Below, in pieces: positions 1 through 64,000 of a stretch of 64,000 bases of DNA. The position numbers were made by a program, and so were the translations under genes. The stretch's first letter is position 1. Every line of letters begins with the position of its first letter. Below the pieces are notes generated by a model that ran no database searches, was not told where the DNA came from, and worked only from the letters and a program-made list of their open reading frames with translations. This DNA is from Gammaproteobacteria bacterium (lineage in GTDB: Bacteria; Pseudomonadota; Gammaproteobacteria; Eutrophobiales; Eutrophobiaceae). Where the stretch lies: the NCBI GenBank assembly GCA_016193395.1, contig JACPSH010000047.1, positions 1 through 64,000 on the forward strand, written 5' to 3'.

Positions 1-36
1 GCGGCTCGGCTGCGCATGAGTACCGCGGGGCGGGTC

Positions 37-197
37 GGCTGGATTCATGCGGCGGCGCTGAACGGACGGGTGGCATCGGGTACCTCTGCTCCGCGCGCAG
101 CGGGAGGGCATCACCGGCGGCAGGTTCGAGCGAGCACGGACGGGGGTGCCCGGTGACAGGACCCGGCCGCCGTCCAACGCGAAGATGAATCCGGCCG
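37..197 (+). repeat. Interspersed hairpin repeat, copy A
   Basis: A 160-bp element bounded by imperfect inverted termini: GGCTGGATTCATG on the left and ATGAATCCGGCC on the right. The interior carries the family core: GGACGGGTGGCATCGGG near the left end, GCGCGCAGCGGGAGGG in the middle, then GAGCGAGCACGGACGGG and GTGACAGGACCCGGCCG. Related units lie near 11.1, 26.5, 51.9 and 61.5 kb. It sits upstream of prmA with no ORF of its own. The 36 bases before it hold nothing recognisable. Confidence 0.75.
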
Positions 198-268
198 GAC
201 CGCCCGATACAACGCGCTGAGCGGAACGAGCGCCCGGTAATCGGTGCAATGCGCGATACTTAGATGTG

Positions 269-1201
269 ATGACCCAGAAGAGGCGCCAGGCGGTGGATGT
301 GGATGGAGCCCCATGGTTGCGTCTGGAATTCGACTGCGGGCCTGCGCAGATTGACGCCGCCGCGGAGCTGCTGGATCGCTTCGGCGTGGCTTCGGTCAGC
401 ATCACCCCGCTCAAGGGTGCAGCAATCGAGGGTATTGCGGGGCCCGCCGTGTACGGGACTTCAAACCGGGTGAGCGCGCTGATCGCCGCGGGGACCGACC
501 TCGACATCCTGATCGCCTGCCTTCGCAACCGGGTGGGCGCGGACCATATCCGCAATGTCTCGTTCGAAGCAGTAGCAGACCGGGACTGGAGCGCGGAATA
601 CTGCGCCACCCACCAGCCGCTGAGCTTTGGCGGCAAGCTCTGCATCTGCCCAGGCTGGGCGAAGCCGGCTCCCGGCCAGCACGTGGTCTGCTTGGATCCG
701 GGGCTGGCGTTCGGGACCGGGATCCACGCCACCACGGCGCTTTGCCTCGAGTGGTTGACCGGTTTGAGTCTGCGGGACCTCGTGGTCATCGACCATGGCT
801 GTGGATCAGGTGTGCTGGCGCTGTCCGCCGCGGTGCTCGGCGCGCGGGAGGTACACGCGGTGGACATCGACCCGGGCGCGGTGGACGTGGCCCGGGAGAA
901 CGTCGCGAAAAACAGCCTCGGGCAACGCGTACGGGTCTCCCGGTGCGGCGTCGACCTGCCGGCAGCCGATATACTGGTCGCCAATATTCTCCTGCAGCCG
1001 CTCGTGGATCTGGCCCCCACATTCAGTGTCCTGGTGAAATCCGGCGGCCGGATTGCGCTGTCCGGGATCCTCGCGACCCAGACGGACGAGTGTGCGGCGG
1101 CGTACCTCCCGTGGTTCGACATCGCGCCCCCGGAATTCCGGGACGAATGGGCGTTGCTCCCTGGCACGCGCAATGCAGCGCCCGCCGACCGCGCGGCGTA
1201 A
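269..1201 (+). CDS. prmA: Ribosomal protein L11 methyltransferase
   Basis: SAM-dependent methyltransferase that modifies ribosomal protein L11 in the cytoplasm. The N-terminal L11-recognition region starts at PWLRLEFDC. The catalytic domain shows DPGLAFGTGIHATT (about residue 143), the SAM-binding loop VIDHGCGSGVLALSA (about 173) and the NIL motif VANILLQPL (about 238). Its roughly 310 residues fit the family (E. coli 293). The ORF opens with adjacent GTG and ATG codons; the ATG is chosen, although neither has a clear ribosome-binding site. The next gene follows after 15 bases, as in the pseudomonad prmA operon. Confidence 0.93.
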   Translation: MTQKRRQAVDVDGAPWLRLEFDCGPAQIDAAAELLDRFGVASVSITPLKGAAIEGIAGPAVYGTSNRVSALIAAGTDLDILIACLRNRVGADHIRNVSFEAVADRDWSAEYCATHQPLSFGGKLCICPGWAKPAPGQHVVCLDPGLAFGTGIHATTALCLEWLTGLSLRDLVVIDHGCGSGVLALSAAVLGAREVHAVDIDPGAVDVARENVAKNSLGQRVRVSRCGVDLPAADILVANILLQPLVDLAPTFSVLVKSGGRIALSGILATQTDECAAAYLPWFDIAPPEFRDEWALLPGTRNAAPADRAA

Positions 1202-1216
1202 TTGAAGACGGCCTGA

Positions 1217-2014
1217 ATGTACGCTGATTGCCCCACCTGCCGGCGCCAGTTCGTGGTGCGCGCGCAGCACCTGTCGGCCGCGGAGGGCGAAGTGCGCTGT
1301 GGTTTCTGCGGCACGCAGTTCAACGCCCTCAATCGTCTGCACGACTCGCCGTTGCCTGATCTCACGCCGCAACCCCTGGAGGAAGCGGAGGCCGAGCCGC
1401 AATTCGATGTACCGGAGTCCCCGCCAGAGCCTCCACCCGAGCCGCCGCCGGTCCGGAACATTGAGGCGGTTCGTCGCGAGCGCGTGTCACGGTTCGAGCC
1501 GCCCCCGGAATGGGTGCGAGACGCGGATGAGGAAAAGGACGAGCCGCGCCGGCTGGCCTGGATGCTGACCGCCGTTGTATTGCTGCTGGCCGCCGCGCTG
1601 CAGGCTGCGTGGTTCAACCGTGACCAGGTGCTGTCTCAATTTCCGCAACTGGCGCCATTCGCGGACAGTCTGTGCGCGCGATTGCAGTGCAGCGTCGTAC
1701 GGAACCGTGACCTGGGGGCAATCAAGCTGATCAACCGTGACGTGCGGCTGCACCCGCGCTTCGAGAACTTCCTGCTGCTGAACGCCACCATTGTCAATGA
1801 ATCGCGGAGACGGCAGCCGTTTCCGCGGGTGCAGTTCGCCCTTTACGACACGACCGGAGCCACGCTGGCTTACCGGGCCTTCAAGCCGGAGGAATATTTG
1901 GACAGGAGCGTGGACCGGCGCGCGGGAATGTCGCCGGGGGCGCCGGTGCATTTCGTGCTGGAGGTGACGGGCCCCACTGAAGGCGCAGTCAGTTTCGAGT
2001 TCGGATTTTTGTAG
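1217..2014 (+). CDS. Zinc-ribbon DUF3426 membrane protein
   Basis: Residues 5-40 form a zinc ribbon of the MJ0042 type, with CPTC and CGFC cysteine pairs. An acidic, proline-rich linker follows (about 55-80). One transmembrane helix lies at about 116-133 (WMLTAVVLLLAAALQAAWF). The C-terminal periplasmic domain of about 130 residues is typical of DUF3426. This family regularly sits between prmA and the dusB-fis genes in gammaproteobacteria; its function is not established. The gene appears co-transcribed with prmA. Stop codon TAG. Confidence 0.85.
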   Translation: MYADCPTCRRQFVVRAQHLSAAEGEVRCGFCGTQFNALNRLHDSPLPDLTPQPLEEAEAEPQFDVPESPPEPPPEPPPVRNIEAVRRERVSRFEPPPEWVRDADEEKDEPRRLAWMLTAVVLLLAAALQAAWFNRDQVLSQFPQLAPFADSLCARLQCSVVRNRDLGAIKLINRDVRLHPRFENFLLLNATIVNESRRRQPFPRVQFALYDTTGATLAYRAFKPEEYLDRSVDRRAGMSPGAPVHFVLEVTGPTEGAVSFEFGFL

Positions 2015-2040
2015 TAAGCGGTTGAAAAGGCGTGGCTTGG

Positions 2041-2254
2041 CACGCCGATGCAAAACCGGGTTCTGCATCAGCGTGTGGCGCCCCAGGGCAGATTTCCTGC
2101 TCCTGCGAAATCTGCACTTCCGCCGTCCCTGGCGGTCGGACGGGGCGCATCTTTTATCAAGCACGCAAGTGCTTGATAAATGGAGCGAGGCCGAAGCTCT
2201 GCTTTGGCCGAAGCGAGACGGGAAAGTCCTCGAACGGACTTTTGCATCAACGTG
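2041..2254. repeat. Composite multi-hairpin element between DUF3426 gene and fis
   Basis: This noncoding stretch fills much of the 436-base gap before fis. It contains at least four inverted repeats in a row. CACGC-GATGCA pairs with TGCATC-GCGTG around the loop AAAACCGGGTT (2041-2075). GCAGATTTC pairs with GAAATCTGC. TTTATCAAGCAC pairs with GTGCTTGATAAA around a GCAA tetraloop (2153-2180). AAAGTCC pairs with GGACTTT (2223-2242), followed by TGCATCAACGTG. The outer ends CACGCCGATGCAAAA and TTTTGCATCAACGTG are also mutually complementary, so the whole could fold as one branched structure. Nothing else recognisable lies between 2255 and 2450. Confidence 0.6.
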
Positions 2255-2450
2255 TCAGTCTGCCCGCTTTCATCGCGCCCTTTTCCCCGCTATCATTCCC
2301 GCCGCAACGGGCGCCAGGGTCTTTCGATAAGAAGCGGCTCGTGCATCAAGGATCAATGACGGAATTCGATTTGTCGCTGTTCATTCCACGTCTGCCCGTC
2401 GTCACCGGCCGCCACAGTGCGGACGCAACCGCCCGGCTTGCGCATAGCGT

Positions 2451-2726
2451 ATGACCCAATTGCGGAAGAACCCGGCGGGCACCGCGCGCCGGGCTGGAAG
2501 TCCCGGTCTCAGTGACAGCGTCAGGGACGCCATCGAGCGGTATTTCCGCGACCTGGACGGCCACGACCCGGGGGGTCTGTACGAGCTGGTGCTGACACAG
2601 GTGGAACGTCCCCTGTTCGAAGCGGTGATGAGGAATACGCGCGGCAATGTCAGCCACGCGGCGCAGGTGCTCGGCCTGAACCGCGCGACCCTGCGCAGCC
2701 GTCTGAAGAAGTACGGACTGGATTAA
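2451..2726 (+). CDS. fis: DNA-binding protein Fis
   Basis: Small nucleoid-associated protein that bends DNA, regulates growth-phase genes and assists site-specific recombination. It has 91 residues (E. coli 98). The C-terminal helix-turn-helix is a clear Fis match: RGNVSHAAQVLGLNRATLRSRLKKYGL. The N-terminal 25 residues are basic and low-complexity and less typical. The start is the ATG at the head of the ORF. Fis is normally encoded behind dusB; here dusB is absent and the hairpin-rich gap precedes it. purH follows after 88 bases. Confidence 0.92.
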   Translation: MTQLRKNPAGTARRAGSPGLSDSVRDAIERYFRDLDGHDPGGLYELVLTQVERPLFEAVMRNTRGNVSHAAQVLGLNRATLRSRLKKYGLD

Positions 2727-2814
2727 CCCCCCGTCCCCGGCTACCTGGACAGTTGCGCGGGGCGCAGCGTCCGGCGTCGGCGCGACGGCGCGCAACCGGG
2801 AGCATATTTGACCC

Positions 2815-4374
2815 ATGTCGAAGGTGAAGCGCGCCCTGGTCAGCGTGTCCGACAAGACCGGCATCGTCGAATTCTGCCGGCAACTGTCCGGCCTCGGTAT
2901 CACCCTTCTTTCGACCGGCGGAACCGCCGCCACGCTGCGCAACGCGGGGCTGGCGGTCCTCGAGGTATCGGATTACACCGGGTTCCCGGAGATTATGGAC
3001 GGGCGCGTCAAGACCCTGCACCCGAGGATCCACGGCGCGTTGCTCGCGCGGCTCGACCTGGACGGGGAGATCATGCGCGCGCACGGCATAGAACCCATCG
3101 ATCTGCTCGTAGTGAACCTCTATCCATTCGAGGCGACGGTCAGCCGCGAGAATTGCAGCCTGTCCGAGGCCATCGAAAACATCGACATCGGCGGGCCGGC
3201 GATGCTGCGGGCCGCCGCCAAGAACAGTGGCCGCGTCGGCGTCCTGGTGGATCCCGCCGATTACGCGCCAGTGCTGTCCGAGCTTGGCGAAGGCGGCACG
3301 CTCGGCGACGCCACGCGCATGCGGCTTGCGCAGAAGGCCTTCGCCCACACCGCGCGTTACGACTCGGCGGTCTCGAATTACCTCAATGCCATCGACCCCG
3401 GTAACGGCCAGCTCGACTACCCGCTGGTCTTTTCCATGCAGTTCCGTAAATTGCAGGATCTCCGCTACGGCGAGAACCCTCACCAGACAGCGGCGTTCTA
3501 CGCTCAACCCGATGCGCCGGATGGGACGCTGGCGGCCGCGAGGCAGCTGCAGGGCAAGGAGCTGTCTTACAACAACATTGCGGACGCCGACGCCGCGCTC
3601 GAATGCGCGCTCGGTTTCGTCGAAGCGGCGTGTGTCATCGTCAAGCACGCGAATCCCTGTGGCGCCGCCGAGGGCGCGACGATTACGGAGGCTTACGAAC
3701 GGGCTTATGCGACCGATCCCACCTCGGCCTACGGCGGCATCATTGCCTTCAACCGCAGTCTGGATGCGCGCACGGCGCAGGCGATTGTCGAGCGGCAGTT
3801 CGTGGAGGTCATCGTTGCCCCGGAGATCGAACCGGCGGCGCTCCCGGTGACCAGAGGCAAGCCGGGCATACGCGTCCTGCGCTGCGGCGCCAGGCCGGGC
3901 CCGCTGCGCCAGATCGATCTCAAGCGCGTGAGCGGCGGCCTGCTGGTGCAGGACGCGGATTCGGCGACCGTGGAGGACGCCGCGCCGAAGGTGGTCACGC
4001 GGCGCGCCCCGGCGCCGGCCGAATTATCGGATCTGCTGTTCGCGTGGCGCGTGGTGAAGTACGTCAAATCGAACGCCATTGTCTATGCGCGCGATCGCCG
4101 CACTATCGGCATCGGCGCCGGCCAGATGAGCCGCGTGTACAGCGCGCGCATCGCCGGCATCAAGGCATCCGACGAGGGGCTCGAGATATCCGGCTCGGTG
4201 ATGGCCTCGGATGCGTTCTTTCCGTTCCGCGATGCGATCGACGCCGCCGCGGCCGCCGGGATCACGGCGGTGATCCAGCCGGGCGGCTCGGTGCGCGATG
4301 AGGAAGTGATCGGCGCGGCGAACCAGAACGGCATGGCCATGGTTTTCACGGGTATACGGCATTTTCGCCATTGA
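2815..4374 (+). CDS. purH: Bifunctional AICAR formyltransferase / IMP cyclohydrolase
   Basis: Catalyses the last two steps of IMP synthesis. The N-terminal MGS-like cyclohydrolase domain begins [11 protein letters not shown], with the phosphate-binding STGGT loop. The C-terminal formyltransferase domain contains KHANPCGAA and [15 protein letters not shown] (about residues 280-310). Its 519 residues match the family (E. coli 529). purD overlaps or follows at once, the standard purHD operon, and Fis lies just upstream. PurC is encoded 17 kb away. Confidence 0.97.
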
Positions 4375-4391
4375 ACGCCGGGAACAGGCGC

Positions 4392-5675
4392 ATGGACATC
4401 CTGGTCGTCGGGGGTGGGGGACGCGAGCACGCCCTGGCCTGGAAAGCCGCGCAATCGAAACGGGCCGGTCGCGTCTATGTCGCGCCGGGCAATGCCGGCA
4501 CGGCGCGGGAGCACGGCGTGGAGAACGTGGCCATTTCTGCGGAGGACATCGCCGGCCTGAGGGATTTTGCACTGGCCCGGGCCATCGGTCTGACGATCAT
4601 CGGGCCGGAGGCGCCGCTGGTCGCCGGCATTGTCGATGATTTCAATTCCGCCGGTCTGCGCTGCTTCGGCCCGAGCCGTGGAGCCGCGACGCTGGAGGGC
4701 TCGAAGAGTTTCACCAAGGCGTTCCTGTCCCGGCACGGGATCCCGACCGCAGACTTCGCAAGCTTCACGGACGCCGAATCAGCGAAGCGCTATATCCTGG
4801 AACAGGGCGCGCCGATCGTGGTCAAGGCCGATGGTCTGGCCGCCGGAAAAGGCGTGGTGGTTGCCTCGAACGTCGATGAGGCGCAGCAGGCGGCCGATGC
4901 GATGCTTATCGGAAACCGCTTCGGCAACGCCGGAAAGCGCGTTGTCATCGAGAAATTTCTGGAAGGCGAAGAGGCAAGCTTCATCGTCATGTGCGACGGC
5001 GGCGCCGTCCTGCCGCTGGCGAGCAGCCAGGATCACAAGCGGCGCGACGACGGCGATCGGGGACCCAACACAGGCGGCATGGGCGCCTATTCGCCGGCGC
5101 CCGTGGTCACGCCCCGGGTACATCAGCGGATCCTGTCGGAAATCATCCAGCGGACCGTCGACGGCATGCGCGCGGAGGGCCTGCCCTATACGGGCTTTCT
5201 CTACGCGGGGCTGATGATTGCGCCGGACGGCGCGCCGCGTGTAATCGAGTACAACTGCCGCTTGGGCGATCCGGAGGCGCAACCGATCCTGATGCGGATC
5301 AAGTCGGACCTGGTCGAGCTGTGTTTACATGCGCTGGAGGGCAGCCTGGCGGATTGCGCGGCGATCTGGGACGAACGGGCGGCCCTGACGGTGGTGCTCT
5401 CCGCGGCCGGGTACCCCGACGGCGTGCGCAAGGGCGACGCCATCTCGGGCCTGGATGTCCCTCTCGACGACGATGTGAAGATATTTCATTCCGGCACACA
5501 GGGCCGCGACGGCGCGGTCGTCACTGCCGGTGGACGCGTGCTCTCGATTACGGCGCTCGGCGTGAGCGTGGCCGCCGCGCAGAAACGGGCCTACGCGGTG
5601 GCGGGCGGCATAAGCTGGCCCGGTATGTTCTACCGCAGAGACATCGGTTTTCGCGCCGTCGCGCGCCGCTTTTGA
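4392..5675 (+). CDS. purD: Phosphoribosylamine-glycine ligase (GAR synthetase)
   Basis: ATP-grasp enzyme that joins phosphoribosylamine to glycine in purine synthesis. It begins [17 protein letters not shown], the usual PurD N-terminus, so the internal ATG is preferred over the upstream TTG of the ORF; GGGAACAGG lies before it. The ATP-grasp shows [11 protein letters not shown] and a [14 protein letters not shown] loop. The metal-binding region reads [13 protein letters not shown], where EFNVRFGDPETQ is usual. Length is 427 residues (E. coli 429). Second gene of the purHD pair. Confidence 0.96.
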
Positions 5676-5695
5676 CGAGAACGCATTCGGCACGC

Positions 5696-7237
5696 ATGAA
5701 AGGCTCGATGTTCCAGAGGTCGCTTGCGACGCAACGCGAATTCGCGGACTTGCGCGAGCGTCTGCGCGGAGCGGTCCGTCTCGACCCGCTGCCGGTTCGG
5801 AGCACATCGCGCTCCTATTTCGATACCTTCGACTGGCGGCTCTATAACAAGGGACTGGCGCTGGAATTCGATGCCTCCGCCACGGCAAAGGCGCGCCTGA
5901 GAGAAATCGGCGCGGCCGCCGCCTTTGAAGAACAGGCGCTGAAGTCGGTCCCGAGGTTCGCTTCAGGTTTCCCGGCCGGCGCCCTTCGCGATCAGCTGGA
6001 CGAGACGCTCGATGAGCGGGCACTGCTGCCCCTGGGCAGCGTGAACCTGCGGGTCACGCCGTACCGGGCGAGCGATGCGCAGGGGAAGATCCTGTACTTC
6101 CTCGAGAAGGAACAGATCCTGCAGAAGGGGGCCGGGCGGCGGGGCCGCACGCTGGCGACCCACGTCCGGGTCCGCACATTGCGTGGTTACGAAAAGGCCG
6201 GCCGGCAGGCGTTGTCGTTGCTCAAGAAGGGGAAGGCAGTTTCCAAATCGCCGGCCGATCCCTTCGGGCCGTGCATGTCCATGCTGGGGAGAGTGCCAGG
6301 AGAGTATTCGACGCGGCTGCGCATCAGGCTCTCGCCCGAAATCGGCGCGCGCGCCGGAATCTCGGAAGTCCTGTTGTTCCTGCTCGATATCATGGAACGC
6401 AATGTGCCGGGAGTGGAGGAAGACCTGGATTCGGAGTTCCTGCATGACTTCCGTATCGCCGCCCGTCGCAGCCGTTCCCTGATCAGCCGGACGCTGGGCA
6501 TATTCGCCGGCCAGGAGATGGCGCGCATCAAGCGCGATTTTTCCTGGCTGAGTCAGATGTCCTCCGGACAGCGCGATTTGGATGTCTTTCTGCACGATCT
6601 GCCGGGGTACCAGACGGAACCGGACATGGGCAGGCCGGAACACCTGGAGCCCTTACGGGCGCTGCTGGAAGAGGATCGGGCCGGGGAACACGCGCGGCTC
6701 ACGGCCGCGTTACGCTCGCGGCGTTTTCTTGGTTTTGTCGATGACTGGCGCGAATCGCTGGCGGGCGGCGCCGCGACGTCCGGCGCGGGGATGCCTCTGG
6801 CGATCGTGGCGAACGGATCCATCCGCCGGCAGTACCGAAAGCTGATGAAGAAAGCGCCCGAGGCCGGACAGTACAGCGAGGCATTACACGACCTGCGCAA
6901 GAACGGCAAGCAGTTGCGCTATCTGCTCGAAGCATTCCGATCGCTTTATCCGTCGGAGGACATAGAAGAAGTGATCGCGCAATTGCGAAGGCTGCAGAAC
7001 GTGCTGGGCGATATCGTCGACTTCCACGTGCAGCGCACGCGCCTGTTGGGCTGGCGCGACCGGCTCCTGGCGCGCCCCGGGACGCCGGCGGATACCATCG
7101 AGGCGGTCGACCGGCTGGCACAGAAGTTCGACGCCATGGAGAAACAGGCGGCGGACGGGTTTCTCGCCTGCCACGCGCGCTTCGCGGCGGCCGAAAACAC
7201 GGAACGGATCATCCGCCTGTTCGGAGAAGCGGCGTGA
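5696..7237 (+). CDS. CYTH-like/CHAD domain protein
   Basis: The annotated start is the ATG of MKGSMFQRSLATQ; the 748-residue ORF runs out of frame through purD, so its first 235 codons are rejected. Residues 1-200 look like a divergent CYTH/triphosphate-tunnel region. From about residue 240 there is a CHAD domain with the conserved HDFRIAARRSRSL motif and a second histidine-containing helix, ALHDLRKNGKQLRYLLEAF. CHAD domains are alpha-helical, rich in basic residues and known to bind polyphosphate. The stop overlaps the GTG start of the ParA gene by 4 bases, so the two are translationally coupled. Confidence 0.85.
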   Translation: MKGSMFQRSLATQREFADLRERLRGAVRLDPLPVRSTSRSYFDTFDWRLYNKGLALEFDASATAKARLREIGAAAAFEEQALKSVPRFASGFPAGALRDQLDETLDERALLPLGSVNLRVTPYRASDAQGKILYFLEKEQILQKGAGRRGRTLATHVRVRTLRGYEKAGRQALSLLKKGKAVSKSPADPFGPCMSMLGRVPGEYSTRLRIRLSPEIGARAGISEVLLFLLDIMERNVPGVEEDLDSEFLHDFRIAARRSRSLISRTLGIFAGQEMARIKRDFSWLSQMSSGQRDLDVFLHDLPGYQTEPDMGRPEHLEPLRALLEEDRAGEHARLTAALRSRRFLGFVDDWRESLAGGAATSGAGMPLAIVANGSIRRQYRKLMKKAPEAGQYSEALHDLRKNGKQLRYLLEAFRSLYPSEDIEEVIAQLRRLQNVLGDIVDFHVQRTRLLGWRDRLLARPGTPADTIEAVDRLAQKFDAMEKQAADGFLACHARFAAAENTERIIRLFGEAA

Positions 7238-8004
7238 AGGCGCGCGTGCTGGCCTGCTACAACTTCAAGGGCGGGGTCGGCAAGACCGCCGCCGCCGTCA
7301 ATCTGGCGTTTGCGGCGGCCCGCGATCCGAAGCGCGTGCTGATCTGGGACCTTGACGCGCAGGCGGCGGCGACGTTCTATTTCCGCGTAGAGCCCGGGTT
7401 CAAGGGCGGCGCGAAAAAATTGATCGGCGGCAAACGCGATCTGGAAGATTTCATCAAGGCGACCAATTACGAAAACCTCGACCTCATGCCCTCGGATTTC
7501 TCGTATCGAAACCTGGATCTCTACCTGCACAAGCGCGGCCGGACCATCGAGCGCCTCGCACAACTCATCGCGCCGTTACGGAGTCAGTACGACTACGTGA
7601 TTCTCGACTGCCCACCGGGCATATCCCTGGTGTCGGAAAACATCTTCCTGGCCGCCGACGCGCTCATCGTACCCCTGATTCCCACGACCCTGTCGGCGCG
7701 TGTCTACGAAAAACTGAAGGCATTCTTCGCCAAGCGGCGGGACGAATTTCATCCGGCCCTGCTGCCGTTTTTCTCGATGACGGATCGGCGCCGCCGCTTG
7801 CACCGCGAGGTCGAGGAGGAGTTCAGCCACCGCCACCCGGAGCTGCTCCGCACGAGCGTCGCGAACGCGAGCAGCATCGAGCAGATGGGCCGGTACCGTG
7901 CGCCGGTCCAGGTTTATGCCGGTGCGAGCCCCGAAGCGAAGGCCTTTGACAGCCTCTGGCTCGAGATCCGCGAGCGGCTAGAGCAGGCCGAAAGCACCAG
8001 CTGA
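7234..8004 (+). CDS. ParA family ATPase
   Basis: MinD/ParA-type P-loop ATPase of 256 residues. The deviant Walker A is intact (FKGGVGKTAAAVNLA, about residues 10-24), as are the A-prime motif WDLDAQAAATF and Walker B-like VILDCPPGIS. Such proteins form ATP-dependent dimers that bind nucleoid DNA or membrane and position cargo. No ParB or parS-like gene adjoins it; the coupled partner is the CHAD protein. The start GTG overlaps the CHAD stop codon. A hairpin follows at 8012. It is not the chromosomal ParA by context. Confidence 0.88.
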   Translation: MKARVLACYNFKGGVGKTAAAVNLAFAAARDPKRVLIWDLDAQAAATFYFRVEPGFKGGAKKLIGGKRDLEDFIKATNYENLDLMPSDFSYRNLDLYLHKRGRTIERLAQLIAPLRSQYDYVILDCPPGISLVSENIFLAADALIVPLIPTTLSARVYEKLKAFFAKRRDEFHPALLPFFSMTDRRRRLHREVEEEFSHRHPELLRTSVANASSIEQMGRYRAPVQVYAGASPEAKAFDSLWLEIRERLEQAESTS

Positions 8005-8011
8005 TCCGGCC

Positions 8012-8032
8012 CCGGGATCAGACCGATCCCGG
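8012..8032 (+). terminator. Hairpin after CHAD-ParA operon
   Basis: Perfect 8-bp stem CCGGGATC/GATCCCGG with loop AGACC, followed by only three T residues. It lies 8 bases after the ParA stop and is a plausible but weak intrinsic terminator. The rest of 8033-8319 holds no ORF or RNA gene that I can recognise; promoter elements of the HU-like gene must lie there. Confidence 0.5.
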
Positions 8033-8319
8033 TTTCACGGAATGCAACTCCATGAAAATCAATGAGCCGGACACGGTTGTTTTACGCTTTGCGTGAACTT
8101 TGCGGTACGCCCCGGGCTGATCCGGGAGAACCGCGCGTGGAAGGTTGTCATGGACCGTGGATGTACCGCTCGGGCGCAGGCTGCGGCAGCGGGAAATCAC
8201 AATGGAATTCCCGCCTCTGACGCTGCATAATCCCTGCGCCCTGTCGCTGCGGCGAACGCTGGGCTTCGGGACGCGCTCAACAAACCGGCTATTTGAATAC
8301 CCAACATGAGGAACAGGAC

Positions 8320-8652
8320 ATGGCCAAGAAAAATACCGTGACCCCAGCCAAACAGACCAAATCACAGATCCTTGCATCGATTGCCGCCGACACCGGCCTG
8401 AGCAGGAGACAGGTGGCCGGCGTCCTGGATACGCTCGCGAGTCTCGCGCAGAGCCATTTGAGGACGCGCGGATCCGGCCAGTTCACGGTTCCTTCCCTGG
8501 GCATCAAGCTGCGCCGCGTCATCAAGCCGGCGCGCGCGGCCCGCATGGGCGTGAATCCCTTTACCGGGCAGCAGATGATGCTCAAGGCGAAGCCGGCGAC
8601 GACATCGGTCCGGGCATCGGCGCTGAAGGCGCTCAAGGACGCTGTAGCCTAG
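8320..8652 (+). CDS. HU family DNA-binding protein
   Basis: Histone-like protein of 110 residues. The ATG of MAKKNTVTPAKQ is chosen over the ORF's upstream TTG because GAGGAAC precedes it. The HU fold is visible in TKSQILASIAADTGLSRRQV, and the arm region reads GVNPFTGQQMMLKAKP, equivalent to the RNPxTGE segment of HU/IHF. A basic segment, KLRRVIKPARAARM, precedes the arm. This is a divergent, longer HU paralogue rather than canonical HupA/B. It is transcribed alone and closed by a strong hairpin. Confidence 0.85.
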   Translation: MAKKNTVTPAKQTKSQILASIAADTGLSRRQVAGVLDTLASLAQSHLRTRGSGQFTVPSLGIKLRRVIKPARAARMGVNPFTGQQMMLKAKPATTSVRASALKALKDAVA

Positions 8653-8664
8653 TATTTCAATGTC

Positions 8665-8695
8665 CGGCAGGGCCCCGGAGACCGGGGCCCTGCCG
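8665..8695. terminator. Bidirectional G+C-rich hairpin between HU-like gene and hisH
   Basis: A perfect 14-bp stem, CGGCAGGGCCCCGG and its complement, with the loop AGA, lies between two convergent genes. No long T tract follows on either side, but stem strength and position support transcription termination for both strands. Confidence 0.65.
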
Positions 8696-8745
8696 CGTAC
8701 ACCTCTTATCCCCAGCTTGACGCGGACGGTCCCGTCCGCGCCAGA

Positions 8746-9387
8746 CTACGGTCGCCAGGCCACGAAGTTTCGCAGCAGTTGCAGCCCCGCGCGCTGGCTT
8801 TTTTCCGGGTGGAACTGCACGGCAAATACATTTTCCCGCGCCAGCGCGGAAACGAACTCGATGCCGTGTCCGGTGACCGCCGCGACATCCTCGCCGCGCC
8901 GGGGCGTGACGAAGTAGCTGTGCACGAAATAGAAGCGCGCATCCGTGTCTATGTCCTTCCAAAGCGCGTGCGCCTGCCGCCGGGCGACCTGGTTCCAGCC
9001 CATGTGCGGGACCTTGCAGCGCTTTCCCGCCGGGTCGCGCGAGTCCGCGGGAAAGCGGACGACGCCGCCGGGCACGAGACCGAGGCAGGCGGTGCCGCCG
9101 TCCTCCTCACTGGACTCCATCAACGACTGTAGTCCGAGGCAGATGCCGAGGTACGGTTTGCCGCGGATGCAGCCTTCAACCGCCTCAACGAGATCCAGGC
9201 GGCGCAGGTTGGCCATGCACTGCCCGATGGCGCCCTGTCCGGGGAATACCACCCGTTCCGCGGCCAGCAGTTCCTCGGCGCGGTTCGTCACGATCACGCG
9301 GTAACGGTCCGCGCAGACGAATTCAAGTGCCTTGGCGACCGAGCGCAGATTGCTCATGCCGTAATCGAGTACAGCGATGCTCTGCAT
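8746..9387 (-). CDS. hisH: Imidazole glycerol phosphate synthase, glutamine amidotransferase subunit
   Basis: Supplies ammonia from glutamine to HisF in histidine synthesis. Class I amidotransferase signatures are complete: YLGICLGLQSLM holds the nucleophile Cys, QFHPEKSQ the catalytic His and Glu, and FVHSYFV the flanking motif. The start MQSIAVLDYGMSNLRS is typical. Length is 213 residues. It lies 11 bases after hisB. The usual next genes hisA and hisF are absent; the convergent HU-like gene follows instead. Confidence 0.96.
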   Translation of the reverse strand: MQSIAVLDYGMSNLRSVAKALEFVCADRYRVIVTNRAEELLAAERVVFPGQGAIGQCMANLRRLDLVEAVEGCIRGKPYLGICLGLQSLMESSEEDGGTACLGLVPGGVVRFPADSRDPAGKRCKVPHMGWNQVARRQAHALWKDIDTDARFYFVHSYFVTPRRGEDVAAVTGHGIEFVSALARENVFAVQFHPEKSQRAGLQLLRNFVAWRP

Positions 9388-9398
9388 AAAGGTCCCGC

Positions 9399-9995
9399 TC
9401 AGAGCGAGCCTTTCGTGGACGGGGTGATCCCCTGCATGCGTGGGTCGCGCTCGACCGCCATGCGCAGGGCGCGTCCGAACGCCTTGAAGATGGTCTCCGC
9501 GACGTGGTGGGCATTGCGCCCGCGCAGGTTGTCGATGTGCAGCGTGATCTGCGCGTGGTTGACCAGGCCCTGGAAGAACTCCCGGAGCAGGTCGACGTCG
9601 AAGTCGCCGACGCGTGCGCGCGGGTACTCGACGTGGTATTCAAGACCGGGACGTCCAGAGCAGTCGACCACGACGCGCGACAGCGCTTCGTCCAGGGGGA
9701 CATAGGCGTGGCCATAACGGCGGATGCCGGTCTTGTCGCCCAGGGCTTCGCGTAGCGCCTGTCCCAGGCAGATACCGACGTCCTCCACGGTGTGGTGCGC
9801 ATCGATCTGGAGATCGCCCCTCGCCTTCAGCGTCAGATCGAACATGCCGTGGCGGGCCACCTGGTTGAGCATGTGCCCGAGAAACGGCAGCTCGATGTTC
9901 AGATCGGCGCGCCCCTGGCCATCCAGGTCGAGCGTGATCTGGATCTGCGTTTCGCGCGTTTCGCGGGTGATTGAGGCAGTGCGTGAATTGCTCAT
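9399..9995 (-). CDS. hisB: Imidazoleglycerol-phosphate dehydratase
   Basis: Monofunctional IGPD that dehydrates imidazole glycerol phosphate in histidine synthesis. The start [17 protein letters not shown] is chosen; the ORF's extra 44 N-terminal codons overlap the hemF promoter region and are not family-like. Manganese-binding motifs [10 protein letters not shown] and [19 protein letters not shown] are present. At 198 residues it matches single-domain HisB and lacks the phosphatase half found in E. coli. It forms an operon with hisH and is divergent from hemF. Confidence 0.96.
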
Positions 9996-10019
9996 TGCTC
10001 GGGCTGCGCGGGTAAGTGA

Positions 10020-11033
<1,014 letters not shown>

Positions 11034-11040
11034 ACGGTCC

Positions 11041-11340
11041 GGCCAGTTTCATGCGTCAGCGCTGACCGGGCGGGTGACATCGGGTCACCGCTCTTCGCGC
11101 GCAGCGACAGCGAGCACGAAGACGGTACCCGATGGCAGGACCCGCCCGCCGAAGGACGCGCAGCTGAAGCCGGCCGGATTCCTCTGACAGCGACAAACGG
11201 ACGGGTGGCACCGGGCACCCCTGCTCCGCGCGCAGCGGGAGGGCGTGTCCGGCGGCAGGTTCAAGCGAGCACGGACAGGGTTGCCCGGTGACAGGACCCG
11301 TCCGGTAAGGTGCGCAAGGATGTTTCCGGCCGGCCCGCCA
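11041..11340 (+). repeat. Interspersed hairpin repeat, copy B (two tandem units)
   Basis: This region holds two head-to-tail units of the same family. Unit B1 (11041-11175) runs from GGCCAGTTTCATG to GAAGCCGGCC and contains CGGGCGGGTGACATCGGG, answered by the complementary ACCCGATGGCAGG-ACCCGCCCG, so it can form a long stem. Unit B2 (about 11176-11340) has the A-type core GGACGGGTGGCACCGGG and GTGACAGGACCCGTCCG and ends in TTTCCGGCCGG. B1 is almost identical to unit C1 near 26.5 kb. It fills the whole hemF-dtd gap. Confidence 0.75.
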
Positions 11341-11362
11341 ATGGACAGGCCGCATGGTCCGG

Positions 11363-11800
11363 CTAGACGTCCAGGATGAAGGTCACCGGTCCGTCGTTGG
11401 TGAGCGCCACCTGCATGTCGGCACCGAAACGGCCGGCTGCCACGTCGTGGTGCCGGCGCCGGGCGCACTCGACCAGTGATTCGAACAGCGCTTTGCCGGT
11501 TTCAGGCGGCGCCGCCCGGCTGAAACTGGCGCGCATACCCTTCGTCGTATCGGCGGCGAGAGTGAACTGGGGAACGAGCAGCAGTGCGCCGCCAGTGTCC
11601 TGCAGGCTGCGGTTCATGCGCCCGGAATCGTCCGGAAAGACGCGGTAGCCGAGGAGCCGATCCAGCAGCCGATCCACGTTGGCCTGTGTATCTTCGCGCT
11701 CGATCCCGACGAGGACCAGCAGGCCCGGCCCAATCGCGGTGATCGGGCGGCCATCGATCTCCACGCGCGCCTGGGTGACCCGGTGCAACAGGCCGATCAT
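11363..11800 (-). CDS. dtd: D-aminoacyl-tRNA deacylase
   Basis: Removes D-amino acids (and glycine misloaded on tRNA-Ala) from tRNAs. It starts MIGLLHRVTQARVEIDGR, and its 145 residues equal the E. coli enzyme. The C-terminal motif TNDGPVTFILDV is intact. The normally invariant SQFTL active-site signature reads PQFTL here (LLLVPQFTLAAD), an unusual Ser-to-Pro change; the rest of the region, including the Thr, is conserved. It is transcribed toward the copy B repeat. Confidence 0.93.
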   Translation of the reverse strand: MIGLLHRVTQARVEIDGRPITAIGPGLLVLVGIEREDTQANVDRLLDRLLGYRVFPDDSGRMNRSLQDTGGALLLVPQFTLAADTTKGMRASFSRAAPPETGKALFESLVECARRRHHDVAAGRFGADMQVALTNDGPVTFILDV

Positions 11801-11837
11801 GTCAGGACAATGCCGGAAAAGCCCCGGCTCAGATCAG

Positions 11838-11871
11838 CAGGCTGATGCAAAACCGGGTTTGCGTCAGCCTG
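11838..11871. repeat. GATGCAAAA-type stem-loop
   Basis: A 14-position stem, CAGGCTGATGCAAA against TTTGCGTCAGCCTG with one T-G pair, surrounds the loop ACCGGG. The centre GATGCAAAACCGGGTT is shared with the hairpin at 2047 in the composite element. It lies between dtd and the small membrane protein gene, both on the minus strand, and could terminate transcription of the latter. Confidence 0.6.
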
Positions 11872-11943
11872 TCCGTGAAACACGCCGCAGGTGGAAACGC
11901 GGCCGTCTCTGAACAGGCCGCGACCGACCTGTTCGAGGCAGGG

Positions 11944-12096
11944 TCAGATAATCTTGAGGTAATCGAGGATGTTGACGCCAAACAATGCCACCGCCGCCAC
12001 CAGGACAGCCCATTCCATGTTGCGGCGGGCCAGAATGCCGGTGAAGTGCAGTACGAGAATGACGATTGAGGCCAGATAAACGATGTAGAAGATCAT
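11944..12096 (-). CDS. Small two-helix membrane protein (50 aa)
   Basis: Too short for the ORF track. Translation on the minus strand from an ATG gives MIFYIVYLASIVILVLHF, then a basic turn (ARRNMEW) and a second hydrophobic stretch VLVAAVALFGVNILDYL, ending KII. GGGGA lies 6-9 bases before the ATG. The pattern is a hairpin of two membrane helices with a short positively charged loop. I do not recognise a named family. It lies downstream of rpiA, about 90 bases away, in the same orientation. The clean coding pattern and ribosome-binding site support a real gene. Confidence 0.65.
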   Translation of the reverse strand: MIFYIVYLASIVILVLHFTGILARRNMEWAVLVAAVALFGVNILDYLKII

Positions 12097-12189
12097 GAAT
12101 TTTCCCCAGGTTGGCTACCCTGATCGACCCCGTCGATTGTCCCCATAGGTAGTATAAAACAAAATTTACCGCCGGCAGACAGCCGGCAA

Positions 12190-12849
12190 TCAACGTGTGA
12201 TGGTTTTCACGCCGGCGGTGGCGGCGACGAGCAGCAAATCCGCGCCACGGCGGGCGAACAGTCCGTTACACACCACGCCGGCGATGTGATCGATACACTC
12301 TTCGGTTTCCACCGGGTTGGTCAGCGTGAGTCCATGCACGTCGATAACGATGTTGCCGTTGTCCGTGTTGAATCCCTGGCGCAGCACCGGGCGTCCTCCC
12401 AGTTTCGCCAGTTGCCGGCCGACGTGACTTTGCGCCATGGGGATCACCTCGACCGGCAACGGGAACTTCCCCAGCAGGACCACGAGCTTGGAGTCGTCGA
12501 TGATACAAACGAAGCGCCTGCTGACGGCCGCCACGATCTTTTCGCGGGTCAGCGCGCCGCCGCCGCCCTTGATGAGGCGCAGGTGTGGATCGGCTTCGTC
12601 CGCCCCATCCACGTATATCGGCAGTTCGTCCACGCTGTTGAGGTTGACCACGGGTATGCGGCGCTCGCGCAGCCGCGCCTCAGTCACCGAAGAACTGGCC
12701 ACGGCGCCCCGGATCCGCTGGCGGATCCCCGCCAGGGCATCGATGAAGAAATTGACGGTGCTGCCCGTCCCGACGCCCACGGTCATGTCGTCCTCCACGT
12801 AAGCCAATGCCGCTTCTGCGGCGGCCTTCTTCTTTTCGTCAGGGCTCAT
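12190..12849 (-). CDS. rpiA: Ribose-5-phosphate isomerase A
   Basis: Interconverts ribose 5-phosphate and ribulose 5-phosphate (pentose phosphate and Calvin pathways). Motifs are [15 protein letters not shown] near the N-terminus, [26 protein letters not shown] in fragments, and DDSKLV. The start [15 protein letters not shown] gives 219 residues (E. coli 219). The ORF's 52-codon upstream extension translates the inverted repeats of the ilvA-rpiA spacer (YLVSRFSYL) and is rejected. Divergent from ilvA. Confidence 0.96.
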
Positions 12850-12890
12850 TGGAGCGTTTCGTGCATTGCTTTCAACGGGTGGGCGAATGG

Positions 12891-12976
12891 TATCTCGTAT
12901 CTCGTATCTGGCAGGAGTCACAACAGGCGCGCTTGTTGCGAGATACGAAAAACGAGATACGAGGTACGAGATACGG
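12891..12976. repeat. GAGATACGA nested inverted repeats between rpiA and ilvA
   Basis: The left arm has tandem TATCTCGTATCTCGTATC. The right arm has three spaced copies of the complement, in CGAGATACGAAAAACGAGATACG and GAGGTACGAGATACGG. Between them lies a shorter palindrome, AACAGGCGCGCTTGTT. It occupies the divergent promoter region of rpiA and ilvA. Either arm can pair with the other in several registers, so it could act as a regulatory or REP-like element; no matching protein-binding motif is recognised. Confidence 0.65.
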
Positions 12977-13003
12977 TTCTTTTGTTGATGGTATCTTATC
13001 CTC

Positions 13004-14521
13004 ATGTTCGATGAATACAGCGGGTTGATCGAGGCAGCATGCGAACGCGTCTATGCCGTCGCCAACAGGACGACCCTGGACTACGCGCCCCAGACATCGC
13101 GTGAGCTGGACAACCGCGTCTGGCTCAAACGCGAAGACCAGCAACCCGTGTTCAGCTATAAGGTGCGCGGCGCGTACAACATGGTGGCAGCGCTGGATCC
13201 GACGCGGCTGCGCGCGGGCGTCATTGCCGCTTCCGCCGGAAACCATGCGCAGGGCGTGGCGCTTGCCGCGCGCAGGCTCGGGGCCTCTGCGCTCATCGTC
13301 ATGCCGAAAACGACGCCGGAGATCAAAATCTCGGCCGTGCGCCAGCTCGGCGCGGACATTGTCCTGCACGGCAATACCTATGACGAGGCGAGGGATCATG
13401 CCCTCGAGCTGGAGGCGTCGACCGGCCGGACCCTCATCCCGCCCTACGACCACCCGCTGGTGATCGCGGGGCAGGCGACCGTCGGTGTCGAAATCCTGCA
13501 GCAGAGCGCCAGGGTCCCGGCGGCGATTTTCGTTCCAGTCGGTGGCGGCGGGCTTATCGCCGGGATCGCGCTGCACGTGCGGGCCAGGGCGCCGCAGGTC
13601 AGGATCATCGGCGTCGAGTCCGACGAGGCACCATGCCTGCACGCGGCCCTGGCCGCTGGCAAGGTGGTAACGCTTGAAGGGATCGGCATTTTCGCGGACG
13701 GCGCGGCGGTACGCCGGGCGGGTGACGAAAATTTCCGCATCTGCCGCGAACTGGTGGATGAGATCTTGCTGGTCAGCAACGACGAGATCTGCGCGGCGGT
13801 CAAGGATATCTTTGAGGATACGCGATCGATCCCCGAGCCCGCCGGGGCGCTGGCGCTGGCCGGGCTGAAACAGTACGTCGCCCGCGAACGCCTCGCTGGC
13901 GCGGACCTGGTCGCGGTGTTCAGCGGCGCCAACGTCAATTTCGATCGACTGCGCCACATCGCGGAACTGGCGGCCCTGGGAGAGCAGCGCGAGGCCCTGT
14001 TGTGCGCGACCATCCCGGAGCGGCCGGGGAGTTTCCGCGTGTTCTGCCACGACCTCGGCGCGCGGCAGATCACCGAGTTCAATTACCGCTATGCGGATGC
14101 GGGCGACGCTCACGTCTTCGCGGGGATCCAGCTCCGGCACGGCGTTGGGGAAAAGGAAGCCCTGCTGCGTTCCCTTCGGGAGAAGGGGTACTCAGTCGTG
14201 GACATGAGCAGCAATGAGCTCGCGAAGATGCACATCCGGTATATGGTGGGCGGACGCGCGCCAGCCCGCGATGAAGTTGTCTACCGGTTCGAGTTTCCGG
14301 AGCGGTCAGGGGCCCTGCTGCACTTCCTGAACCGCATGGGCGATCGCTGGAATATCAGCCTGTTCCACTACCGCAATCACGGCGCGGCCTACGGCCGCGT
14401 GCTGATGGGCTTCCAGGTCCCTGAGAGCGATCGCGCGGATTTCCAGCAATTTCTCGGCGGGCTCGGCATCGAGTACCGGGAGGAAACCGACAATCCGGCG
14501 TATAGGATGTTTCTGGCTTAA
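13004..14521 (+). CDS. ilvA: Threonine ammonia-lyase, biosynthetic
   Basis: PLP-dependent threonine deaminase, first step of isoleucine synthesis. The PLP lysine lies in [10 protein letters not shown] (about residue 57), the phosphate-binding loop is [10 protein letters not shown] and the glycine loop is [10 protein letters not shown]. Two ACT-like regulatory domains occupy about 320-505, which points to allosteric control by isoleucine and valine. The 505-residue length fits the long biosynthetic form. The ATG has only a weak ribosome-binding site (TATCTTATCCTC precedes it). Divergent from rpiA across the nested repeat. Confidence 0.96.
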
Positions 14522-14578
14522 GGGAGAGCAGTTAGTACGCCACGGGCGCATCACGGGTGTCGCAGCGGAAAGGGAGGC

Positions 14579-14763
14579 GGGTATCAACCGCGGAGCCGTC
14601 ACGGGCCTTGAACTTGAACCGAGGGTTCAAGTGGGAACAGCGGGCGATGCTTCAGGCTTCCCGGGAACCGGGCATGCACAACCACATCGCGGTTCAGTTC
14701 CCTCAGTGAGGAAATCAGGCTCAAGTAACACCGGCCCGAAAACGCACACCGCAGAAGATACCC
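14579..14763 (-). ncRNA. ssrS: 6S RNA
   Basis: On the minus strand, right after zapA (the classical location), a 185-nt sequence can be aligned by eye with E. coli 6S RNA (184 nt). The ends pair as GGGTATC...GATACCC with TGCGG/CCGCG beside them, forming the closing stem. The conserved arm reads GCATGCCCGGTTCCCGGG followed by AAGCCTGAA. The 3' part has the TTGAACC-C-GGTTCAAG hairpin, matching TTGAACCAAGGGTTCAAG. 6S RNA binds sigma70 RNA polymerase in stationary phase. Ends are set by the stem and are good to a few bases. Confidence 0.9.
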
Positions 14764-14833
14764 TGAACTTTTTGCCGGCGGAGTCACTGCGGGTCAACTC
14801 CGGCGGCGTAATCCTGCCGGTCCGGGATATAGT

Positions 14834-15148
14834 CTACATCTCCAGCGCCACGCCCTGCCCCAGGACCTCATCGATCTTGATCTGCAGGCGCCGGACCGTG
14901 TCGTCCACCGAATTGTTATAGTGATCGCTTTCCACGCGGCAGGCAAGCAGCTCATGGGCGATGTTCAGCGCCGCCATGACGGCGATGCGCTCGGTGCCCA
15001 CGACCTTGCCGGCATTCTTCACCTCCAGCATCTTGCCGTTGAGATAGGCCACGGCGGTGTGCAGCTGGTCCCGCTCGCTGTCGCTGCACGAAACGAGATA
15101 ATCCTTGTCGAGGATCTTGACGGTTACCGGTTTCGCCGCACCGCTCAT
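14834..15148 (-). CDS. zapA: Cell division protein ZapA
   Basis: FtsZ-ring accessory protein that bundles FtsZ filaments. The N-terminal domain begins MSGAAKPVTVKILDKDYLVSC with the SDSERDQLHTAVAYLN helix. The C-terminal coiled coil runs about residues 60-95. Length is 104 residues. Its start overlaps the upstream zapB-like gene by 4 bases, and the 6S RNA gene lies just downstream, as in most gammaproteobacteria. Confidence 0.93.
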   Translation of the reverse strand: MSGAAKPVTVKILDKDYLVSCSDSERDQLHTAVAYLNGKMLEVKNAGKVVGTERIAVMAALNIAHELLACRVESDHYNNSVDDTVRRLQIKIDEVLGQGVALEM

Positions 15149-15369
15149 GAACGCGTCTCCATTGCCCGGAGGCGTGAAATCATCGACTCGATGCGCGTGC
15201 GCGCCTGCTCCGTCTTGTCGATGAGCACGGCGCGTTCGTTGATGAGATTGTCCTGCTGCGATCGCAGCGCGGAATTCTCGGTTTTGAGCTGTTCCACCGT
15301 CCGGATTAACTGATCGACACGGGCCTCGAGCGCCGCGAGATCGATGTTATCGGCTTTGCCCTCAGTCAT
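15145..15369 (-). CDS. ZapB-like coiled-coil protein (TIGR02449 type)
   Basis: A 74-residue protein that is almost entirely one coiled coil, with heptads from about residue 10 to 70 (LEARVDQLIRTVEQLKTENS). It is paired with zapA by a 4-base ATGA overlap. Small coiled-coil proteins at this position belong to the TIGR02449 family and are thought to assist Z-ring assembly like ZapB; that function is inferred from context and fold only. Divergent from ygfB across 170 bases. Confidence 0.8.
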   Translation of the reverse strand: MTEGKADNIDLAALEARVDQLIRTVEQLKTENSALRSQQDNLINERAVLIDKTEQARTRIESMISRLRAMETRS

Positions 15370-15538
15370 TTTTCCGGACGCCTTTCAGCAAGGCGTTCAA
15401 TCCCTGGGGATGCAGGTGGGCCATAAATATAGAGCCGCCCCCGCAGGCGGTCAACTGCCATAGGCCGCGCGAATTCAATCGTGCTTGAATATGCTCGATA
15501 TTGCCTTGCAAAATACCGCAGAGTTTAGTCAAGACTGA

Positions 15539-16111
15539 ATGGTTGGGATCAATTTACTGATGCTGGATTACCGCGGATTGTCGGAACTGCTGCAGCGCGC
15601 GGGCGCCGAAGCGGGCGCGGCCGAGTGCCACGGGTTTCTGTGCGGCCAGATCTGCGGCGCCGAATGGCTCGATGAGGAACTGTGGATGGAGTTTATCGAT
15701 GCGCAGACGCGCGATGACTTCACGGCGGATGAATGTCTTGCCGAACTGCGCATGCTCGCCGCGGAGATTCGCGACCAGATCGGCTCTCTCGAATTCGAAT
15801 TTCAGTTGTTCCTGCCGGACGAGGACTCGCCGTTGGCGGAACGCGTCAACGAACTCGGCAACTGGTGCCACGGCTTCCTGGGCGGCATCAACGCGGCCGG
15901 CGACGAGGACCGGCCGGCGCTGACCGCGGATGGCCAGGAACTGCTACAGGATTTCGGTGCCATCTGCAGGGTCAGCGTGGAGGGGCCCGACGACGAGGAC
16001 GAAGGCGCGCTGGTCGAAGTCGTGGAGTACGTGCGCGCCGGCGTCATGATGCTGTTCGAGGAACTCCGGTTCCAATCCGGGGCTGGACACACCGGCGAGG
16101 CGCGGCACTGA
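15539..16111 (+). CDS. UPF0149 (YgfB/YecA) family protein
   Basis: About 190 acidic residues with the family opening CHGFLCGQICG and the central GNWCHGFLGG motif. The E. coli homologue YgfB lies in the same pepP-ubiH neighbourhood; in Pseudomonas this family has been linked to gene regulation. The ORF starts at an ATG at 15539; an in-frame ATG at 15560 (MLDYRGL) is an alternative, and neither has a strong ribosome-binding site. Its TGA overlaps the pepP ATG by one base, so the genes form an operon. Confidence 0.88.
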   Translation: MVGINLLMLDYRGLSELLQRAGAEAGAAECHGFLCGQICGAEWLDEELWMEFIDAQTRDDFTADECLAELRMLAAEIRDQIGSLEFEFQLFLPDEDSPLAERVNELGNWCHGFLGGINAAGDEDRPALTADGQELLQDFGAICRVSVEGPDDEDEGALVEVVEYVRAGVMMLFEELRFQSGAGHTGEARH

Positions 16112-17427
16112 TGAACCGCAGCGAATTCCCCAGGCGTCGCAAGCGACTGATGGACATGATGGGCGATGAAAGCGTCGCCATCATACCGACAGCCGCAGTG
16201 CGCCTGCGCAACCGCGACGTGGAGTACCCCTACCGCCCGGACAGCGACTTCTTCTATCTCACCAGGTTTCCCGAGCCCGAGGCCGTTGCGCTCCTCATCC
16301 CCGATCGCAGTTCCGGCGAGTTCGTGATGTTCTGCAGGGAGCGCGATGCCAAGATGGAGACGTGGAACGGGCGGCGCGCCGGGCTCGAGGGGGCGTGCGA
16401 CCTGTACGGCGCCGACGACGCGTTTCCGATCGGCGATCTGGACGACATCCTCCCCGGGTTGCTGGAGGATCGCGAACGCATCTACTACACCATGGGTCAG
16501 GATTCCGCATTCGACCAGCGCGTGGTTGGATGGGTCAACCAGGTGCGGCGCAAGGAGCGGGCGGGCGTCAACGCGCCGGATGAATTCGTTTCGCTGACGC
16601 ACCTGTTGCACGAAATGCGCCTGTTCAAGAGCCGGGCGGAGATCCAGGCCATGCGGCGGGCGGCGAAAATCGCGGCGGCGGCGCACCGGCGCGCCATGCA
16701 GATCTGCATGCCTGGCATGACCGAATACGAAATGGAAGCCGAAATCGTGCACGAATTCATGCGCCGCGGCGCGCGCAGCCCCGCTTATTCACCGATCGTG
16801 GGCGGCGGGGCCAACGGCTGCATCCTGCATTACACCGAAAACTCGGCGGAACTGAAGGACGGCGATCTGCTGCTGATCGACGCCGGCGCAGAGTTCGATG
16901 GCTATGCCAGCGACATCACGCGTACCTTCCCGGTCAACGGCGGTTTTTCGCCGGCGCAGAAGGAAATCTACGAAGTTGTCCTGGAAGCACAGCTTGCGGC
17001 GATCCGCGAGGTGCGCCCGGGCAACCACTGGAATGATCCGCACGACGCGGCGGTGCGCGTGCTGACCGAGGGGCTGGTCGAGCTCGGCATACTGCACGGA
17101 CGCGTGCGCTCGCTGATCCGCGAGCAGGCCTACGCGGACTATTACATGCACCGGACCGGCCACTGGCTCGGCATGGACGTGCACGACGTGGGCGACTACA
17201 AGCTGGAGGGCGACTGGCGCATGCTGGAGCCCGGCATGGTCCTGACTATCGAGCCCGGCCTGTATTTCCAGCCGCGGCGCCGACTGGCCAAGAAGTGGTG
17301 GAACATCGGCGTGCGCATTGAAGACGACGTGCTGGTGACCACCGGCAGCCCCGATGTGTTGAGTTCGGATGCCCCGAAGGCGGCGGGCGATATCGAAGCC
17401 CTGATGGCTCGGAGTCGCGCCGTTTGA
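16111..17427 (+). CDS. pepP: Xaa-Pro aminopeptidase P
   Basis: Metallopeptidase that cleaves an N-terminal residue followed by proline. MNRSEFPRRRKRLMDMMGD is the true start; the 564-residue ORF reads out of frame through ygfB before it. The pita-bread catalytic domain holds the metal ligands in LLIDAGAEFDGYASDITRTF (Asp, Asp), RTGHWLGMDVHD (His) and LTIEPGLYF plus GVRIEDDVLV (Glu, Glu). The 438 residues match E. coli PepP (441). It overlaps ubiH by 4 bases. Confidence 0.95.
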   Translation: MNRSEFPRRRKRLMDMMGDESVAIIPTAAVRLRNRDVEYPYRPDSDFFYLTRFPEPEAVALLIPDRSSGEFVMFCRERDAKMETWNGRRAGLEGACDLYGADDAFPIGDLDDILPGLLEDRERIYYTMGQDSAFDQRVVGWVNQVRRKERAGVNAPDEFVSLTHLLHEMRLFKSRAEIQAMRRAAKIAAAAHRRAMQICMPGMTEYEMEAEIVHEFMRRGARSPAYSPIVGGGANGCILHYTENSAELKDGDLLLIDAGAEFDGYASDITRTFPVNGGFSPAQKEIYEVVLEAQLAAIREVRPGNHWNDPHDAAVRVLTEGLVELGILHGRVRSLIREQAYADYYMHRTGHWLGMDVHDVGDYKLEGDWRMLEPGMVLTIEPGLYFQPRRRLAKKWWNIGVRIEDDVLVTTGSPDVLSSDAPKAAGDIEALMARSRAV

Positions 17428-18665
17428 CGGCGCACACCGCCGTGCGCGACGAATACGATATCTGCATCGTCGGCGGCGGCATGGTCGGCGCAAGCATGGC
17501 GCTCGCCCTGGCGCCGGGCCGCGCCAGCATCGCCCTGATCGAGGCGGTTGCTCCGCAGTCCGACGACCAGCCGAGCTACGATCAGCGCGGCCTGGCTCTC
17601 TCGCTTTCTTCCCGCCGGATCCTCGAGCACCTGGATGTTTGGGATTCGGTAAGCCTCGCCGCGCATCCCATCCGGCGTGTCCACGTCAGCCGGCAGGGTC
17701 GCTTCGGCCGCGTGCAACTGGACGCCCGAATGCTCGGGCTGGACGCCCTCGGTCACGTTGTCCTGGCGCGGTGCCTGGGTGAAGCCCTGTTCCAGGCGTT
17801 GCGCGGCCGGGCATCCGTGGACCTGGTTTGTCCGGGGCGCGTGCGCGATGCCGCTTCCGGGGCCGAGGGGGTCCGCCTTGAGGTAGACACCGGCGACGGG
17901 CTGCGGCAGATGCGTTGCCGCCTGATGGTCGTGGCCGACGGCACGCATTCGAGCGTGCGCGGCCTGCTGGGGATGGGAACGCAGGTTCGCGACTACAGGC
18001 AGACCGCGCTGGTCGGCATCGTCACGCCGGTCCGCCATCACCAGGACACGGCCTATGAACGGTTCGCGCCCGGCGGACCCCTGGCCCTGCTGCCGATGGC
18101 CGACGGGCACTGCGTCGCTGTCGTCTGCGTCGCCAACGCGGCGCTGGCCGAATGGTCCGCCCTTGATGACGACGGATTCTTGGCTCGTCTCGATGTAGCC
18201 TGGGGCCGCCGTTTCGGCGGGTTCACGCGCGCCGGCCCTCGCCGGTCATACCCGCTGCAATTGATGCGCGCCGATGCGCAGAGGGGTGATCGGGTCGTAT
18301 TGCTGGGCAATGCCGCGCACACCATCCATCCCAACGGTGCGCAGGGTTTCAATCTGGGCGTCCGCGATGTCGCCGGCCTGGCGGAACAGTTGAACCGGGC
18401 TTTGCGCGAAGGAGACGATCCGGGCGACCGGCGCGTGCTGGATGCCTACCTCCACGCCCGCCGCGCGGATCAGGGCCGCGTGATCGGATTCAGCGATCTC
18501 ATCGCGACGCTCTACAGCAGCGGATGGAGCGCCGCATCGCTTGTGGGCGGAGCGGGCATGCTTCTGACCAGCATGGTGCCGCCGTTGCGCCGCGCGCTGT
18601 TGCTCCACGGTACCGGCCTCTACGGACGCCAGCCGGCCTGGGTTCGCGGGGCCGTGACGCCATGA
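17424..18665 (+). CDS. ubiH: UbiH-type ubiquinone biosynthesis FAD monooxygenase
   Basis: FAD-dependent hydroxylase of the ubiquinone ring. The Rossmann motif is IVGGGMVGAS near residue 15, the DG motif is VVADGTHSSVR (about 165), and the second FAD motif is LLGNAAHTIHPNGAQGFNLG (about 290), with the Asn that UbiH shows in place of Asp. Length is 413 residues. It starts at a TTG overlapping the pepP stop; a GTG five codons later is an alternative. The order pepP-ubiH-ubiI is conserved in gammaproteobacteria. Confidence 0.9.
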   Translation: MTAHTAVRDEYDICIVGGGMVGASMALALAPGRASIALIEAVAPQSDDQPSYDQRGLALSLSSRRILEHLDVWDSVSLAAHPIRRVHVSRQGRFGRVQLDARMLGLDALGHVVLARCLGEALFQALRGRASVDLVCPGRVRDAASGAEGVRLEVDTGDGLRQMRCRLMVVADGTHSSVRGLLGMGTQVRDYRQTALVGIVTPVRHHQDTAYERFAPGGPLALLPMADGHCVAVVCVANAALAEWSALDDDGFLARLDVAWGRRFGGFTRAGPRRSYPLQLMRADAQRGDRVVLLGNAAHTIHPNGAQGFNLGVRDVAGLAEQLNRALREGDDPGDRRVLDAYLHARRADQGRVIGFSDLIATLYSSGWSAASLVGGAGMLLTSMVPPLRRALLLHGTGLYGRQPAWVRGAVTP

Positions 18666-19884
18666 GCGGCGGAAAATTCAACGCTGAAGCCATCATCGTC
18701 GGCGCCGGACCGGTCGGTTCCACGCTGGCTTCGCTGCTTGGCGCCGGCGGCGTCGAGTGCGTGCTGGCCGGCTCCACGGGCGGCCCCAGACCCGGCGGAC
18801 CCGTCCGCGCGCTGGCCATGACGCTTGCCTCCCGGAATGTCTTGCAAGCCGCCGGCGCCTGGGAGCGGCTGCCGCGGGAAGAGATCGGTTATTTCCAGAA
18901 AATGCGCGTGTGGGATGCGAATGGCACGGGCGCCATCGAATTCGACAGCGCGGAACTGTGCCTGCCGACATTGGGATATATCGTGGAGCAGACCCTTCTG
19001 GATGATGCCCTGGCCGGCGCGATCCAGACGCACCAGTGCCTGTCCGCGGTAGTCGCCGACAGGGCGGAGTCGCTCGACATCGGCAGGGACCGCGCCGTGC
19101 TGCGCCTCGAAGACGGTCGCGAGCTTTCGGCGCCGCTCGTCGTGGGCGCGGATGGATTTGCCTCCGGCGTGCGCCCGCTGGCCGGAATCGATTACCCTAC
19201 GCATGAGTACCGCCAGCAGGCGCTGGTATGCACCGTAGATACCGAGCGCCCGCATGAGTTCACCGCCTGGCAGCGCTTCCTTCCGGACGGCCCTCTGGCG
19301 TTCCTGCCGCTGTCCGTACCGCGTCGTTGCGCGGTGGTGTGGTCCACGGCATCCGACCGTGCCACGGAATTACTGCGCATGAATCCCGCGGCATTCGACG
19401 CGCAGCTGGCGCATGCCTTCGATCACACCCTGGGCGCGGTCACGACCATCAGCGCGCGCGGCGCGTTTCCCCTTCGCCGCGCCCACGCGGAGCGCTACTG
19501 CCGGCCGCGATTTGTGTTGGCCGGAGACGCCGCGCATTGCGTCCACCCGCTGGCGGGTCAGGGCGCAAACCTCGGCTTGCTCGATGCGGCCTGCCTCGCG
19601 CAGGTGCTGCTTGCGGCGCGGGCGCGGGGACAGGACATCGGCGCGCTGGAAGTGCTGCGCCGGTACGAACGCTGGCGGCGGGGTGAAAACGGCGCCATGT
19701 TGGTCGCGCTGGACGCGCTGCAAAAACTGTTCGGGAGCGGCAGCGGCGCATTGCAGTGGGCGCGCAATGCCGGTCTCGACCTGGTTGACGCCAGCGACAT
19801 GCTCAAGAACCTGATCATGCGTCTCGCGACCGGAACCCTCGGGGATCTCCCCTTGCTTGCGCGCTCGCCGTTGCCGGCACGCCC

Positions 19885-19888
<4 letters not shown>
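18662..19888 (+). CDS. ubiI: UbiI/VisC-type ubiquinone biosynthesis FAD monooxygenase
   Basis: A second aromatic-ring hydroxylase, 408 residues from [19 protein letters not shown]; the 46 upstream codons overlap ubiH and are rejected. It shows [22 protein letters not shown] and [20 protein letters not shown], the last being the UbiI/UbiF form with GD. By position it is the VisC/UbiI C5-hydroxylase, but the UbiF/UbiM/UbiL subfamilies cannot be separated by eye. It overlaps both neighbours by 4 bases (ubiH and glnS). Confidence 0.82.
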
Positions 19889-21567
<1,679 letters not shown>

Positions 21568-21634
21568 GAAGAATGCAGAATATCCGCAGTCACCCTATAT
21601 TCTGCATTCAATTCCCGGACTCCAGGGACAGGTC

Positions 21635-22528
21635 ATGAGCAAACAATCCGGTGCGCTCTACCAATCTGAACTGAAGTGTCTTCCGCTCCTCAACCGCGGC
21701 AAGGTGCGCGACATCTATGCGGTTGGCGATGACCTGATGCTGATTGTCACCACCGATCGGATCTCGGCGTTCGACGTCATCCTGCCCAACCCGATCCCGG
21801 GTAAAGGGGCAGTGCTGACCGCGCTGTCGAATTTCTGGTTTGGCCGGACCCGACATCTGATCCCGAACCACCTGACGGACATATCGCTGGACCAGGCGGT
21901 CCCGTATGCCGCTGAGAGAAAGCCCCTGGTGGGCCGGTCCGTCATCGTGCGCCGGCTCAAGCCATTGCCCGTCGAAGCGGTCGTGCGCGGCTACCTGATC
22001 GGTTCGGGCTGGAAGGATTACCAGCGCAGCGGCGCGGTCTGCGGCATCAGGCTGCCGGCCGGGCTACGGCAGGCGGAGCGGCTGCCTGATCCCATCTTCA
22101 CGCCTTCCACCAAGGCCGAGCACGGCGCGCACGACGAGAACATCAGCTTCGAGCGCACGGTGGAACTGCTCGGGCCGAAACTTGCGGCCCAGGTGCGCGA
22201 CAAGGCCATCGAGATCTACCGCTCGGCCGCCGAGTATGCGCTGACGCGGGGCATCATCATCGCCGACACGAAGTTCGAATTCGGCACAGACCCGGAAGGG
22301 AAGCTCTATCTCATCGACGAAGCGCTGACGCCGGATTCGTCACGCTTCTGGCCCGCGGATTCCTACCAGGTGGGGATCAGCCCGCCGAGTTTCGACAAGC
22401 AGTACGTGCGGGATTATCTGGAGACGCTCGACTGGAAAAAGACGCCGCCGGCCCCGCCGCTGCCGGACAACGTGATCCGGAACACCGCCGCAAAGTATGT
22501 CGAGGCCCTGCAGCGGCTCACCGGCTGA
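21635..22528 (+). CDS. purC: SAICAR synthase
   Basis: Phosphoribosylaminoimidazole-succinocarboxamide synthase of the purine pathway. It opens [15 protein letters not shown] and carries [33 protein letters not shown] and [14 protein letters not shown]. At 297 residues it is the long form, not the 237-residue E. coli type. Upstream, 21568-21634 has an AGAATGCAGAATAT / ATATTCTGCATTC inverted repeat that may terminate glnS transcription. Confidence 0.96.
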
Positions 22529-22573
22529 AGGACGGGCGCAGCTGGACCGTGCCGGGCACGGATATGAGGCACC

Positions 22574-23272
22574 ATGATCCCACTGCACGACGATAATCCG
22601 ACGGAAATCTATCCCGTCGTCACCGTCGCGATCATTGTCGCCGCCGTGCTGGTGTTCCTGTGGGAGGCGTCGCTGGGGCCGGAGAGGATTGAAGCCGCGG
22701 TCTATAGCCTGGGCGTCATACCGGCGGTGCTGCTCGATCGCGCGCAATTGCCGCCTGAGCTGGCGCTGGTCCCTCCGGGCGCGACCATCCTTACCTCCAT
22801 GTTCCTGCACGGTGGTTTCATGCACCTAGCCGGGAACATGCTGTACCTGTGGATCTTCGGCAACAACGTCGAAGATGCCATGGGCCATGTCCGCTTTGCC
22901 GTTTTCTACCTCGTGTGCGGCATCGTTGCGGTGTTCGGGCAGGTGATTCAGAACCCCGGATCGGAAGTCCCCATGATCGGCGCCAGCGGCGCCATTTCCG
23001 GGATCCTGGGGGCGTACCTGCTACTCTATCCGCACGCCCGCGTGCTCGTTCTGATCCCGATCGGTTTCGTGATGCAGACGGTGCGCCTGCCGGCCGGATG
23101 GGTGCTTGGCTTCTGGTTCGTGGCGCAACTGGTCAGTTCGGCGGTCAGCAGCGGCGAGGCGGGCGTGGCCTGGTTCGCGCACATCGGCGGGTTCATCGCC
23201 GGCATGGTGCTGATCCCGATCTTCAAACGGCGCGGCACGCGCCTGTTCCAACCGTCGCGTTTTTCGCGTTGA
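22574..23272 (+). CDS. Rhomboid family intramembrane serine protease
   Basis: Six hydrophobic segments in 232 residues. The catalytic Ser is in MIGASGAISGILGAYLLL (about residue 140) and the catalytic His in WFAHIGGFIAGM (about 205). The L1-loop/TM2 HxxxN region reads HGGFMHLAGNMLYLWIFG. It cleaves membrane protein segments; the substrate is unknown. It stands alone after purC and converges on the repressor gene. Confidence 0.92.
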   Translation: MIPLHDDNPTEIYPVVTVAIIVAAVLVFLWEASLGPERIEAAVYSLGVIPAVLLDRAQLPPELALVPPGATILTSMFLHGGFMHLAGNMLYLWIFGNNVEDAMGHVRFAVFYLVCGIVAVFGQVIQNPGSEVPMIGASGAISGILGAYLLLYPHARVLVLIPIGFVMQTVRLPAGWVLGFWFVAQLVSSAVSSGEAGVAWFAHIGGFIAGMVLIPIFKRRGTRLFQPSRFSR

Positions 23273-23309
23273 CTGCCTGTTCCCGCGAGTCCAGGGAGCC
23301 GCGATCCGT

Positions 23310-23933
23310 TCAGGAGCGCCGCAGTTCCTCGCCGGCCCGGAAAACGGCAATGATCTTGTGCATGAATTTTATCTCCCTTTCCCTGATGCTTTTTCTGCTT
23401 CTGTTTCCCGAGACGTTCTCGACAATCACGCGGCCCTGATGTTTGTTGATGTAGGTGTGAATGCTCGGGGGTCCGGAACGCCGGTGAATTACCACTTCGT
23501 CACCGGCGAGCGGTTCTTCACCAGGATCGATCAGTATCGTCTCACCCGCGAACATGCGTGGTGAATACGCGTCATTCGTGATTGGCATCGCGTAACAGTT
23601 TCGCGCGGGCGTTGGAACACGCAGGAGGCGGGCCTGCCGCGATCCCCGCCCGGGGCCACTGTCACCGACGACGGGCACGAGGTGATCCCGTTTACCATAA
23701 TCCGCCGCCTGTTCCTGCACGGCATTGGAACCATTGTCATGCAGCAGCCACGCCGGGGCGACCTGCAGGGCCCGTGCGATTTCGGCAAGCTGCTTGAGCG
23801 ATGGCCGGCGTCTGCCGGACAGATAATGACCCACCGCGCCACGCGTGCATCCCAGTCTGTCGGCCAGGGCCTGATGGGAAATCCCACCGGCGCGCATCTG
23901 CGCCCGGGCCCGGTCAATCCAGGTCTCGTTCAT
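23310..23933 (-). CDS. CI-like repressor: XRE HTH plus degenerate S24 domain
   Basis: Residues 15-65 form an XRE helix-turn-helix (SHQALADRLGCTRGAVGHYL). Residues 110-200 resemble the S24/LexA C-terminal domain (YSPRMFAGETILIDP, GDEVVIHRR). Where active members have D-S-M-x-P, this protein has ND-AY-SPRM, and the position expected for the catalytic Lys reads SIHTYIN; self-cleavage is therefore unlikely. It is divergent from a Cro-like gene across three operators. No Shine-Dalgarno precedes the ATG, and a TATCAT box lies 7 bases upstream of it, so a leaderless mRNA is possible, as for lambda cI. Confidence 0.85.
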   Translation of the reverse strand: MNETWIDRARAQMRAGGISHQALADRLGCTRGAVGHYLSGRRRPSLKQLAEIARALQVAPAWLLHDNGSNAVQEQAADYGKRDHLVPVVGDSGPGRGSRQARLLRVPTPARNCYAMPITNDAYSPRMFAGETILIDPGEEPLAGDEVVIHRRSGPPSIHTYINKHQGRVIVENVSGNRSRKSIREREIKFMHKIIAVFRAGEELRRS

Positions 23934-23942
23934 CGTCGAAAT

Positions 23943-24015
23943 GATACGCAGCGTATCGGATTGCGTGACGATACATTATGTATCATTATTTGACAAGGTA
24001 GATACAGAACGTATC
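23943..24015. promoter_or_regulatory. Three-operator control region of CI/Cro-like switch
   Basis: Three 15-bp palindromes of the form GATACNNNNYGTATC lie between the divergent regulators: GATACGCAGCGTATC (23943-23957), GATACATTATGTATC (23970-23984) and GATACAGAACGTATC (24001-24015). Centres are 27 and 31 bp apart. The first overlaps the TATCAT box before the repressor start. The third overlaps the -10 box of the cro promoter. The layout parallels lambda OR3-OR2-OR1. Confidence 0.85.
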
Positions 24016-24017
24016 AT
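23990..24017 (+). promoter_or_regulatory. Sigma70 promoter of the cro-like/GGDEF operon
   Basis: The consensus -35 TTGACA (23990-23995) and TATCAT (24012-24017) are separated by 16 bp. The third operator lies over the spacer and -10 box, so repressor binding would block it. Expected transcription start is near 24024, about 18 bases before the cro-like start codon. Confidence 0.7.
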
Positions 24018-24041
24018 TTCGTCCAGTCACCGAGTGGTGTT

Positions 24042-24278
24042 TTGGATGACGTGCTGCTGCGTGAATTCATAGTCTCTTTCCCCAGAAGCAAGCGCGCCGA
24101 GGTCCGCCGGAAAATCGCGGAGGTGCATGGCGTATCGGAAGTCACCGTACGGGCATGGGCCAACGGCAACCGAAATCACCCCTATCGGTTATCTGCAATC
24201 CAGGCGACGGAGTCGTTGACCGGGGGGAAAGTCACACGGCATGACTTGAGGCCGGATATCTTCGGAGCCCGCGCTTGA
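24042..24278 (+). CDS. Cro-like small DNA-binding protein
   Basis: A 78-residue protein with a helix-turn-helix (RRKIAEVHGVSEVTVRAWANG) and a basic C-terminal half, like YdaS/Cro regulators of phages. It starts at TTG (24042) behind GAGTGG, or at GTG 24051. It is transcribed from the TTGACA/TATCAT promoter divergent from the CI-like gene and overlaps the GGDEF gene by 4 bases (ATGA). It presumably competes with the CI-like protein for the GATAC operators. No other phage gene is nearby. Confidence 0.8.
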   Translation: MDDVLLREFIVSFPRSKRAEVRRKIAEVHGVSEVTVRAWANGNRNHPYRLSAIQATESLTGGKVTRHDLRPDIFGARA

Positions 24279-25291
24279 AGCCGCGTGTGGCAAACCGCGG
24301 CTTGGGAACCGGCTCAACCCTTCGCCGCCCGAGCGATTTTCGTTCGATTGGCAATTCGGGTCAGACGTTGCAGTCCGGGCAGCACCGCCCTTCGGCGTGG
24401 CGCTCATGCGCGGGTGGGCAAGCCGGAATCACTGCCTTCTGTGCCGTGTACTGCGCAGCCATAAGTTTCTTCTCTCCTTATGCGGCCGCGGTGTCCCTGA
24501 TCCTGTGGCTCTACTGCAGGACCGGACAACCCACGGCTGGCTGCGCGATCCCGAGTCTGATGGTGAGCTACCTGTATCTCATTTATGCGTTTGCACGCAA
24601 GAATCCGGCCACTGCGTGGTTCGAGCTCTCGTTGCTCGCCGCGCTCAACGGCTTCGCGTTGCGCACCAGGCTGTCCTGCGATGCGTTGGCCGGCGCGCTC
24701 GCGCTGCGCAACGCGACACTGGAGAAGCTGGCAGCGATCGATGAATTGACGGCGCTGTACTGCAGGCGGCAGATCTTTGACCTTGGGCACAGGGAATTCA
24801 GCCGCTGCAGTCGCGGCGGCGAGCCGCTGTGCGTGCTGTTGCTGGATGTGGATCGTTTCAAGGATATCAACGACCGGCTCGGGCATGCGGGAGGCGACAG
24901 GACCCTGCAGAATCTCGGTGAAATCCTGCGCGACAGCCTGCGTACGCAGGATCTGGTCGGCCGTTACGGAGCAGACGTGTTTCTGGCGCTGTTGCCGGAT
25001 ACGGGACTGGCCGGAGCGGAATTAACGGCGGACCGGCTTCGCCGCGCTATCAATTCGCGTCCAATTATCCATGATTCCAGAAAGATCACTCTGACAGTCA
25101 GCATGGGTATTGCCGTCCTAGATTCGCAGATCGAAGACTTTCAGGGCCTGGTGCATCGAGCCGACGTCGCGCTCTATGAAGCAAAGCGTCGTGGAGGAGA
25201 TCAGTTCCGTTCCTGGTTCTCCCTCGATGATCACCGGAGCGCGCGGGATAGGCGCTTAGGGAACCTCCGAGCAAGTTCAGAGCTTCCTTAG
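24275..25291 (+). CDS. Membrane GGDEF-domain protein with degenerate active site
   Basis: A 338-residue protein. The basic N-terminal 45 residues are followed by two or three hydrophobic segments (about 50-130: ITAFCAVYCAAISFF, AAAVSLILWLY, LMVSYLYLIYAF). A GGDEF domain spans about 150-320 with LDVDRFKDINDRLGHAGGD and VSMGIAVL intact. The signature itself reads RYGADVFLALLP: GGDEF has become GADVF, losing the second Gly and the catalytic Glu, so diguanylate cyclase activity is doubtful and GTP binding is possible. No RxxD inhibitory site is evident before it. Translation is coupled to the cro-like gene. Confidence 0.85.
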   Translation: MKPRVANRGLGTGSTLRRPSDFRSIGNSGQTLQSGQHRPSAWRSCAGGQAGITAFCAVYCAAISFFSPYAAAVSLILWLYCRTGQPTAGCAIPSLMVSYLYLIYAFARKNPATAWFELSLLAALNGFALRTRLSCDALAGALALRNATLEKLAAIDELTALYCRRQIFDLGHREFSRCSRGGEPLCVLLLDVDRFKDINDRLGHAGGDRTLQNLGEILRDSLRTQDLVGRYGADVFLALLPDTGLAGAELTADRLRRAINSRPIIHDSRKITLTVSMGIAVLDSQIEDFQGLVHRADVALYEAKRRGGDQFRSWFSLDDHRSARDRRLGNLRASSELP

Positions 25292-25299
25292 CAAAACGT

Positions 25300-26331
25300 T
25301 CAGGCGGCTTCCTTCTCCAGCGCCTCGGTGTACTTGCCCTCGCACGCCAGGCTGTTGCAGTGTTCCCGGTGCAGCAGCGCGCGTTGCGCCCTCTCGACGT
25401 TTTCCGCCTTGCCGCCCCATGCCTTGAGACAGGGGTCCTGCAGGGCGCGCCCATAGGAGAAACTCAGCGGCCAGGGCAGTTGCGGGTACATCGCGTTCAT
25501 CGTGTTCAGGTGGGCCGTCGCGAGTAACGCGCTCTGTCCCCCGGAGAGAAATACAATTCCCGGAATGGCGGCCGGCACGCCGCTTCGCAGGCACTTCACG
25601 GTCAGATCGGCGACCTGCTGCACGCCGGCCTGGGTGGGGCACTTCTTGCCCGATACGACCATGTTGACCTTGAGCACGGTGTGCTCGAGCGCGACGCGTT
25701 GCCGGTACAGTTCGTGGAACACGATCTTCAGGGTCCGCTCGGTCGCGTCAAAGCACACCTCGGCGGTATTGTCCCCGTCCATCAGCACTTCCGGCTCGAC
25801 CACGGGCACCAGGCCCGCTTCCTGACACAGCCCGGCGTAGCGCGCGAGCGTGTGCGCATTCGCCTCTATGCAGCCGCTGCTCGGGATCCCTGTACCGATG
25901 GTGATGACCGCGCGCCACTTCGCGAACGATGCCCCCATGCCGCGGTACTCCGTCAGCCTCTCGCGCAGTCCATCCAGCCCTTCGCTAACCACTTCACCAG
26001 GGTGGCCGGGCAGGGCCTTGATGCCCTTGTCCACTTTGATCCCGGTCAGGATTCCCTGAGCGGCCAGGACCTTGGGAAACGGCACGCCGGCGGCCGTCGA
26101 CTGATGCAGGGTCTCCTCGAACAGGATCATGCCACTGATGAACTTGCCGCCGCCCGGGGCGGTGATCAGGAGGTCGCGGTAGGCACGCCGGTTCCCCTCG
26201 GTCGATTCGACGCCGATGGAGTCGAATCGCTTCTTGATGGTGGGCATGCTTTCGTCGATGGCGAGGATCCCCTTGCCCGGCGCCACCATGGCGCGGGCGG
26301 TCTGCTCGAGTTGCTGCGTAAACTGGTTCAT
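25300..26331 (-). CDS. fba: Fructose-bisphosphate aldolase, class I
   Basis: Schiff-base aldolase of glycolysis, gluconeogenesis and the Calvin cycle. It opens LEQTARAMVAPGKGILAIDES, and the Schiff-base Lys is in HTVLKVNMVVSGKK (about residue 220). FLSGGQSALLATAHLN and PLSFSYGRALQ complete the site. The 343 residues are typical of the eukaryote-like class I enzyme found in some proteobacteria. It ends 9 bases from the GGDEF gene and lies downstream of pyk on the same strand, with repeat C between. Confidence 0.95.
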   Translation of the reverse strand: MNQFTQQLEQTARAMVAPGKGILAIDESMPTIKKRFDSIGVESTEGNRRAYRDLLITAPGGGKFISGMILFEETLHQSTAAGVPFPKVLAAQGILTGIKVDKGIKALPGHPGEVVSEGLDGLRERLTEYRGMGASFAKWRAVITIGTGIPSSGCIEANAHTLARYAGLCQEAGLVPVVEPEVLMDGDNTAEVCFDATERTLKIVFHELYRQRVALEHTVLKVNMVVSGKKCPTQAGVQQVADLTVKCLRSGVPAAIPGIVFLSGGQSALLATAHLNTMNAMYPQLPWPLSFSYGRALQDPCLKAWGGKAENVERAQRALLHREHCNSLACEGKYTEALEKEAA

Positions 26332-26446
26332 GTTGCCTCTCCGGAAGAATGACCGTGATTTTAGCGAATTGCCATGCCCGCAGGGCGGCCCGCGACTGGT
26401 CCGCCGCGCCCGTCCTTGATTCAGGTCATCTCCGGCATCGCGGCCC

Positions 26447-26723
26447 AGCTGGATTCATGCACGTGTGCCGAACGGGCGGGTGACATCGGGTCACCGCTCT
26501 TCGCGCGCAGCGCCAGCGAGCACGAAGACGGTACCCGATGGCAGGACCCGCCCGCCGAAGGACGCGCAGGTGAAGCCGGCCAGATTCATGTGGGCATCTT
26601 GCCGGACGGGTCCTGTCGCCGGGCACCCCTGTCCGTGCTCGCTCGGTCCCCTCACTTGCGCGCGGAGCAGGGGCGTGCCCGGCGCCACCCGTCCGTTTGG
26701 CGTTTGCGTGTGAATCCGGCCGG
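26447..26723. repeat. Interspersed hairpin repeat, copy C (two inverted units)
   Basis: Two units face opposite ways. C1 (26447-26590) runs GCTGGATTCATGC to GGCCAGATTCATG and matches unit B1 over about 110 bp with very few differences. C2 (26578-26723) is the A-type core on the other strand, containing GGACGGGTCCTGTCGCCGGG and CGCCACCCGTCCG and ending TGAATCCGGCCGG. With 26332-26446, which shows no gene, this fills the fba-pyk gap. Confidence 0.75.
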
Positions 26724-26742
26724 GTCATCACCAGAGGGCTGA

Positions 26743-28164
26743 CTAGGCCACCTGCACGATCTTCATGTTGTTCGTGCCGCCGCGGCGGCCGCTGAGGTCA
26801 CCCTTCGTGATGATGACAAAATCGCCTCGTTCCACGATGTTCCGCCGCCGCAATTCCGCGATGATCTCGTTGTTCGCTTCCAGCGGATCGGTGTGCGTGA
26901 TGTCGAAATGGATGGGATAGACGCCGCGGAACAGCCGTACCTTGCGCATGGTCGCCACGTGGCGGGTGAAGGCGAATACCGGAATGCCGGTGCTGATGCG
27001 CGACATCCACAGCGGTGTCGAACCGGTTTCGGTGAGGGCCGCGATGGCCCTGGCGCCGATGTGGTTGGCGGCGTACATGGTCGACATCGCTATTGCCTCG
27101 TCGATGCGCTCGAAGCGCTGGTTGATGCGGTGGTCGGAGACGCGCGTGATGCGCTGTTTCTCCGTTTCCTCGCAGATGCGCGCCATGGCGGCGACCGTCT
27201 GAACGGGGAACATGCCGATGCTGGTTTCCGCGGAGAGCATCACCGCGTCCGTGCCTTCGATCACGGCGTTGGCGACGTCGAATACCTCGGCGCGCAGCGG
27301 GATCTGGTTGTCGATCATGGACTCCATCATCTGCGTCGCGGTGATCACGGCGCGGTCCATGTCGCCGGCCAGCTTGATGAGGCGCTTCTGCACCGGCGGC
27401 AGCGAGGCGTCGCCGATTTCGACCCCCAGGTCGCCGCGGGCGATCATAATCGCGTCCGACAACTCTATGATCTGATCGGCATTGTTCAGGGCCTCGGCCC
27501 GCTCCAGCTTGGCAATGATCCCGGCATGGCTGCCCGCGTCCTTGAGCGCCTTGCGCGCCTCCAGGATATCCGCCGGTCCACGCACGAACGATACCGCGAA
27601 ATAGTCGGCGCCCGTCTTCACGCCGTGTGCAAGGTCCGCGCGATCCTTGTCCGTCAAGGCGCCGGCGGAGAGTCCGCCGCCCTGCAGGTTGACCCCCTTC
27701 TTGCTGGACAGCTCGCCGCCGAGCAGCACCTTGCAATGGACTTCGTTACCCGAGACATCGCTCACCTCCAGCATGATGCGGCCATCGTCGAGCATCAGCT
27801 TGTCGCCCGCCTTCACTTCCCGTGCGAGGTGCTGGTAGGTGACGCCTACGTGCCGGTCGTCGCCGGCGTCGTCCGCCAGACCCGAATCCAGCGTGAAGCG
27901 CTGCCCCTCTTCGAGGTGGATCCGCCCGCCCTCGAAGCGCTGTAGGCGGATCTTCGGCCCCTGCAAATCAGCAATAATCCCCACTTCCAGCCGGCGCGCC
28001 GCCGTTGCCGTGCGGATCTCGCGCACGCGCCGCTCGTGGTCCTCGTGGGTCTGGTGGGAATAATTGACGCGGAACAGGTCCACGTCCGCATCGACCAGCC
28101 TGGCAAGGACGTCCGGCTTGTCGGTCGCCGGCCCGAGCGTAGCGATGATCTTCGTCCGCCGCAT
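26743..28164 (-). CDS. pyk: Pyruvate kinase
   Basis: Converts phosphoenolpyruvate and ADP to pyruvate and ATP. It begins MRRTKIIATLGPATDKPDV. The active-site region is IELSDAIMIARGDLGVEIG (about residue 230) and TATQMMESMIDNQIP. The substrate loop reads VNYSHQTHEDHE, where NFSHG is usual. Length is 473 residues. The C-terminal effector domain is present to DFVIITKGD. It follows pgk on the minus strand across three consecutive hairpins. Confidence 0.95.
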   Translation of the reverse strand: MRRTKIIATLGPATDKPDVLARLVDADVDLFRVNYSHQTHEDHERRVREIRTATAARRLEVGIIADLQGPKIRLQRFEGGRIHLEEGQRFTLDSGLADDAGDDRHVGVTYQHLAREVKAGDKLMLDDGRIMLEVSDVSGNEVHCKVLLGGELSSKKGVNLQGGGLSAGALTDKDRADLAHGVKTGADYFAVSFVRGPADILEARKALKDAGSHAGIIAKLERAEALNNADQIIELSDAIMIARGDLGVEIGDASLPPVQKRLIKLAGDMDRAVITATQMMESMIDNQIPLRAEVFDVANAVIEGTDAVMLSAETSIGMFPVQTVAAMARICEETEKQRITRVSDHRINQRFERIDEAIAMSTMYAANHIGARAIAALTETGSTPLWMSRISTGIPVFAFTRHVATMRKVRLFRGVYPIHFDITHTDPLEANNEIIAELRRRNIVERGDFVIITKGDLSGRRGGTNNMKIVQVA

Positions 28165-28242
28165 CAGTTCGACGCAGCTTGCGCGGTTTGAGTGGCCATG
28201 CGAGGTAGGAACCGGCAGGATCCCATGGCATGGATGTCATGG

Positions 28243-28341
28243 CATTTTTCGGTGGCCGCGGCCACCGAAAAATGGTGCAAGGCAAAAACCGCGCCTTTTG
28301 CCTTGCGAGCCGGAAAAGCCACAGGGAAGTGCTTTTCCGGC
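28243..28341. repeat. Three consecutive perfect hairpins between pgk and pyk
   Basis: 28243-28274 is a perfect 32-bp palindrome centred on GGCCGCGGCC and flanked by CATTTTTCGGT/ACCGAAAAATG. 28277-28306 has an 11-bp stem GCAAGGCAAAA/TTTTGCCTTGC. 28309-28341 has an 11-bp stem GCCGGAAAAGC/GCTTTTCCGGC. They are separated by only two bases each and begin 4 bases after the pgk stop. Their A/T tracts would suit termination in both directions. Confidence 0.75.
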
Positions 28342-28345
28342 ATGT

Positions 28346-29557
28346 TCAATACTCCTCTTCTGCGGCCTTGGTCGCGCGCGCCGATTCCTCAAGCATGGCA
28401 ATGGCAGGCAGGGTCTGGCCCTCCAGGAATTCCAGAAAGGCGCCGCCCCCGGTGGAAAGGTAGGAGATCCGGTCCGAGATGCCGAAACGCGTGACCGCCG
28501 CCAGCGTGTCGCCTCCCCCGGCGATGGAAAAGGCACGGCTTGCGGCAATGCCCTCCGCGATGGCGCGTGTGCCCGCGCTGAACGCCTCGATCTCGAAGAC
28601 TCCGACCGGGCCGTTCCAGACGATGGTGGCCGCTTCCGCGAGCAGGCTCCGATACGCCTCGACGGTGCGCGGCCCGATGTCCACGATCAAATCGCCTGCA
28701 GCGACCCCGTCCGACTGCACCACCCGCGCTTTTGCACCATCACTGATCTCCGCTGCGCAGACCAGGTCAACGGGCATGGGAATCGATTTCCCCTGTGCGT
28801 TCGCACGCTCCAGGATCGCCGCGGCTTTGCCGAGCAACCCTTCCTCGTGCAGCGAGCCGCCGATCGGGAACCCTGCGGCCTTGAGAAAGGTATTCGCAAT
28901 CCCGCCGCCGACGATGAGCTTGTCGACCTTGCGCAGCAGGTTTTCGAGCAGTGCGAGCTTGGTGGAGACCTTCGCGCCGCCGACGACCGCGACCAGCGGC
29001 CGGGCCGGCTGTTCCAGCACACGGCCGAGCGCTTCCATTTCGGCGACGAGCAACGGTCCGGCACAGGAGGTCGGGGCATATTTGGCGATGCCGTGCGTGG
29101 AAGCCTGCGCCCGGTGCGCCGTGGCGAATGCGTCGTTGACATAGATGTCGCACAACCGCGCCATCTTGCGCGCGAGGTCATCGTCGTTTCCCTTCTCGCC
29201 TTTCAGAAAACGCACGTTTTCGAGCAATACGACCTGCCCCGGCTTGACTTCCACGCCGTTCAGCCAGTCCACAACGAGCGGGACGGACTGCCTGAGCAGC
29301 TTCCCGAGGTGATCCGCCACGGGCCCCAGGCTGTATTTCGGATCCGGCTCGCCCTCTTTGGGCCTGCCTAGGTGGGAGCAAAGAATAATGGCGGCGCCGG
29401 ATTCCCGGAGCTGGTGAATCGTGGGCAGCGTGGCGCGGATGCGCGTGTCGTCGGCCACGCGTCCGTCCTGCAGCGGGACGTTGAAATCCACGCGCACGAG
29501 CACGCGCTTCCCGCGTGGATCCACATCGGCCAGGGTCAGGAACCGGGCAGTGGTCAT
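28346..29557 (-). CDS. pgk: Phosphoglycerate kinase
   Basis: Interconverts 1,3-bisphosphoglycerate and 3-phosphoglycerate with ATP. Motifs are [21 protein letters not shown] near the N-terminus, [28 protein letters not shown] and the nucleotide-binding GGGDTLAAV. Length is 403 residues, slightly longer than E. coli (387). It lies 21 bases downstream of gap in the tkt-gap-pgk-pyk-fba series. Confidence 0.96.
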
Positions 29558-29578
29558 GATAGAGGCTCGGTCAACGGC

Positions 29579-30592
29579 TTACCCGGCATTCATCAGGGCG
29601 ATCGTCGTATCCAGCATGCGGTTGGAGAAGCCCCATTCGTTGTCGTACCAGGCAATGACCTTCACCAGCCGTCCGCCGATGACCTTGGTCAGCGAGGCGT
29701 CGTAGACGGCGGACGCGGGGTTGTGGTTGAAGTCGACGGACACGAGTGGCTCGTCGTTGTAGACCAGGATCCCGCGCATCGCGCCGTTCGCCGCCCCCTT
29801 CATCAGGCCGTCGATCTCTTTGTGGGAGGTGTCGCGCGCGGCCGTGAAGGTCAGATCGACGACGGAAACATTGATGGTGGGGACGCGCATGGCGAAGCCG
29901 TCCAGCTTTCCCTCCAATTCGGGCATGACCAGCCCCATGGCGGCGGCGGCCCCGGTCTTGGTCGGGATCATGGACATGGTGGCCGATCGCGCGCGCCGCA
30001 GGTCGGAGTGGTACACGTCGGTCAAGACCTGATCGTTGGTATAGGCATGGATCGTGGTCATGAGACCGCTGACCACGCCGATCGACTCGTGCAGCACCTT
30101 CACCACCGGTGCCAGGCAATTGGTGGTGCAGGAGGCGTTCGATATCACGGTGTGCGCCGGCTTGAGCACATGCTGGTTGACGCCGAATACGACCGTTGCG
30201 TCCATGTCCTTGCCGCCGGGCGCCGAGATGATGACCTTCTTCGCCCCGCCGTTCAGGTGCGCCCCCGCCTTGGCCTTGCTGGTGAACAGTCCGGTGCACT
30301 CGTGCACGACGTCGACGCCGAGTTCGCGCCAGGGCAGCTTGGCGGGATCGCGTTCGGCGAAGACGCGAATGCGGTTGCCATTGACGACGATGCTGTCCTT
30401 GTCGACTTCGACTGTCCCCGGGAATTTCCCGTGCGCGGTGTCGTGCCGGGTCAGGTGCGCGTTGGTCGCGGGATCGCCAAGATCGTTGATCGCGACGACG
30501 CTGACTTCCTCCGTGCGTCCGGATTCATACAGCGCACGCAGGATGTTCCTGCCGATCCGTCCGTAGCCGTTGATGCCGACTTTGATGCTCAT
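29579..30592 (-). CDS. gap: Glyceraldehyde-3-phosphate dehydrogenase, type I
   Basis: Phosphorylating GAPDH. The start [21 protein letters not shown] is chosen; 21 upstream ORF codons are not family-like. The catalytic Cys is in [16 protein letters not shown] (about residue 155), and the C-terminal SWYDNEW-type motif is present as [15 protein letters not shown]. Length is 337 residues. It is encoded between tkt and pgk, the arrangement used in Calvin-cycle and gluconeogenic clusters. Confidence 0.96.
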
Positions 30593-30752
30593 GGTCAGAA
30601 CTCCATCGGTGCTGGTGCCATTTTCGATATTCACCCGGTTGCGAACACGCGGCAATCCGCAAATCGCAGGCTGAGTTCCGCCCTTGCGGGCGCGTAGCTT
30701 GGGCGACGTTGAGCTAAGCCAGGATGTCCGCGAGGCCTGAGATTACAGCGGC

Positions 30753-32756
30753 TCAGTTTCCTGCCAGAGACAATTGTACCAACTCGACGAGACGATCGGC
30801 GGTGATGCCGAAATGCCTGTACACCTCCGCTCCGGGAGCGGATGCGCCGAATGCCGGCACGCCGAGGATCCGGCCATCCAGTCCGACGTACTTGTGCCAG
30901 TAATCCGGGATCCCCGCCTCGACCGCGACGCGGCGCCGGCATGAAGGCGGCAAGACGTTATCGCGCCAGGATTGATCCTGCCGGGCGAATACGTCGGTAC
31001 TCGGCATGGAGACGAGGCGCACGCTGCGCCCGGCGTCGTTGAGTTTGCGCACCGCCTGCAGCGCGAGGCCGACTTCGGAGCCGGTGGCGAGCACGATCGC
31101 CTCCGGGTTCGCCGCGCCCTCGACGAGCACATAGCCGCCGCGGCGGATCGCATCCGATTGTTCCGCGGATCGCTCGATGCAGGGAACGCTCTGCCTGGAC
31201 AGCAACAGGCACGTAGGTCCGTCGCGCCGCTCGATCGCCGCTTTCCAGGCTACGGCCGTCTCCACGCCGTCGCAAGGTCGCCAGACGGACAGGTTCGGGA
31301 TCAGGCGCAGGCTGGAGGCCTGCTCCACGGCCTGGTGCGTGGGTCCGTCCTCGCCAAGACCTATGGAATCATGGGTGAGCACGAGGATATTGCGCACCCG
31401 CATGAGCGCCGCCATGCGCACGGCATTCCGCGCATAGTCGGAGAAAATCAGGAAGGTCCCGCCGTAGACAATGAAGCCGCCGTGCAGCGCGATGCCACTG
31501 TTGATGGCGACCATGCCGAACTCGCGCACTCCATAATATATATAGTTGCCGCCGGGGTCGTCCGCCTGCACGGCCTTCGAGCCTGACCACAGGGTAAGGT
31601 TGGAGCCGGTCAGATCCGCGGAGCCGCCGATCAGCTCCGGCAGTACCGGGCCGTAGGCATTCAGGGCGTTCTGGGACGCCTTGCGCGTCGCGGCGGTTTC
31701 CTTTCTGGCCGCCGTGTCCGACAGGGTGCGCGCACACAGCGCGTCCCAGCCGGCCGGCAGATCACCACGCTGCCGGCGTTCGAATTCGGCGGCGAGACCG
31801 GGGTACTTTGCCCGGTACATCGCAAACATTTCATTCCACTCGCGCTCAAGCGTCTGGCCGCGCTCGCGCGCGTCCCATCCCCTGTAGTGTTCCTCGGGGA
31901 TCACGAACGGGGCGTGCGGCCAGCCAAGGGTCTTGCGCGCCAGCGCCACTTCGTCCGCGCCGAGCGGCGCGCCGTGGCACACCGCATCACCCTGCTTGTT
32001 GGGTGCGCCCCAGCCGATGACGGTGCGGCAGCAGACCAGGCTCGGTCTCCGCATCTCTTCGCGCGCCTCGATCAGCGCCCGGCGCACGAGTTCCGGGTCA
32101 TGCCCATCGATTTCCCCCACGACGTGCCAGCCGTAGGATTCAAAACGCCGCGCGACGTCTTCGGTGAACCAGCCGCGCACGTCGCCGTCGATGGATACGC
32201 CGTTGCTGTCGAAGATCGCGATGAGCTTGCCGAGACGCAGGGTGCCGGCGAGCGAGCAGACCTCGTGCGAAATGCCTTCCATCAGACAGCCATCGCCCAC
32301 CGACACGTAGGTGCGGTGATCGACGATCGGGAATCCATCGCGGTTGAAGGTCGCGGCCAGGCAGCGCTCCGCGATCGCCATGCCCACGGCATTCGCCAGC
32401 CCCTGTCCCAGCGGACCGGTGGTGGTCTCGATGCCCGGCGTCGCGCCGTATTCCGGGTGCCCTGGCGTGAGCGAGTGCAATTGCCGGAAGCGCCGCAGCT
32501 CGTCCATGGGGAGGTCGTAACCGGTGAGATGGAGGATGGCGTAGAGCATCATCGAACCGTGGCCGTTCGACATGACGAAGCGGTCGCGGTCCGGCCAGCG
32601 CGGATTGCCGGGGTTGTGACGCAGAAAGTCGTTCCACAGCACCTCGGCGATGTCCGCCATTCCCATCGGCGCGCCGGGGTGCCCGGAATTGGCGAGCTGC
32701 ACGGCGTCCATGCTGAGCGCGCGCACGGCATTGGCGAGTTCACGCCTCGAAGTCAT
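30753..32756 (-). CDS. tkt: Transketolase
   Basis: Thiamine-diphosphate enzyme of the pentose phosphate and Calvin pathways. The start [20 protein letters not shown] gives 667 residues (E. coli 663); the 823-residue ORF's first 156 codons overlap the redoxin gene out of frame. It shows [18 protein letters not shown], the ThDP motif [18 protein letters not shown] and [15 protein letters not shown]. First of the five-gene carbon series; no RuBisCO or phosphoribulokinase is in the window. Confidence 0.96.
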
Positions 32757-32761
32757 GTTAA

Positions 32762-33319
32762 TCAATCGCGCCACTTGATCGAGCAGCCCATGCTCGGAAT
32801 CTGCTTCGCCGGCGCCTTGCCGGTTTCCGCCACCTGGCGCATCGCTTCGAAAAGCTCCCGCTGGACGTCGGGTGGACCCGGCCTCCCCGGCGAGGTCGAA
32901 TCCATCCGCCCGCGGTACTGCAGCTCGAGACCGGCGTTGAAGCCGAAAAAGTCCGGCGTGCAGACCGCCCCATACGCGCGCGCGACCGCCTGCGATTCGT
33001 CCAGCAGATACGGGAACGGGTAATGAAGTCGTTCCGCGACGCGCTTCATGTTCGCAAAGGAGTCCTCGGGGTACTTCACGAAATCGTTGGGCATGATCGC
33101 GACGCTCGTCACGCCGAGCGCGGCCAGGTCGCGCGCATCGCGCACCAGCTTGTCCTGCACGGCCTTCACGAACGGACAGTGATTGCAGATGAACATCACC
33201 AGCGTTCCGCGCGCGCCCCGGCAATCGGCGAGGCTCCAGTTCCGGTCGTCGACGCCGGGCAGGTTGAACTCGGGGGCCGGGCTGCCGAAATCGCAGCCGG
33301 GCGTTTCAGTGACGGCCAT
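32762..33319 (-). CDS. Thioredoxin-fold redoxin (AhpC/TSA-like)
   Basis: A 185-residue protein starting [18 protein letters not shown]. The redoxin motif [17 protein letters not shown] has CxxC spacing in CNHC (about residue 45), followed by [16 protein letters not shown] and the cis-Pro region [10 protein letters not shown]. Such stand-alone proteins are annotated as thioredoxin family or alkyl-hydroperoxide-reductase-like; the substrate is unknown. It lies 5 bases upstream of tkt on the same strand and is divergent from the pilus regulator. Confidence 0.85.
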
Positions 33320-33412
33320 GGGTAGCGCAGCGTTCTGCAGGGAGCGGGCCGCGTCCAGGCGCCGCGCCCCGGCGCGGGCCGTGAAGGGCAAGGTTCATGC
33401 GATGAGTTTACA

Positions 33413-34894
33413 ATGAACCGAGCAAAACCGGCCAATCTCGAAAGCGTTCAATTCATGGCAAGACAGAGCACGCAGCCCTCCGCCACGGACGTCAAACGGC
33501 GCGGACTTCTGTTCGTCGACGACGACCCGTTGATCGTCGAGTCCTTGTCGGTCGCGCTCCAGTCGGAATACGAGATCCACACGGCCGAAGGCCGGAAACA
33601 GACGAAGGAATTGCTGCACCGGCTGGATGACAAACCCTCGCTGGCGCTGGTGGATCTCGGGTTGCCGCCGTATCCGCACAGCCCGGAGGAAGGATTCGAA
33701 CTCATCGACGAGCTGCTGGCGTTCAATCCGAACATGAAGATACTGGTGCTCTCCGGTCAGAGCGAACAGCCGAACATCCAGCACGCGCTCACCCTGGGCG
33801 CCGTCGATTTTATCCCCAAACCCTGCAACGTACCGCTGCTGCGCACGCGTCTGGCTCACCAGGCCATGATGCTTGACGCGGAGCAGGCGCAGGGCGGCGG
33901 CGAGACCAGCGGCGAGGGATTGCGCGGCGAAAGCCAGGCGGTCCAGGACCTGCTGGCCCTGATTCGCCAGTTCGCGGACAGTCCTTTCCCGATCCTGATC
34001 CAGGGCGAGTCCGGCAGCGGCAAGGAACTGGTTGCACGGTACCTCCACGAGTGGAGCCAGCGTGTCCGGGAGCCGTTCCTGTCCGTGAACTGCGCGGCGT
34101 TCCCCCGGGATCTGCTGGAGGCCCAGCTGTTCGGCTACGCCAAGGGCGCCTTCACGGGCGCGGTCCAGAATCGATCGGGTTTTTTCGAGGACGCCGGCGA
34201 CGGCAGCCTGTTCCTGGACGAGATCGGGGAGATGCCGCTCGACCTTCAGTCGAAGCTCCTGCGCGCGCTGGAGAATGGCGAGTTCTACCGCCTCGGCGAG
34301 ACGCAGGCGCGCACGTCGAGGGCGCGTATCATTGCCGCCACCAACCGCGACCTGCGCGGGGAAGTACGGCGCGGCGCGTTCCGGTCCGACCTCTACCATC
34401 GTCTTGGCGTACTCGCGATCCGCGTGCCGCCGTTGCGCGAGCGCGGACGTGACTGCCTGGCTCTGCTCGATCACTTCCGCGCGATGTATGCGGGCGACGG
34501 ACCGCAGTTCCGGCTGGATCCAGCCGCCGCGGAATTCCTGCTGAATTACGCCTTCCCGGGCAACGTGCGCGAACTGCGCAACATCGTGATCCGGCTCGGC
34601 GCGAAGTATCCGGGAAAGACGGTCAGCGTCGATCTGCTCGGCGGCGAAGTCGAGCTGGACCTGGTGACGTCGCTCGCGGAGCCCGCCGGTCCGGAGGATG
34701 CGGAGCTGGAAGGGGAATTGCGCGGCGGCAAGTTCCGGCTGGACGAGTACCTCGAGGGCTGGGAGCGGCGCTACATCGCCACGGCGCTGAAGTTGAGCGG
34801 TGGCAACCTGAGCAAGGCGGCGCGTCTGCTCGGCATCAACCGCACCACGCTCTACAGTCGGATGCAGCGGCTCTCCCTGCGCGGGCTGGAATAG
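33413..34894 (+). CDS. Sigma54-dependent response regulator (PrsR-like)
   Basis: NtrC-class activator of 493 residues. A receiver domain spans about 30-150 with VDDDPL, phospho-acceptor Asp in LALVDLGLPP and Lys in FIPKPC. The AAA+ domain, about 165-400, has Walker A GESGSGKE and the sigma54-contact loop GAFTGA. The C-terminal Fis-type HTH reads GGNLSKAARLLGINRTTLY. It resembles PrsR of PEP-CTERM systems, but no exosortase is present; here it heads the pilus locus. Its likely partner is the kinase at 49-51 kb, and its target the sigma54 promoter at 54254. A start at the internal ATG (33455) is possible. Confidence 0.92.
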   Translation: MNRAKPANLESVQFMARQSTQPSATDVKRRGLLFVDDDPLIVESLSVALQSEYEIHTAEGRKQTKELLHRLDDKPSLALVDLGLPPYPHSPEEGFELIDELLAFNPNMKILVLSGQSEQPNIQHALTLGAVDFIPKPCNVPLLRTRLAHQAMMLDAEQAQGGGETSGEGLRGESQAVQDLLALIRQFADSPFPILIQGESGSGKELVARYLHEWSQRVREPFLSVNCAAFPRDLLEAQLFGYAKGAFTGAVQNRSGFFEDAGDGSLFLDEIGEMPLDLQSKLLRALENGEFYRLGETQARTSRARIIAATNRDLRGEVRRGAFRSDLYHRLGVLAIRVPPLRERGRDCLALLDHFRAMYAGDGPQFRLDPAAAEFLLNYAFPGNVRELRNIVIRLGAKYPGKTVSVDLLGGEVELDLVTSLAEPAGPEDAELEGELRGGKFRLDEYLEGWERRYIATALKLSGGNLSKAARLLGINRTTLYSRMQRLSLRGLE

Positions 34895-34901
34895 CAAGGC
34901 G

Positions 34902-36281
34902 ATGTATTACGAATACTTCGGGCTGAAACAGCCGCCGTTCCGGATCACCCCGGACACGACCCTGTTTTTCCCCGGCGGCAACCGCGGGCCGATCCTCGAG
35001 GCGCTCGTGTACGCGATCCTGAACGGCGAGGGGATTGTCAAGGTCGTGGGCGAAGTGGGGAGCGGCAAGACCATGCTCTGCCGGATGCTGGAGAAGGAGC
35101 TTCCGGGGCACGTCGAGATCGTCTATCTCGCCAACCCCAGCCTGTCGCCGGAGAACATTCTGCACGCGATCGCCTTCGAGCTGAAACTGCCGGTGCAGCC
35201 GGTCACGTCGCGGCTGCAGGTCATGCAGGACCTGCAGAACTACCTGCTCGAACGTCATGCCGGGAACCGGCAGGTCCTGGTGTTCGTGGAAGAAGCGCAG
35301 GGCATGCCCATCGCCACGCTCGAGCAGATCCGCCTGCTGAGCAACCTCGAAACCCAGCAGCACAAGCTCCTGCAACTGGTCCTGTTCGGGCAGCCGGAAC
35401 TCGACGTCCGCATGGCGCGCCCGGAGATCCGCCAGCTCAAGGAGCGCATCACCTACAGTTTTCACCTCAATCCATTCGCCGTGGACGATATCCGCGACTA
35501 TCTGAATTCGCGCCTGCGTGCCTGCGGCTTCCGCGGCGCGGAGGTCTTCACGCCGGCCGCGGTGCGCGCCATTGCGCGTCATTCGAACGGGCTCGTCCGG
35601 CGCATCAACATCCTGGCCGACAAGTCGCTGCTGGCTGCCTACGCGGACAATATGCACGAAGTTTCGGCGCGCCACGTCCGCCGCGCGGCATCCGACAGCG
35701 AATTCGCCTCCGGCCGCCACTACGTGTTCCCAACCCTGATAGGCGCTCTGGTCCTCACCCTGGCGGTTGGCATTCTGTGGTGGATCAACCGGACACCACC
35801 GAAGGAACCCGTCGCGGCACTCACGCCAACCCCGTCGGCTTCGGTTGAAGCGCGACCGGCGCCGGGGGCGGTTGTCACGGAGCGGGCGGCCGAGGAACCG
35901 GCAACCATTCCGTCGCCGGTACCCGACGCGGCCGTCGCCGCAAACCCGGAATCCCCTGTTCTGCAGCATGGTTCCGCGAGCGAGCGTTCAGAGGCTTTCC
36001 AACCTCAAGACACCCCCGTGCTCCCAGCGCCGGAAACAGCTGTGACGGAGCAGGCTTCCCCTGCGGGCGAGGTCCAGCTGCTCGGCATGAACGCCGTGTT
36101 CCGCGTACAGGACTTCGGCGACTCGAGGCTTTCGCCCGAAGAATCCGACTTGCTTCAGAAGCAGCTCGCGGCGGTGCCGCCCGAGGAGGCGATCCCTGAA
36201 GGCCTGTCGCCAACTGGTGACGTGTGCAGACTTTGCTGGTCCATTATCTATAGACCCCTGAAAAGCCCAGAAAATCTTTAA
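34902..36281 (+). CDS. mshM: MshM/ExeA-like AAA ATPase
   Basis: 459 residues. The start MYYEYFGLKQPPFRITPD is the ExeA/MshM hallmark. Walker A is VVGEVGSGKTMLC (about residue 48), Walker B VLVFVEEAQGM (about 125), and a sensor region follows (QLVLFGQPELD). One transmembrane helix lies at about 275-292 (FPTLIGALVLTLAVGILWW), then a proline/alanine-rich periplasmic part. The last 20 residues (GDVCRLCWSIIYRPL...) look unlike the family and may reflect a frameshift or a private tail. It follows the regulator after 7 bases. Confidence 0.85.
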   Translation: MYYEYFGLKQPPFRITPDTTLFFPGGNRGPILEALVYAILNGEGIVKVVGEVGSGKTMLCRMLEKELPGHVEIVYLANPSLSPENILHAIAFELKLPVQPVTSRLQVMQDLQNYLLERHAGNRQVLVFVEEAQGMPIATLEQIRLLSNLETQQHKLLQLVLFGQPELDVRMARPEIRQLKERITYSFHLNPFAVDDIRDYLNSRLRACGFRGAEVFTPAAVRAIARHSNGLVRRINILADKSLLAAYADNMHEVSARHVRRAASDSEFASGRHYVFPTLIGALVLTLAVGILWWINRTPPKEPVAALTPTPSASVEARPAPGAVVTERAAEEPATIPSPVPDAAVAANPESPVLQHGSASERSEAFQPQDTPVLPAPETAVTEQASPAGEVQLLGMNAVFRVQDFGDSRLSPEESDLLQKQLAAVPPEEAIPEGLSPTGDVCRLCWSIIYRPLKSPENL

Positions 36282-36375
36282 TTCTTAGAGACTTGTGATC
36301 CGGATATAATCGCCGGACAAGGCAGGCGAACCCCGGCGCAGACCGGGGAACAGGAATTGCATCAAACCAGCGAAT

Positions 36376-38007
36376 ATGTCCATGCGAAGAGTCTTCATCG
36401 TTCTGTTTGCCGGCCTGGTCTGCGCCGGCTGCGAACAGCTTGAGCCGAAGCCTTTCGAGCCGTCGCCCGGCCACATCAGCGCCGATGAGCCCGTGGCCGG
36501 GCAGCCGCAGATCCCAGAACTGGTGCAGCAGGCGCCCGAACTGCCGGAGCCGGGCACGCCCGAGGAGCAGGAGAAGTACACGGTGGTCGTGCATGAAGTG
36601 CCGGTCAACGAAATCCTGTTTGCCCTGGCGCGCGACGCGAAGATCAACGTTGACATCGATCCACGCGTGGCGGGCGTGGTCACCCTGAACGCCGTGGACC
36701 AGAACCTGACGCAGCTCCTCGAACGCATCTCCCGGCAGGTGCCGATCCGCTACGAGATGAGCGACGGCAATCTGTTCATCATGCCGGACGAGCCGTACTT
36801 CCAGACCTACAAGATCAATTACGTCAATATGGCGCGGGATTCCGAAATCAAGGTGAAAATCGACACGCAGGTGTCGTCCGCCGGCGGGGGTGGCGGCGCG
36901 CCGGCGGGAGCCGGCGGCGGCAGCAGTTCGAGCACGGAAGTGGCCAGCGTATCCAACAACCGCTTCTGGAATTCGCTGGTCGCCAATGTACAGGCGATAC
37001 TCAGCCAGGAAGAAGGCGGAGCGGCCGGCGGCGGTGCCGCGGGCGCGGGTGGCGGTGAACTGCCGGTGACGGAGAACGTCATCCCGCATGCGGAATCCGG
37101 ACTGCTCACGGTCAAGGCGACCGCAAGCCAGCACAAAATGATCCAGGAATTGATCGACAACACTATCGCCGCCGCGCACAGGCAGGTCCTCATCCAGGCG
37201 ACGATTGTGGAGGTCAACCTCAACAAGGACTACCAGGCGGGAATCGACTGGTCGTTCCTGAGCGAACAAGGGAAGGCGGGTTTCAACTTCACTTCGCTGG
37301 CGACCAGCGCCGCGGCCGGCATCGTGCCATTGGGAACGCCCTTGTCGTTTGTGCTGAGCTACGTCGACCCGAATACCGGCAGGGACCGCATCAATGCGAC
37401 CGTTCGGTTGCTGGAACAGTTCGGCAATGTGAACGTGCTTTCCAGCCCCCAGATCATGGCGCTCAATAATCAGACGGCGGTACTGAAGGTGGTGGACAAC
37501 GAAGTCTATTTCAGCGTCAACGTCGAGAGTGAAACCACCCAGACGGGTATCGTGGCGAAGACCATCGAAACCGAGATCCACACCGTGCCGGTGGGCATCG
37601 TCCTCAGCGTCACGCCGCAGGTGAACGAGAACGATTCGATTATCCTCCAGGTGCGCCCGACGGTTTCGCGGGTGCGGGAGTTCGTCAACGATCCGAACCC
37701 GGAGCTGGACGAGGACACGCCGAACCCGGTGCCGGTTATCCAGACGCGCGAAATGGAATCCGTTCTGAGGATGAACAATGGCCAGATCGCCGTCCTAGGT
37801 GGTCTGATGGAGGATCGGGAAAGCTACACGGATACGTCGGTTCCGGGGTTGTCCAGGCTTCCCGTGGTGGGAGATGCCTTCAAGACCCGCGTCCGGGATC
37901 ACGCGAAGTCCGAACTCGTGGTCTTCCTGAGACCGGTCGTCATCCGCAACCCCAGCCTCGAGGCCGACCTGGGCCAGTACAAGACGTTCCTCCAGCGCCG
38001 TCAGTGA
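36376..38007 (+). CDS. mshL: MSHA-type pilus secretin
   Basis: Outer-membrane secretin through which the pilus passes. The signal peptide is lipoprotein-like (VLFAGLVCAGC, Cys about 20). An N0/STN-like domain follows (about 65-140: VVHEVPVNEILFALARDAK), then N-domains split by a Gly/Ala/Ser-rich loop (165-225). The secretin core runs 270-530 with ATIVEVNLNKDYQAGIDWS and MNNGQIAVLGGLMEDR. Length is 543 residues. Upstream, 36304-36309 reads TATAAT, but the -35 match is weak. Confidence 0.92.
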   Translation: MSMRRVFIVLFAGLVCAGCEQLEPKPFEPSPGHISADEPVAGQPQIPELVQQAPELPEPGTPEEQEKYTVVVHEVPVNEILFALARDAKINVDIDPRVAGVVTLNAVDQNLTQLLERISRQVPIRYEMSDGNLFIMPDEPYFQTYKINYVNMARDSEIKVKIDTQVSSAGGGGGAPAGAGGGSSSSTEVASVSNNRFWNSLVANVQAILSQEEGGAAGGGAAGAGGGELPVTENVIPHAESGLLTVKATASQHKMIQELIDNTIAAAHRQVLIQATIVEVNLNKDYQAGIDWSFLSEQGKAGFNFTSLATSAAAGIVPLGTPLSFVLSYVDPNTGRDRINATVRLLEQFGNVNVLSSPQIMALNNQTAVLKVVDNEVYFSVNVESETTQTGIVAKTIETEIHTVPVGIVLSVTPQVNENDSIILQVRPTVSRVREFVNDPNPELDEDTPNPVPVIQTREMESVLRMNNGQIAVLGGLMEDRESYTDTSVPGLSRLPVVGDAFKTRVRDHAKSELVVFLRPVVIRNPSLEADLGQYKTFLQRRQ

Positions 38008-38039
38008 ACAACCCGCCACGGGTCAGGAGGTAGAGCGCC

Positions 38040-39746
38040 TTGAGTCTATTGATGGACGCCTTGAAAAAGGCGGAGCAGGAAAAGAAGGAATCCGCGAAGC
38101 GTCTGGAACAGGCGACGGAACTTGCGCGGCTGGAACGCACCGGCGAGCAGCAGGCGGACATCACCTCCGAACACGCGGTCGCCTCCAGGCCCGAAGCCCC
38201 TGCCGCGGAAGACTCTCCGCTGTCCCTCGAAGCGCTATCGCCGGACCCCGTTGCGTCGCCGTCGGAACCCGCGGCGACGCCCTTGCGGGACACATCGCCC
38301 CCGCTCCGTTCGCGGGACCTCGAGCTGGCTGCCTTCAACATGGAGATGGCGACGATGGTGCCCGGCGACAATGCGGGTGACAAGACGGAAGTGCGCGGAA
38401 CTCCCCTCCCGGCGACAGCGAAAGCCCCGGCGGCAGAGGACATGGATCAGACGTTTCACGGTATCGAGCTCCCCGACGCGCCGCAGTCCGGCATGTACGA
38501 GGAAACGGTCCAGGGCGAGCAGTTCGATGCGGGCGAACCGGTCAAGGCCTATGAGGAGACCCTGCCTGGTGTGCCGGCCGTCCAGTTCGCGAAGGACATC
38601 GGCGGCAAGGATCAGCCGACACCGGTGGCCGCGCAGACGGTATTTACGGCCGGTGAGGTGGGCCGGCAGGCGGATTCGGCGTGGCTGAAGTGGGCGTATA
38701 TCGGTTTGCCCCTCGTCGCAGTCATTGCAGGAGGTATCTGGTATTACTATGCCGTCACGCCGGTCAGGCGGGCATTACCCTCGCCCTGGGTGGCCCGCGG
38801 CATTGAAACCGTCGTGCCCGGCCCGGCCGTGCCTGTGCCGTCGGCGGAATCGGCCGGCGCCGGCGCGGTCGCCCCTCCGGCAGCGACGGTGCTCGCACCG
38901 GAGACAGCGGCAACGGAAGTTCCCATGCCTATGGAACCAGGAGCAGGCGCGGCCCCGGCCGGAGCCGCGGCGCCCACGCCAGCGGCAATTCTGGAATCCG
39001 CGTCAGCGGCGACAGAGCCCGTGCCCGGCGCAGCGGTCGCTGCCGTGCCGGTGGAAACCGGAGAAGACGAGGAACAGGAATCCGCCATTGAGGAACGACC
39101 GGCCCAGCCGGCGTTCGGTTCACCGCCCTCCCTGGTGAAAATCACCCGCGGCAAGAAACCGAGCGACGAGGGACTGCTGATCCGGCAGGCCTATTCCGAC
39201 TATAACTCCGGCAACCTCGAGGCCGCGAAAAACGGCTACCTGGCCGCATTGTCCCGCCTGCCGGATAACGTGGACGTCCTGCTGGGCCTCGGCGCGATTG
39301 CCCTGAAGGAAGCCGATCTGACGCGCGCTCTCGAGGCGTACACGAAAGTGTTGAATCTGGATCCGCGCAACGAGACGGCGCTCGCGGCCCTGATCGGCCT
39401 GCAGAAAGACAGCGACCTGCAGGCGAGCGAAAGCGCGCTCAGGACCCTGCTGCTCGACAATCCGGACAATCCGTACCTGTACTTCACGCTCGGCACGGTA
39501 TATGCCGCCCAGCAGCGCTGGGCCGAGGCGCAACTGGCCTTTTTCGATGCCTACCGCAACGATTCGGTGAATCCGGATTACGCGCTCAATCTTGCGGTCA
39601 GCCTCGACCGCCTGGGGCAGTACGACACGGCGCTCGATTACTACAACGTTGCGCTCAAGCTCGCCGATGATCGCAGGGCCGGGTTCGATCCCTCCGTGGT
39701 TCTCGCGCGCATCCAGGCGCTGTCCGCGCCGCAGGTTACGCCGTGA
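38040..39746 (+). CDS. mshN: MshN-like TPR protein of pilus assembly
   Basis: 568 residues starting at TTG behind GGAGG (MSLLMDALKKAEQEKKES). Order: a cytoplasmic N-terminus; an acidic low-complexity stretch; a transmembrane helix at about 222-240 (WAYIGLPLVAVIAGGIWYY); a Pro/Ala-rich linker to about 365; then four or more TPR units (375-560), for example AYSDYNSGNLEAAKNGYLAAL. This layout matches MshN-like proteins encoded between the secretin and MshE; it probably links secretin and inner-membrane complex. It overlaps the ATPase gene by 4 bases. Confidence 0.78.
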   Translation: MSLLMDALKKAEQEKKESAKRLEQATELARLERTGEQQADITSEHAVASRPEAPAAEDSPLSLEALSPDPVASPSEPAATPLRDTSPPLRSRDLELAAFNMEMATMVPGDNAGDKTEVRGTPLPATAKAPAAEDMDQTFHGIELPDAPQSGMYEETVQGEQFDAGEPVKAYEETLPGVPAVQFAKDIGGKDQPTPVAAQTVFTAGEVGRQADSAWLKWAYIGLPLVAVIAGGIWYYYAVTPVRRALPSPWVARGIETVVPGPAVPVPSAESAGAGAVAPPAATVLAPETAATEVPMPMEPGAGAAPAGAAAPTPAAILESASAATEPVPGAAVAAVPVETGEDEEQESAIEERPAQPAFGSPPSLVKITRGKKPSDEGLLIRQAYSDYNSGNLEAAKNGYLAALSRLPDNVDVLLGLGAIALKEADLTRALEAYTKVLNLDPRNETALAALIGLQKDSDLQASESALRTLLLDNPDNPYLYFTLGTVYAAQQRWAEAQLAFFDAYRNDSVNPDYALNLAVSLDRLGQYDTALDYYNVALKLADDRRAGFDPSVVLARIQALSAPQVTP

Positions 39747-41458
39747 CCGGCCCGCACAAGAAATACCTGCGCCTGGGAGAGATCCTGGTTCAGAAGGGCG
39801 TGACCACGCCCGACCAGATCGACATCGCCCTCACCGAGCAGAAGCGCACGCGCGAGCACCTCGGCAAGATCCTGGTGCGCCTGGGATTCGCGACCGAGGC
39901 GATCATCCGCGATGTCATCGGCGGCGTCATCGGCCAGGAAAGCGTCGACCTGACGCGCGCGGTGGTCGACGCCGACGCCATCGGCCGCATCCCCAAGGAC
40001 ACGGCGCGACGGCTCAAGGTGCTGCCCCTCACATTTGACGCCAATTCCAATACCCTTACCGTGGCGATGGCCGACACCTTCGACGTCGTCGCGCTCGACC
40101 AGTTGAATGCCCTGCTCGGCGGCGCGACCGACCTGTCGCCGGTGCTGGCCGGCGAGGCGGAGATCGAGAAGGCGATCGACCAGTTCTACGGGTTCGAGCT
40201 GTCCGTGGACGGCATTCTGCGTGAAATTGAAACCGGGGAGATTGATTACCAGAGCCTGGACGCCGGCACCGACGAGTACAGCCAGCCGGTGGTGCGCCTG
40301 GTGAATGCGCTGATGTCAGACGCCGTGAAACGCGGCGCGTCAGACATCCATTTCGAGCCGGAAGAAGGATTTCTGCGCTTCCGTTACCGCATCGACGGCG
40401 TGTTGAGGCAGATCCGCAGCCTGCACAAGAATTACTGGTCCGCGATCGCGGTGCGCCTGAAGGTGATGGCCGGCATGGACATCGCCGAGACGCGCGCGCC
40501 GCAGGACGGCCGCATTTCACTCGCGCTGTCCGGCCGCCAGGTGGATTTCCGCGTCTCCACGCTGCCGACGGTGCACGGCGAGAACATCGTCCTGCGCGTG
40601 CTCGACCGGCAGAAGGGCATCGTTTCGCTGGAAGAACTGGGGCTCAAGTCCGACGAGCTGACTTTGCTGAAACTCATGGTGGGGCGTCCGGAGGGCATCA
40701 TCCTCGTGACCGGCCCGACCGGCAGCGGCAAGACGACCACGCTGTATTCGATCCTCAATTACCTCAACACCGAATCCGTGAACATCATGACGCTCGAGGA
40801 CCCGGTGGAATACCCGACGACCATGATCCGACAGACCTCGGCGCAGGAGACCTCGCGTCTCGATTTCGCGAGCGGCATCCGCTCGATGATGCGCCAGGAT
40901 CCGGACATCATCCTCGTCGGCGAAATCCGCGATGAGGATACCGCGAGCATGGCGTTCCGCGCCGCGATGACCGGCCACCAGGTGTTCTCGACGCTGCACA
41001 CGAATTCGGCGCTGGGCGCCATCCCGCGCCTGCTGGACATCGGCGTCTCGCCGGATATCGTCGCCGGAAACATCATCGGCATCGTCGCGCAGCGGCTGGT
41101 GCGCAAACTCTGCGCGGACTGCAAGCACCCGCACGAAATGTCCGACCTGGAACGCAACCTGCTGGGACTCAAGGCCACGGACCGGCACCAGATCATCTAC
41201 GGCCCGCACGGCTGCCCGAAGTGCGACAACCAGGGCTACAAGGGCCGGATCGCGGTCATGGAAGTCCTGAAATTCGACCCCGACCTGGACGAACTGCTGG
41301 CGCGCAGGGGGACTTCGCGGGAACTGTTGAGAATGGCGCTGTCGAAGGGCTTCAGGCCGCTCGCGGACGTCGGCACGCAGCGCGTGCTGGAAGGCTCGAC
41401 GAGCCTCGAGGAAATCTCGCGCGTGGTCGACCTTACTTCGAGGCTCAAGCAGAAATAA
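39743..41458 (+). CDS. mshE: Pilus assembly ATPase, MshE/PilB type
   Basis: Hexameric traffic ATPase that powers pilus extension. The N-terminal MshEN domain (about 8-100) has RLGEILVQKGVTTPDQIDIA followed by ALTEQ and a second LGKILVRLGF repeat, the motif type that binds c-di-GMP in MshE. The GspE domain has Walker A GPTGSGKTTT (about 330), Asp box and Walker B IILVGEIRDEDTA, and a tetracysteine zinc site (CADC...CPKC). Length is 571 residues. It starts at GTG overlapping the TPR gene stop. Confidence 0.93.
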   Translation: MTGPHKKYLRLGEILVQKGVTTPDQIDIALTEQKRTREHLGKILVRLGFATEAIIRDVIGGVIGQESVDLTRAVVDADAIGRIPKDTARRLKVLPLTFDANSNTLTVAMADTFDVVALDQLNALLGGATDLSPVLAGEAEIEKAIDQFYGFELSVDGILREIETGEIDYQSLDAGTDEYSQPVVRLVNALMSDAVKRGASDIHFEPEEGFLRFRYRIDGVLRQIRSLHKNYWSAIAVRLKVMAGMDIAETRAPQDGRISLALSGRQVDFRVSTLPTVHGENIVLRVLDRQKGIVSLEELGLKSDELTLLKLMVGRPEGIILVTGPTGSGKTTTLYSILNYLNTESVNIMTLEDPVEYPTTMIRQTSAQETSRLDFASGIRSMMRQDPDIILVGEIRDEDTASMAFRAAMTGHQVFSTLHTNSALGAIPRLLDIGVSPDIVAGNIIGIVAQRLVRKLCADCKHPHEMSDLERNLLGLKATDRHQIIYGPHGCPKCDNQGYKGRIAVMEVLKFDPDLDELLARRGTSRELLRMALSKGFRPLADVGTQRVLEGSTSLEEISRVVDLTSRLKQK

Positions 41459-41464
41459 AACGGC

Positions 41465-42670
41465 ATGGATTTTTTCCGGTACAAGGCGATTGACCAGTTC
41501 GGGCGCGTGCAGATCGGCCAGGCCGATGCCATCAACATGGCGGATCTGGAGATGCGCCTGCGCAAGATGGGGCTCGACCTAGTCAACTGCAAGGAACTGA
41601 AGTCCGCGGGCAAGAGCGTCTCCGGCCGCGGCGTCAAGCGGCGCGACCTGATCCTGATCTGTTTCCACATGGAGCAGACTTCGCGCGCCGGCGTGCCGAT
41701 GCTCGACAGCCTGCAGGACCTGCGCGACAGCACGGACAACCCACGCCTGCGCGAAGTCATTTCCGCCATGGGCGAGTCCATCGAGGGTGGCAAGACCCTG
41801 TCGCAGACCATGACGGACTTCCCGGGCGTGTTCGACAAGGTATTTGCCAACCTGGTGCGCGCCGGCGAGCAGTCGGGCGAACTGAGCGAGGTGTTCCGGC
41901 GCCTGGGTGAGAGCCTGAAGTGGCAGGACGAGCAGGCCTCGCAGGCGCGCAAGCTGATCATGTACCCGGCGTTCGTCGGTTCGGTCGTGGCCGGCGTCCT
42001 GTTTTTCCTGATGATCTACCTGGTGCCTGAGTTGCTCGCCTTCGTCAAGACCATGGGCAAGGAGCTGCCGGCGCACACGAAGGTCCTGATTTTCGTTTCC
42101 AACATTTTTGTCCACTACTGGTATCTGATCCTGATCCTGCCGGTGGTGGTCGTCGGCGGGGCAATGGTCATGGTCAATGTCAGTCCCCTGATGCGGCTGC
42201 GCTACGACACCCTGAAGCTCAACCTGCCCGTGCTCGGCCCGATCGTGAAGAAGATCATCCTGGCGCGGCTCGCCGGCTTTTTCGCGATGATGTATTCCTC
42301 CGGCATCACCATCATCGATTGCATCCGCACCGGCGAGGACATTGCCGGGAACAAGGCCATCGAGAACGCGGTGCGCAACGTCGGCCAGCAGATCGCGGAC
42401 GGCAAGAACCTGAGCGACAGTTTCGAATCGACCGGCCTGTTCCCGCCCCTGGTGCTGCGCATGATCCGCGTCGGCGAGAATACCGGGGCGCTGGAACAGT
42501 CGCTGGAGAACGTCTCCTATTTCTACACGCGCGACGTGCGTGAATCGATCGAACGGCTCCAGGCCATGATCGAACCCACCATGACGATCATCCTGGGGGC
42601 TATCGTCGGCTGGGTCATGTTCTCCATACTCGGGCCAATCTATGATCTCATCTCTACTATCAAGATTTGA
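41465..42670 (+). CDS. mshG: Pilus platform protein, MshG/PilC (GspF) type
   Basis: Inner-membrane platform protein that couples the ATPase to pilin polymerisation. It opens MDFFRYKAIDQFGRVQIGQA. Two GspF domains (about 65-190 and 270-390) each carry the family pattern, the second with FFAMMYSSGITIIDCI. Three transmembrane segments lie near 170-190, 215-235 and 375-398. Length is 401 residues. It starts 6 bases after the ATPase stop and overlaps the next gene by 29 bases. Confidence 0.93.
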   Translation: MDFFRYKAIDQFGRVQIGQADAINMADLEMRLRKMGLDLVNCKELKSAGKSVSGRGVKRRDLILICFHMEQTSRAGVPMLDSLQDLRDSTDNPRLREVISAMGESIEGGKTLSQTMTDFPGVFDKVFANLVRAGEQSGELSEVFRRLGESLKWQDEQASQARKLIMYPAFVGSVVAGVLFFLMIYLVPELLAFVKTMGKELPAHTKVLIFVSNIFVHYWYLILILPVVVVGGAMVMVNVSPLMRLRYDTLKLNLPVLGPIVKKIILARLAGFFAMMYSSGITIIDCIRTGEDIAGNKAIENAVRNVGQQIADGKNLSDSFESTGLFPPLVLRMIRVGENTGALEQSLENVSYFYTRDVRESIERLQAMIEPTMTIILGAIVGWVMFSILGPIYDLISTIKI

Positions 42671-44252
42671 GCTCGCGCGCCCCCGTGCGTTGTTCCTCGG
42701 CGCCCAGAAGGCCGCGGTCTATCACTGGCGCAAGGGCGACCTGGGCACGTCCTTCCTGTTCGACGCCAACGACGAGGGACGCGAATATTTCGCCCGTTAT
42801 CTCAAGGAGACGCCCAACACGCCGATGTACGTTCTGGTCGACGTGTTCGAGGAGGAATTCCGCCGCGACACGATCCCACACGTCTTCGGCCCGGATCGCA
42901 CGGCCATCCTCGGCCGCAAGAAAAGCCGGCTGTTCCGCGATACCCCGTATTTTCATTATTTCCTGCAGGGACGCGAGCAGGAGGGGCGCCGCGACGATCG
43001 GGTGCTGTTGACCTCGATCACGAATCCGAACCTGGTCCGGCCCTGGGTCAAGCTGCTGGACGAGCATCAGATCCCGCTCGCCGGGGTGTATTCCGTCCCG
43101 CTGTTCACCAAGTCAGTGCTGAAGCTGCTCTCCAAGCCGGGGGACCACATGCTGGTGATCAGCCTGCAGAGCATCAGCGGGCTGCGCCAGACTTTCATCC
43201 ACAAGGGCGATCTGCGCATCAGCCGCCTCGTGCAGATGCCGCGCTACGGCACGGAGCCCTACGGTCCCCACATCCGCCAGGAAGTGGACAAGATTCGCCG
43301 CTACCTGAACAACATGCGGCTGACCACCGTCGACGATCCGGTCGATATCTACCTGTTGCTGGGCGGCGAGTTGCTCGACGAGATGCGCAGGCACTACACG
43401 GATTCGGGTCTGAACCGGTACCACATTCTGGATCTCAACGAACTCATGCAGGCGGCCGGTTCGGAACGCCGGGTGTCCACGCCGTTCAGCGACCAGTTTT
43501 TCGTCCACGAGCTGCTGAAGCAGCGTCCATCCAATTTGTACGCCACAGGCTCGGAGCGCCGTTATTTCACCATGCGCCGGCTGCGGCATTCCATGCACGC
43601 AGCGAGCGCGCTGCTGCTGCTGGGTGGCGCGGCCTGGGGCGGATACAATTTTATGGATGGCCTCAGCTACAAGCAGCGCAGTCTCGCGGATGTCCAGAAG
43701 ACGCAGTTCTACACCGCGCGTTACCAGATGGCGCGCGAGCGCCTGCCGCAAACGCCGGTAGAGCCGGCGGACATCCAGGTCGCCGTCGAACTGGCGGACG
43801 TTTTGAACCAGTACAAGACCACCCCGCTCGACATGATGAAAGTGATCAGCGCCGCGTTGCAGGGTGAGCCTTCGGTGCAGATTGACGATCTGCAGTGGGT
43901 AGCGAGCTTCAACCCGGACGTCGAGCTGGGCAAGGAGGGGGGCGTGAAGCCGGGGCAGGCGGCACTCGCCGCGCCCATCGCCGTGTCCGGCCAGCCGGCT
44001 TACAAGTTCTACCAGGTCGCACAGATGAGCGGCCGGCTGGATCCGTTCGACGGCAACTTCCGCAATGCCATCACGACCATCAACAATTTTGCGGAATCGC
44101 TGCGCGCAATGAAATCCGTGTACGACGTCAAGATCGTGTCGTTGCCGCTGGACGTCAGTTCCACCGCGAACCTCCAGGGCAACGTGCAAGCGCAGCAGAG
44201 CGAAGCCCGGTTCATCGTCAAGCTGGTCATCGGTATCGGCCATGAAGCGTGA
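42642..44252 (+). CDS. PilM/PilN-like (MshI-like) pilus assembly protein
   Basis: 536 residues. A large cytoplasmic N-terminal domain (1-315) occupies the PilM/MshI position; the only transmembrane helix is at about 322-342 (HAASALLLLGGAAWGGYNF); the periplasmic remainder resembles PilN. The size suggests a PilM-like and PilN-like fusion, but PilM ATP-binding motifs are not obvious. It lies between the platform gene and a PilO-like gene, the usual pilMNOP order. Assignment rests mainly on topology and context. Confidence 0.65.
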   Translation: MISSLLSRFELARPRALFLGAQKAAVYHWRKGDLGTSFLFDANDEGREYFARYLKETPNTPMYVLVDVFEEEFRRDTIPHVFGPDRTAILGRKKSRLFRDTPYFHYFLQGREQEGRRDDRVLLTSITNPNLVRPWVKLLDEHQIPLAGVYSVPLFTKSVLKLLSKPGDHMLVISLQSISGLRQTFIHKGDLRISRLVQMPRYGTEPYGPHIRQEVDKIRRYLNNMRLTTVDDPVDIYLLLGGELLDEMRRHYTDSGLNRYHILDLNELMQAAGSERRVSTPFSDQFFVHELLKQRPSNLYATGSERRYFTMRRLRHSMHAASALLLLGGAAWGGYNFMDGLSYKQRSLADVQKTQFYTARYQMARERLPQTPVEPADIQVAVELADVLNQYKTTPLDMMKVISAALQGEPSVQIDDLQWVASFNPDVELGKEGGVKPGQAALAAPIAVSGQPAYKFYQVAQMSGRLDPFDGNFRNAITTINNFAESLRAMKSVYDVKIVSLPLDVSSTANLQGNVQAQQSEARFIVKLVIGIGHEA

Positions 44253-44862
44253 AGATCTGGACTGGCCGGTGCTTACCGGCGCCCTGGTCACCCTGCTGGT
44301 CAGTATCGTCGTCAGCGGGCTGCTGATCGGCGGCAGTTACTATTTCCAGAAGCAGATGCTGCTTGAGTTCACGCGAAACAACGCGCAGTTCCAGGCCATC
44401 AGCCAGCGCTACCTGGCGGTGGACGAGGAGGAGAAGCTGATCCGGAAGTTCTATCCGCGTTTCATCGAGCTATACAACAACGGCGTCATCGGCAAGGAGC
44501 AGCGACTGAACTGGCTCGAGATCCTGCGGGATTCCGGGGAGAAGATCCGCGTGCCGGGCCTGAGCTACGAGATCAAGTCGCAGGAAGTCTACGCGCCGCA
44601 GTTCTCGGCTCAACTCGGCCGCTACCAGCTGTTCAACAGCAGGATGGCGCTGAACATGCAGTTGCTGCACGAGGGAGATCTGCTCAGCCTGTTCAGTATG
44701 CTCGACAGCCGGGCCGCCGGCACCTACAGCGTCTCGGAATGCAGGTTCTCCAGGGCCTCGACAGCGATCGACCTGAATCCGAGGAAGGGCAATATCATGA
44801 CGAAGTGCGACCTCAATTGGTTCACCATCAAGCTGGCCGATGGAAAAGACATCAAGGTTTAA
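44242..44862 (+). CDS. PilO/MshJ-like inner-membrane protein
   Basis: 206 residues: a short cytoplasmic N-terminus (MKREDLDWPVLTGALV), one membrane helix (about 10-30: TLLVSIVVSGLLIGGSYYF), a coiled coil with EFTRNNAQFQAISQRYLAV, then a small periplasmic domain with C-terminal Cys residues. Topology and place after the PilM/N-like gene match PilO/MshJ. It overlaps both neighbours by about 10 and 23 bases, so the block is tightly co-translated. Confidence 0.7.
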   Translation: MKREDLDWPVLTGALVTLLVSIVVSGLLIGGSYYFQKQMLLEFTRNNAQFQAISQRYLAVDEEEKLIRKFYPRFIELYNNGVIGKEQRLNWLEILRDSGEKIRVPGLSYEIKSQEVYAPQFSAQLGRYQLFNSRMALNMQLLHEGDLLSLFSMLDSRAAGTYSVSECRFSRASTAIDLNPRKGNIMTKCDLNWFTIKLADGKDIKV

Positions 44863-45412
44863 CCTGCTGCCCGCCCCGCGCGGCGCCTTGCTCGCTGCGG
44901 GGGCGGCATTGATCCTGCTCGGCACCCTGAATTGCGCCGGGGCCGCCGAGCCGCTGGGAAGGTTGTTCACCTCGCCGCAGCAGCGCAAGCAGCTTGATGA
45001 TCTGCGCGATGCGATTCCCGAGGGCGAGCAGATCGTCGCCCCGGAATTTCGGTCCGTGGAACCCGACGCGTCCGCGGTGCCCGAAGCGGCATCGGGCAGC
45101 GCGATCACCGTCAAGGGGCTCGTCCGGCGCGGCGAAGGCCGGAGCATGGCGTGGATCAACGACAGTAACACCTACGAAGGCGACCTGGCCTCGCAATACC
45201 TGCGGATTGACAGCAACGATATACAGTCCGGCGGCGTACGGATCAGCGTCCCCGACCAGGAGCGGCCGATCAACGTCAAAGTCGGCGAAAGCTACAACCC
45301 CGCCAGCGGACAGGTCGCCGATCTGGCCGCGGCAGAGGACGGGGCGGCTGCCGCGGAATCCCCCGTCCCGGCGGTTCCGCAGCCGGCTGCCGGCATCCCC
45401 GCGCCGCGATAG
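44840..45412 (+). CDS. PilP/MshK-like periplasmic pilus protein
   Basis: 190 residues with a signal peptide (LLAAGAALILLGTLNCAGA, cleavage near 36). GRLFTSPQQRKQLDDLR is a phrase common in MshK-like proteins. A small beta domain follows, with VKGLVRRGEGRSMAWIND and GVRISVPD, related to the PilP/GspC homology region, then an Ala/Pro-rich tail. It presumably connects the inner-membrane complex to the secretin. Confidence 0.65.
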   Translation: MEKTSRFNLLPAPRGALLAAGAALILLGTLNCAGAAEPLGRLFTSPQQRKQLDDLRDAIPEGEQIVAPEFRSVEPDASAVPEAASGSAITVKGLVRRGEGRSMAWINDSNTYEGDLASQYLRIDSNDIQSGGVRISVPDQERPINVKVGESYNPASGQVADLAAAEDGAAAAESPVPAVPQPAAGIPAPR

Positions 45413-45437
45413 CCCGCGGCCCCGGGCACCCCACCGC

Positions 45438-48400
45438 ATGCGCGAATCCCCGTCATTCCGCCGCTTGAACGCGGCTGCCCGCGGCCAGCGGGGCGCGGTG
45501 CTGCTCGTGTTCATGCTGGTACTGGTCGTCGGTTCCTCCTACATGCTCGTTTCCAGGCTGAACGAATACGCGCAAGCCTATGCGCGGGAGGCGCAGACTC
45601 AGTCCGCCCTGGCGGAGGCCAAGCAGGCCCTGCTGTTCTACGCGATGAATTACCCGGATTTAAACACTGGTCTCAGTACGATTCGTGGGCCCGGCTATCT
45701 GCCGTGTCCGGATCAGAACGATGATGGGGCTACCGAGACGAATTGCTCGGATACAACGGGGAGCACGCTCGGTCGTTTGCCGTACTCGACCCTTGGACTG
45801 TCGGAATTGACAGACAGCAGCGGGGAGATGTTGTGGTACGCGGTCTCGCAGAACCTCAAGTACAACCAGTCCAGCGACTACATACTGAACAGCGATACGC
45901 CCGGGACGATCAGCGTCGACGGAAGTGACGACGTGGTGGCGGTCATCATCGCGCCGGGCGAGCCGGTTGCGGACCAGAGCGGCAGGCGCGGGACCGCGGA
46001 GACCACGGCCCTGCTGGAAAGGGATGTCTATGACGTAGCGGATCAATACCTCGAGGATGACAACGCGACCAACGGGGATGCGAGCTATGTCTCGGAGTCC
46101 TCGGACGATTTCAACGATCAGGTCGTCACCATTACACGGCAGGAGCTGATGGCGGTGGTCGAGCAGCGGGTCGCGAACGAAGCGCGCCAGGCGCTCGGCA
46201 ATTATTACGATGAGATGCTGGCTCTTAGTACTGAAAACCCACAAAGGGGCGCCTATCCGTGGCTGGCGCCATTCGCCGATCCGAAATCAAGCCCCTTCGT
46301 GCTGCGGGGCACGCACGACGGCTCGGACGACTCGACCAATGACCTCGACGATTCCTCGAGGGATTTCACGCAGTGGGGTGTTGCAATTGGCGATACCGTG
46401 TGGAATCTCACTGATGGCTCAGTAGGAGTGGTGGATACAACTCCTACCGCGACGCGTCTGTCGATGAGCGGCGGCCTCGCGCTGGGGACAGACAACGACT
46501 TTGACGACGGTGACGAGTATGTAGTGGAGGCCAAGGCTCTCGCAGGAGCCCATGCCGGGACGGCCACCGCCGGCTCCGACAACCTGGCTCTGGAGGACAC
46601 CGCCAGGGATTTCGAGGAGCAAGGGGTCAGCGCGGGCGACGTGGTGGAGAACATCACGGATGGATCCAGCGGCATCGTGGCCTCGGTCGATTCGGACACA
46701 CTGACCGTCAGTTCACTTGCGGGCGGTGCGGAAAACGACTTCGACCTGAACGATAGCTACCGCGTCCGGACCAATGCCGGCCAGGCGACCGCGGGAAGCA
46801 GCGGGACCACGCTGGAAGACACGGATGCGGATTTCACGGTGATGGGCGTGCAGGAGGGAGACCTGGTACATAACCTGACCGACAACTCCTATGGCCGCGT
46901 GGCATCGGGAGGCGTAGCGGCGACGACGCTGACCGTCGACAGCCTCGAGTTCGGGACCGGCAATCAATTCAGCACGAACGACTACTACGAGATCCCGCGC
47001 TTCTACGGTTCCGCCAATACGCCCCGGGGCCTGCTCTCCATCCACGAACCCGGGGAAGCCTTCGCGACTGGATTCGATGTCGACTGGTCGACGCCTTCGG
47101 TGTCCCCGATTACCGTCACGACCACTGCTTCGGGCACCAACACGACCTACAACAACGGCCTCTATTACTGGTTGCTGGGATCGTCAGGATATTCAGGGAC
47201 CGTGCAGGTGCCGGATTCAGGCGGCGCATGCACCTGGATCACAGAGGAGATAGCTGATTGCCGCGGAGAGTATGTCGATTCGAATTTCCTCACGGGCGCA
47301 GTCACTTCGACCTTCACCTCCAGTCCGTACATCTACGTCTACGACACCTCGAAAAACTTCCCCTCCAGCGGCGTGAAGGTCGGTGACCGGATCCTGAACA
47401 TCACGACCAACGTCGCCGGGATCATTTCCGTGGCCAGCACGACTTACCCAACCCGGGTCCGGGTGACGAGCATCACGGGAGAAACGGCGTTCAGCGCTTC
47501 CGTCGGGGATTCTTTCCGCATCTACGTCGCGGCCAACCGCTCACCCGCCTCCGGCGCGTCCCCCAGTACACATACCGCAAACGCCTCTACCGATACCGCC
47601 GCGAATCTGGTGTGCGTGGACGCAGTCGATTTCACGTCAAATCCAGCCGTGGAACCGGGTGATGTTATACGCGATACCTCCGACGCCACCTATGGTCTGG
47701 TCATGGCGACGAGCTGGGACGGCACCATGGGCTGCATTACCTACACCGACATGATAGGCGGCGGGTCAAGCACCATCGGGATCGGGGACTATTTCCGCAT
47801 CTCCTACGACTTCGTAAGCGAGCGGCACTACCTATTCGACGTACGGATCAGCGGGACCACGAGCAACGGCGGTTCCGCCATCGGCAACAATGCGGGCATG
47901 CGTGACCGGGATGTCTGCCTGGGGTACGGGGCGGATTGCACGAATTCAACCGCGTCCAACGCGGAGTTCGACGCCGGGAATTCGGCGACCATCACCATAG
48001 AGGACTATGACTCGGCTGCAACGCTTCTCGGCTCAAGAACCGTGACTGCGCCATCCAGCGGTTCGCCGGTGGCGAGCATCCGCCTGGACGGCATCGATTA
48101 CTACCTGGAGGAAACGGAAGACGCCATCCCGGAATGGTTCCTTAAGAACAAATGGCACCGTTTCGTCTACGCGGCCTATAGCAGTGAATACCAGCCGGGC
48201 AATGTCGGAACCGGCTGCGTTGAAGGAACAAACTGTCTCTCCCTGTCAGTGCCGCTGCCGGCCGACACGACCCTGGATGACCGCCAGGCTCTCGTGATCT
48301 CCGCCGGACCGGAGCTGTCCACGCAGGCCAGCAGCCGCCTCAACGGCGCGCTGGATGCCTATTTTGAGGACGATAACGCCGTGGCTGATGACGTGTTCAG

Positions 48401-48455
48401 CAGAGACGAGGTCAGCACGACCTTCAATGACCTGATCAGCGTGATTGCGCCCTGA
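45438..48455 (+). CDS. Giant modular tip pseudopilin (PilX/GspK-like N-terminus)
   Basis: 1005 residues from MRESPSFRRLNAAARGQ; the ORF's first 148 codons read through the PilP-like gene out of frame. Prepilin-like segment RGAVLLVFMLVLVVGSSYML lacks Glu at position 5, as in tip-initiating GspK/PilX proteins. A pseudopilin body follows (GYLPCPDQNDDG, GRLPYSTLGL, GEMLWYAVS). From about residue 300 come repeats of the form DF-x-GV-x-x-GD-x-V-x-N-x-TDGS-x-G-x-V at about 303, 385, 460, 634 and 727. The C-terminal 150 residues resume a pilin-like fold. Likely a surface adhesin at the pilus tip. Confidence 0.75.
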   Translation: MRESPSFRRLNAAARGQRGAVLLVFMLVLVVGSSYMLVSRLNEYAQAYAREAQTQSALAEAKQALLFYAMNYPDLNTGLSTIRGPGYLPCPDQNDDGATETNCSDTTGSTLGRLPYSTLGLSELTDSSGEMLWYAVSQNLKYNQSSDYILNSDTPGTISVDGSDDVVAVIIAPGEPVADQSGRRGTAETTALLERDVYDVADQYLEDDNATNGDASYVSESSDDFNDQVVTITRQELMAVVEQRVANEARQALGNYYDEMLALSTENPQRGAYPWLAPFADPKSSPFVLRGTHDGSDDSTNDLDDSSRDFTQWGVAIGDTVWNLTDGSVGVVDTTPTATRLSMSGGLALGTDNDFDDGDEYVVEAKALAGAHAGTATAGSDNLALEDTARDFEEQGVSAGDVVENITDGSSGIVASVDSDTLTVSSLAGGAENDFDLNDSYRVRTNAGQATAGSSGTTLEDTDADFTVMGVQEGDLVHNLTDNSYGRVASGGVAATTLTVDSLEFGTGNQFSTNDYYEIPRFYGSANTPRGLLSIHEPGEAFATGFDVDWSTPSVSPITVTTTASGTNTTYNNGLYYWLLGSSGYSGTVQVPDSGGACTWITEEIADCRGEYVDSNFLTGAVTSTFTSSPYIYVYDTSKNFPSSGVKVGDRILNITTNVAGIISVASTTYPTRVRVTSITGETAFSASVGDSFRIYVAANRSPASGASPSTHTANASTDTAANLVCVDAVDFTSNPAVEPGDVIRDTSDATYGLVMATSWDGTMGCITYTDMIGGGSSTIGIGDYFRISYDFVSERHYLFDVRISGTTSNGGSAIGNNAGMRDRDVCLGYGADCTNSTASNAEFDAGNSATITIEDYDSAATLLGSRTVTAPSSGSPVASIRLDGIDYYLEETEDAIPEWFLKNKWHRFVYAAYSSEYQPGNVGTGCVEGTNCLSLSVPLPADTTLDDRQALVISAGPELSTQASSRLNGALDAYFEDDNAVADDVFSRDEVSTTFNDLISVIAP

Positions 48456-48465
48456 GAATGCCGCA

Positions 48466-49200
48466 ATGCGGATGACCCCGAATCGGCTGCGCGGTTTCTC
48501 GCTGGTCGAGCTGGCGATGGTGCTGTTCATCATTTCGCTGCTTCTCGGCGGTCTGCTCGTGCCGCTGGCCTCGCAACTGGAGGCCCGGCAACGAAATGCC
48601 GCATTGGAACAGCTCGATCTCATAAAGGAGGCGCTCATCGGCTTCGCGATCATCAATGGCAGGCTGCCCTGCTATACGTCAGAAACGGATCCCACCAATG
48701 CATACTATGGCATCGAAGACACGGAAGATCCGGGGAAGACCTGTAACCCGACCGGCCTCACCAGCGACGGAATACTGCCGTGGAAAACGCTGGGAATGGC
48801 CAGCGGCCTGGACCCCTGGGGGATCGAGCGTACCGCCGCTGCGGATCCATGGATTGGCTACTGGCGCTACCGGGTCGACACGACATTCGAGAGCACGTCT
48901 CCGCTGTTTGCGCTCACGGATCAGTCTGGCGAGATGAGCATATGCGATTCAAACGACGTGTTGCTCATATCGACGTCCGAACGTCCTGTCGCGGTCATCT
49001 ATTCGACGGGGGCGGATCAGACGGCCGATGGTCAGAATGCCTCCTACGAAGCAATTCTCACGCCTAGTTCGATCTGCATCACGCCTACCGGGCCGACCTA
49101 TCAGGGTGGAGAAGTCAGCGGCACTTTCGACGACATCACGGTGTGGCTCACCCGCCCGCTACTGTTCAACCGCTTGGTCACCGCCGGAACGCTGCCCTAA
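48466..49200 (+). CDS. Type IV prepilin-like protein
   Basis: About 244 residues with the peptidase site RG|FSLVELAMVLFIISLLLGG, with Glu5 present. The body has paired cysteines and NGRLPCYTSE, GILPWKTLGM and GYWRYRVD, the same layout as the body of the tip pseudopilin upstream. It starts at ATG 48466 (MRMTPNRLRG), 10 bases after the tip gene; the ORF's TTG start overlaps that gene. Probably a minor pilin partnering the tip protein. Confidence 0.85.
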   Translation: MRMTPNRLRGFSLVELAMVLFIISLLLGGLLVPLASQLEARQRNAALEQLDLIKEALIGFAIINGRLPCYTSETDPTNAYYGIEDTEDPGKTCNPTGLTSDGILPWKTLGMASGLDPWGIERTAAADPWIGYWRYRVDTTFESTSPLFALTDQSGEMSICDSNDVLLISTSERPVAVIYSTGADQTADGQNASYEAILTPSSICITPTGPTYQGGEVSGTFDDITVWLTRPLLFNRLVTAGTLP

Positions 49201-49206
49201 CAGATT

Positions 49207-49238
49207 GATGCAAAAGTCCGCCCTTGGACTTTTGCATC
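49207..49238. terminator. GATGCAAAA-type hairpin between prepilin and kinase genes
   Basis: A perfect 13-bp stem GATGCAAAAGTCC/GGACTTTTGCATC with loop GCCCTT lies between two convergent genes. A and T tracts on both arms make a bidirectional terminator plausible. The sequence is shared with hairpins at 2041-2254 and 11838. Confidence 0.65.
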
Positions 49239-49255
49239 TCCCTTCCGATTTCCGT

Positions 49256-50974
49256 TCAACCGGCCGGCGCAGAGGCGGCCGCGCTTGCCGCGGGCGCGGC
49301 GATGCGGTTGCTGAGTTCGAAGCAAACCCGGCCGTCCACGTTCGCCGAAAGGAAAAGCGCGAAGCCCAGCGACTCGGCAAGCCGCGCCACCTGGTACAGT
49401 CCGACGCCCAGGCCGCTGTCTGACGGCAGTGGTTCGTGGAACAACAGCCGCGCCTTCTCCTCCGCCAGGTGCGTCCCGTTATCGCAGATGGAAAGCTGGA
49501 TCAGGCTGCCGTCGCTGTAGAGCGCGACGGTCACCGCGAGTCCGGGCTCGATTTGCGCCTTGTCTTTCACGTTCTCCAGCAAATTTTCGACCACACTGTC
49601 GAACAGGTCCGCGGGAACGGTCGGGTCGCCCGCAATGTCCGACTGGAACCGGGTGGTGCCGCGGCCGCTGCGATTCTGCAGGTCGCGCCACCAATCCTTG
49701 AGGTACACCTCCTCGTACCGGATCACCGCCGGGTCCTGGAGCTTGTCGAGCGCCAGTTGCAGCCGTTGCGTGAGATGGGGCAATTGCCGGCGCAGGAGTT
49801 TCTGCGACACGGATTCGCCGCCGGCCTCCTCCTGCTGGATGATGCTGGTGATCGCCTGGAGCGACTGGAGGAGGTTCTTGATGTCGTGCGTGATCCGCGC
49901 ACCCGTTTCGTAGATGGCCTGCAAGTGAGTACGCTTGGTCAATTCGCGCTGGTGGAGCCGGGCGACGTAGAAATCATCGACGAGGTGCAGCAGCAGCTTG
50001 CAGTGCAGAAACAACGCCCCGCCCAGGGGGGCATGCGTAAAGATCCGGGCAGTCAACCGTTCCATCCGGAATTCGGTGGCGTGTGGTGTGCGGCTTCCGT
50101 GTTCGCCCTGCGATCCCTCCGCCGTCCATGTCACGCCCGCGATCCAGGCGTGGCCGGTCAACTCCTCCATCGCGGAATCCAGGAATTCGTCGGGCGAGGT
50201 GCGTTGCCGGAACAGAACCGACAGCTCGTTCAACCACCGCTCGAAGGGCGTGCCGATGTTGAGAATGGAACGCAACCACAATTGCGACAGGCCGCTGAAG
50301 CGCATGCGCGGCGTCAGCAGCCAGCTGATGGCAAACAGAAACACGCCGATCGCCAGCAGCGTATGCACCAGAGCCAGCAGGTAATCGACGTGGTTGCGGT
50401 ACATGTTGATCAGGCTGCCGATGATGAGCAGCGTCACCAGCGTTGCGGCGGCGATGGCCTGCAGAATGTCGACGGAATGAAGGGCGCGCGCGTCCGATGG
50501 CGCCGACAGCAGGACGACGATGACCGGCATGATCGGGAGCAGCACGCCGAACACGTCGCGGATGTTGCGCGGCAGCGGGATGTCGAACAGTTCCGTAGTA
50601 CAGGCGATCAGCAGTTCGGAAGTCAGGAACGCGAGCACCAGCATGGACAATCCACGCTCCCGGCGGCTGACCGCGACGCGTCCGCCGCAGAACCCGACCA
50701 GCAGGATGAGCCACGCGTACAGCAGCCACCAGTTCATCCAGGTGACGAACGCGAGGGTGAGAAGGATGAAGGCCGTGCCGTTATACCAGGCGAGTTTCTC
50801 GTCGCTGCGCCATACCGGTTGCCAGATGAGGAACAGGCCGAATTGAATCAACATCAGGGACCGCGATGACAGGCTGCCGAAGTCGAACCAGATGGCGCCA
50901 TGCAGGAACTCGAGCATGAGCGCGAGAATGACCGACTCCCGCCGCGCCGCCAGAAATGCAGGGATGCGCTTCAC
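49256..50974 (-). CDS. Membrane sensor histidine kinase (PrsK-like)
   Basis: 572 residues. Seven or eight transmembrane segments occupy about 12-235, a GAF-like region 255-350, then a kinase core with the H-box ARITHDIKNLLQSLQ (about 375), N-box VVENLLENVKDK and G-box DSGLGVGLYQVARLAE. The HDIKN form of the H-box and the multi-TM plus GAF layout recall PrsK. It is the only orphan kinase in the pilus locus and is the likely partner of the sigma54 regulator at 33.4 kb. It is encoded opposite the pilus genes. Confidence 0.85.
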   Translation of the reverse strand: MKRIPAFLAARRESVILALMLEFLHGAIWFDFGSLSSRSLMLIQFGLFLIWQPVWRSDEKLAWYNGTAFILLTLAFVTWMNWWLLYAWLILLVGFCGGRVAVSRRERGLSMLVLAFLTSELLIACTTELFDIPLPRNIRDVFGVLLPIMPVIVVLLSAPSDARALHSVDILQAIAAATLVTLLIIGSLINMYRNHVDYLLALVHTLLAIGVFLFAISWLLTPRMRFSGLSQLWLRSILNIGTPFERWLNELSVLFRQRTSPDEFLDSAMEELTGHAWIAGVTWTAEGSQGEHGSRTPHATEFRMERLTARIFTHAPLGGALFLHCKLLLHLVDDFYVARLHQRELTKRTHLQAIYETGARITHDIKNLLQSLQAITSIIQQEEAGGESVSQKLLRRQLPHLTQRLQLALDKLQDPAVIRYEEVYLKDWWRDLQNRSGRGTTRFQSDIAGDPTVPADLFDSVVENLLENVKDKAQIEPGLAVTVALYSDGSLIQLSICDNGTHLAEEKARLLFHEPLPSDSGLGVGLYQVARLAESLGFALFLSANVDGRVCFELSNRIAAPAASAAASAPAG

Positions 50975-51039
50975 AGTGGCCAGACTGCCCTCACGAATGC
51001 GTAGTGTACAATAGTCGTCTCCCCGGGAGGGTTCCGCCC

Positions 51040-51807
51040 TTGAAGAGTCCCGCCGTTGCGATCGCGTTTTACACTTTCCAGGAAGCGCTGCGGAACCGGC
51101 TGTTTGTCCTCACGCTGGTCGGCCTGGTCTGCCTGCTCGGCGTCACCGAATTCATCGGCGAGCTGGCCGTGACCGAGACGGCCGCGATCCAGGCGCTCAT
51201 TGTCGGCAGCGGCATGCGCCTGTTCGCCGTGTGCACGGTCTCGCTGTTCGTGATCACCAGCACCGTGCGCGAGTTCAATGACAAGGGATTCGAGCTGCTC
51301 CTGTCCCTGCCGATCCCCAGGTACAGCTATTTCCTGGGCAAATTCGCCGGCTTCATGCTGCTCGCGTTCGTGATCGCCGTTGCCGCCGCGATTCTGCTCC
51401 TGCTCTACAGCAACGTCGCGGTGGTCTCCCTCTGGCTGGTGTCGCTGGTATCCGAGCTTGCCATCATGATCGCGCTGAGTCTCCTGCTGCTGCTCACCTT
51501 CAGCAACATCACCGTTTCCTTCATGCTCGCGCTGGCGTTCTATCTGCTCTCGCGCAGCCTGTCCGCGATCCAGCTTATCGCCCACAGCCCGATACTCGAA
51601 TCCGATACGCTGTCGCAGGCATTCATGAATCGGCTGGTGGATGCCATCGCCTTCCTCATGCCGGAACTGCACCGTTTCACGCGCAGCGACTGGCTGGTTC
51701 ATGGCGCCTCCTGGCAGGACCTGGGTGTCGTAGGCGTGCAGACGTTGATCTATGTGGTGCTCCTGTCCGCAGCCGGCCTGTTCGACCTCTACCGGAAGGA
51801 TCTTTGA
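51040..51807 (+). CDS. ABC-2 type transporter permease
   Basis: Six predicted membrane helices in 255 residues. The start is the TTG of MKSPAVAIAFYTFQEALRNR, preceded by GGGAGGG at the right spacing; the ORF's earlier 28 codons overlap the kinase promoter. The FYTFQEALRNRLF opening and REFNDKGFELLLSLPIPR cytoplasmic loop are typical of ABC-2 permeases. The nearest ATPase is at 55204. Inside a pilus locus, a PilH/PilI-like exporter is a possibility. Confidence 0.8.
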   Translation: MKSPAVAIAFYTFQEALRNRLFVLTLVGLVCLLGVTEFIGELAVTETAAIQALIVGSGMRLFAVCTVSLFVITSTVREFNDKGFELLLSLPIPRYSYFLGKFAGFMLLAFVIAVAAAILLLLYSNVAVVSLWLVSLVSELAIMIALSLLLLLTFSNITVSFMLALAFYLLSRSLSAIQLIAHSPILESDTLSQAFMNRLVDAIAFLMPELHRFTRSDWLVHGASWQDLGVVGVQTLIYVVLLSAAGLFDLYRKDL

Positions 51808-51810
51808 CGC

Positions 51811-51965
51811 GGACCATTCGTGGGCGATGGCGGGATGAGACGGCCGGGTCCTGTCAGCAGGTACCCCTGTCCGTACTCGCTCGGTCCCCACGCTTGCGTG
51901 CGGAGCAGGGGCACCCGGCGCCACCCGGCCGATCTGCGAATCGCGGTTCATGAATAATCCGGACC
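51811..51965 (-). repeat. Interspersed hairpin repeat, copy D
   Basis: A-type core in reverse orientation: CGGCCGGGTCCTGTCAGC, CGTACTCGCTCGG, GCGTGCGGAGCAGGGG and CGCCACCCGGCCG. The ends are GGACCATTCGTG and TTCATGAATAATCCGGACC, an imperfect inverted pair close to the termini of copy E. It fills the gap between the ABC permease and the TPR-like gene, and its right end lies immediately before the latter's ATG. Confidence 0.72.
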
Positions 51966-51966
51966 G

Positions 51967-52695
51967 ATGATGCTGCGTTTCGCAAGGCTGGTGCTGCGCA
52001 GTGAACGGCCCACCGCGGAGGTTCCGGTGCCGGTCATCGCGGCCCTGTTGATCGCGTTGATTGCGCAGATCGCCTGGCACGGACTGCGCCCGCCGCCCGC
52101 GGCGGCTGCGGAGGACCTGCCCGAACCTCCGGCGTACGAGGTGCTCAACGCGATCGCCTTCGGCGAACCCGCGTCACTATCGCGTTTCCTCATGTTGTGG
52201 CTGCAGGCCTTCGACAACCAGCCCGGCATCAGCGTTCCTTTCAGGCGGCTCGATTATGAACGCGTGCGATCCTGGCTGGGCGTGATCCTGCGGCTCGACC
52301 CGCGCTCGGCCTACCCGCTGCTCTGCGCCGCGCGCATATACAGCAAGGTTGCCGACGAGGAGCGCAAACGCATCATGCTGGATTTCGTGCGCGAGGAGTT
52401 CCTGAAAGATGCCGACGTACGCTGGCCGTGGATGGCGCACGCGGTATTCGTCGCCAAACACGAGTTGCGCGATCTTGACCTGGCGCTGGCGCTCGCCCGT
52501 GAGCTGCGGTTGCATGCCACGGCCGTGACGGTGCCCACCTGGGCGCGGCAGATGGAATTGTTCGTGCTGGAGGAGCTGGGCGATATCGAGGGCGCGAAAG
52601 TGCTGCTTGGCGGTCTGATCGAAAGCGGCGCGGTCAAAGATCCCCACGAGCTCCGCTTCCTGATGGGGCGGCTGGATATCAGGGGGTCGGAGTGA
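51967..52695 (+). CDS. Membrane-anchored helical-repeat protein
   Basis: 242 residues with one N-terminal membrane helix (about 22-40: VIAALLIALIAQIAWHG), a Pro/Ala linker, then an all-helical region with TPR-like units (for example LDLALALARELRLHA and GDIEGAKVLLGGLIESG). No named family recognised. It lies between the ABC permease and a cyclase and ends one base from the convergent cyclase stop. The ATG directly abuts repeat copy D and has no Shine-Dalgarno. It may be the third part of the ABC system. Confidence 0.65.
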   Translation: MMLRFARLVLRSERPTAEVPVPVIAALLIALIAQIAWHGLRPPPAAAAEDLPEPPAYEVLNAIAFGEPASLSRFLMLWLQAFDNQPGISVPFRRLDYERVRSWLGVILRLDPRSAYPLLCAARIYSKVADEERKRIMLDFVREEFLKDADVRWPWMAHAVFVAKHELRDLDLALALARELRLHATAVTVPTWARQMELFVLEELGDIEGAKVLLGGLIESGAVKDPHELRFLMGRLDIRGSE

Positions 52696-52696
52696 C

Positions 52697-53938
52697 TTAT
52701 TTCCTTGCTTCGGCAATCTTGCCGAGCATGGCGGCGTAGTAACCTTCGTCCTTTTCGTCCCGCTGCAATTCCTGGAATATCGCCGTAGCCGCGGCGTAGT
52801 CCTCCGCGAACAGGGCTTCGATGCCTTTCTCGTGCATCGCGAGCTGCTGGCGCAGCAGGTCGTTCAAATCGCCTTCCAGGCACAAAGGCTGGTAGATGCG
52901 GGTGCGGTTGTGCTTGCCGCGCACCTGCACGACGTCCAGCGTGCGGAACGCGACGCCGGCGCAATCCTGCCGCGTCGATTCGCTGACAATCGTCGGCACG
53001 TGGTAGTCGCGCGTCAGCGTTTCCAGCCTGGAAGCGAGGTTGACCGCGTCCCCGACCACGGTGTAGGCCACGCGGTACTTCGAGCCCAGGTTGCCGACGT
53101 TCATCATGCCGGTGTTCATGCCAATGCCCATGGTGGGGCCGGGCCAACCCCGGCGCATGAAGGTCTCGGCGAGCTGCTTGATCGCCCGGTGCATCTCGAA
53201 ACTGGCGAGCACCGCGCGCTGGGCGTGTTCGGCCATCGGCAGCGGCGCGCCCCAGAACGCCATGATCGAATCGCCGATGTACTTGTCAATGGTCGCGCCG
53301 TAGCGGAACAGCACCTCGGTCATCGCGGTGAAATACTCGTTGAGCAGCAGGGTAAGCTGCCTGGGGTTGAGCTGTTCCGCCACGCCGGAAAAATTCTGCA
53401 GATCGCAGAAGAACACCGTCATGCGGCGCGATTCTCCGTCGAGCGAGATGCGCTGCGGGTGCCTGCTGATTTCCGCGACCAGTTGCGGCGGGATGAACTG
53501 CCCGAATACGGAAAGAATTTGCTGTTTTGAGCGGGTTTCCCGGAAGAAACTCAGCAGCAGGTTCAGCATGTAGATCGTGCCGAGCGTGAGGATGCTGAAT
53601 TCCATGGGCAGGCCTGCCCCGGAGCCCGTGCCGTAAACGCCGAGGTAAAGCGACGGCAGGATCGCCGCCAGCGTGACGAGAGATGAGCGCATCGGATTCA
53701 GCAGCGGCAGCGCGAAACACAGGGCGAGCCCCGTGACCACGAGCACGACGAATTCCGCTGAACCGGCCAGGCCCGGCGGAAGCAATCCCTGCTGTTCGAA
53801 TGGCCACATGCGCAGCCGTAGCAGGCTGCCGGCATGGGGGTGGAACTCGACGAGTCCCAGCGCATTGCTGAGGAAGACCAGAAATACAAAGGTGACGATC
53901 GCGATCTGAGCCGCGTTCTGGCGCAGTGGGGTGGACAT
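52697..53938 (-). CDS. Class III adenylate/guanylate cyclase, membrane-bound
   Basis: 413 residues. Four hydrophobic segments lie within about 10-150, with only a short first periplasmic loop. A cyclase domain (about 180-330) holds metal Asp residues in VFFCDLQNFSG and KYIGDSIMAFWGAP and the transition-state Asn/Arg in GDAVNLASRLE. The N-terminus looks like a CHASE2 cyclase that has kept the last helices but lost the sensor. Probably makes cAMP. It is divergent from the pilin gene; cAMP often controls pilus genes, but no CRP site was identified. Confidence 0.88.
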   Translation of the reverse strand: MSTPLRQNAAQIAIVTFVFLVFLSNALGLVEFHPHAGSLLRLRMWPFEQQGLLPPGLAGSAEFVVLVVTGLALCFALPLLNPMRSSLVTLAAILPSLYLGVYGTGSGAGLPMEFSILTLGTIYMLNLLLSFFRETRSKQQILSVFGQFIPPQLVAEISRHPQRISLDGESRRMTVFFCDLQNFSGVAEQLNPRQLTLLLNEYFTAMTEVLFRYGATIDKYIGDSIMAFWGAPLPMAEHAQRAVLASFEMHRAIKQLAETFMRRGWPGPTMGIGMNTGMMNVGNLGSKYRVAYTVVGDAVNLASRLETLTRDYHVPTIVSESTRQDCAGVAFRTLDVVQVRGKHNRTRIYQPLCLEGDLNDLLRQQLAMHEKGIEALFAEDYAAATAIFQELQRDEKDEGYYAAMLGKIAEARK

Positions 53939-54253
53939 GGGGATGGAAGGGTGCCTTGTGGGGGATCCCTGTTGCGGGGCGGAACCGCGGTTCGCGTTGC
54001 CGTTTGCGGCACTCAGAGGCAGTTTAGCAGCCGCCCACCGCGCCAGAAACCACGCCCGCCGGCGCCGGGTTCAGGGCTCGGATGGACATGCGCCCGGCAA
54101 TCCGGAGCGGAGGCTGCACCGTTGCGCAGGGTGTTTCAGGGCAGTTCAATCTGACGAACTTTCGACGATTCCGTCCGGGGCCAAACGCTGAGATACCGAT
54201 TCAGGCACCCTTGTGTGCAATGCAATACGCATAGTAATCAACAAGATATGGAC

Positions 54254-54268
54254 ATGGCATGGATAGTG
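54254..54268 (+). promoter_or_regulatory. Sigma54 promoter of the pilin gene
   Basis: TGGCATGGATAGTGC matches the sigma54 consensus TGGCACG-N4-TTGC, with the invariant GG and GC at the required spacing and only two mismatches in the consensus positions. It lies 42 bases before the pilin ATG. The rest of 53939-54253 shows no ORF; activator sites for the NtrC-type regulator would be expected there. Confidence 0.75.
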
Positions 54269-54309
54269 CCTTAAGGTGAAGCAAAGCATTTTTCAGCGAG
54301 GACAGAACC

Positions 54310-55095
54310 ATGATTTCGCGTATAGAGAAAGGCTTCACCCTGGTTGAAATCGCCATCGTGCTGGTGGTTATCGGGCTCCTGCTTGGCGGGATCCTGAAGG
54401 GCCAGCAGCTCATCAACAGCGCCCGCGTGCGCAACCTGGCGGACCAGAATTCCGGCGTCCAGGCGGCCTACTACGGGTTCATCGATCGGTTCCGCAACGT
54501 ACCGGGCGACATGGATCCGACGAATGCCTGTACGCAGGTCGGCACCGGTGTCGATAGAGGCGGTACCTGTGCCACGCCGGCCAACGCCCCGGGCGGCGAC
54601 GCCAATGGACGGATCGATACAATTGCCGAAGCCGGCGCCGTCTGGCCGCACATGTCGGCGGCGGGTTTCCTGACCGGGACGTATTCCGGCCAGTCCGCCG
54701 GCACCACCCTCCTGACGGCCGCCACCTATCCGAATGCCGTTGCGCTGGGCGCCGTGCCGCCGAATGCATTCCAGGGGCCGATTCTTCTGGCGCACTCGAC
54801 CGACTATGTACAAGGCGCGCAAAACTCCCGCGCGACAATTGTCCGCCTCTCCTATTCCTTCGGCGGCAATATTCCCGTGCCCATCCTCAGGGATCTGGAC
54901 CAGAAACTGGACGACGGTATTGCGGGAAGTGGTGTGGTGGTTTCGGCCGCGGAGGCCGCTTCAGGAACTCAGGGTACCTTTGGCGCGGTCACGGATTTCA
55001 CGGCTGGCACCAGCAACTGTCTCAATACGGCCAATCCGGCCACGTGGAACGTGGACAGCTCGAACCAGACCTGTAACGGCATATTTCTTTATTGA
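54310..55095 (+). CDS. Type IV prepilin, probable major pilin
   Basis: 261 residues. A 7-residue leader MISRIEKG precedes FTLVEIAIVLVVIGLLLGGIL, a classic type III prepilin cleavage site with Glu5. The mature part begins with KGQQLINSARVRNL. Two cysteines near the C-terminus (SNCLNTANPATW and QTCNGIFLY) would form the D-loop disulfide. It stands alone with its own sigma54 promoter, AGGAC before the ATG, and a strong terminator, all fitting a highly expressed structural pilin. Confidence 0.88.
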   Translation: MISRIEKGFTLVEIAIVLVVIGLLLGGILKGQQLINSARVRNLADQNSGVQAAYYGFIDRFRNVPGDMDPTNACTQVGTGVDRGGTCATPANAPGGDANGRIDTIAEAGAVWPHMSAAGFLTGTYSGQSAGTTLLTAATYPNAVALGAVPPNAFQGPILLAHSTDYVQGAQNSRATIVRLSYSFGGNIPVPILRDLDQKLDDGIAGSGVVVSAAEAASGTQGTFGAVTDFTAGTSNCLNTANPATWNVDSSNQTCNGIFLY

Positions 55096-55120
55096 TCGGC
55101 CTTGTCCGGCTGAAAGCAAA

Positions 55121-55148
55121 CAGAAGGCCCGCGCATGCGGGCCTTCTG
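55121..55148 (+). terminator. Intrinsic terminator of the pilin gene
   Basis: A perfect 12-bp stem CAGAAGGCCCGC/GCGGGCCTTCTG with loop GCAT lies 25 bases after the pilin stop; T-rich sequence ending in TTTTT follows. A second small palindrome, GGCCGGATTCATCCGGCC (55174-55191), just after it resembles two terminal ends of the interspersed repeat family placed head to head. Confidence 0.8.
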
Positions 55149-55203
55149 CGTTGCAGTTGCCTTGTTTTTGTATGGCCGGATTCATCCGGCCGGGTAGCAT
55201 GCA

Positions 55204-55920
55204 ATGAGTGATTCTGCGATCCAGATCGAGGGTGTGCACAAACGCTACGGCGCCAACCAGGTGCTGCGCGGCGTCGACCTCTCGATCGGGCGCGGGGAAT
55301 TCTTCGGCCTGGTCGGCGTGAATGGCGCCGGCAAGACGACGTTGATGAAGTGCTTGCTGGATTTTGCGCGTGCCGATGCCGGCGCCCTGTCGCTGTTCGG
55401 CATAACGCACACGGAGCCGCGCGCGCGCGCGGCGCTGGCCTATCTCCCGGAGAAGTTCACACCGCCGTATTACCTGGGCGGCGACGACTTTCTGCGGTAT
55501 ATGGCCGAGTTGTATGGTATTTCCATTTCCCCAGCGGCACTCGATTCCCTGCTGCCTATCGTCGATCTGGATCGCGTGGCGTTGCAGAAACCGGTGCGGC
55601 AGTTGTCCAAAGGGACGGCGCAGAAACTCGGCATCCTCGCCTGCCTGTCGAGCGGCCGGAAGCTCCTGGTGATGGACGAGCCGATGAGCGGTCTCGATCC
55701 CAAGGTCCGGGCGCGCCTCAAGCAACACCTGCTGCGGCTCAAGGCCGAGGGACGAACCTTGTTTTTCAGCACGCACCTGCTGCATGACGCGGAAACCCTT
55801 TGTGACCGCGTGGCCATTTTGCACGGCGGCCGGGTGCGCTTCACCGGCTCGCCCGCGCAATGTTGCCGGGAGTTCGGAACCGGCGACTTCGAGCAGGCCT
55901 ATCTCCGCTGCGTGGGATGA
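55204..55920 (+). CDS. ABC transporter ATP-binding protein
   Basis: 238 residues with Walker A GVNGAGKTTLMK (about 42), signature LSKGTAQKLG (a LSGGQ variant seen in ABC-2 type ATPases), Walker B LLVMDEPMSGLDPK and the switch His in FFSTHLLHDAE. It is separated from the permease at 51.0 kb by two genes, and no other permease is nearby, so the two are the probable pair. The permease loop and this subclass agree with an ABC-2 exporter. Confidence 0.88.
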   Translation: MSDSAIQIEGVHKRYGANQVLRGVDLSIGRGEFFGLVGVNGAGKTTLMKCLLDFARADAGALSLFGITHTEPRARAALAYLPEKFTPPYYLGGDDFLRYMAELYGISISPAALDSLLPIVDLDRVALQKPVRQLSKGTAQKLGILACLSSGRKLLVMDEPMSGLDPKVRARLKQHLLRLKAEGRTLFFSTHLLHDAETLCDRVAILHGGRVRFTGSPAQCCREFGTGDFEQAYLRCVG

Positions 55921-56008
55921 ATCACTGGCGCCGCCGCCGGCTGCGGAACCTGCCCGCCCCACCGGTGCTATACTGACGACCCTTCACGCTCACGTCCTCG
56001 AATCAGTC

Positions 56009-56530
56009 ATGCGCCGATTCCTGCTGCTCGCCAGCCTCATGATGGTCTCCACGGCGGCGCCGGCGCGCATGTATCAATGGATCGACCCTGACACGCAGAC
56101 GCCGCAACTGTCCGGCACGCCTCCGACCTGGTACCGGAGCGCTGAAAAAGGGCCGCGGGTGTTCGTCATCGAGAATGGGAAGGTGATCGACGACACGCAG
56201 GTGGAGGTGTCCGAGGTGACGCGCCAGCAACTCCGGGAAAATGCGCTGATTGCGGCGGCACGGGACCGCGAAGCGGCTCGGGAGAAGCTGATGGAGGCGG
56301 AACGCCTCAAGGCCGCGATGCGCGGTGGCAAGGAGGAGGAGGAGATCGACCTCGCCCTCCCCGAGGACGAAGAAGAGGAGCCGCCGGCGGAACCGGAGCA
56401 GGCCGCAACGGCCGCCTCGACCGGGCCGACTCTGGAGGAAATGAAGGCGCTGGTCGAACAGTGGGAGAAACTGCGCACGAAAGGGGCACGCGAGGTAATC
56501 GAAGGTGAGGAAGTGAAAAGTGAAAAGTGA
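56009..56530 (+). CDS. DUF4124-like periplasmic protein
   Basis: 173 residues from MRRFLLLASLMMVSTAAPAR, a clean signal peptide; the upstream 75 ORF codons overlap the ABC gene. MYQWIDPDTQTPQLSGTPPTWY matches the DUF4124 pattern (YKWVD...Y.D.PP). A charged helical segment follows (RQQLRENALIAAARDREAARE) with a very acidic stretch and an EEMKALVEQWEKLRTK helix. The last residues, EGEEVKSEK, are encoded by the GAAGTGAAAAGTGAAAAGTGA repeats that follow. Function unknown. Confidence 0.75.
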   Translation: MRRFLLLASLMMVSTAAPARMYQWIDPDTQTPQLSGTPPTWYRSAEKGPRVFVIENGKVIDDTQVEVSEVTRQQLRENALIAAARDREAAREKLMEAERLKAAMRGGKEEEEIDLALPEDEEEEPPAEPEQAATAASTGPTLEEMKALVEQWEKLRTKGAREVIEGEEVKSEK

Positions 56531-56638
56531 AAAAGGGGCCAGATTTATTTTCCGGCGAACTGGAAAATAAATCTGGCCCCTTTTTCTCGTAACGCGTTCT
56601 TTCTTTTCACTTTAAACTTTCCACTTTTCACTTCCCTG
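56508..56638. repeat. REP-like palindrome nested in AAGTGAAA inverted repeats
   Basis: The centre (56530-56585) is a perfect 24-bp inverted repeat beginning AAAAAGGGGCCAGATTTATT with an 8-base loop GGCGAACT. On its left are three tandem GAAGTGAAAA-like units; on its right the complement appears as TTTTCACTTTAAACTTTCC and ACTTTTCACTTCCC. The two convergent genes end inside the arms. The AAAGGGGYCAGATTTATTTT core is, as far as I recall, a REP sequence common near RAYT transposases in other proteobacteria; no RAYT gene is in this window. Confidence 0.75.
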
Positions 56639-58100
56639 CGAACAGGCTCTTGATGGCGGCCAGGAATCCCCTGTCCTGGTTCTGCATCAGGTTCTGAAGG
56701 GACAACAGGGCCTGGTTGTCCGGGTTGATGCGCAACCCGATGTCGATGTAAGCCGCAGACTTCTCCATTTCATTGCGCGCCAGCGCCTGCTCGGCAAGCA
56801 CCGCGTACTGGTCCGCGATCTCGAGGATCCCCCGCACCGCGGTCGGATTGCCGGGATCGAGTTCGAGCAGCCGGTTGAAGTAGTAGTAGGCGTTATCCTT
56901 GGGCGGAAAAGTCAGCTTGAATTCTTCCAGGCTCTGTTTCCCGAGCCAGACGAGCGCCTGGATGACCTCCTCGGACGGCGGCGGCGCGGGGACGGCAGCC
57001 TCCGGTTCCGGCGTCCCGGGGTTGGCCGGGGCTGCTTCCGGTTCGGGAGCGCCGGATTCGGCCACGGCGGCCTGGGCGACCGGCAACGGCGCGGGCCCGG
57101 GTTGCAGCACGGTATCGGTGGAGACGCGATCCGTGCGCACGCTGGGCGCCTTGAGCGTGATCTCGACGTATTTCAGCGACGAGAACAGGATCAGGCCAAG
57201 CAGCATCACACCGCCGAGGATCTGCTTGGCGCGGCGCTCGCGCAGCTCGGCGCGGACCGCGCCGGCTCCCGTGACGTCCAGATCCGCGCCCATGACCTTG
57301 CGCCTGTGCGCTTTCTGGATCTTCGCAATCTCCACAGTCAGCGTTTCGGCGTCCGTAAACCGCTCGTCGCGCTTCTTCGCCATCATCCGGTTCAGCAGCG
57401 GCTGCATGTCCTGGTATTCCTTAGGCAGCGTCGGGACCGGTGCGGACTTGTGCTGGATGACGATGTCGATGACCGAGTCCGAGATGTACGGTTTCTTGCC
57501 GGTCAGCATCTCGTAGAAGATGCATCCCAGGCTGTAGATGTCGGCGCGGCCGTCGATGCGCACGCCATCGGCCTGTTCCGGGCTCACGTAATTGGGGCTG
57601 CCGAGGAAAATCCCGGTGGACGTCAGGTCGGTTTCCGTGTCGACCTGCTTGGCGATGCCGAAGTCGGTCAGCAGCGGCGTGGCGTCGTCGCGGAACAGGA
57701 TGTTGGCCGGCTTGACGTCGCGGTGGACGATGCCGTGCTTGTGTGCCTCGCCCAGCGCGCCCGCGATCTTCACCAGGTATTCGAGGGCTTCGCCCGCAGA
57801 AATGGGCAGTTCCATGCGGCGCTTGAGGTCGCCGCCCTGGACGTACTCCATCGAGATGAACAGCGACCTGTCGGCAAGGCCAATGTCGTAAATCGTGATG
57901 ATGTTGGGATGCTGCAGGGATGCGATGATCCGTCCCTCGGCGAGGAAACGCTCGACCATGTCCTCGGCATGCTGGGTGTTCATCTGGTCCAGGATCTTGA
58001 GCACGACGGGGCGGTGCAGCGACTCCTGGATGGCCAGGTACACCGTCGCCATCCCGCCTTTGCCGATCAATCGCTGGATGGAATAGCCGGGGATCTCCAT
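56628..58100 (-). CDS. Membrane serine/threonine protein kinase
   Basis: 490 residues from MEIPGYSIQRLIGKGGMATVY; the 46 upstream codons are rejected. The Hanks kinase domain (about 5-265) has glycine loop GKGGMATVY, Lys in VVLKIL, catalytic loop HRDVKPANIL, DFGIA and SPEQADG. A basic juxtamembrane stretch precedes one helix at about 295-310 (ILGGVMLLGLILFSSL). The periplasmic part is Pro/Ala-rich, then TPR-like helices (370-480). It is convergent with the DUF4124 gene; its stop TGA lies in the AAGTGAAA repeat. Confidence 0.92.
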   Translation of the reverse strand: MEIPGYSIQRLIGKGGMATVYLAIQESLHRPVVLKILDQMNTQHAEDMVERFLAEGRIIASLQHPNIITIYDIGLADRSLFISMEYVQGGDLKRRMELPISAGEALEYLVKIAGALGEAHKHGIVHRDVKPANILFRDDATPLLTDFGIAKQVDTETDLTSTGIFLGSPNYVSPEQADGVRIDGRADIYSLGCIFYEMLTGKKPYISDSVIDIVIQHKSAPVPTLPKEYQDMQPLLNRMMAKKRDERFTDAETLTVEIAKIQKAHRRKVMGADLDVTGAGAVRAELRERRAKQILGGVMLLGLILFSSLKYVEITLKAPSVRTDRVSTDTVLQPGPAPLPVAQAAVAESGAPEPEAAPANPGTPEPEAAVPAPPPSEEVIQALVWLGKQSLEEFKLTFPPKDNAYYYFNRLLELDPGNPTAVRGILEIADQYAVLAEQALARNEMEKSAAYIDIGLRINPDNQALLSLQNLMQNQDRGFLAAIKSLFAGK

Positions 58101-58183
58101 AATCGCGATTATAAGATCAATCCCCGCAAATGTAGTCTGTGGAACAGCTCGTGGCTCGAGTCTCTCAAGGCGGATCATCCGGG

Positions 58184-58897
58184 ATGTCGTCTCCCGCCCC
58201 GGGCGTGGCCGGCATGCTGCTCCTGGCCGCGATTTCATGCGGGTGCGCGCTGTCCGGCGAGCAATCCACCGCGCGCACGGCCAGCCTCGAACCGATACGC
58301 ACTGTGCGGGGATTTTCCGATCTCGCGACGACCCGCACGTTCGTCCAGTCGCCGCGACCGGATCGTTTCAGCGTCTGTTTCGGCAACACCTGCCGCCATG
58401 TGGCGACGGTGAAACTGGCGGTCGCATCCTGGGACCGGGTCCGCGCCGCTTTCCTGCCCGCTCCGCGGGATGCCGTGGAAGAGCGTGATCGGATCGCCGT
58501 GGCCATCGCCTGGATCGAATCGGAGGTTGGCGGAATCACGGGCACCTGGCGCGATCGGGGCGAGAACAGTGCCGGCAGTGGCGAGGACGGACAGATGGAC
58601 TGCGTCGACGAAGCCAACAATTCAACCGTGTATCTCGAAATGCTGCTCAATGACGGCCTGCTCCGCTGGCATCGTCCCGGGCCACGCATCAGCCGCGGCG
58701 TCTCGCGCCTGCTCGTTCCGCATTTCACCGCCACCGTCGTGCAAACCGGGACCGGCGCGCGTTTCGCCGTAGATTCCTGGTTCGAGGATAACGGCAAGCC
58801 GCCGTACATCGTCCTGCTTGCCGAATGGCAGCGCGGCTGGGAACCGAAGGGTGATCCCGCTGCCGGCCCGGGCGCGGAGGTGTCGCGGCGTGAGTAA
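58184..58897 (+). CDS. Conserved lipoprotein of unknown function
   Basis: About 237 residues; the start MSSPAPGVAGMLLLAAISC gives a signal peptide with a candidate lipid-attachment Cys near 19-21, and the ORF start 15 codons upstream is an alternative. The body has FSVCFGNTCRHVATV, a conserved-looking segment AIAWIESEVGGITGTW, and DGQMDCVDEANNSTVYL with four cysteines in all. I recognise no named domain. It overlaps the rsd start by 8 bases and leads the rsd-rsmE-gshA series. Confidence 0.7.
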   Translation: MSSPAPGVAGMLLLAAISCGCALSGEQSTARTASLEPIRTVRGFSDLATTRTFVQSPRPDRFSVCFGNTCRHVATVKLAVASWDRVRAAFLPAPRDAVEERDRIAVAIAWIESEVGGITGTWRDRGENSAGSGEDGQMDCVDEANNSTVYLEMLLNDGLLRWHRPGPRISRGVSRLLVPHFTATVVQTGTGARFAVDSWFEDNGKPPYIVLLAEWQRGWEPKGDPAAGPGAEVSRRE

Positions 58898-59357
58898 GGG
58901 GCGGAAACAGGGAGACGGCGAACGGCGCGCGCGCGGGGGGTCGATCGTCAAAAAGATGCTCAAGGAGCGCTCCGAATTGCTGTCATTGTTAATGGAGCTC
59001 TCGCAGGCCGATCCGAGGCACGCTGCCCGTACCGATCCGGACGTGCTGCTGGAGTTCTGCCAGGTGCTGGTCGATTACGTTGCCGCCGGTCACTTCGGCC
59101 TGTACGAGCGCATCATCAGCGGCCAGGAGCGCCGCCGTAACGTGGCTCAGTTTGCGGCCGATCTGTTGCCGCGCCTCGAGCAGACGACGGAGGTCGCAAT
59201 GGCGTTCAACGAAAAATACGCGCCGGACAGCGGCGATCCGGACCTTACGCGCCTGCTCGAGGACCTGTCTGAACTCGGCGAGGAACTCACCACGCGGTTC
59301 GAGCTGGAGGATCGCCTGTTTGGACTGTTCCTGGAACCGGCCGGCGGCGCGCATTGA
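58890..59357 (+). CDS. rsd: Rsd/AlgQ family anti-sigma70 regulator
   Basis: 155 residues from a GTG (VSKGRKQGDGERR) with GGAGG 9 bases before it; the longer ORF start lies inside the lipoprotein gene. Family features are FCQVLVDYVAAGHFGLYERI, the Rsd/AlgQ signature, and a helical bundle to DRLFGLFLEP. Rsd binds sigma70 region 4 and AlgQ affects alginate and other stationary-phase genes in Pseudomonas. The window also has algR/algZ and 6S RNA, two further regulators of the same sort of switch. Confidence 0.88.
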   Translation: MSKGRKQGDGERRARGGSIVKKMLKERSELLSLLMELSQADPRHAARTDPDVLLEFCQVLVDYVAAGHFGLYERIISGQERRRNVAQFAADLLPRLEQTTEVAMAFNEKYAPDSGDPDLTRLLEDLSELGEELTTRFELEDRLFGLFLEPAGGAH

Positions 59358-59379
59358 CGGCGTGTAACGGTTCAGCGCC

Positions 59380-60111
59380 GTGCGGATCAATCGTGTTTTT
59401 GCAGACCAGCCACTCGCCCGCGGTGCCCTCATCGATCTCTCCGCGGAAGGGGCGCATCACATCGGCACGGTCCTGCGCATGCGCGAAGGCGATTTCCTCC
59501 ACGTTTTCGACGGCGACGGCGGCTGTTATCTGGCGCGCATCGCGGCGCGCCGCCGCAGTACGGTGACGATCGAGCCGGTCGAGTTCCTTGCCGAGGATCG
59601 CGAATCGCCCATCCAGGTTACGCTGGCCCAGGGACTCGCGCGCGGCACGCACATGGATTACACCATCCAGAAGGCGGTGGAGCTCGGCGTGCGACGCATC
59701 GCGCCGCTGCTGACCGAACACGGCAATGTGCGGCTCGACGGAGCGCGCGCCTCCCAGCGCATGCAGCATTGGCGCCGGATCATCATCGGCGCCTGCGAGC
59801 AATGCGGCCGCAACCGGCTTCCGGAACTGTTGGCGCCCATTCCGTTTTCCGACTGGATCGCGGGAGATGCCAGTCCGCTGCGGCTCGTTCTGCATCCGCG
59901 CGGCGAATGCGGGCTGGGCGGCGTGCCGGCCGGCGGTGCGGGCGTCACGCTCCTCTGCGGTCCGGAGGGCGGTTTCGCCGAGCCGGAATTCGAAGCTGCG
60001 ATGCGCGCCGGGTATACCGGAGTGCGGCTCGGACCCCGGATCCTGCGCACCGAGACCGCCGCGGTCGCGGCGCTCGCAGCGTGTCAGGTGCTGTGGGGCG
60101 ATCTGCGCTGA
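59380..60111 (+). CDS. rsmE: 16S rRNA (uracil1498-N3)-methyltransferase
   Basis: SPOUT-fold methyltransferase. It opens from a GTG as MRINRVFADQPLARGALIDL with the PUA-like N-terminal domain. The SPOUT domain shows QGLARGTHMDYTIQKAVELGV, ACEQCGRNRLPEL, LLCGPEGGFAEPE and LGPRILRTETAAVAAL, all diagnostic. Its 243 residues equal E. coli RsmE. It lies 22 bases after rsd. Confidence 0.96.
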   Translation: MRINRVFADQPLARGALIDLSAEGAHHIGTVLRMREGDFLHVFDGDGGCYLARIAARRRSTVTIEPVEFLAEDRESPIQVTLAQGLARGTHMDYTIQKAVELGVRRIAPLLTEHGNVRLDGARASQRMQHWRRIIIGACEQCGRNRLPELLAPIPFSDWIAGDASPLRLVLHPRGECGLGGVPAGGAGVTLLCGPEGGFAEPEFEAAMRAGYTGVRLGPRILRTETAAVAALAACQVLWGDLR

Positions 60112-60156
60112 GTCCGTGCGCTATACTCCCAAACCCGGTTCAAACATTCACCACAG

Positions 60157-61452
60157 ATGGCCATCGATCCCGCCCAACCCGTTCCGCATCTGACCACCGC
60201 GCTCAGCGGCCCGCTGCACCTGGTCGAGCGGCATATCCTGGATCGCCAGCCCGCGATCGAATCCTGGTTTCGCGGACAGTGGCGCAGGAGCCCGGCGCCC
60301 TTCTACGCTTCGGTCGACCTGCGCAACGCGGGATACAAGATCGCGCCCGTCGACACGAACCTGTTCCCCGCCGGGTTCAACAACCTGAACCCGGAATTCG
60401 AGTCGCTCTGCATCCAGTCCCTGCAGCAGGCGGTGGAGCGTCTCGGCAAACCCGTCGACCGCATTGCGCTGGTTCCGGAAAGCCACACACGCAACGTTTT
60501 TTACCTGAAAAACGTGGCCGTCCTGCAATCGCTGCTGGAGCAGGCCGGGTTTTCGGTGCGGCTCGGGTCGCTGCTGCCCGATCTGCGGGAGTCCATGGTG
60601 GTGACGCTGGAGGATGGGAGCAGCCTCAAATTCGAGCCGCTGGGCCGCGAAGGCGATCGCGTGGCTGTGGGGGACTTCGTCCCGGACCTCGTGCTGCTGA
60701 ACAACGATCTCAGCGCCGGCATCCCCGCGCTGCTGGAGGACATCACCCAAATTGTCCTTCCCGCGCCGAGGCTCGGCTGGTCGACGCGGCTCAAATCGGT
60801 GCACTTCAGTTTTTACCAGCAGGTGGCTCGCGAGTTCGCGGAATTGATCGGTCTCGATCCCTGGCTGATCGATTCGCTGTTCCGCAATTGCGGCGAGATC
60901 GATTTCATGAAGCGCGAGGGGCAGTCGTGTCTCGAGAAGAACGTCAACTCCCTGCTCGAGGGCGTGCGCGCGAAATACGAAGAGTACGGTATCCAGTGCA
61001 GGCCCTTTGCGATGGTGAAGGCGGATGCCGGCACCTACGGCATGGGCGTCATGCCGATCCACAGCGCCGAGGAGCTCATGGAACTGAACCGCAAGCAGCG
61101 CACGAAGATGGCCACCACGAAGGAAGGGCAGAAGGTGAGCAAGGTGATCATCCAGGAAGGGGTGTACACGTACGAGACCCTGGGCGAGCCGCCGCACGTC
61201 GCCGAGCCGGTCGTCTATCTCATCGACCACAACGTCGTCGGCGGCTTCTACCGCGTCCACGAGGCGCGTTCCTCCAGCGAGAACCTCAACGCGCCGGGCA
61301 TGCGCTTCGAGCCGCTGGCCTTCGAGGAGTGCTGCATCTTGCCCGATCGGCACCTGTCGCCGGACGCGCACACGAACCGGTTCTATGCGTACGGCGTAAT
61401 CGCCCGGCTGGCGGCCCTCGCGGCGGCCCGGGAACGGGCAAGCCTGACTTAG
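60157..61452 (+). CDS. gshA: Glutamate-cysteine ligase, Acidithiobacillus type
   Basis: First enzyme of glutathione synthesis. The 431-residue sequence resembles the gshA of Acidithiobacillus ferrooxidans (TIGR02049 family) rather than the E. coli GshA: RNAGYKIAPVDTNLFPAGFNNL, KADAGTYGMGVMPI, YLIDHNVVGGFYRVHE and ENLNAPGMRFEPL. Short gap (45 bases) from rsmE; gshB is not in the window. Repeat copy E begins 27 bases after its stop. Confidence 0.9.
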   Translation: MAIDPAQPVPHLTTALSGPLHLVERHILDRQPAIESWFRGQWRRSPAPFYASVDLRNAGYKIAPVDTNLFPAGFNNLNPEFESLCIQSLQQAVERLGKPVDRIALVPESHTRNVFYLKNVAVLQSLLEQAGFSVRLGSLLPDLRESMVVTLEDGSSLKFEPLGREGDRVAVGDFVPDLVLLNNDLSAGIPALLEDITQIVLPAPRLGWSTRLKSVHFSFYQQVAREFAELIGLDPWLIDSLFRNCGEIDFMKREGQSCLEKNVNSLLEGVRAKYEEYGIQCRPFAMVKADAGTYGMGVMPIHSAEELMELNRKQRTKMATTKEGQKVSKVIIQEGVYTYETLGEPPHVAEPVVYLIDHNVVGGFYRVHEARSSSENLNAPGMRFEPLAFEECCILPDRHLSPDAHTNRFYAYGVIARLAALAAARERASLT

Positions 61453-61479
61453 GGACTCTGGGCTGGTGCGAGTCGCTGA

Positions 61480-61650
61480 CTCGGATTATTCATGAACGAA
61501 AAGTCGATAAGCGGACGGGTGGCATCGGGTACGGCCATCCGCGCGCAGCGGAAGGGACCCACCGGGGGATGGGTGGAGCGAGCACGGACGGCTGTACCCG
61601 ATGACAGGACCTGGCCCGCTGATGACTCAATCGTTCATGAATAATCCGAG
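61480..61650. repeat. Interspersed hairpin repeat, copy E, with perfect 20-bp termini
   Basis: A 171-bp element whose ends are perfect inverted repeats: CTCGGATTATTCATGAACGA on the left and TCGTTCATGAATAATCCGAG on the right. The A-type core is inside (CGGACGGGTGGCATCGGG, CGCGCGCAGCGGAAGGG, GAGCGAGCACGGACGG, GATGACAGGACCTGGCCCG). The right terminus runs into the end of algR and provides its last codons and stop. Confidence 0.82.
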
Positions 61651-62396
61651 CCAGTCTCCAGTCCCTTCTTCCTGAGTTCCCCACGCACGTCCGCCAGGTG
61701 CCGGCGGCTGACCGGCAACAGCCGGCTTGCGCCGCTCAGACGCACTTGGTAGGTCCCATCCGGCGCCCGCTCGAGGGCCTCGAGATATTCGAGCGCCACC
61801 AGGGTGCCGCGGTGAACGCGCAGGAAGCGCCCGGCTAATTCCGCTTCCAGATCACGCAGCGACTCGTCCAGCAGTACTTCGCGACCGGTCCAGCCCACGC
61901 AGACGTACTTCTGTTCCGCGTGCAGGTAACGGATATCGCGAATGGCGATGAGCTGGATCCCCCCGTGGTGGGCGACGCTGATATGGGTACGCCTGTGTTC
62001 CCCCGGGTCGCGCCGTCGCAGCGACTCGCTGCGTGCGCGGCTGATCACGCGGGCCTTCCGCAGCGCCTCCAGGAGACGCTCGGCGCGGATCGGTTTCAGC
62101 AGGTAATCGACGGCGTTCGTCTCGAACGCCGCCAGCGCGTGATCGTCGTAGGCGGTCGTGAAGATCACCGCCGGCGGGGCTTCCATGCGCGACAGGTGGC
62201 CGGCCGTTTCAATCCCGTCCATGCCCGGCATGCGTATATCGAGCAGGATCGCGTCCGGGTGTTCCGACTGGGCCAGCTCGAGGGCCTTGATTCCATTATC
62301 GGCTTCCAGCAGGACGTGTTCTCCGCCGCCGCGCCGGATCAGTTCCTTCAGCCGCTCCCGGGCGAGCTGTTCGTCGTCAACGATCAGGTATTTCAT
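61635..62396 (-). CDS. algR: LytTR-type response regulator (AlgR)
   Basis: 253 residues. The receiver domain (1-120) has [11 protein letters not shown], phospho-acceptor Asp in ILLDIRMPGMDG and Lys in YLLKPIRAE. The LytTR DNA-binding domain (about 145-245) has FLRVHRGTLVALEYLEAL. It overlaps the kinase gene by 20 bases; the order argH (divergent)-algZ-algR is that of Pseudomonas, where AlgR controls alginate and type IV pilus genes. Its C-terminal SDYS and the TGA stop are encoded by the terminus of repeat copy E. Confidence 0.93.
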   Translation of the reverse strand: MKYLIVDDEQLARERLKELIRRGGGEHVLLEADNGIKALELAQSEHPDAILLDIRMPGMDGIETAGHLSRMEAPPAVIFTTAYDDHALAAFETNAVDYLLKPIRAERLLEALRKARVISRARSESLRRRDPGEHRRTHISVAHHGGIQLIAIRDIRYLHAEQKYVCVGWTGREVLLDESLRDLEAELAGRFLRVHRGTLVALEYLEALERAPDGTYQVRLSGASRLLPVSRRHLADVRGELRKKGLETGSDYS

Positions 62397-63474
62397 GGCG
62401 CGACGGGATCGTGAGGCTCACCCGGTAGTCCCCCGGGCCGGAATGAATGGCGAGCAGGCCCGCCCTGCCGAAGAAGGCGCTCAGCCGCTGCGCAACGTTC
62501 TCCTGCGCCAGCCGGTTGCCTTCGTGCCAGCCGGCGCGCGTGTTCTCCGCGGGTCTTGGATTGTCGATATGAATGGTCAGCTCCGGGCGCGCGGCATCGC
62601 GGCTGATGCGGATCGTTCCTCCGCCGGTCAGCGGTTCGATGCCGTGGTAGATGGCGTTCTCGAGCAGCGGCTGCAGGGTGAGCGGGGGCAGTCGCAGGTC
62701 GGGTACCGCGTCGAGGCCGCTCCACTCCACGCGCAGCCGCTCGCCCAGCCGGTGCTGTTCGATGCGCAGGTACTGTTTGCAGAGCGTAATCTCGTCCCCG
62801 AGCGTGGTCGCCTCGCCGGCGTCGCGCAGGCTGGCGCGGATCAGATCCGAGAGATCCTCGATGGACTGTTCCGCGAGATCCGGGCGTTGATGGGTGAGGC
62901 TCGCGATCGTATTCATGCAGTTGAACAGAAAGTGCGGCCGGATGCGTGACTGCAGCGCCTGGAAACGGGCGTCCGCCTCGGATTCGATCCGCCGCCGCCA
63001 CTGGTGGCGCACATAGAAATAGCGCAGGGCGAGCGCCCAGGAAATCCCGCTGATGCCCATGCTGCGCAGCAGGAACAGCGCATGGGTGTCCGGAATAGGC
63101 GTCGGCGGGATCCATCGCACTGCAATCTGCCACGCCAGCTCCGCGACAATCATCGTGACGAGCAGCACCACGGCGTAGCTGCCCCCCGCCACCCACAGTT
63201 CCGGCAATCGGCGCAGCAGGCGTTGCGCCAGGCACAGCGCCCCAAGACAGCTCAAGGCCATCCACTGGGCGTAGAACGAGAACAGGGCGATATCGAACAG
63301 TTCCTCGGTGCTTGAATGGGATCGCGCGAGCGTCAGAGCGATAACCAGCAACTCGGCAAGCAGCACCACGACGAACACCATGCGGGTGCCGCAGAAATCG
63401 GGCAGAAACGAAGGTGGGCCGTGGCCGGCGCCGTGCTCGCCGGGGGCCGTGAATGCGTTGTTCGCGGAGGTCAT
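62377..63474 (-). CDS. algZ: LytS/AlgZ-type sensor kinase
   Basis: 365 residues. Four to five membrane helices lie within about 32-155. A His_kinase domain follows with phospho-acceptor [16 protein letters not shown] (about residue 190) and the ATP site [21 protein letters not shown]. It is the partner of the overlapping algR gene. In Pseudomonas the pair is also called FimS/AlgR and is needed for twitching, so a role in the nearby pilus system is reasonable but unproven. Confidence 0.9.
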
Positions 63475-63520
63475 ACGCTATACTGTCAGTGATTTTCCAC
63501 GATGTGGACTCCCGCAAACG

Positions 63521-64000
63521 ATGGCACCCAAGCAGACTACAGTAAAGCCCTGGTCCGGCCGCTTCGGCGCCGATACCGACAGCTTTGTGGAGGATTTCAC
63601 GGAATCCGTATCCTTCGATCGGCGCCTGTGGCGTCATGATATCGAGGGCTCGATTGCGCACGCGCGCATGCTGGCGCGGGTCGGGGTGTTGACCGAGTCG
63701 GAGTGCGCCCAGATCACCTCCGGCCTCGAAGCGATACGCGGCGAGATCGAGGCCGGCCGGTTCGAGTGGCGCCAGGAACTCGAAGACGTGCACATGAACA
63801 TCGAGGCGGCTCTCTCGGCGCGCATCGGCGAGGTCGGCAAGAAGCTGCACACCGCCCGGTCGCGCAACGATCAGGTTGCTACCGACCTACGGCTTTACCT
63901 GCGCGGAGAGATTGACGAAATCCGCGCCAGCCTGCGCGGCCTGATCACCGTGCTGGCGGATCTCGCCGAACGCGAGGCCGACACGATCATGCCTGGCTTC
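63521..64000 (+). CDS. argH: Argininosuccinate lyase, 5' part
   Basis: The first 160 codons, cut by the window end. It opens [20 protein letters not shown], then [39 protein letters not shown] and [21 protein letters not shown], which are diagnostic for the fumarase/ASL superfamily member ArgH. It performs the last step of arginine synthesis. Divergent from algZ across 46 bases, as in pseudomonads. Confidence 0.95.

Follow-up and report, generated by a model that had tools for sequence, protein, structure and literature searches.

A two-lobed prepilin with variable numbers of inserted barrel modules, encoded in a putative MSHA-type operon of a gammaproteobacterium

The analysed window comprises 64,000 nucleotides of a gammaproteobacterial contig. 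The following genes were found in this order:

34902..36281, forward strand: MshM-like AAA ATPase (PF13401; TIGR03015 below cut-off)
36376..38007, forward strand: MshL secretin (TIGR02519 pilus_MshL, 264.3 bits, cut-off 250.2)
38040..39746, forward strand: MshN-like TPR protein (TPR families and place in the operon)
39743..41458, forward strand: MshE-type assembly ATPase with c-di-GMP-binding N-domain (NF053729, 57.9 bits, cut-off 38)
41465..42670, forward strand: MshG-like platform protein (GspF/PilC-type matches, below equivalog cut-offs)
42642..45412, forward strand: three MshI/J/K-like assembly genes at 42642-44252, 44242-44862 and 44840-45412 (order and conservation in relatives)
45438..48455, forward strand: P0001, a two-lobed modular prepilin of 1005 aa (open frame; orthologues between MshK-like and pilin genes at about 33 loci)
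48445..49200, forward strand: pil2, the adjacent single-lobe pilin with Glu5 (PF07963 above cut-off; conserved neighbour)

The names MshI, MshJ and MshK follow position and size, not family match, and the MshN-specific model did not match the TPR protein. The order from the MshM-, MshL-, MshN-, MshE-, MshG- and MshI/J/K-like genes to P0001 and the pilin with Glu5 is kept in about 33 loci, including those whose P0001 orthologue has no modules. With the MshL secretin and the c-di-GMP domain of the MshE-type ATPase both above curated cut-offs, the operon can be assigned by sequence to the MSHA type. It thereby resembles the machinery of Vibrio MSHA, but differs from it by its own two-lobed pilin accompanied by one or two other pilins. 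Another Glu5 pilin, pil54 (54310-55095), is located a few kb downstream, and in many relatives a pilin occupies roughly the same place behind the operon. The flanking genes (33413-34894 and 49256-50974) are a response regulator of the sigma-54 type and an opposite-strand ORF which by eye resembles a sensor histidine kinase and had no match in NCBIfam.

The open frame of P0001 confirmed the 1005-residue ORF of the preliminary description. It was divided as follows, all on the forward strand:

45438..45494, forward strand: leader of 19 residues with Gly as the last one, followed by a mature AVLLV start without Glu5 (sequence)
45495..45647, forward strand: long N-terminal helix alpha1, residues 20-70 (AlphaFold2 helix 18-70)
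45693..46226, forward strand: pilin lobe A and trailing helix, residues 86-263 (hhalign to the pil2 family)
46323..46526, forward strand: module M1, residues 296-363 (shuffle test and module profile)
46563..46769, forward strand: module M2, residues 376-444 (shuffle test and profile; modelled alone as a beta-barrel)
46785..46994, forward strand: module M3, residues 450-519 (shuffle test and module profile)
47007..47294, forward strand: middle domain part 1, residues 524-619, with conserved C-x-W...C (alignment with the module-free L031; missing from L064)
47331..47525, forward strand: module M4, residues 632-696, diverged, second insertion site (shuffle test and profile)
47625..47801, forward strand: module M5, residues 730-788, the most diverged (shuffle test against M2, iterated profile and AlphaFold2 strands)
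47820..48107, forward strand: middle domain part 2, residues 795-890, beta-rich (AlphaFold2 strands 795-887)
48129..48452, forward strand: pilin lobe B, residues 898-1005, a second copy of lobe A (hhalign of lobe A against lobe B)

The whole protein was modelled by AlphaFold2 with a pLDDT of 81 and a pTM of 0.78. A class III signal and a hydrophobic alpha1 helix are present, the N-terminus reading GQRG-AVLLV with the leader ending at Gly. Glu5 is missing, as it is in every aligned homologue. The N_methyl Pfam model did not match P0001, which is expected for a protein without Glu5. The T2SSK (GspK) and PilX models gave no match at E<=1 either. Of the GspK/PilX-like N-terminus described beforehand, the lack of Glu5 thus stood and extends to the homologues, but the family models do not support the name. 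Searches with the whole protein in Pfam, NCBIfam, PHROGs and PDB returned nothing useful, and searching for similar folds with the complete model yielded long alignments of junk quality only.

Tips of type IV filaments are capped by subunits lacking Glu5 (PMC10191384), and in GspK, a minor pseudopilin of large size, the pilin fold contains an additional domain as an insert (PMC8179133). P0001 lacks Glu5 and is large; from these features, and by analogy with GspK and modular pilins (PMC8179133, PMC10191384), it may be placed at the tip. Alternatively, it could be an ordinary minor pilin or part of a secretion pseudopilus, whose modules would lie beneath the outer membrane or be exposed on the shaft. 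Elsewhere the genome encodes a separate MSHA-like pilin cluster, T4aP-like pilins and a T2SS-like cluster, all named by gene order and resemblance; with these canonical clusters present, the P0001 operon could have a secretion-like role. In addition, no full set of tip-partner minor pilins was seen beside P0001. We nevertheless consider this alternative unlikely, since the long N-terminus without Glu5 fits the known tip-capping class (PMC10191384) and such a bulky subunit would be hard to fit inside a shaft. The separate MSHA-like cluster (L171:6916-12565, contig C39 of G000) contains a c-di-GMP-domain ATPase, a platform protein and several pilins, so that the genome holds two MSHA-type systems. 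It is adjoined by a protein of 899 aa (L171:3092-5791) with GGxGNDTL-type repeats, calcium-binding by resemblance.

Outside the modules, the body of P0001 is, by profile comparisons, a tandem duplication of a pilin head. Lobe A matches the family of the neighbouring Glu5 pilin pil2 (hhalign 99.6%, E 2e-24) and also lobe B, the C-terminal ~110 residues (97.5%, E 8e-12), which together characterize P0001 as a duplicated pilin. Lobe B matches the neighbouring pilin only weakly when compared with it alone (41%, 3e-4). In many module-free relatives the lobe A profile likewise matches the C-terminus of the same ORF again. The shortest form is L064, an orthologue of 350 aa that consists of lobe A and lobe B with little in between. 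Other orthologues of 495-654 aa contain intervening sequence and no modules, and compared with these, P0001 has two added module blocks. The view that modules interrupt the pilin body is thus borne out by module-free orthologues in the same operon slot. Modules are located between or near the two lobes, and L164 and L166 carry modules at a further point, directly ahead of lobe B. In the free-gap alignment of P0001 with module-free relatives, stray residues fall into the gaps, which leaves the exact borders of the insertions approximate. The pil2 (48445-49200) family has the signature of lobe A, LPC...LPW.TLG and FDD, which points to a duplication at gene level before the internal one. A relative of 639 aa (G228:C154:24122-25711) has three matches to the pilin-lobe profile in one ORF and may represent a triplicated pilin head.

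P0001 contains five module copies of ~70 aa. Pairwise Smith-Waterman scores were compared with 500 shuffles and gave Z values of 19.9 (M1-M2), 24.8 (M2-M3), 13.5 (M1-M3) and 13.5 (M2-M4); with Z up to 25, chance repeats were ruled out. M5 is clear against M2 alone (Z=8.6), with Z of 1.2-4.1 against the other modules. An iterated module profile was seeded with M1-M4, for which the shuffle test is therefore the independent evidence. M5 was no seed; it is the weakest copy, found by the iterated profile at E=7e-8, and a profile made without M5 did not recover it at E<=1e-4. Residue numbers of the modules were taken from the module profile and correspond to ORF coordinates minus 169. These results agree with the preliminary description in the number of at least five modules and in the divergence of the last two. 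Other parts of it held only partly: M1-M3 are in tandem (296-519), but M4 and M5 occupy a second site (632-788) about 100 residues later and do not belong to one array. An exact TDGS, given there as part of the module motif, is present in M1 and M2 but not in M3-M5. The matching DNA repeats shrink to short stretches of 75-76% identity, and Tandem Repeats Finder detected no DNA array in the P0001 gene. The relationship of the modules is therefore one at protein level.

A single module, predicted by AlphaFold2 from 42 aligned modules, is compact, all-beta and barrel-like (pLDDT 96.5) with five strands of at least 3 residues, which supports the discrete module fold presumed earlier. The consensus of the 42 copies reads L-x-D...DF...GV..GD.V.N.TDGS.G. 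Most of the conserved positions look structural (GD, N, the TDGS hairpin, Gly and an aromatic residue). The 42 sequences had no consistent match in Pfam or PHROG, and the module profile reached at best an unrelated PDB sequence at E 0.07. No fold in the PDB was found at E<=0.001; weak likeness (TM about 0.5-0.6) was seen to F1/V1 ATPase subunits, by our reading to their N-terminal barrel, to a phage tail tube and to tailspikes. In a library of viral structure predictions, the best match was 1.6e-5 with a TM of 0.80, followed by many probable matches. The module is an unnamed family without Pfam, PHROG or PDB family. No binding domain was recognised in it with Pfam and PDB, and the nearest solved folds, which are weak matches, are not lectins.

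Orthologues in the same slot of the MSHA-type operon carry 0 to 8 modules. On a tree of MshE and MshG from 34 loci, presence and absence of modules changed at least 6 times, and three genera (g3, g8 and g18) each have module-bearing and module-free members. Two adjacent modules in a Thiotrichales MAG (L104:6870-7280, JAABTG010000030) are identical in 170 of 180 bases (94%), which marks a fresh tandem duplication. Orthologues were found in many independent genomes, which ruled out an assembly artefact, and the idea that the module-free proteins are paralogues was rejected by their position in the same operon slot. Among 369 gammaproteobacterial genomes, the lobe A body occurs in 78 and the module in 9, in 8 of these within this pilin; in the phylum-wide sample, no other genome of 398 has the module. 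Absence of modules is thus the commoner state among carriers of lobe A, and the modules are probably derived rather than ancestral, with the reservation that parsimony alone does not distinguish gain from loss. Orthology of single modules by position is partly clear only. An expandable modular pilin is well supported by these data: the module number and length compared among homologues are not constant, the repeat relationship is present, and the variable copy number suggested at the outset was found. The preliminary description did not include the duplicated core with its two lobes, the presence of at least two insertion sites, the MSHA-type operon around the gene or the occurrence of the module in phage virion proteins.

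We lean towards reading P0001 as a minor pilin that belongs to a second MSHA-type system, with inserted modules that are gained and lost, a position at the tip and modules that act as a replaceable contact surface. In this reading, a pilin head was duplicated in tandem to give lobes A and B, and beta-barrel modules of ~70 aa were inserted between and beside them, with copies gained and lost later. Lacking Glu5, P0001 would take the tip position at the start of filament assembly and cap the filament, its lobes and modules exposed to the outside. There the modules could bind a surface or glycan, and their number might set reach or avidity. The analysis shows the modules, their predicted fold, the duplicated core, the operon, the varying copy number and the occurrence of the module in virus proteins; tip position, surface display and binding are inferred from it. 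The pilus is probably equipped with a changeable contact head. By analogy, adhesion appears to be the likeliest role. Against a contact head count the absence of a recognised binding domain and of a GspK/PilX model match, as well as the dispensability of the modules.

The main rival is a spacer function. Several orthologues do without modules, so that assembly does not require them; they could form a rigid stalk of barrels that keeps the lobes or the middle domain at a distance from the filament and has no binding of its own. Copy number varies while the module sequence drifts (29 to 56% identity to M2), most of the conserved positions look structural, and module-free orthologues exist, all of which would suit a spacer. 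We regard it as fairly unlikely, because the modules are inserted at two or three separate sites instead of one stalk, and virion surface proteins that are not stalks contain related modules.

Outside this pilin, the module was mainly found in contigs of tailed viruses and in a few non-pilin bacterial proteins. A scan with a strict motif (6-row module subset with N-x-TDGSSG), whose counts are lower bounds, detected at least 54 confirmed virus loci and at least 12 bacterial loci, 7 of the 12 being this pilin. Virus carriers mostly have one module copy each. Among them are a pectate-lyase-fold tailspike (L161), a protein resembling the SU10 adaptor (L116) and one that contains a cement domain (L124), and neighbours of the viral module genes in three contigs include baseplate, head-closure and tailspike proteins. 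A tblastn search of cultured phages and plasmids with the module consensus returned nothing, so the virus evidence comes from uncultivated IMG/VR contigs. One bacterial carrier is a Nitrospirae protein of 2053 aa (L105:3919-10077) in which multiheme cytochrome motifs occur together with a lectin-like LamG domain and a single module. Besides this pilin, the only gammaproteobacterial module protein of the sample is L167:7163-8941 (G269), by eye phage-derived.

The excess of virus loci and the virion proteins in which the module occurs could mean that the modules are virion domains of phages that were captured and retained as a decoy or receptor mimic for interaction with phages and not for adhesion. 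We consider this very improbable: in a poorly resolved tree, the modules of pilins group largely apart from those of viruses, with 5 changes compared with 44 in shuffles. The separate clustering may be compatible with one origin. More tentatively than the contact surface at the pilus tip, it is conceivable that a virion-surface barrel entered the duplicated pilin and radiated there into arrays of 0-8 copies, bacteria and viruses using one pool of contact modules. Ig-like domains are common to virion and bacterial surface proteins. The module resembles such promiscuous virion domains in being a small beta-domain that a bacterial surface protein has in common with surface proteins of virions, but in contrast to the known ones it is a small barrel without Pfam or PHROG family.

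Modular type IV pilins are known. A survey listed 264 architectures, among them an 860-residue protein with 12 copies of IPR013211, and in PilB of Streptococcus sanguinis a grafted module on the pilin mediates adhesion (PMC8179133). P0001 shares with this class a class III N-terminus, a body homologous to pilins and an extra domain found outside pilus biology. Like PilB and PilC, it is a pilin with an extra domain not specific to pilus biology and likely exposed at the tip. In these two, however, a known domain follows one pilin domain at the C-terminus, whereas P0001 has an unnamed barrel inside a duplicated pilin, at two or more sites and with 0-8 copies among orthologues. With GspK/PulK of the T2SS and the T4aP counterpart PilK/PilX it shares the N-terminus without Glu5, but it differs by the absent model match, by beta-barrel inserts instead of an alpha-domain and by its duplicated pilin head. 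CofB of the T4bP of enterotoxigenic E. coli consists of a pilin followed by beta-rich domains and is proposed to be at the tip (PMC8179133); as a trimeric adapter it has a beta-repeat and a beta-sandwich domain, one of each, and no variable module array, and no sequence match turned up among PDB chains. Modular pilins as such, including the 12-copy case, are thus known already. What is new is that modules are inserted inside a duplicated pilin, that their number varies from 0 to 8 among orthologues at one operon position, and that the module, which has no name, is shared with phage virions. An earlier description was not found in a limited search of the open-access literature.

Most of the known pilins with grafted domains have a single named domain added at the C-terminus. 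The orthologues described here are closely related, share one operon slot and have anything from 0 to 8 whole modules; they form natural pairs with and without modules, which allow tests of how a pilus gains and tunes a contact head. As the module lacks a named family and occurs in the context of phage tailspikes and adaptors, a solved module would provide annotation for bacterial and phage proteins alike. The duplicated pilin body, present in many module-free gammaproteobacteria, is itself an unannotated pilin architecture.
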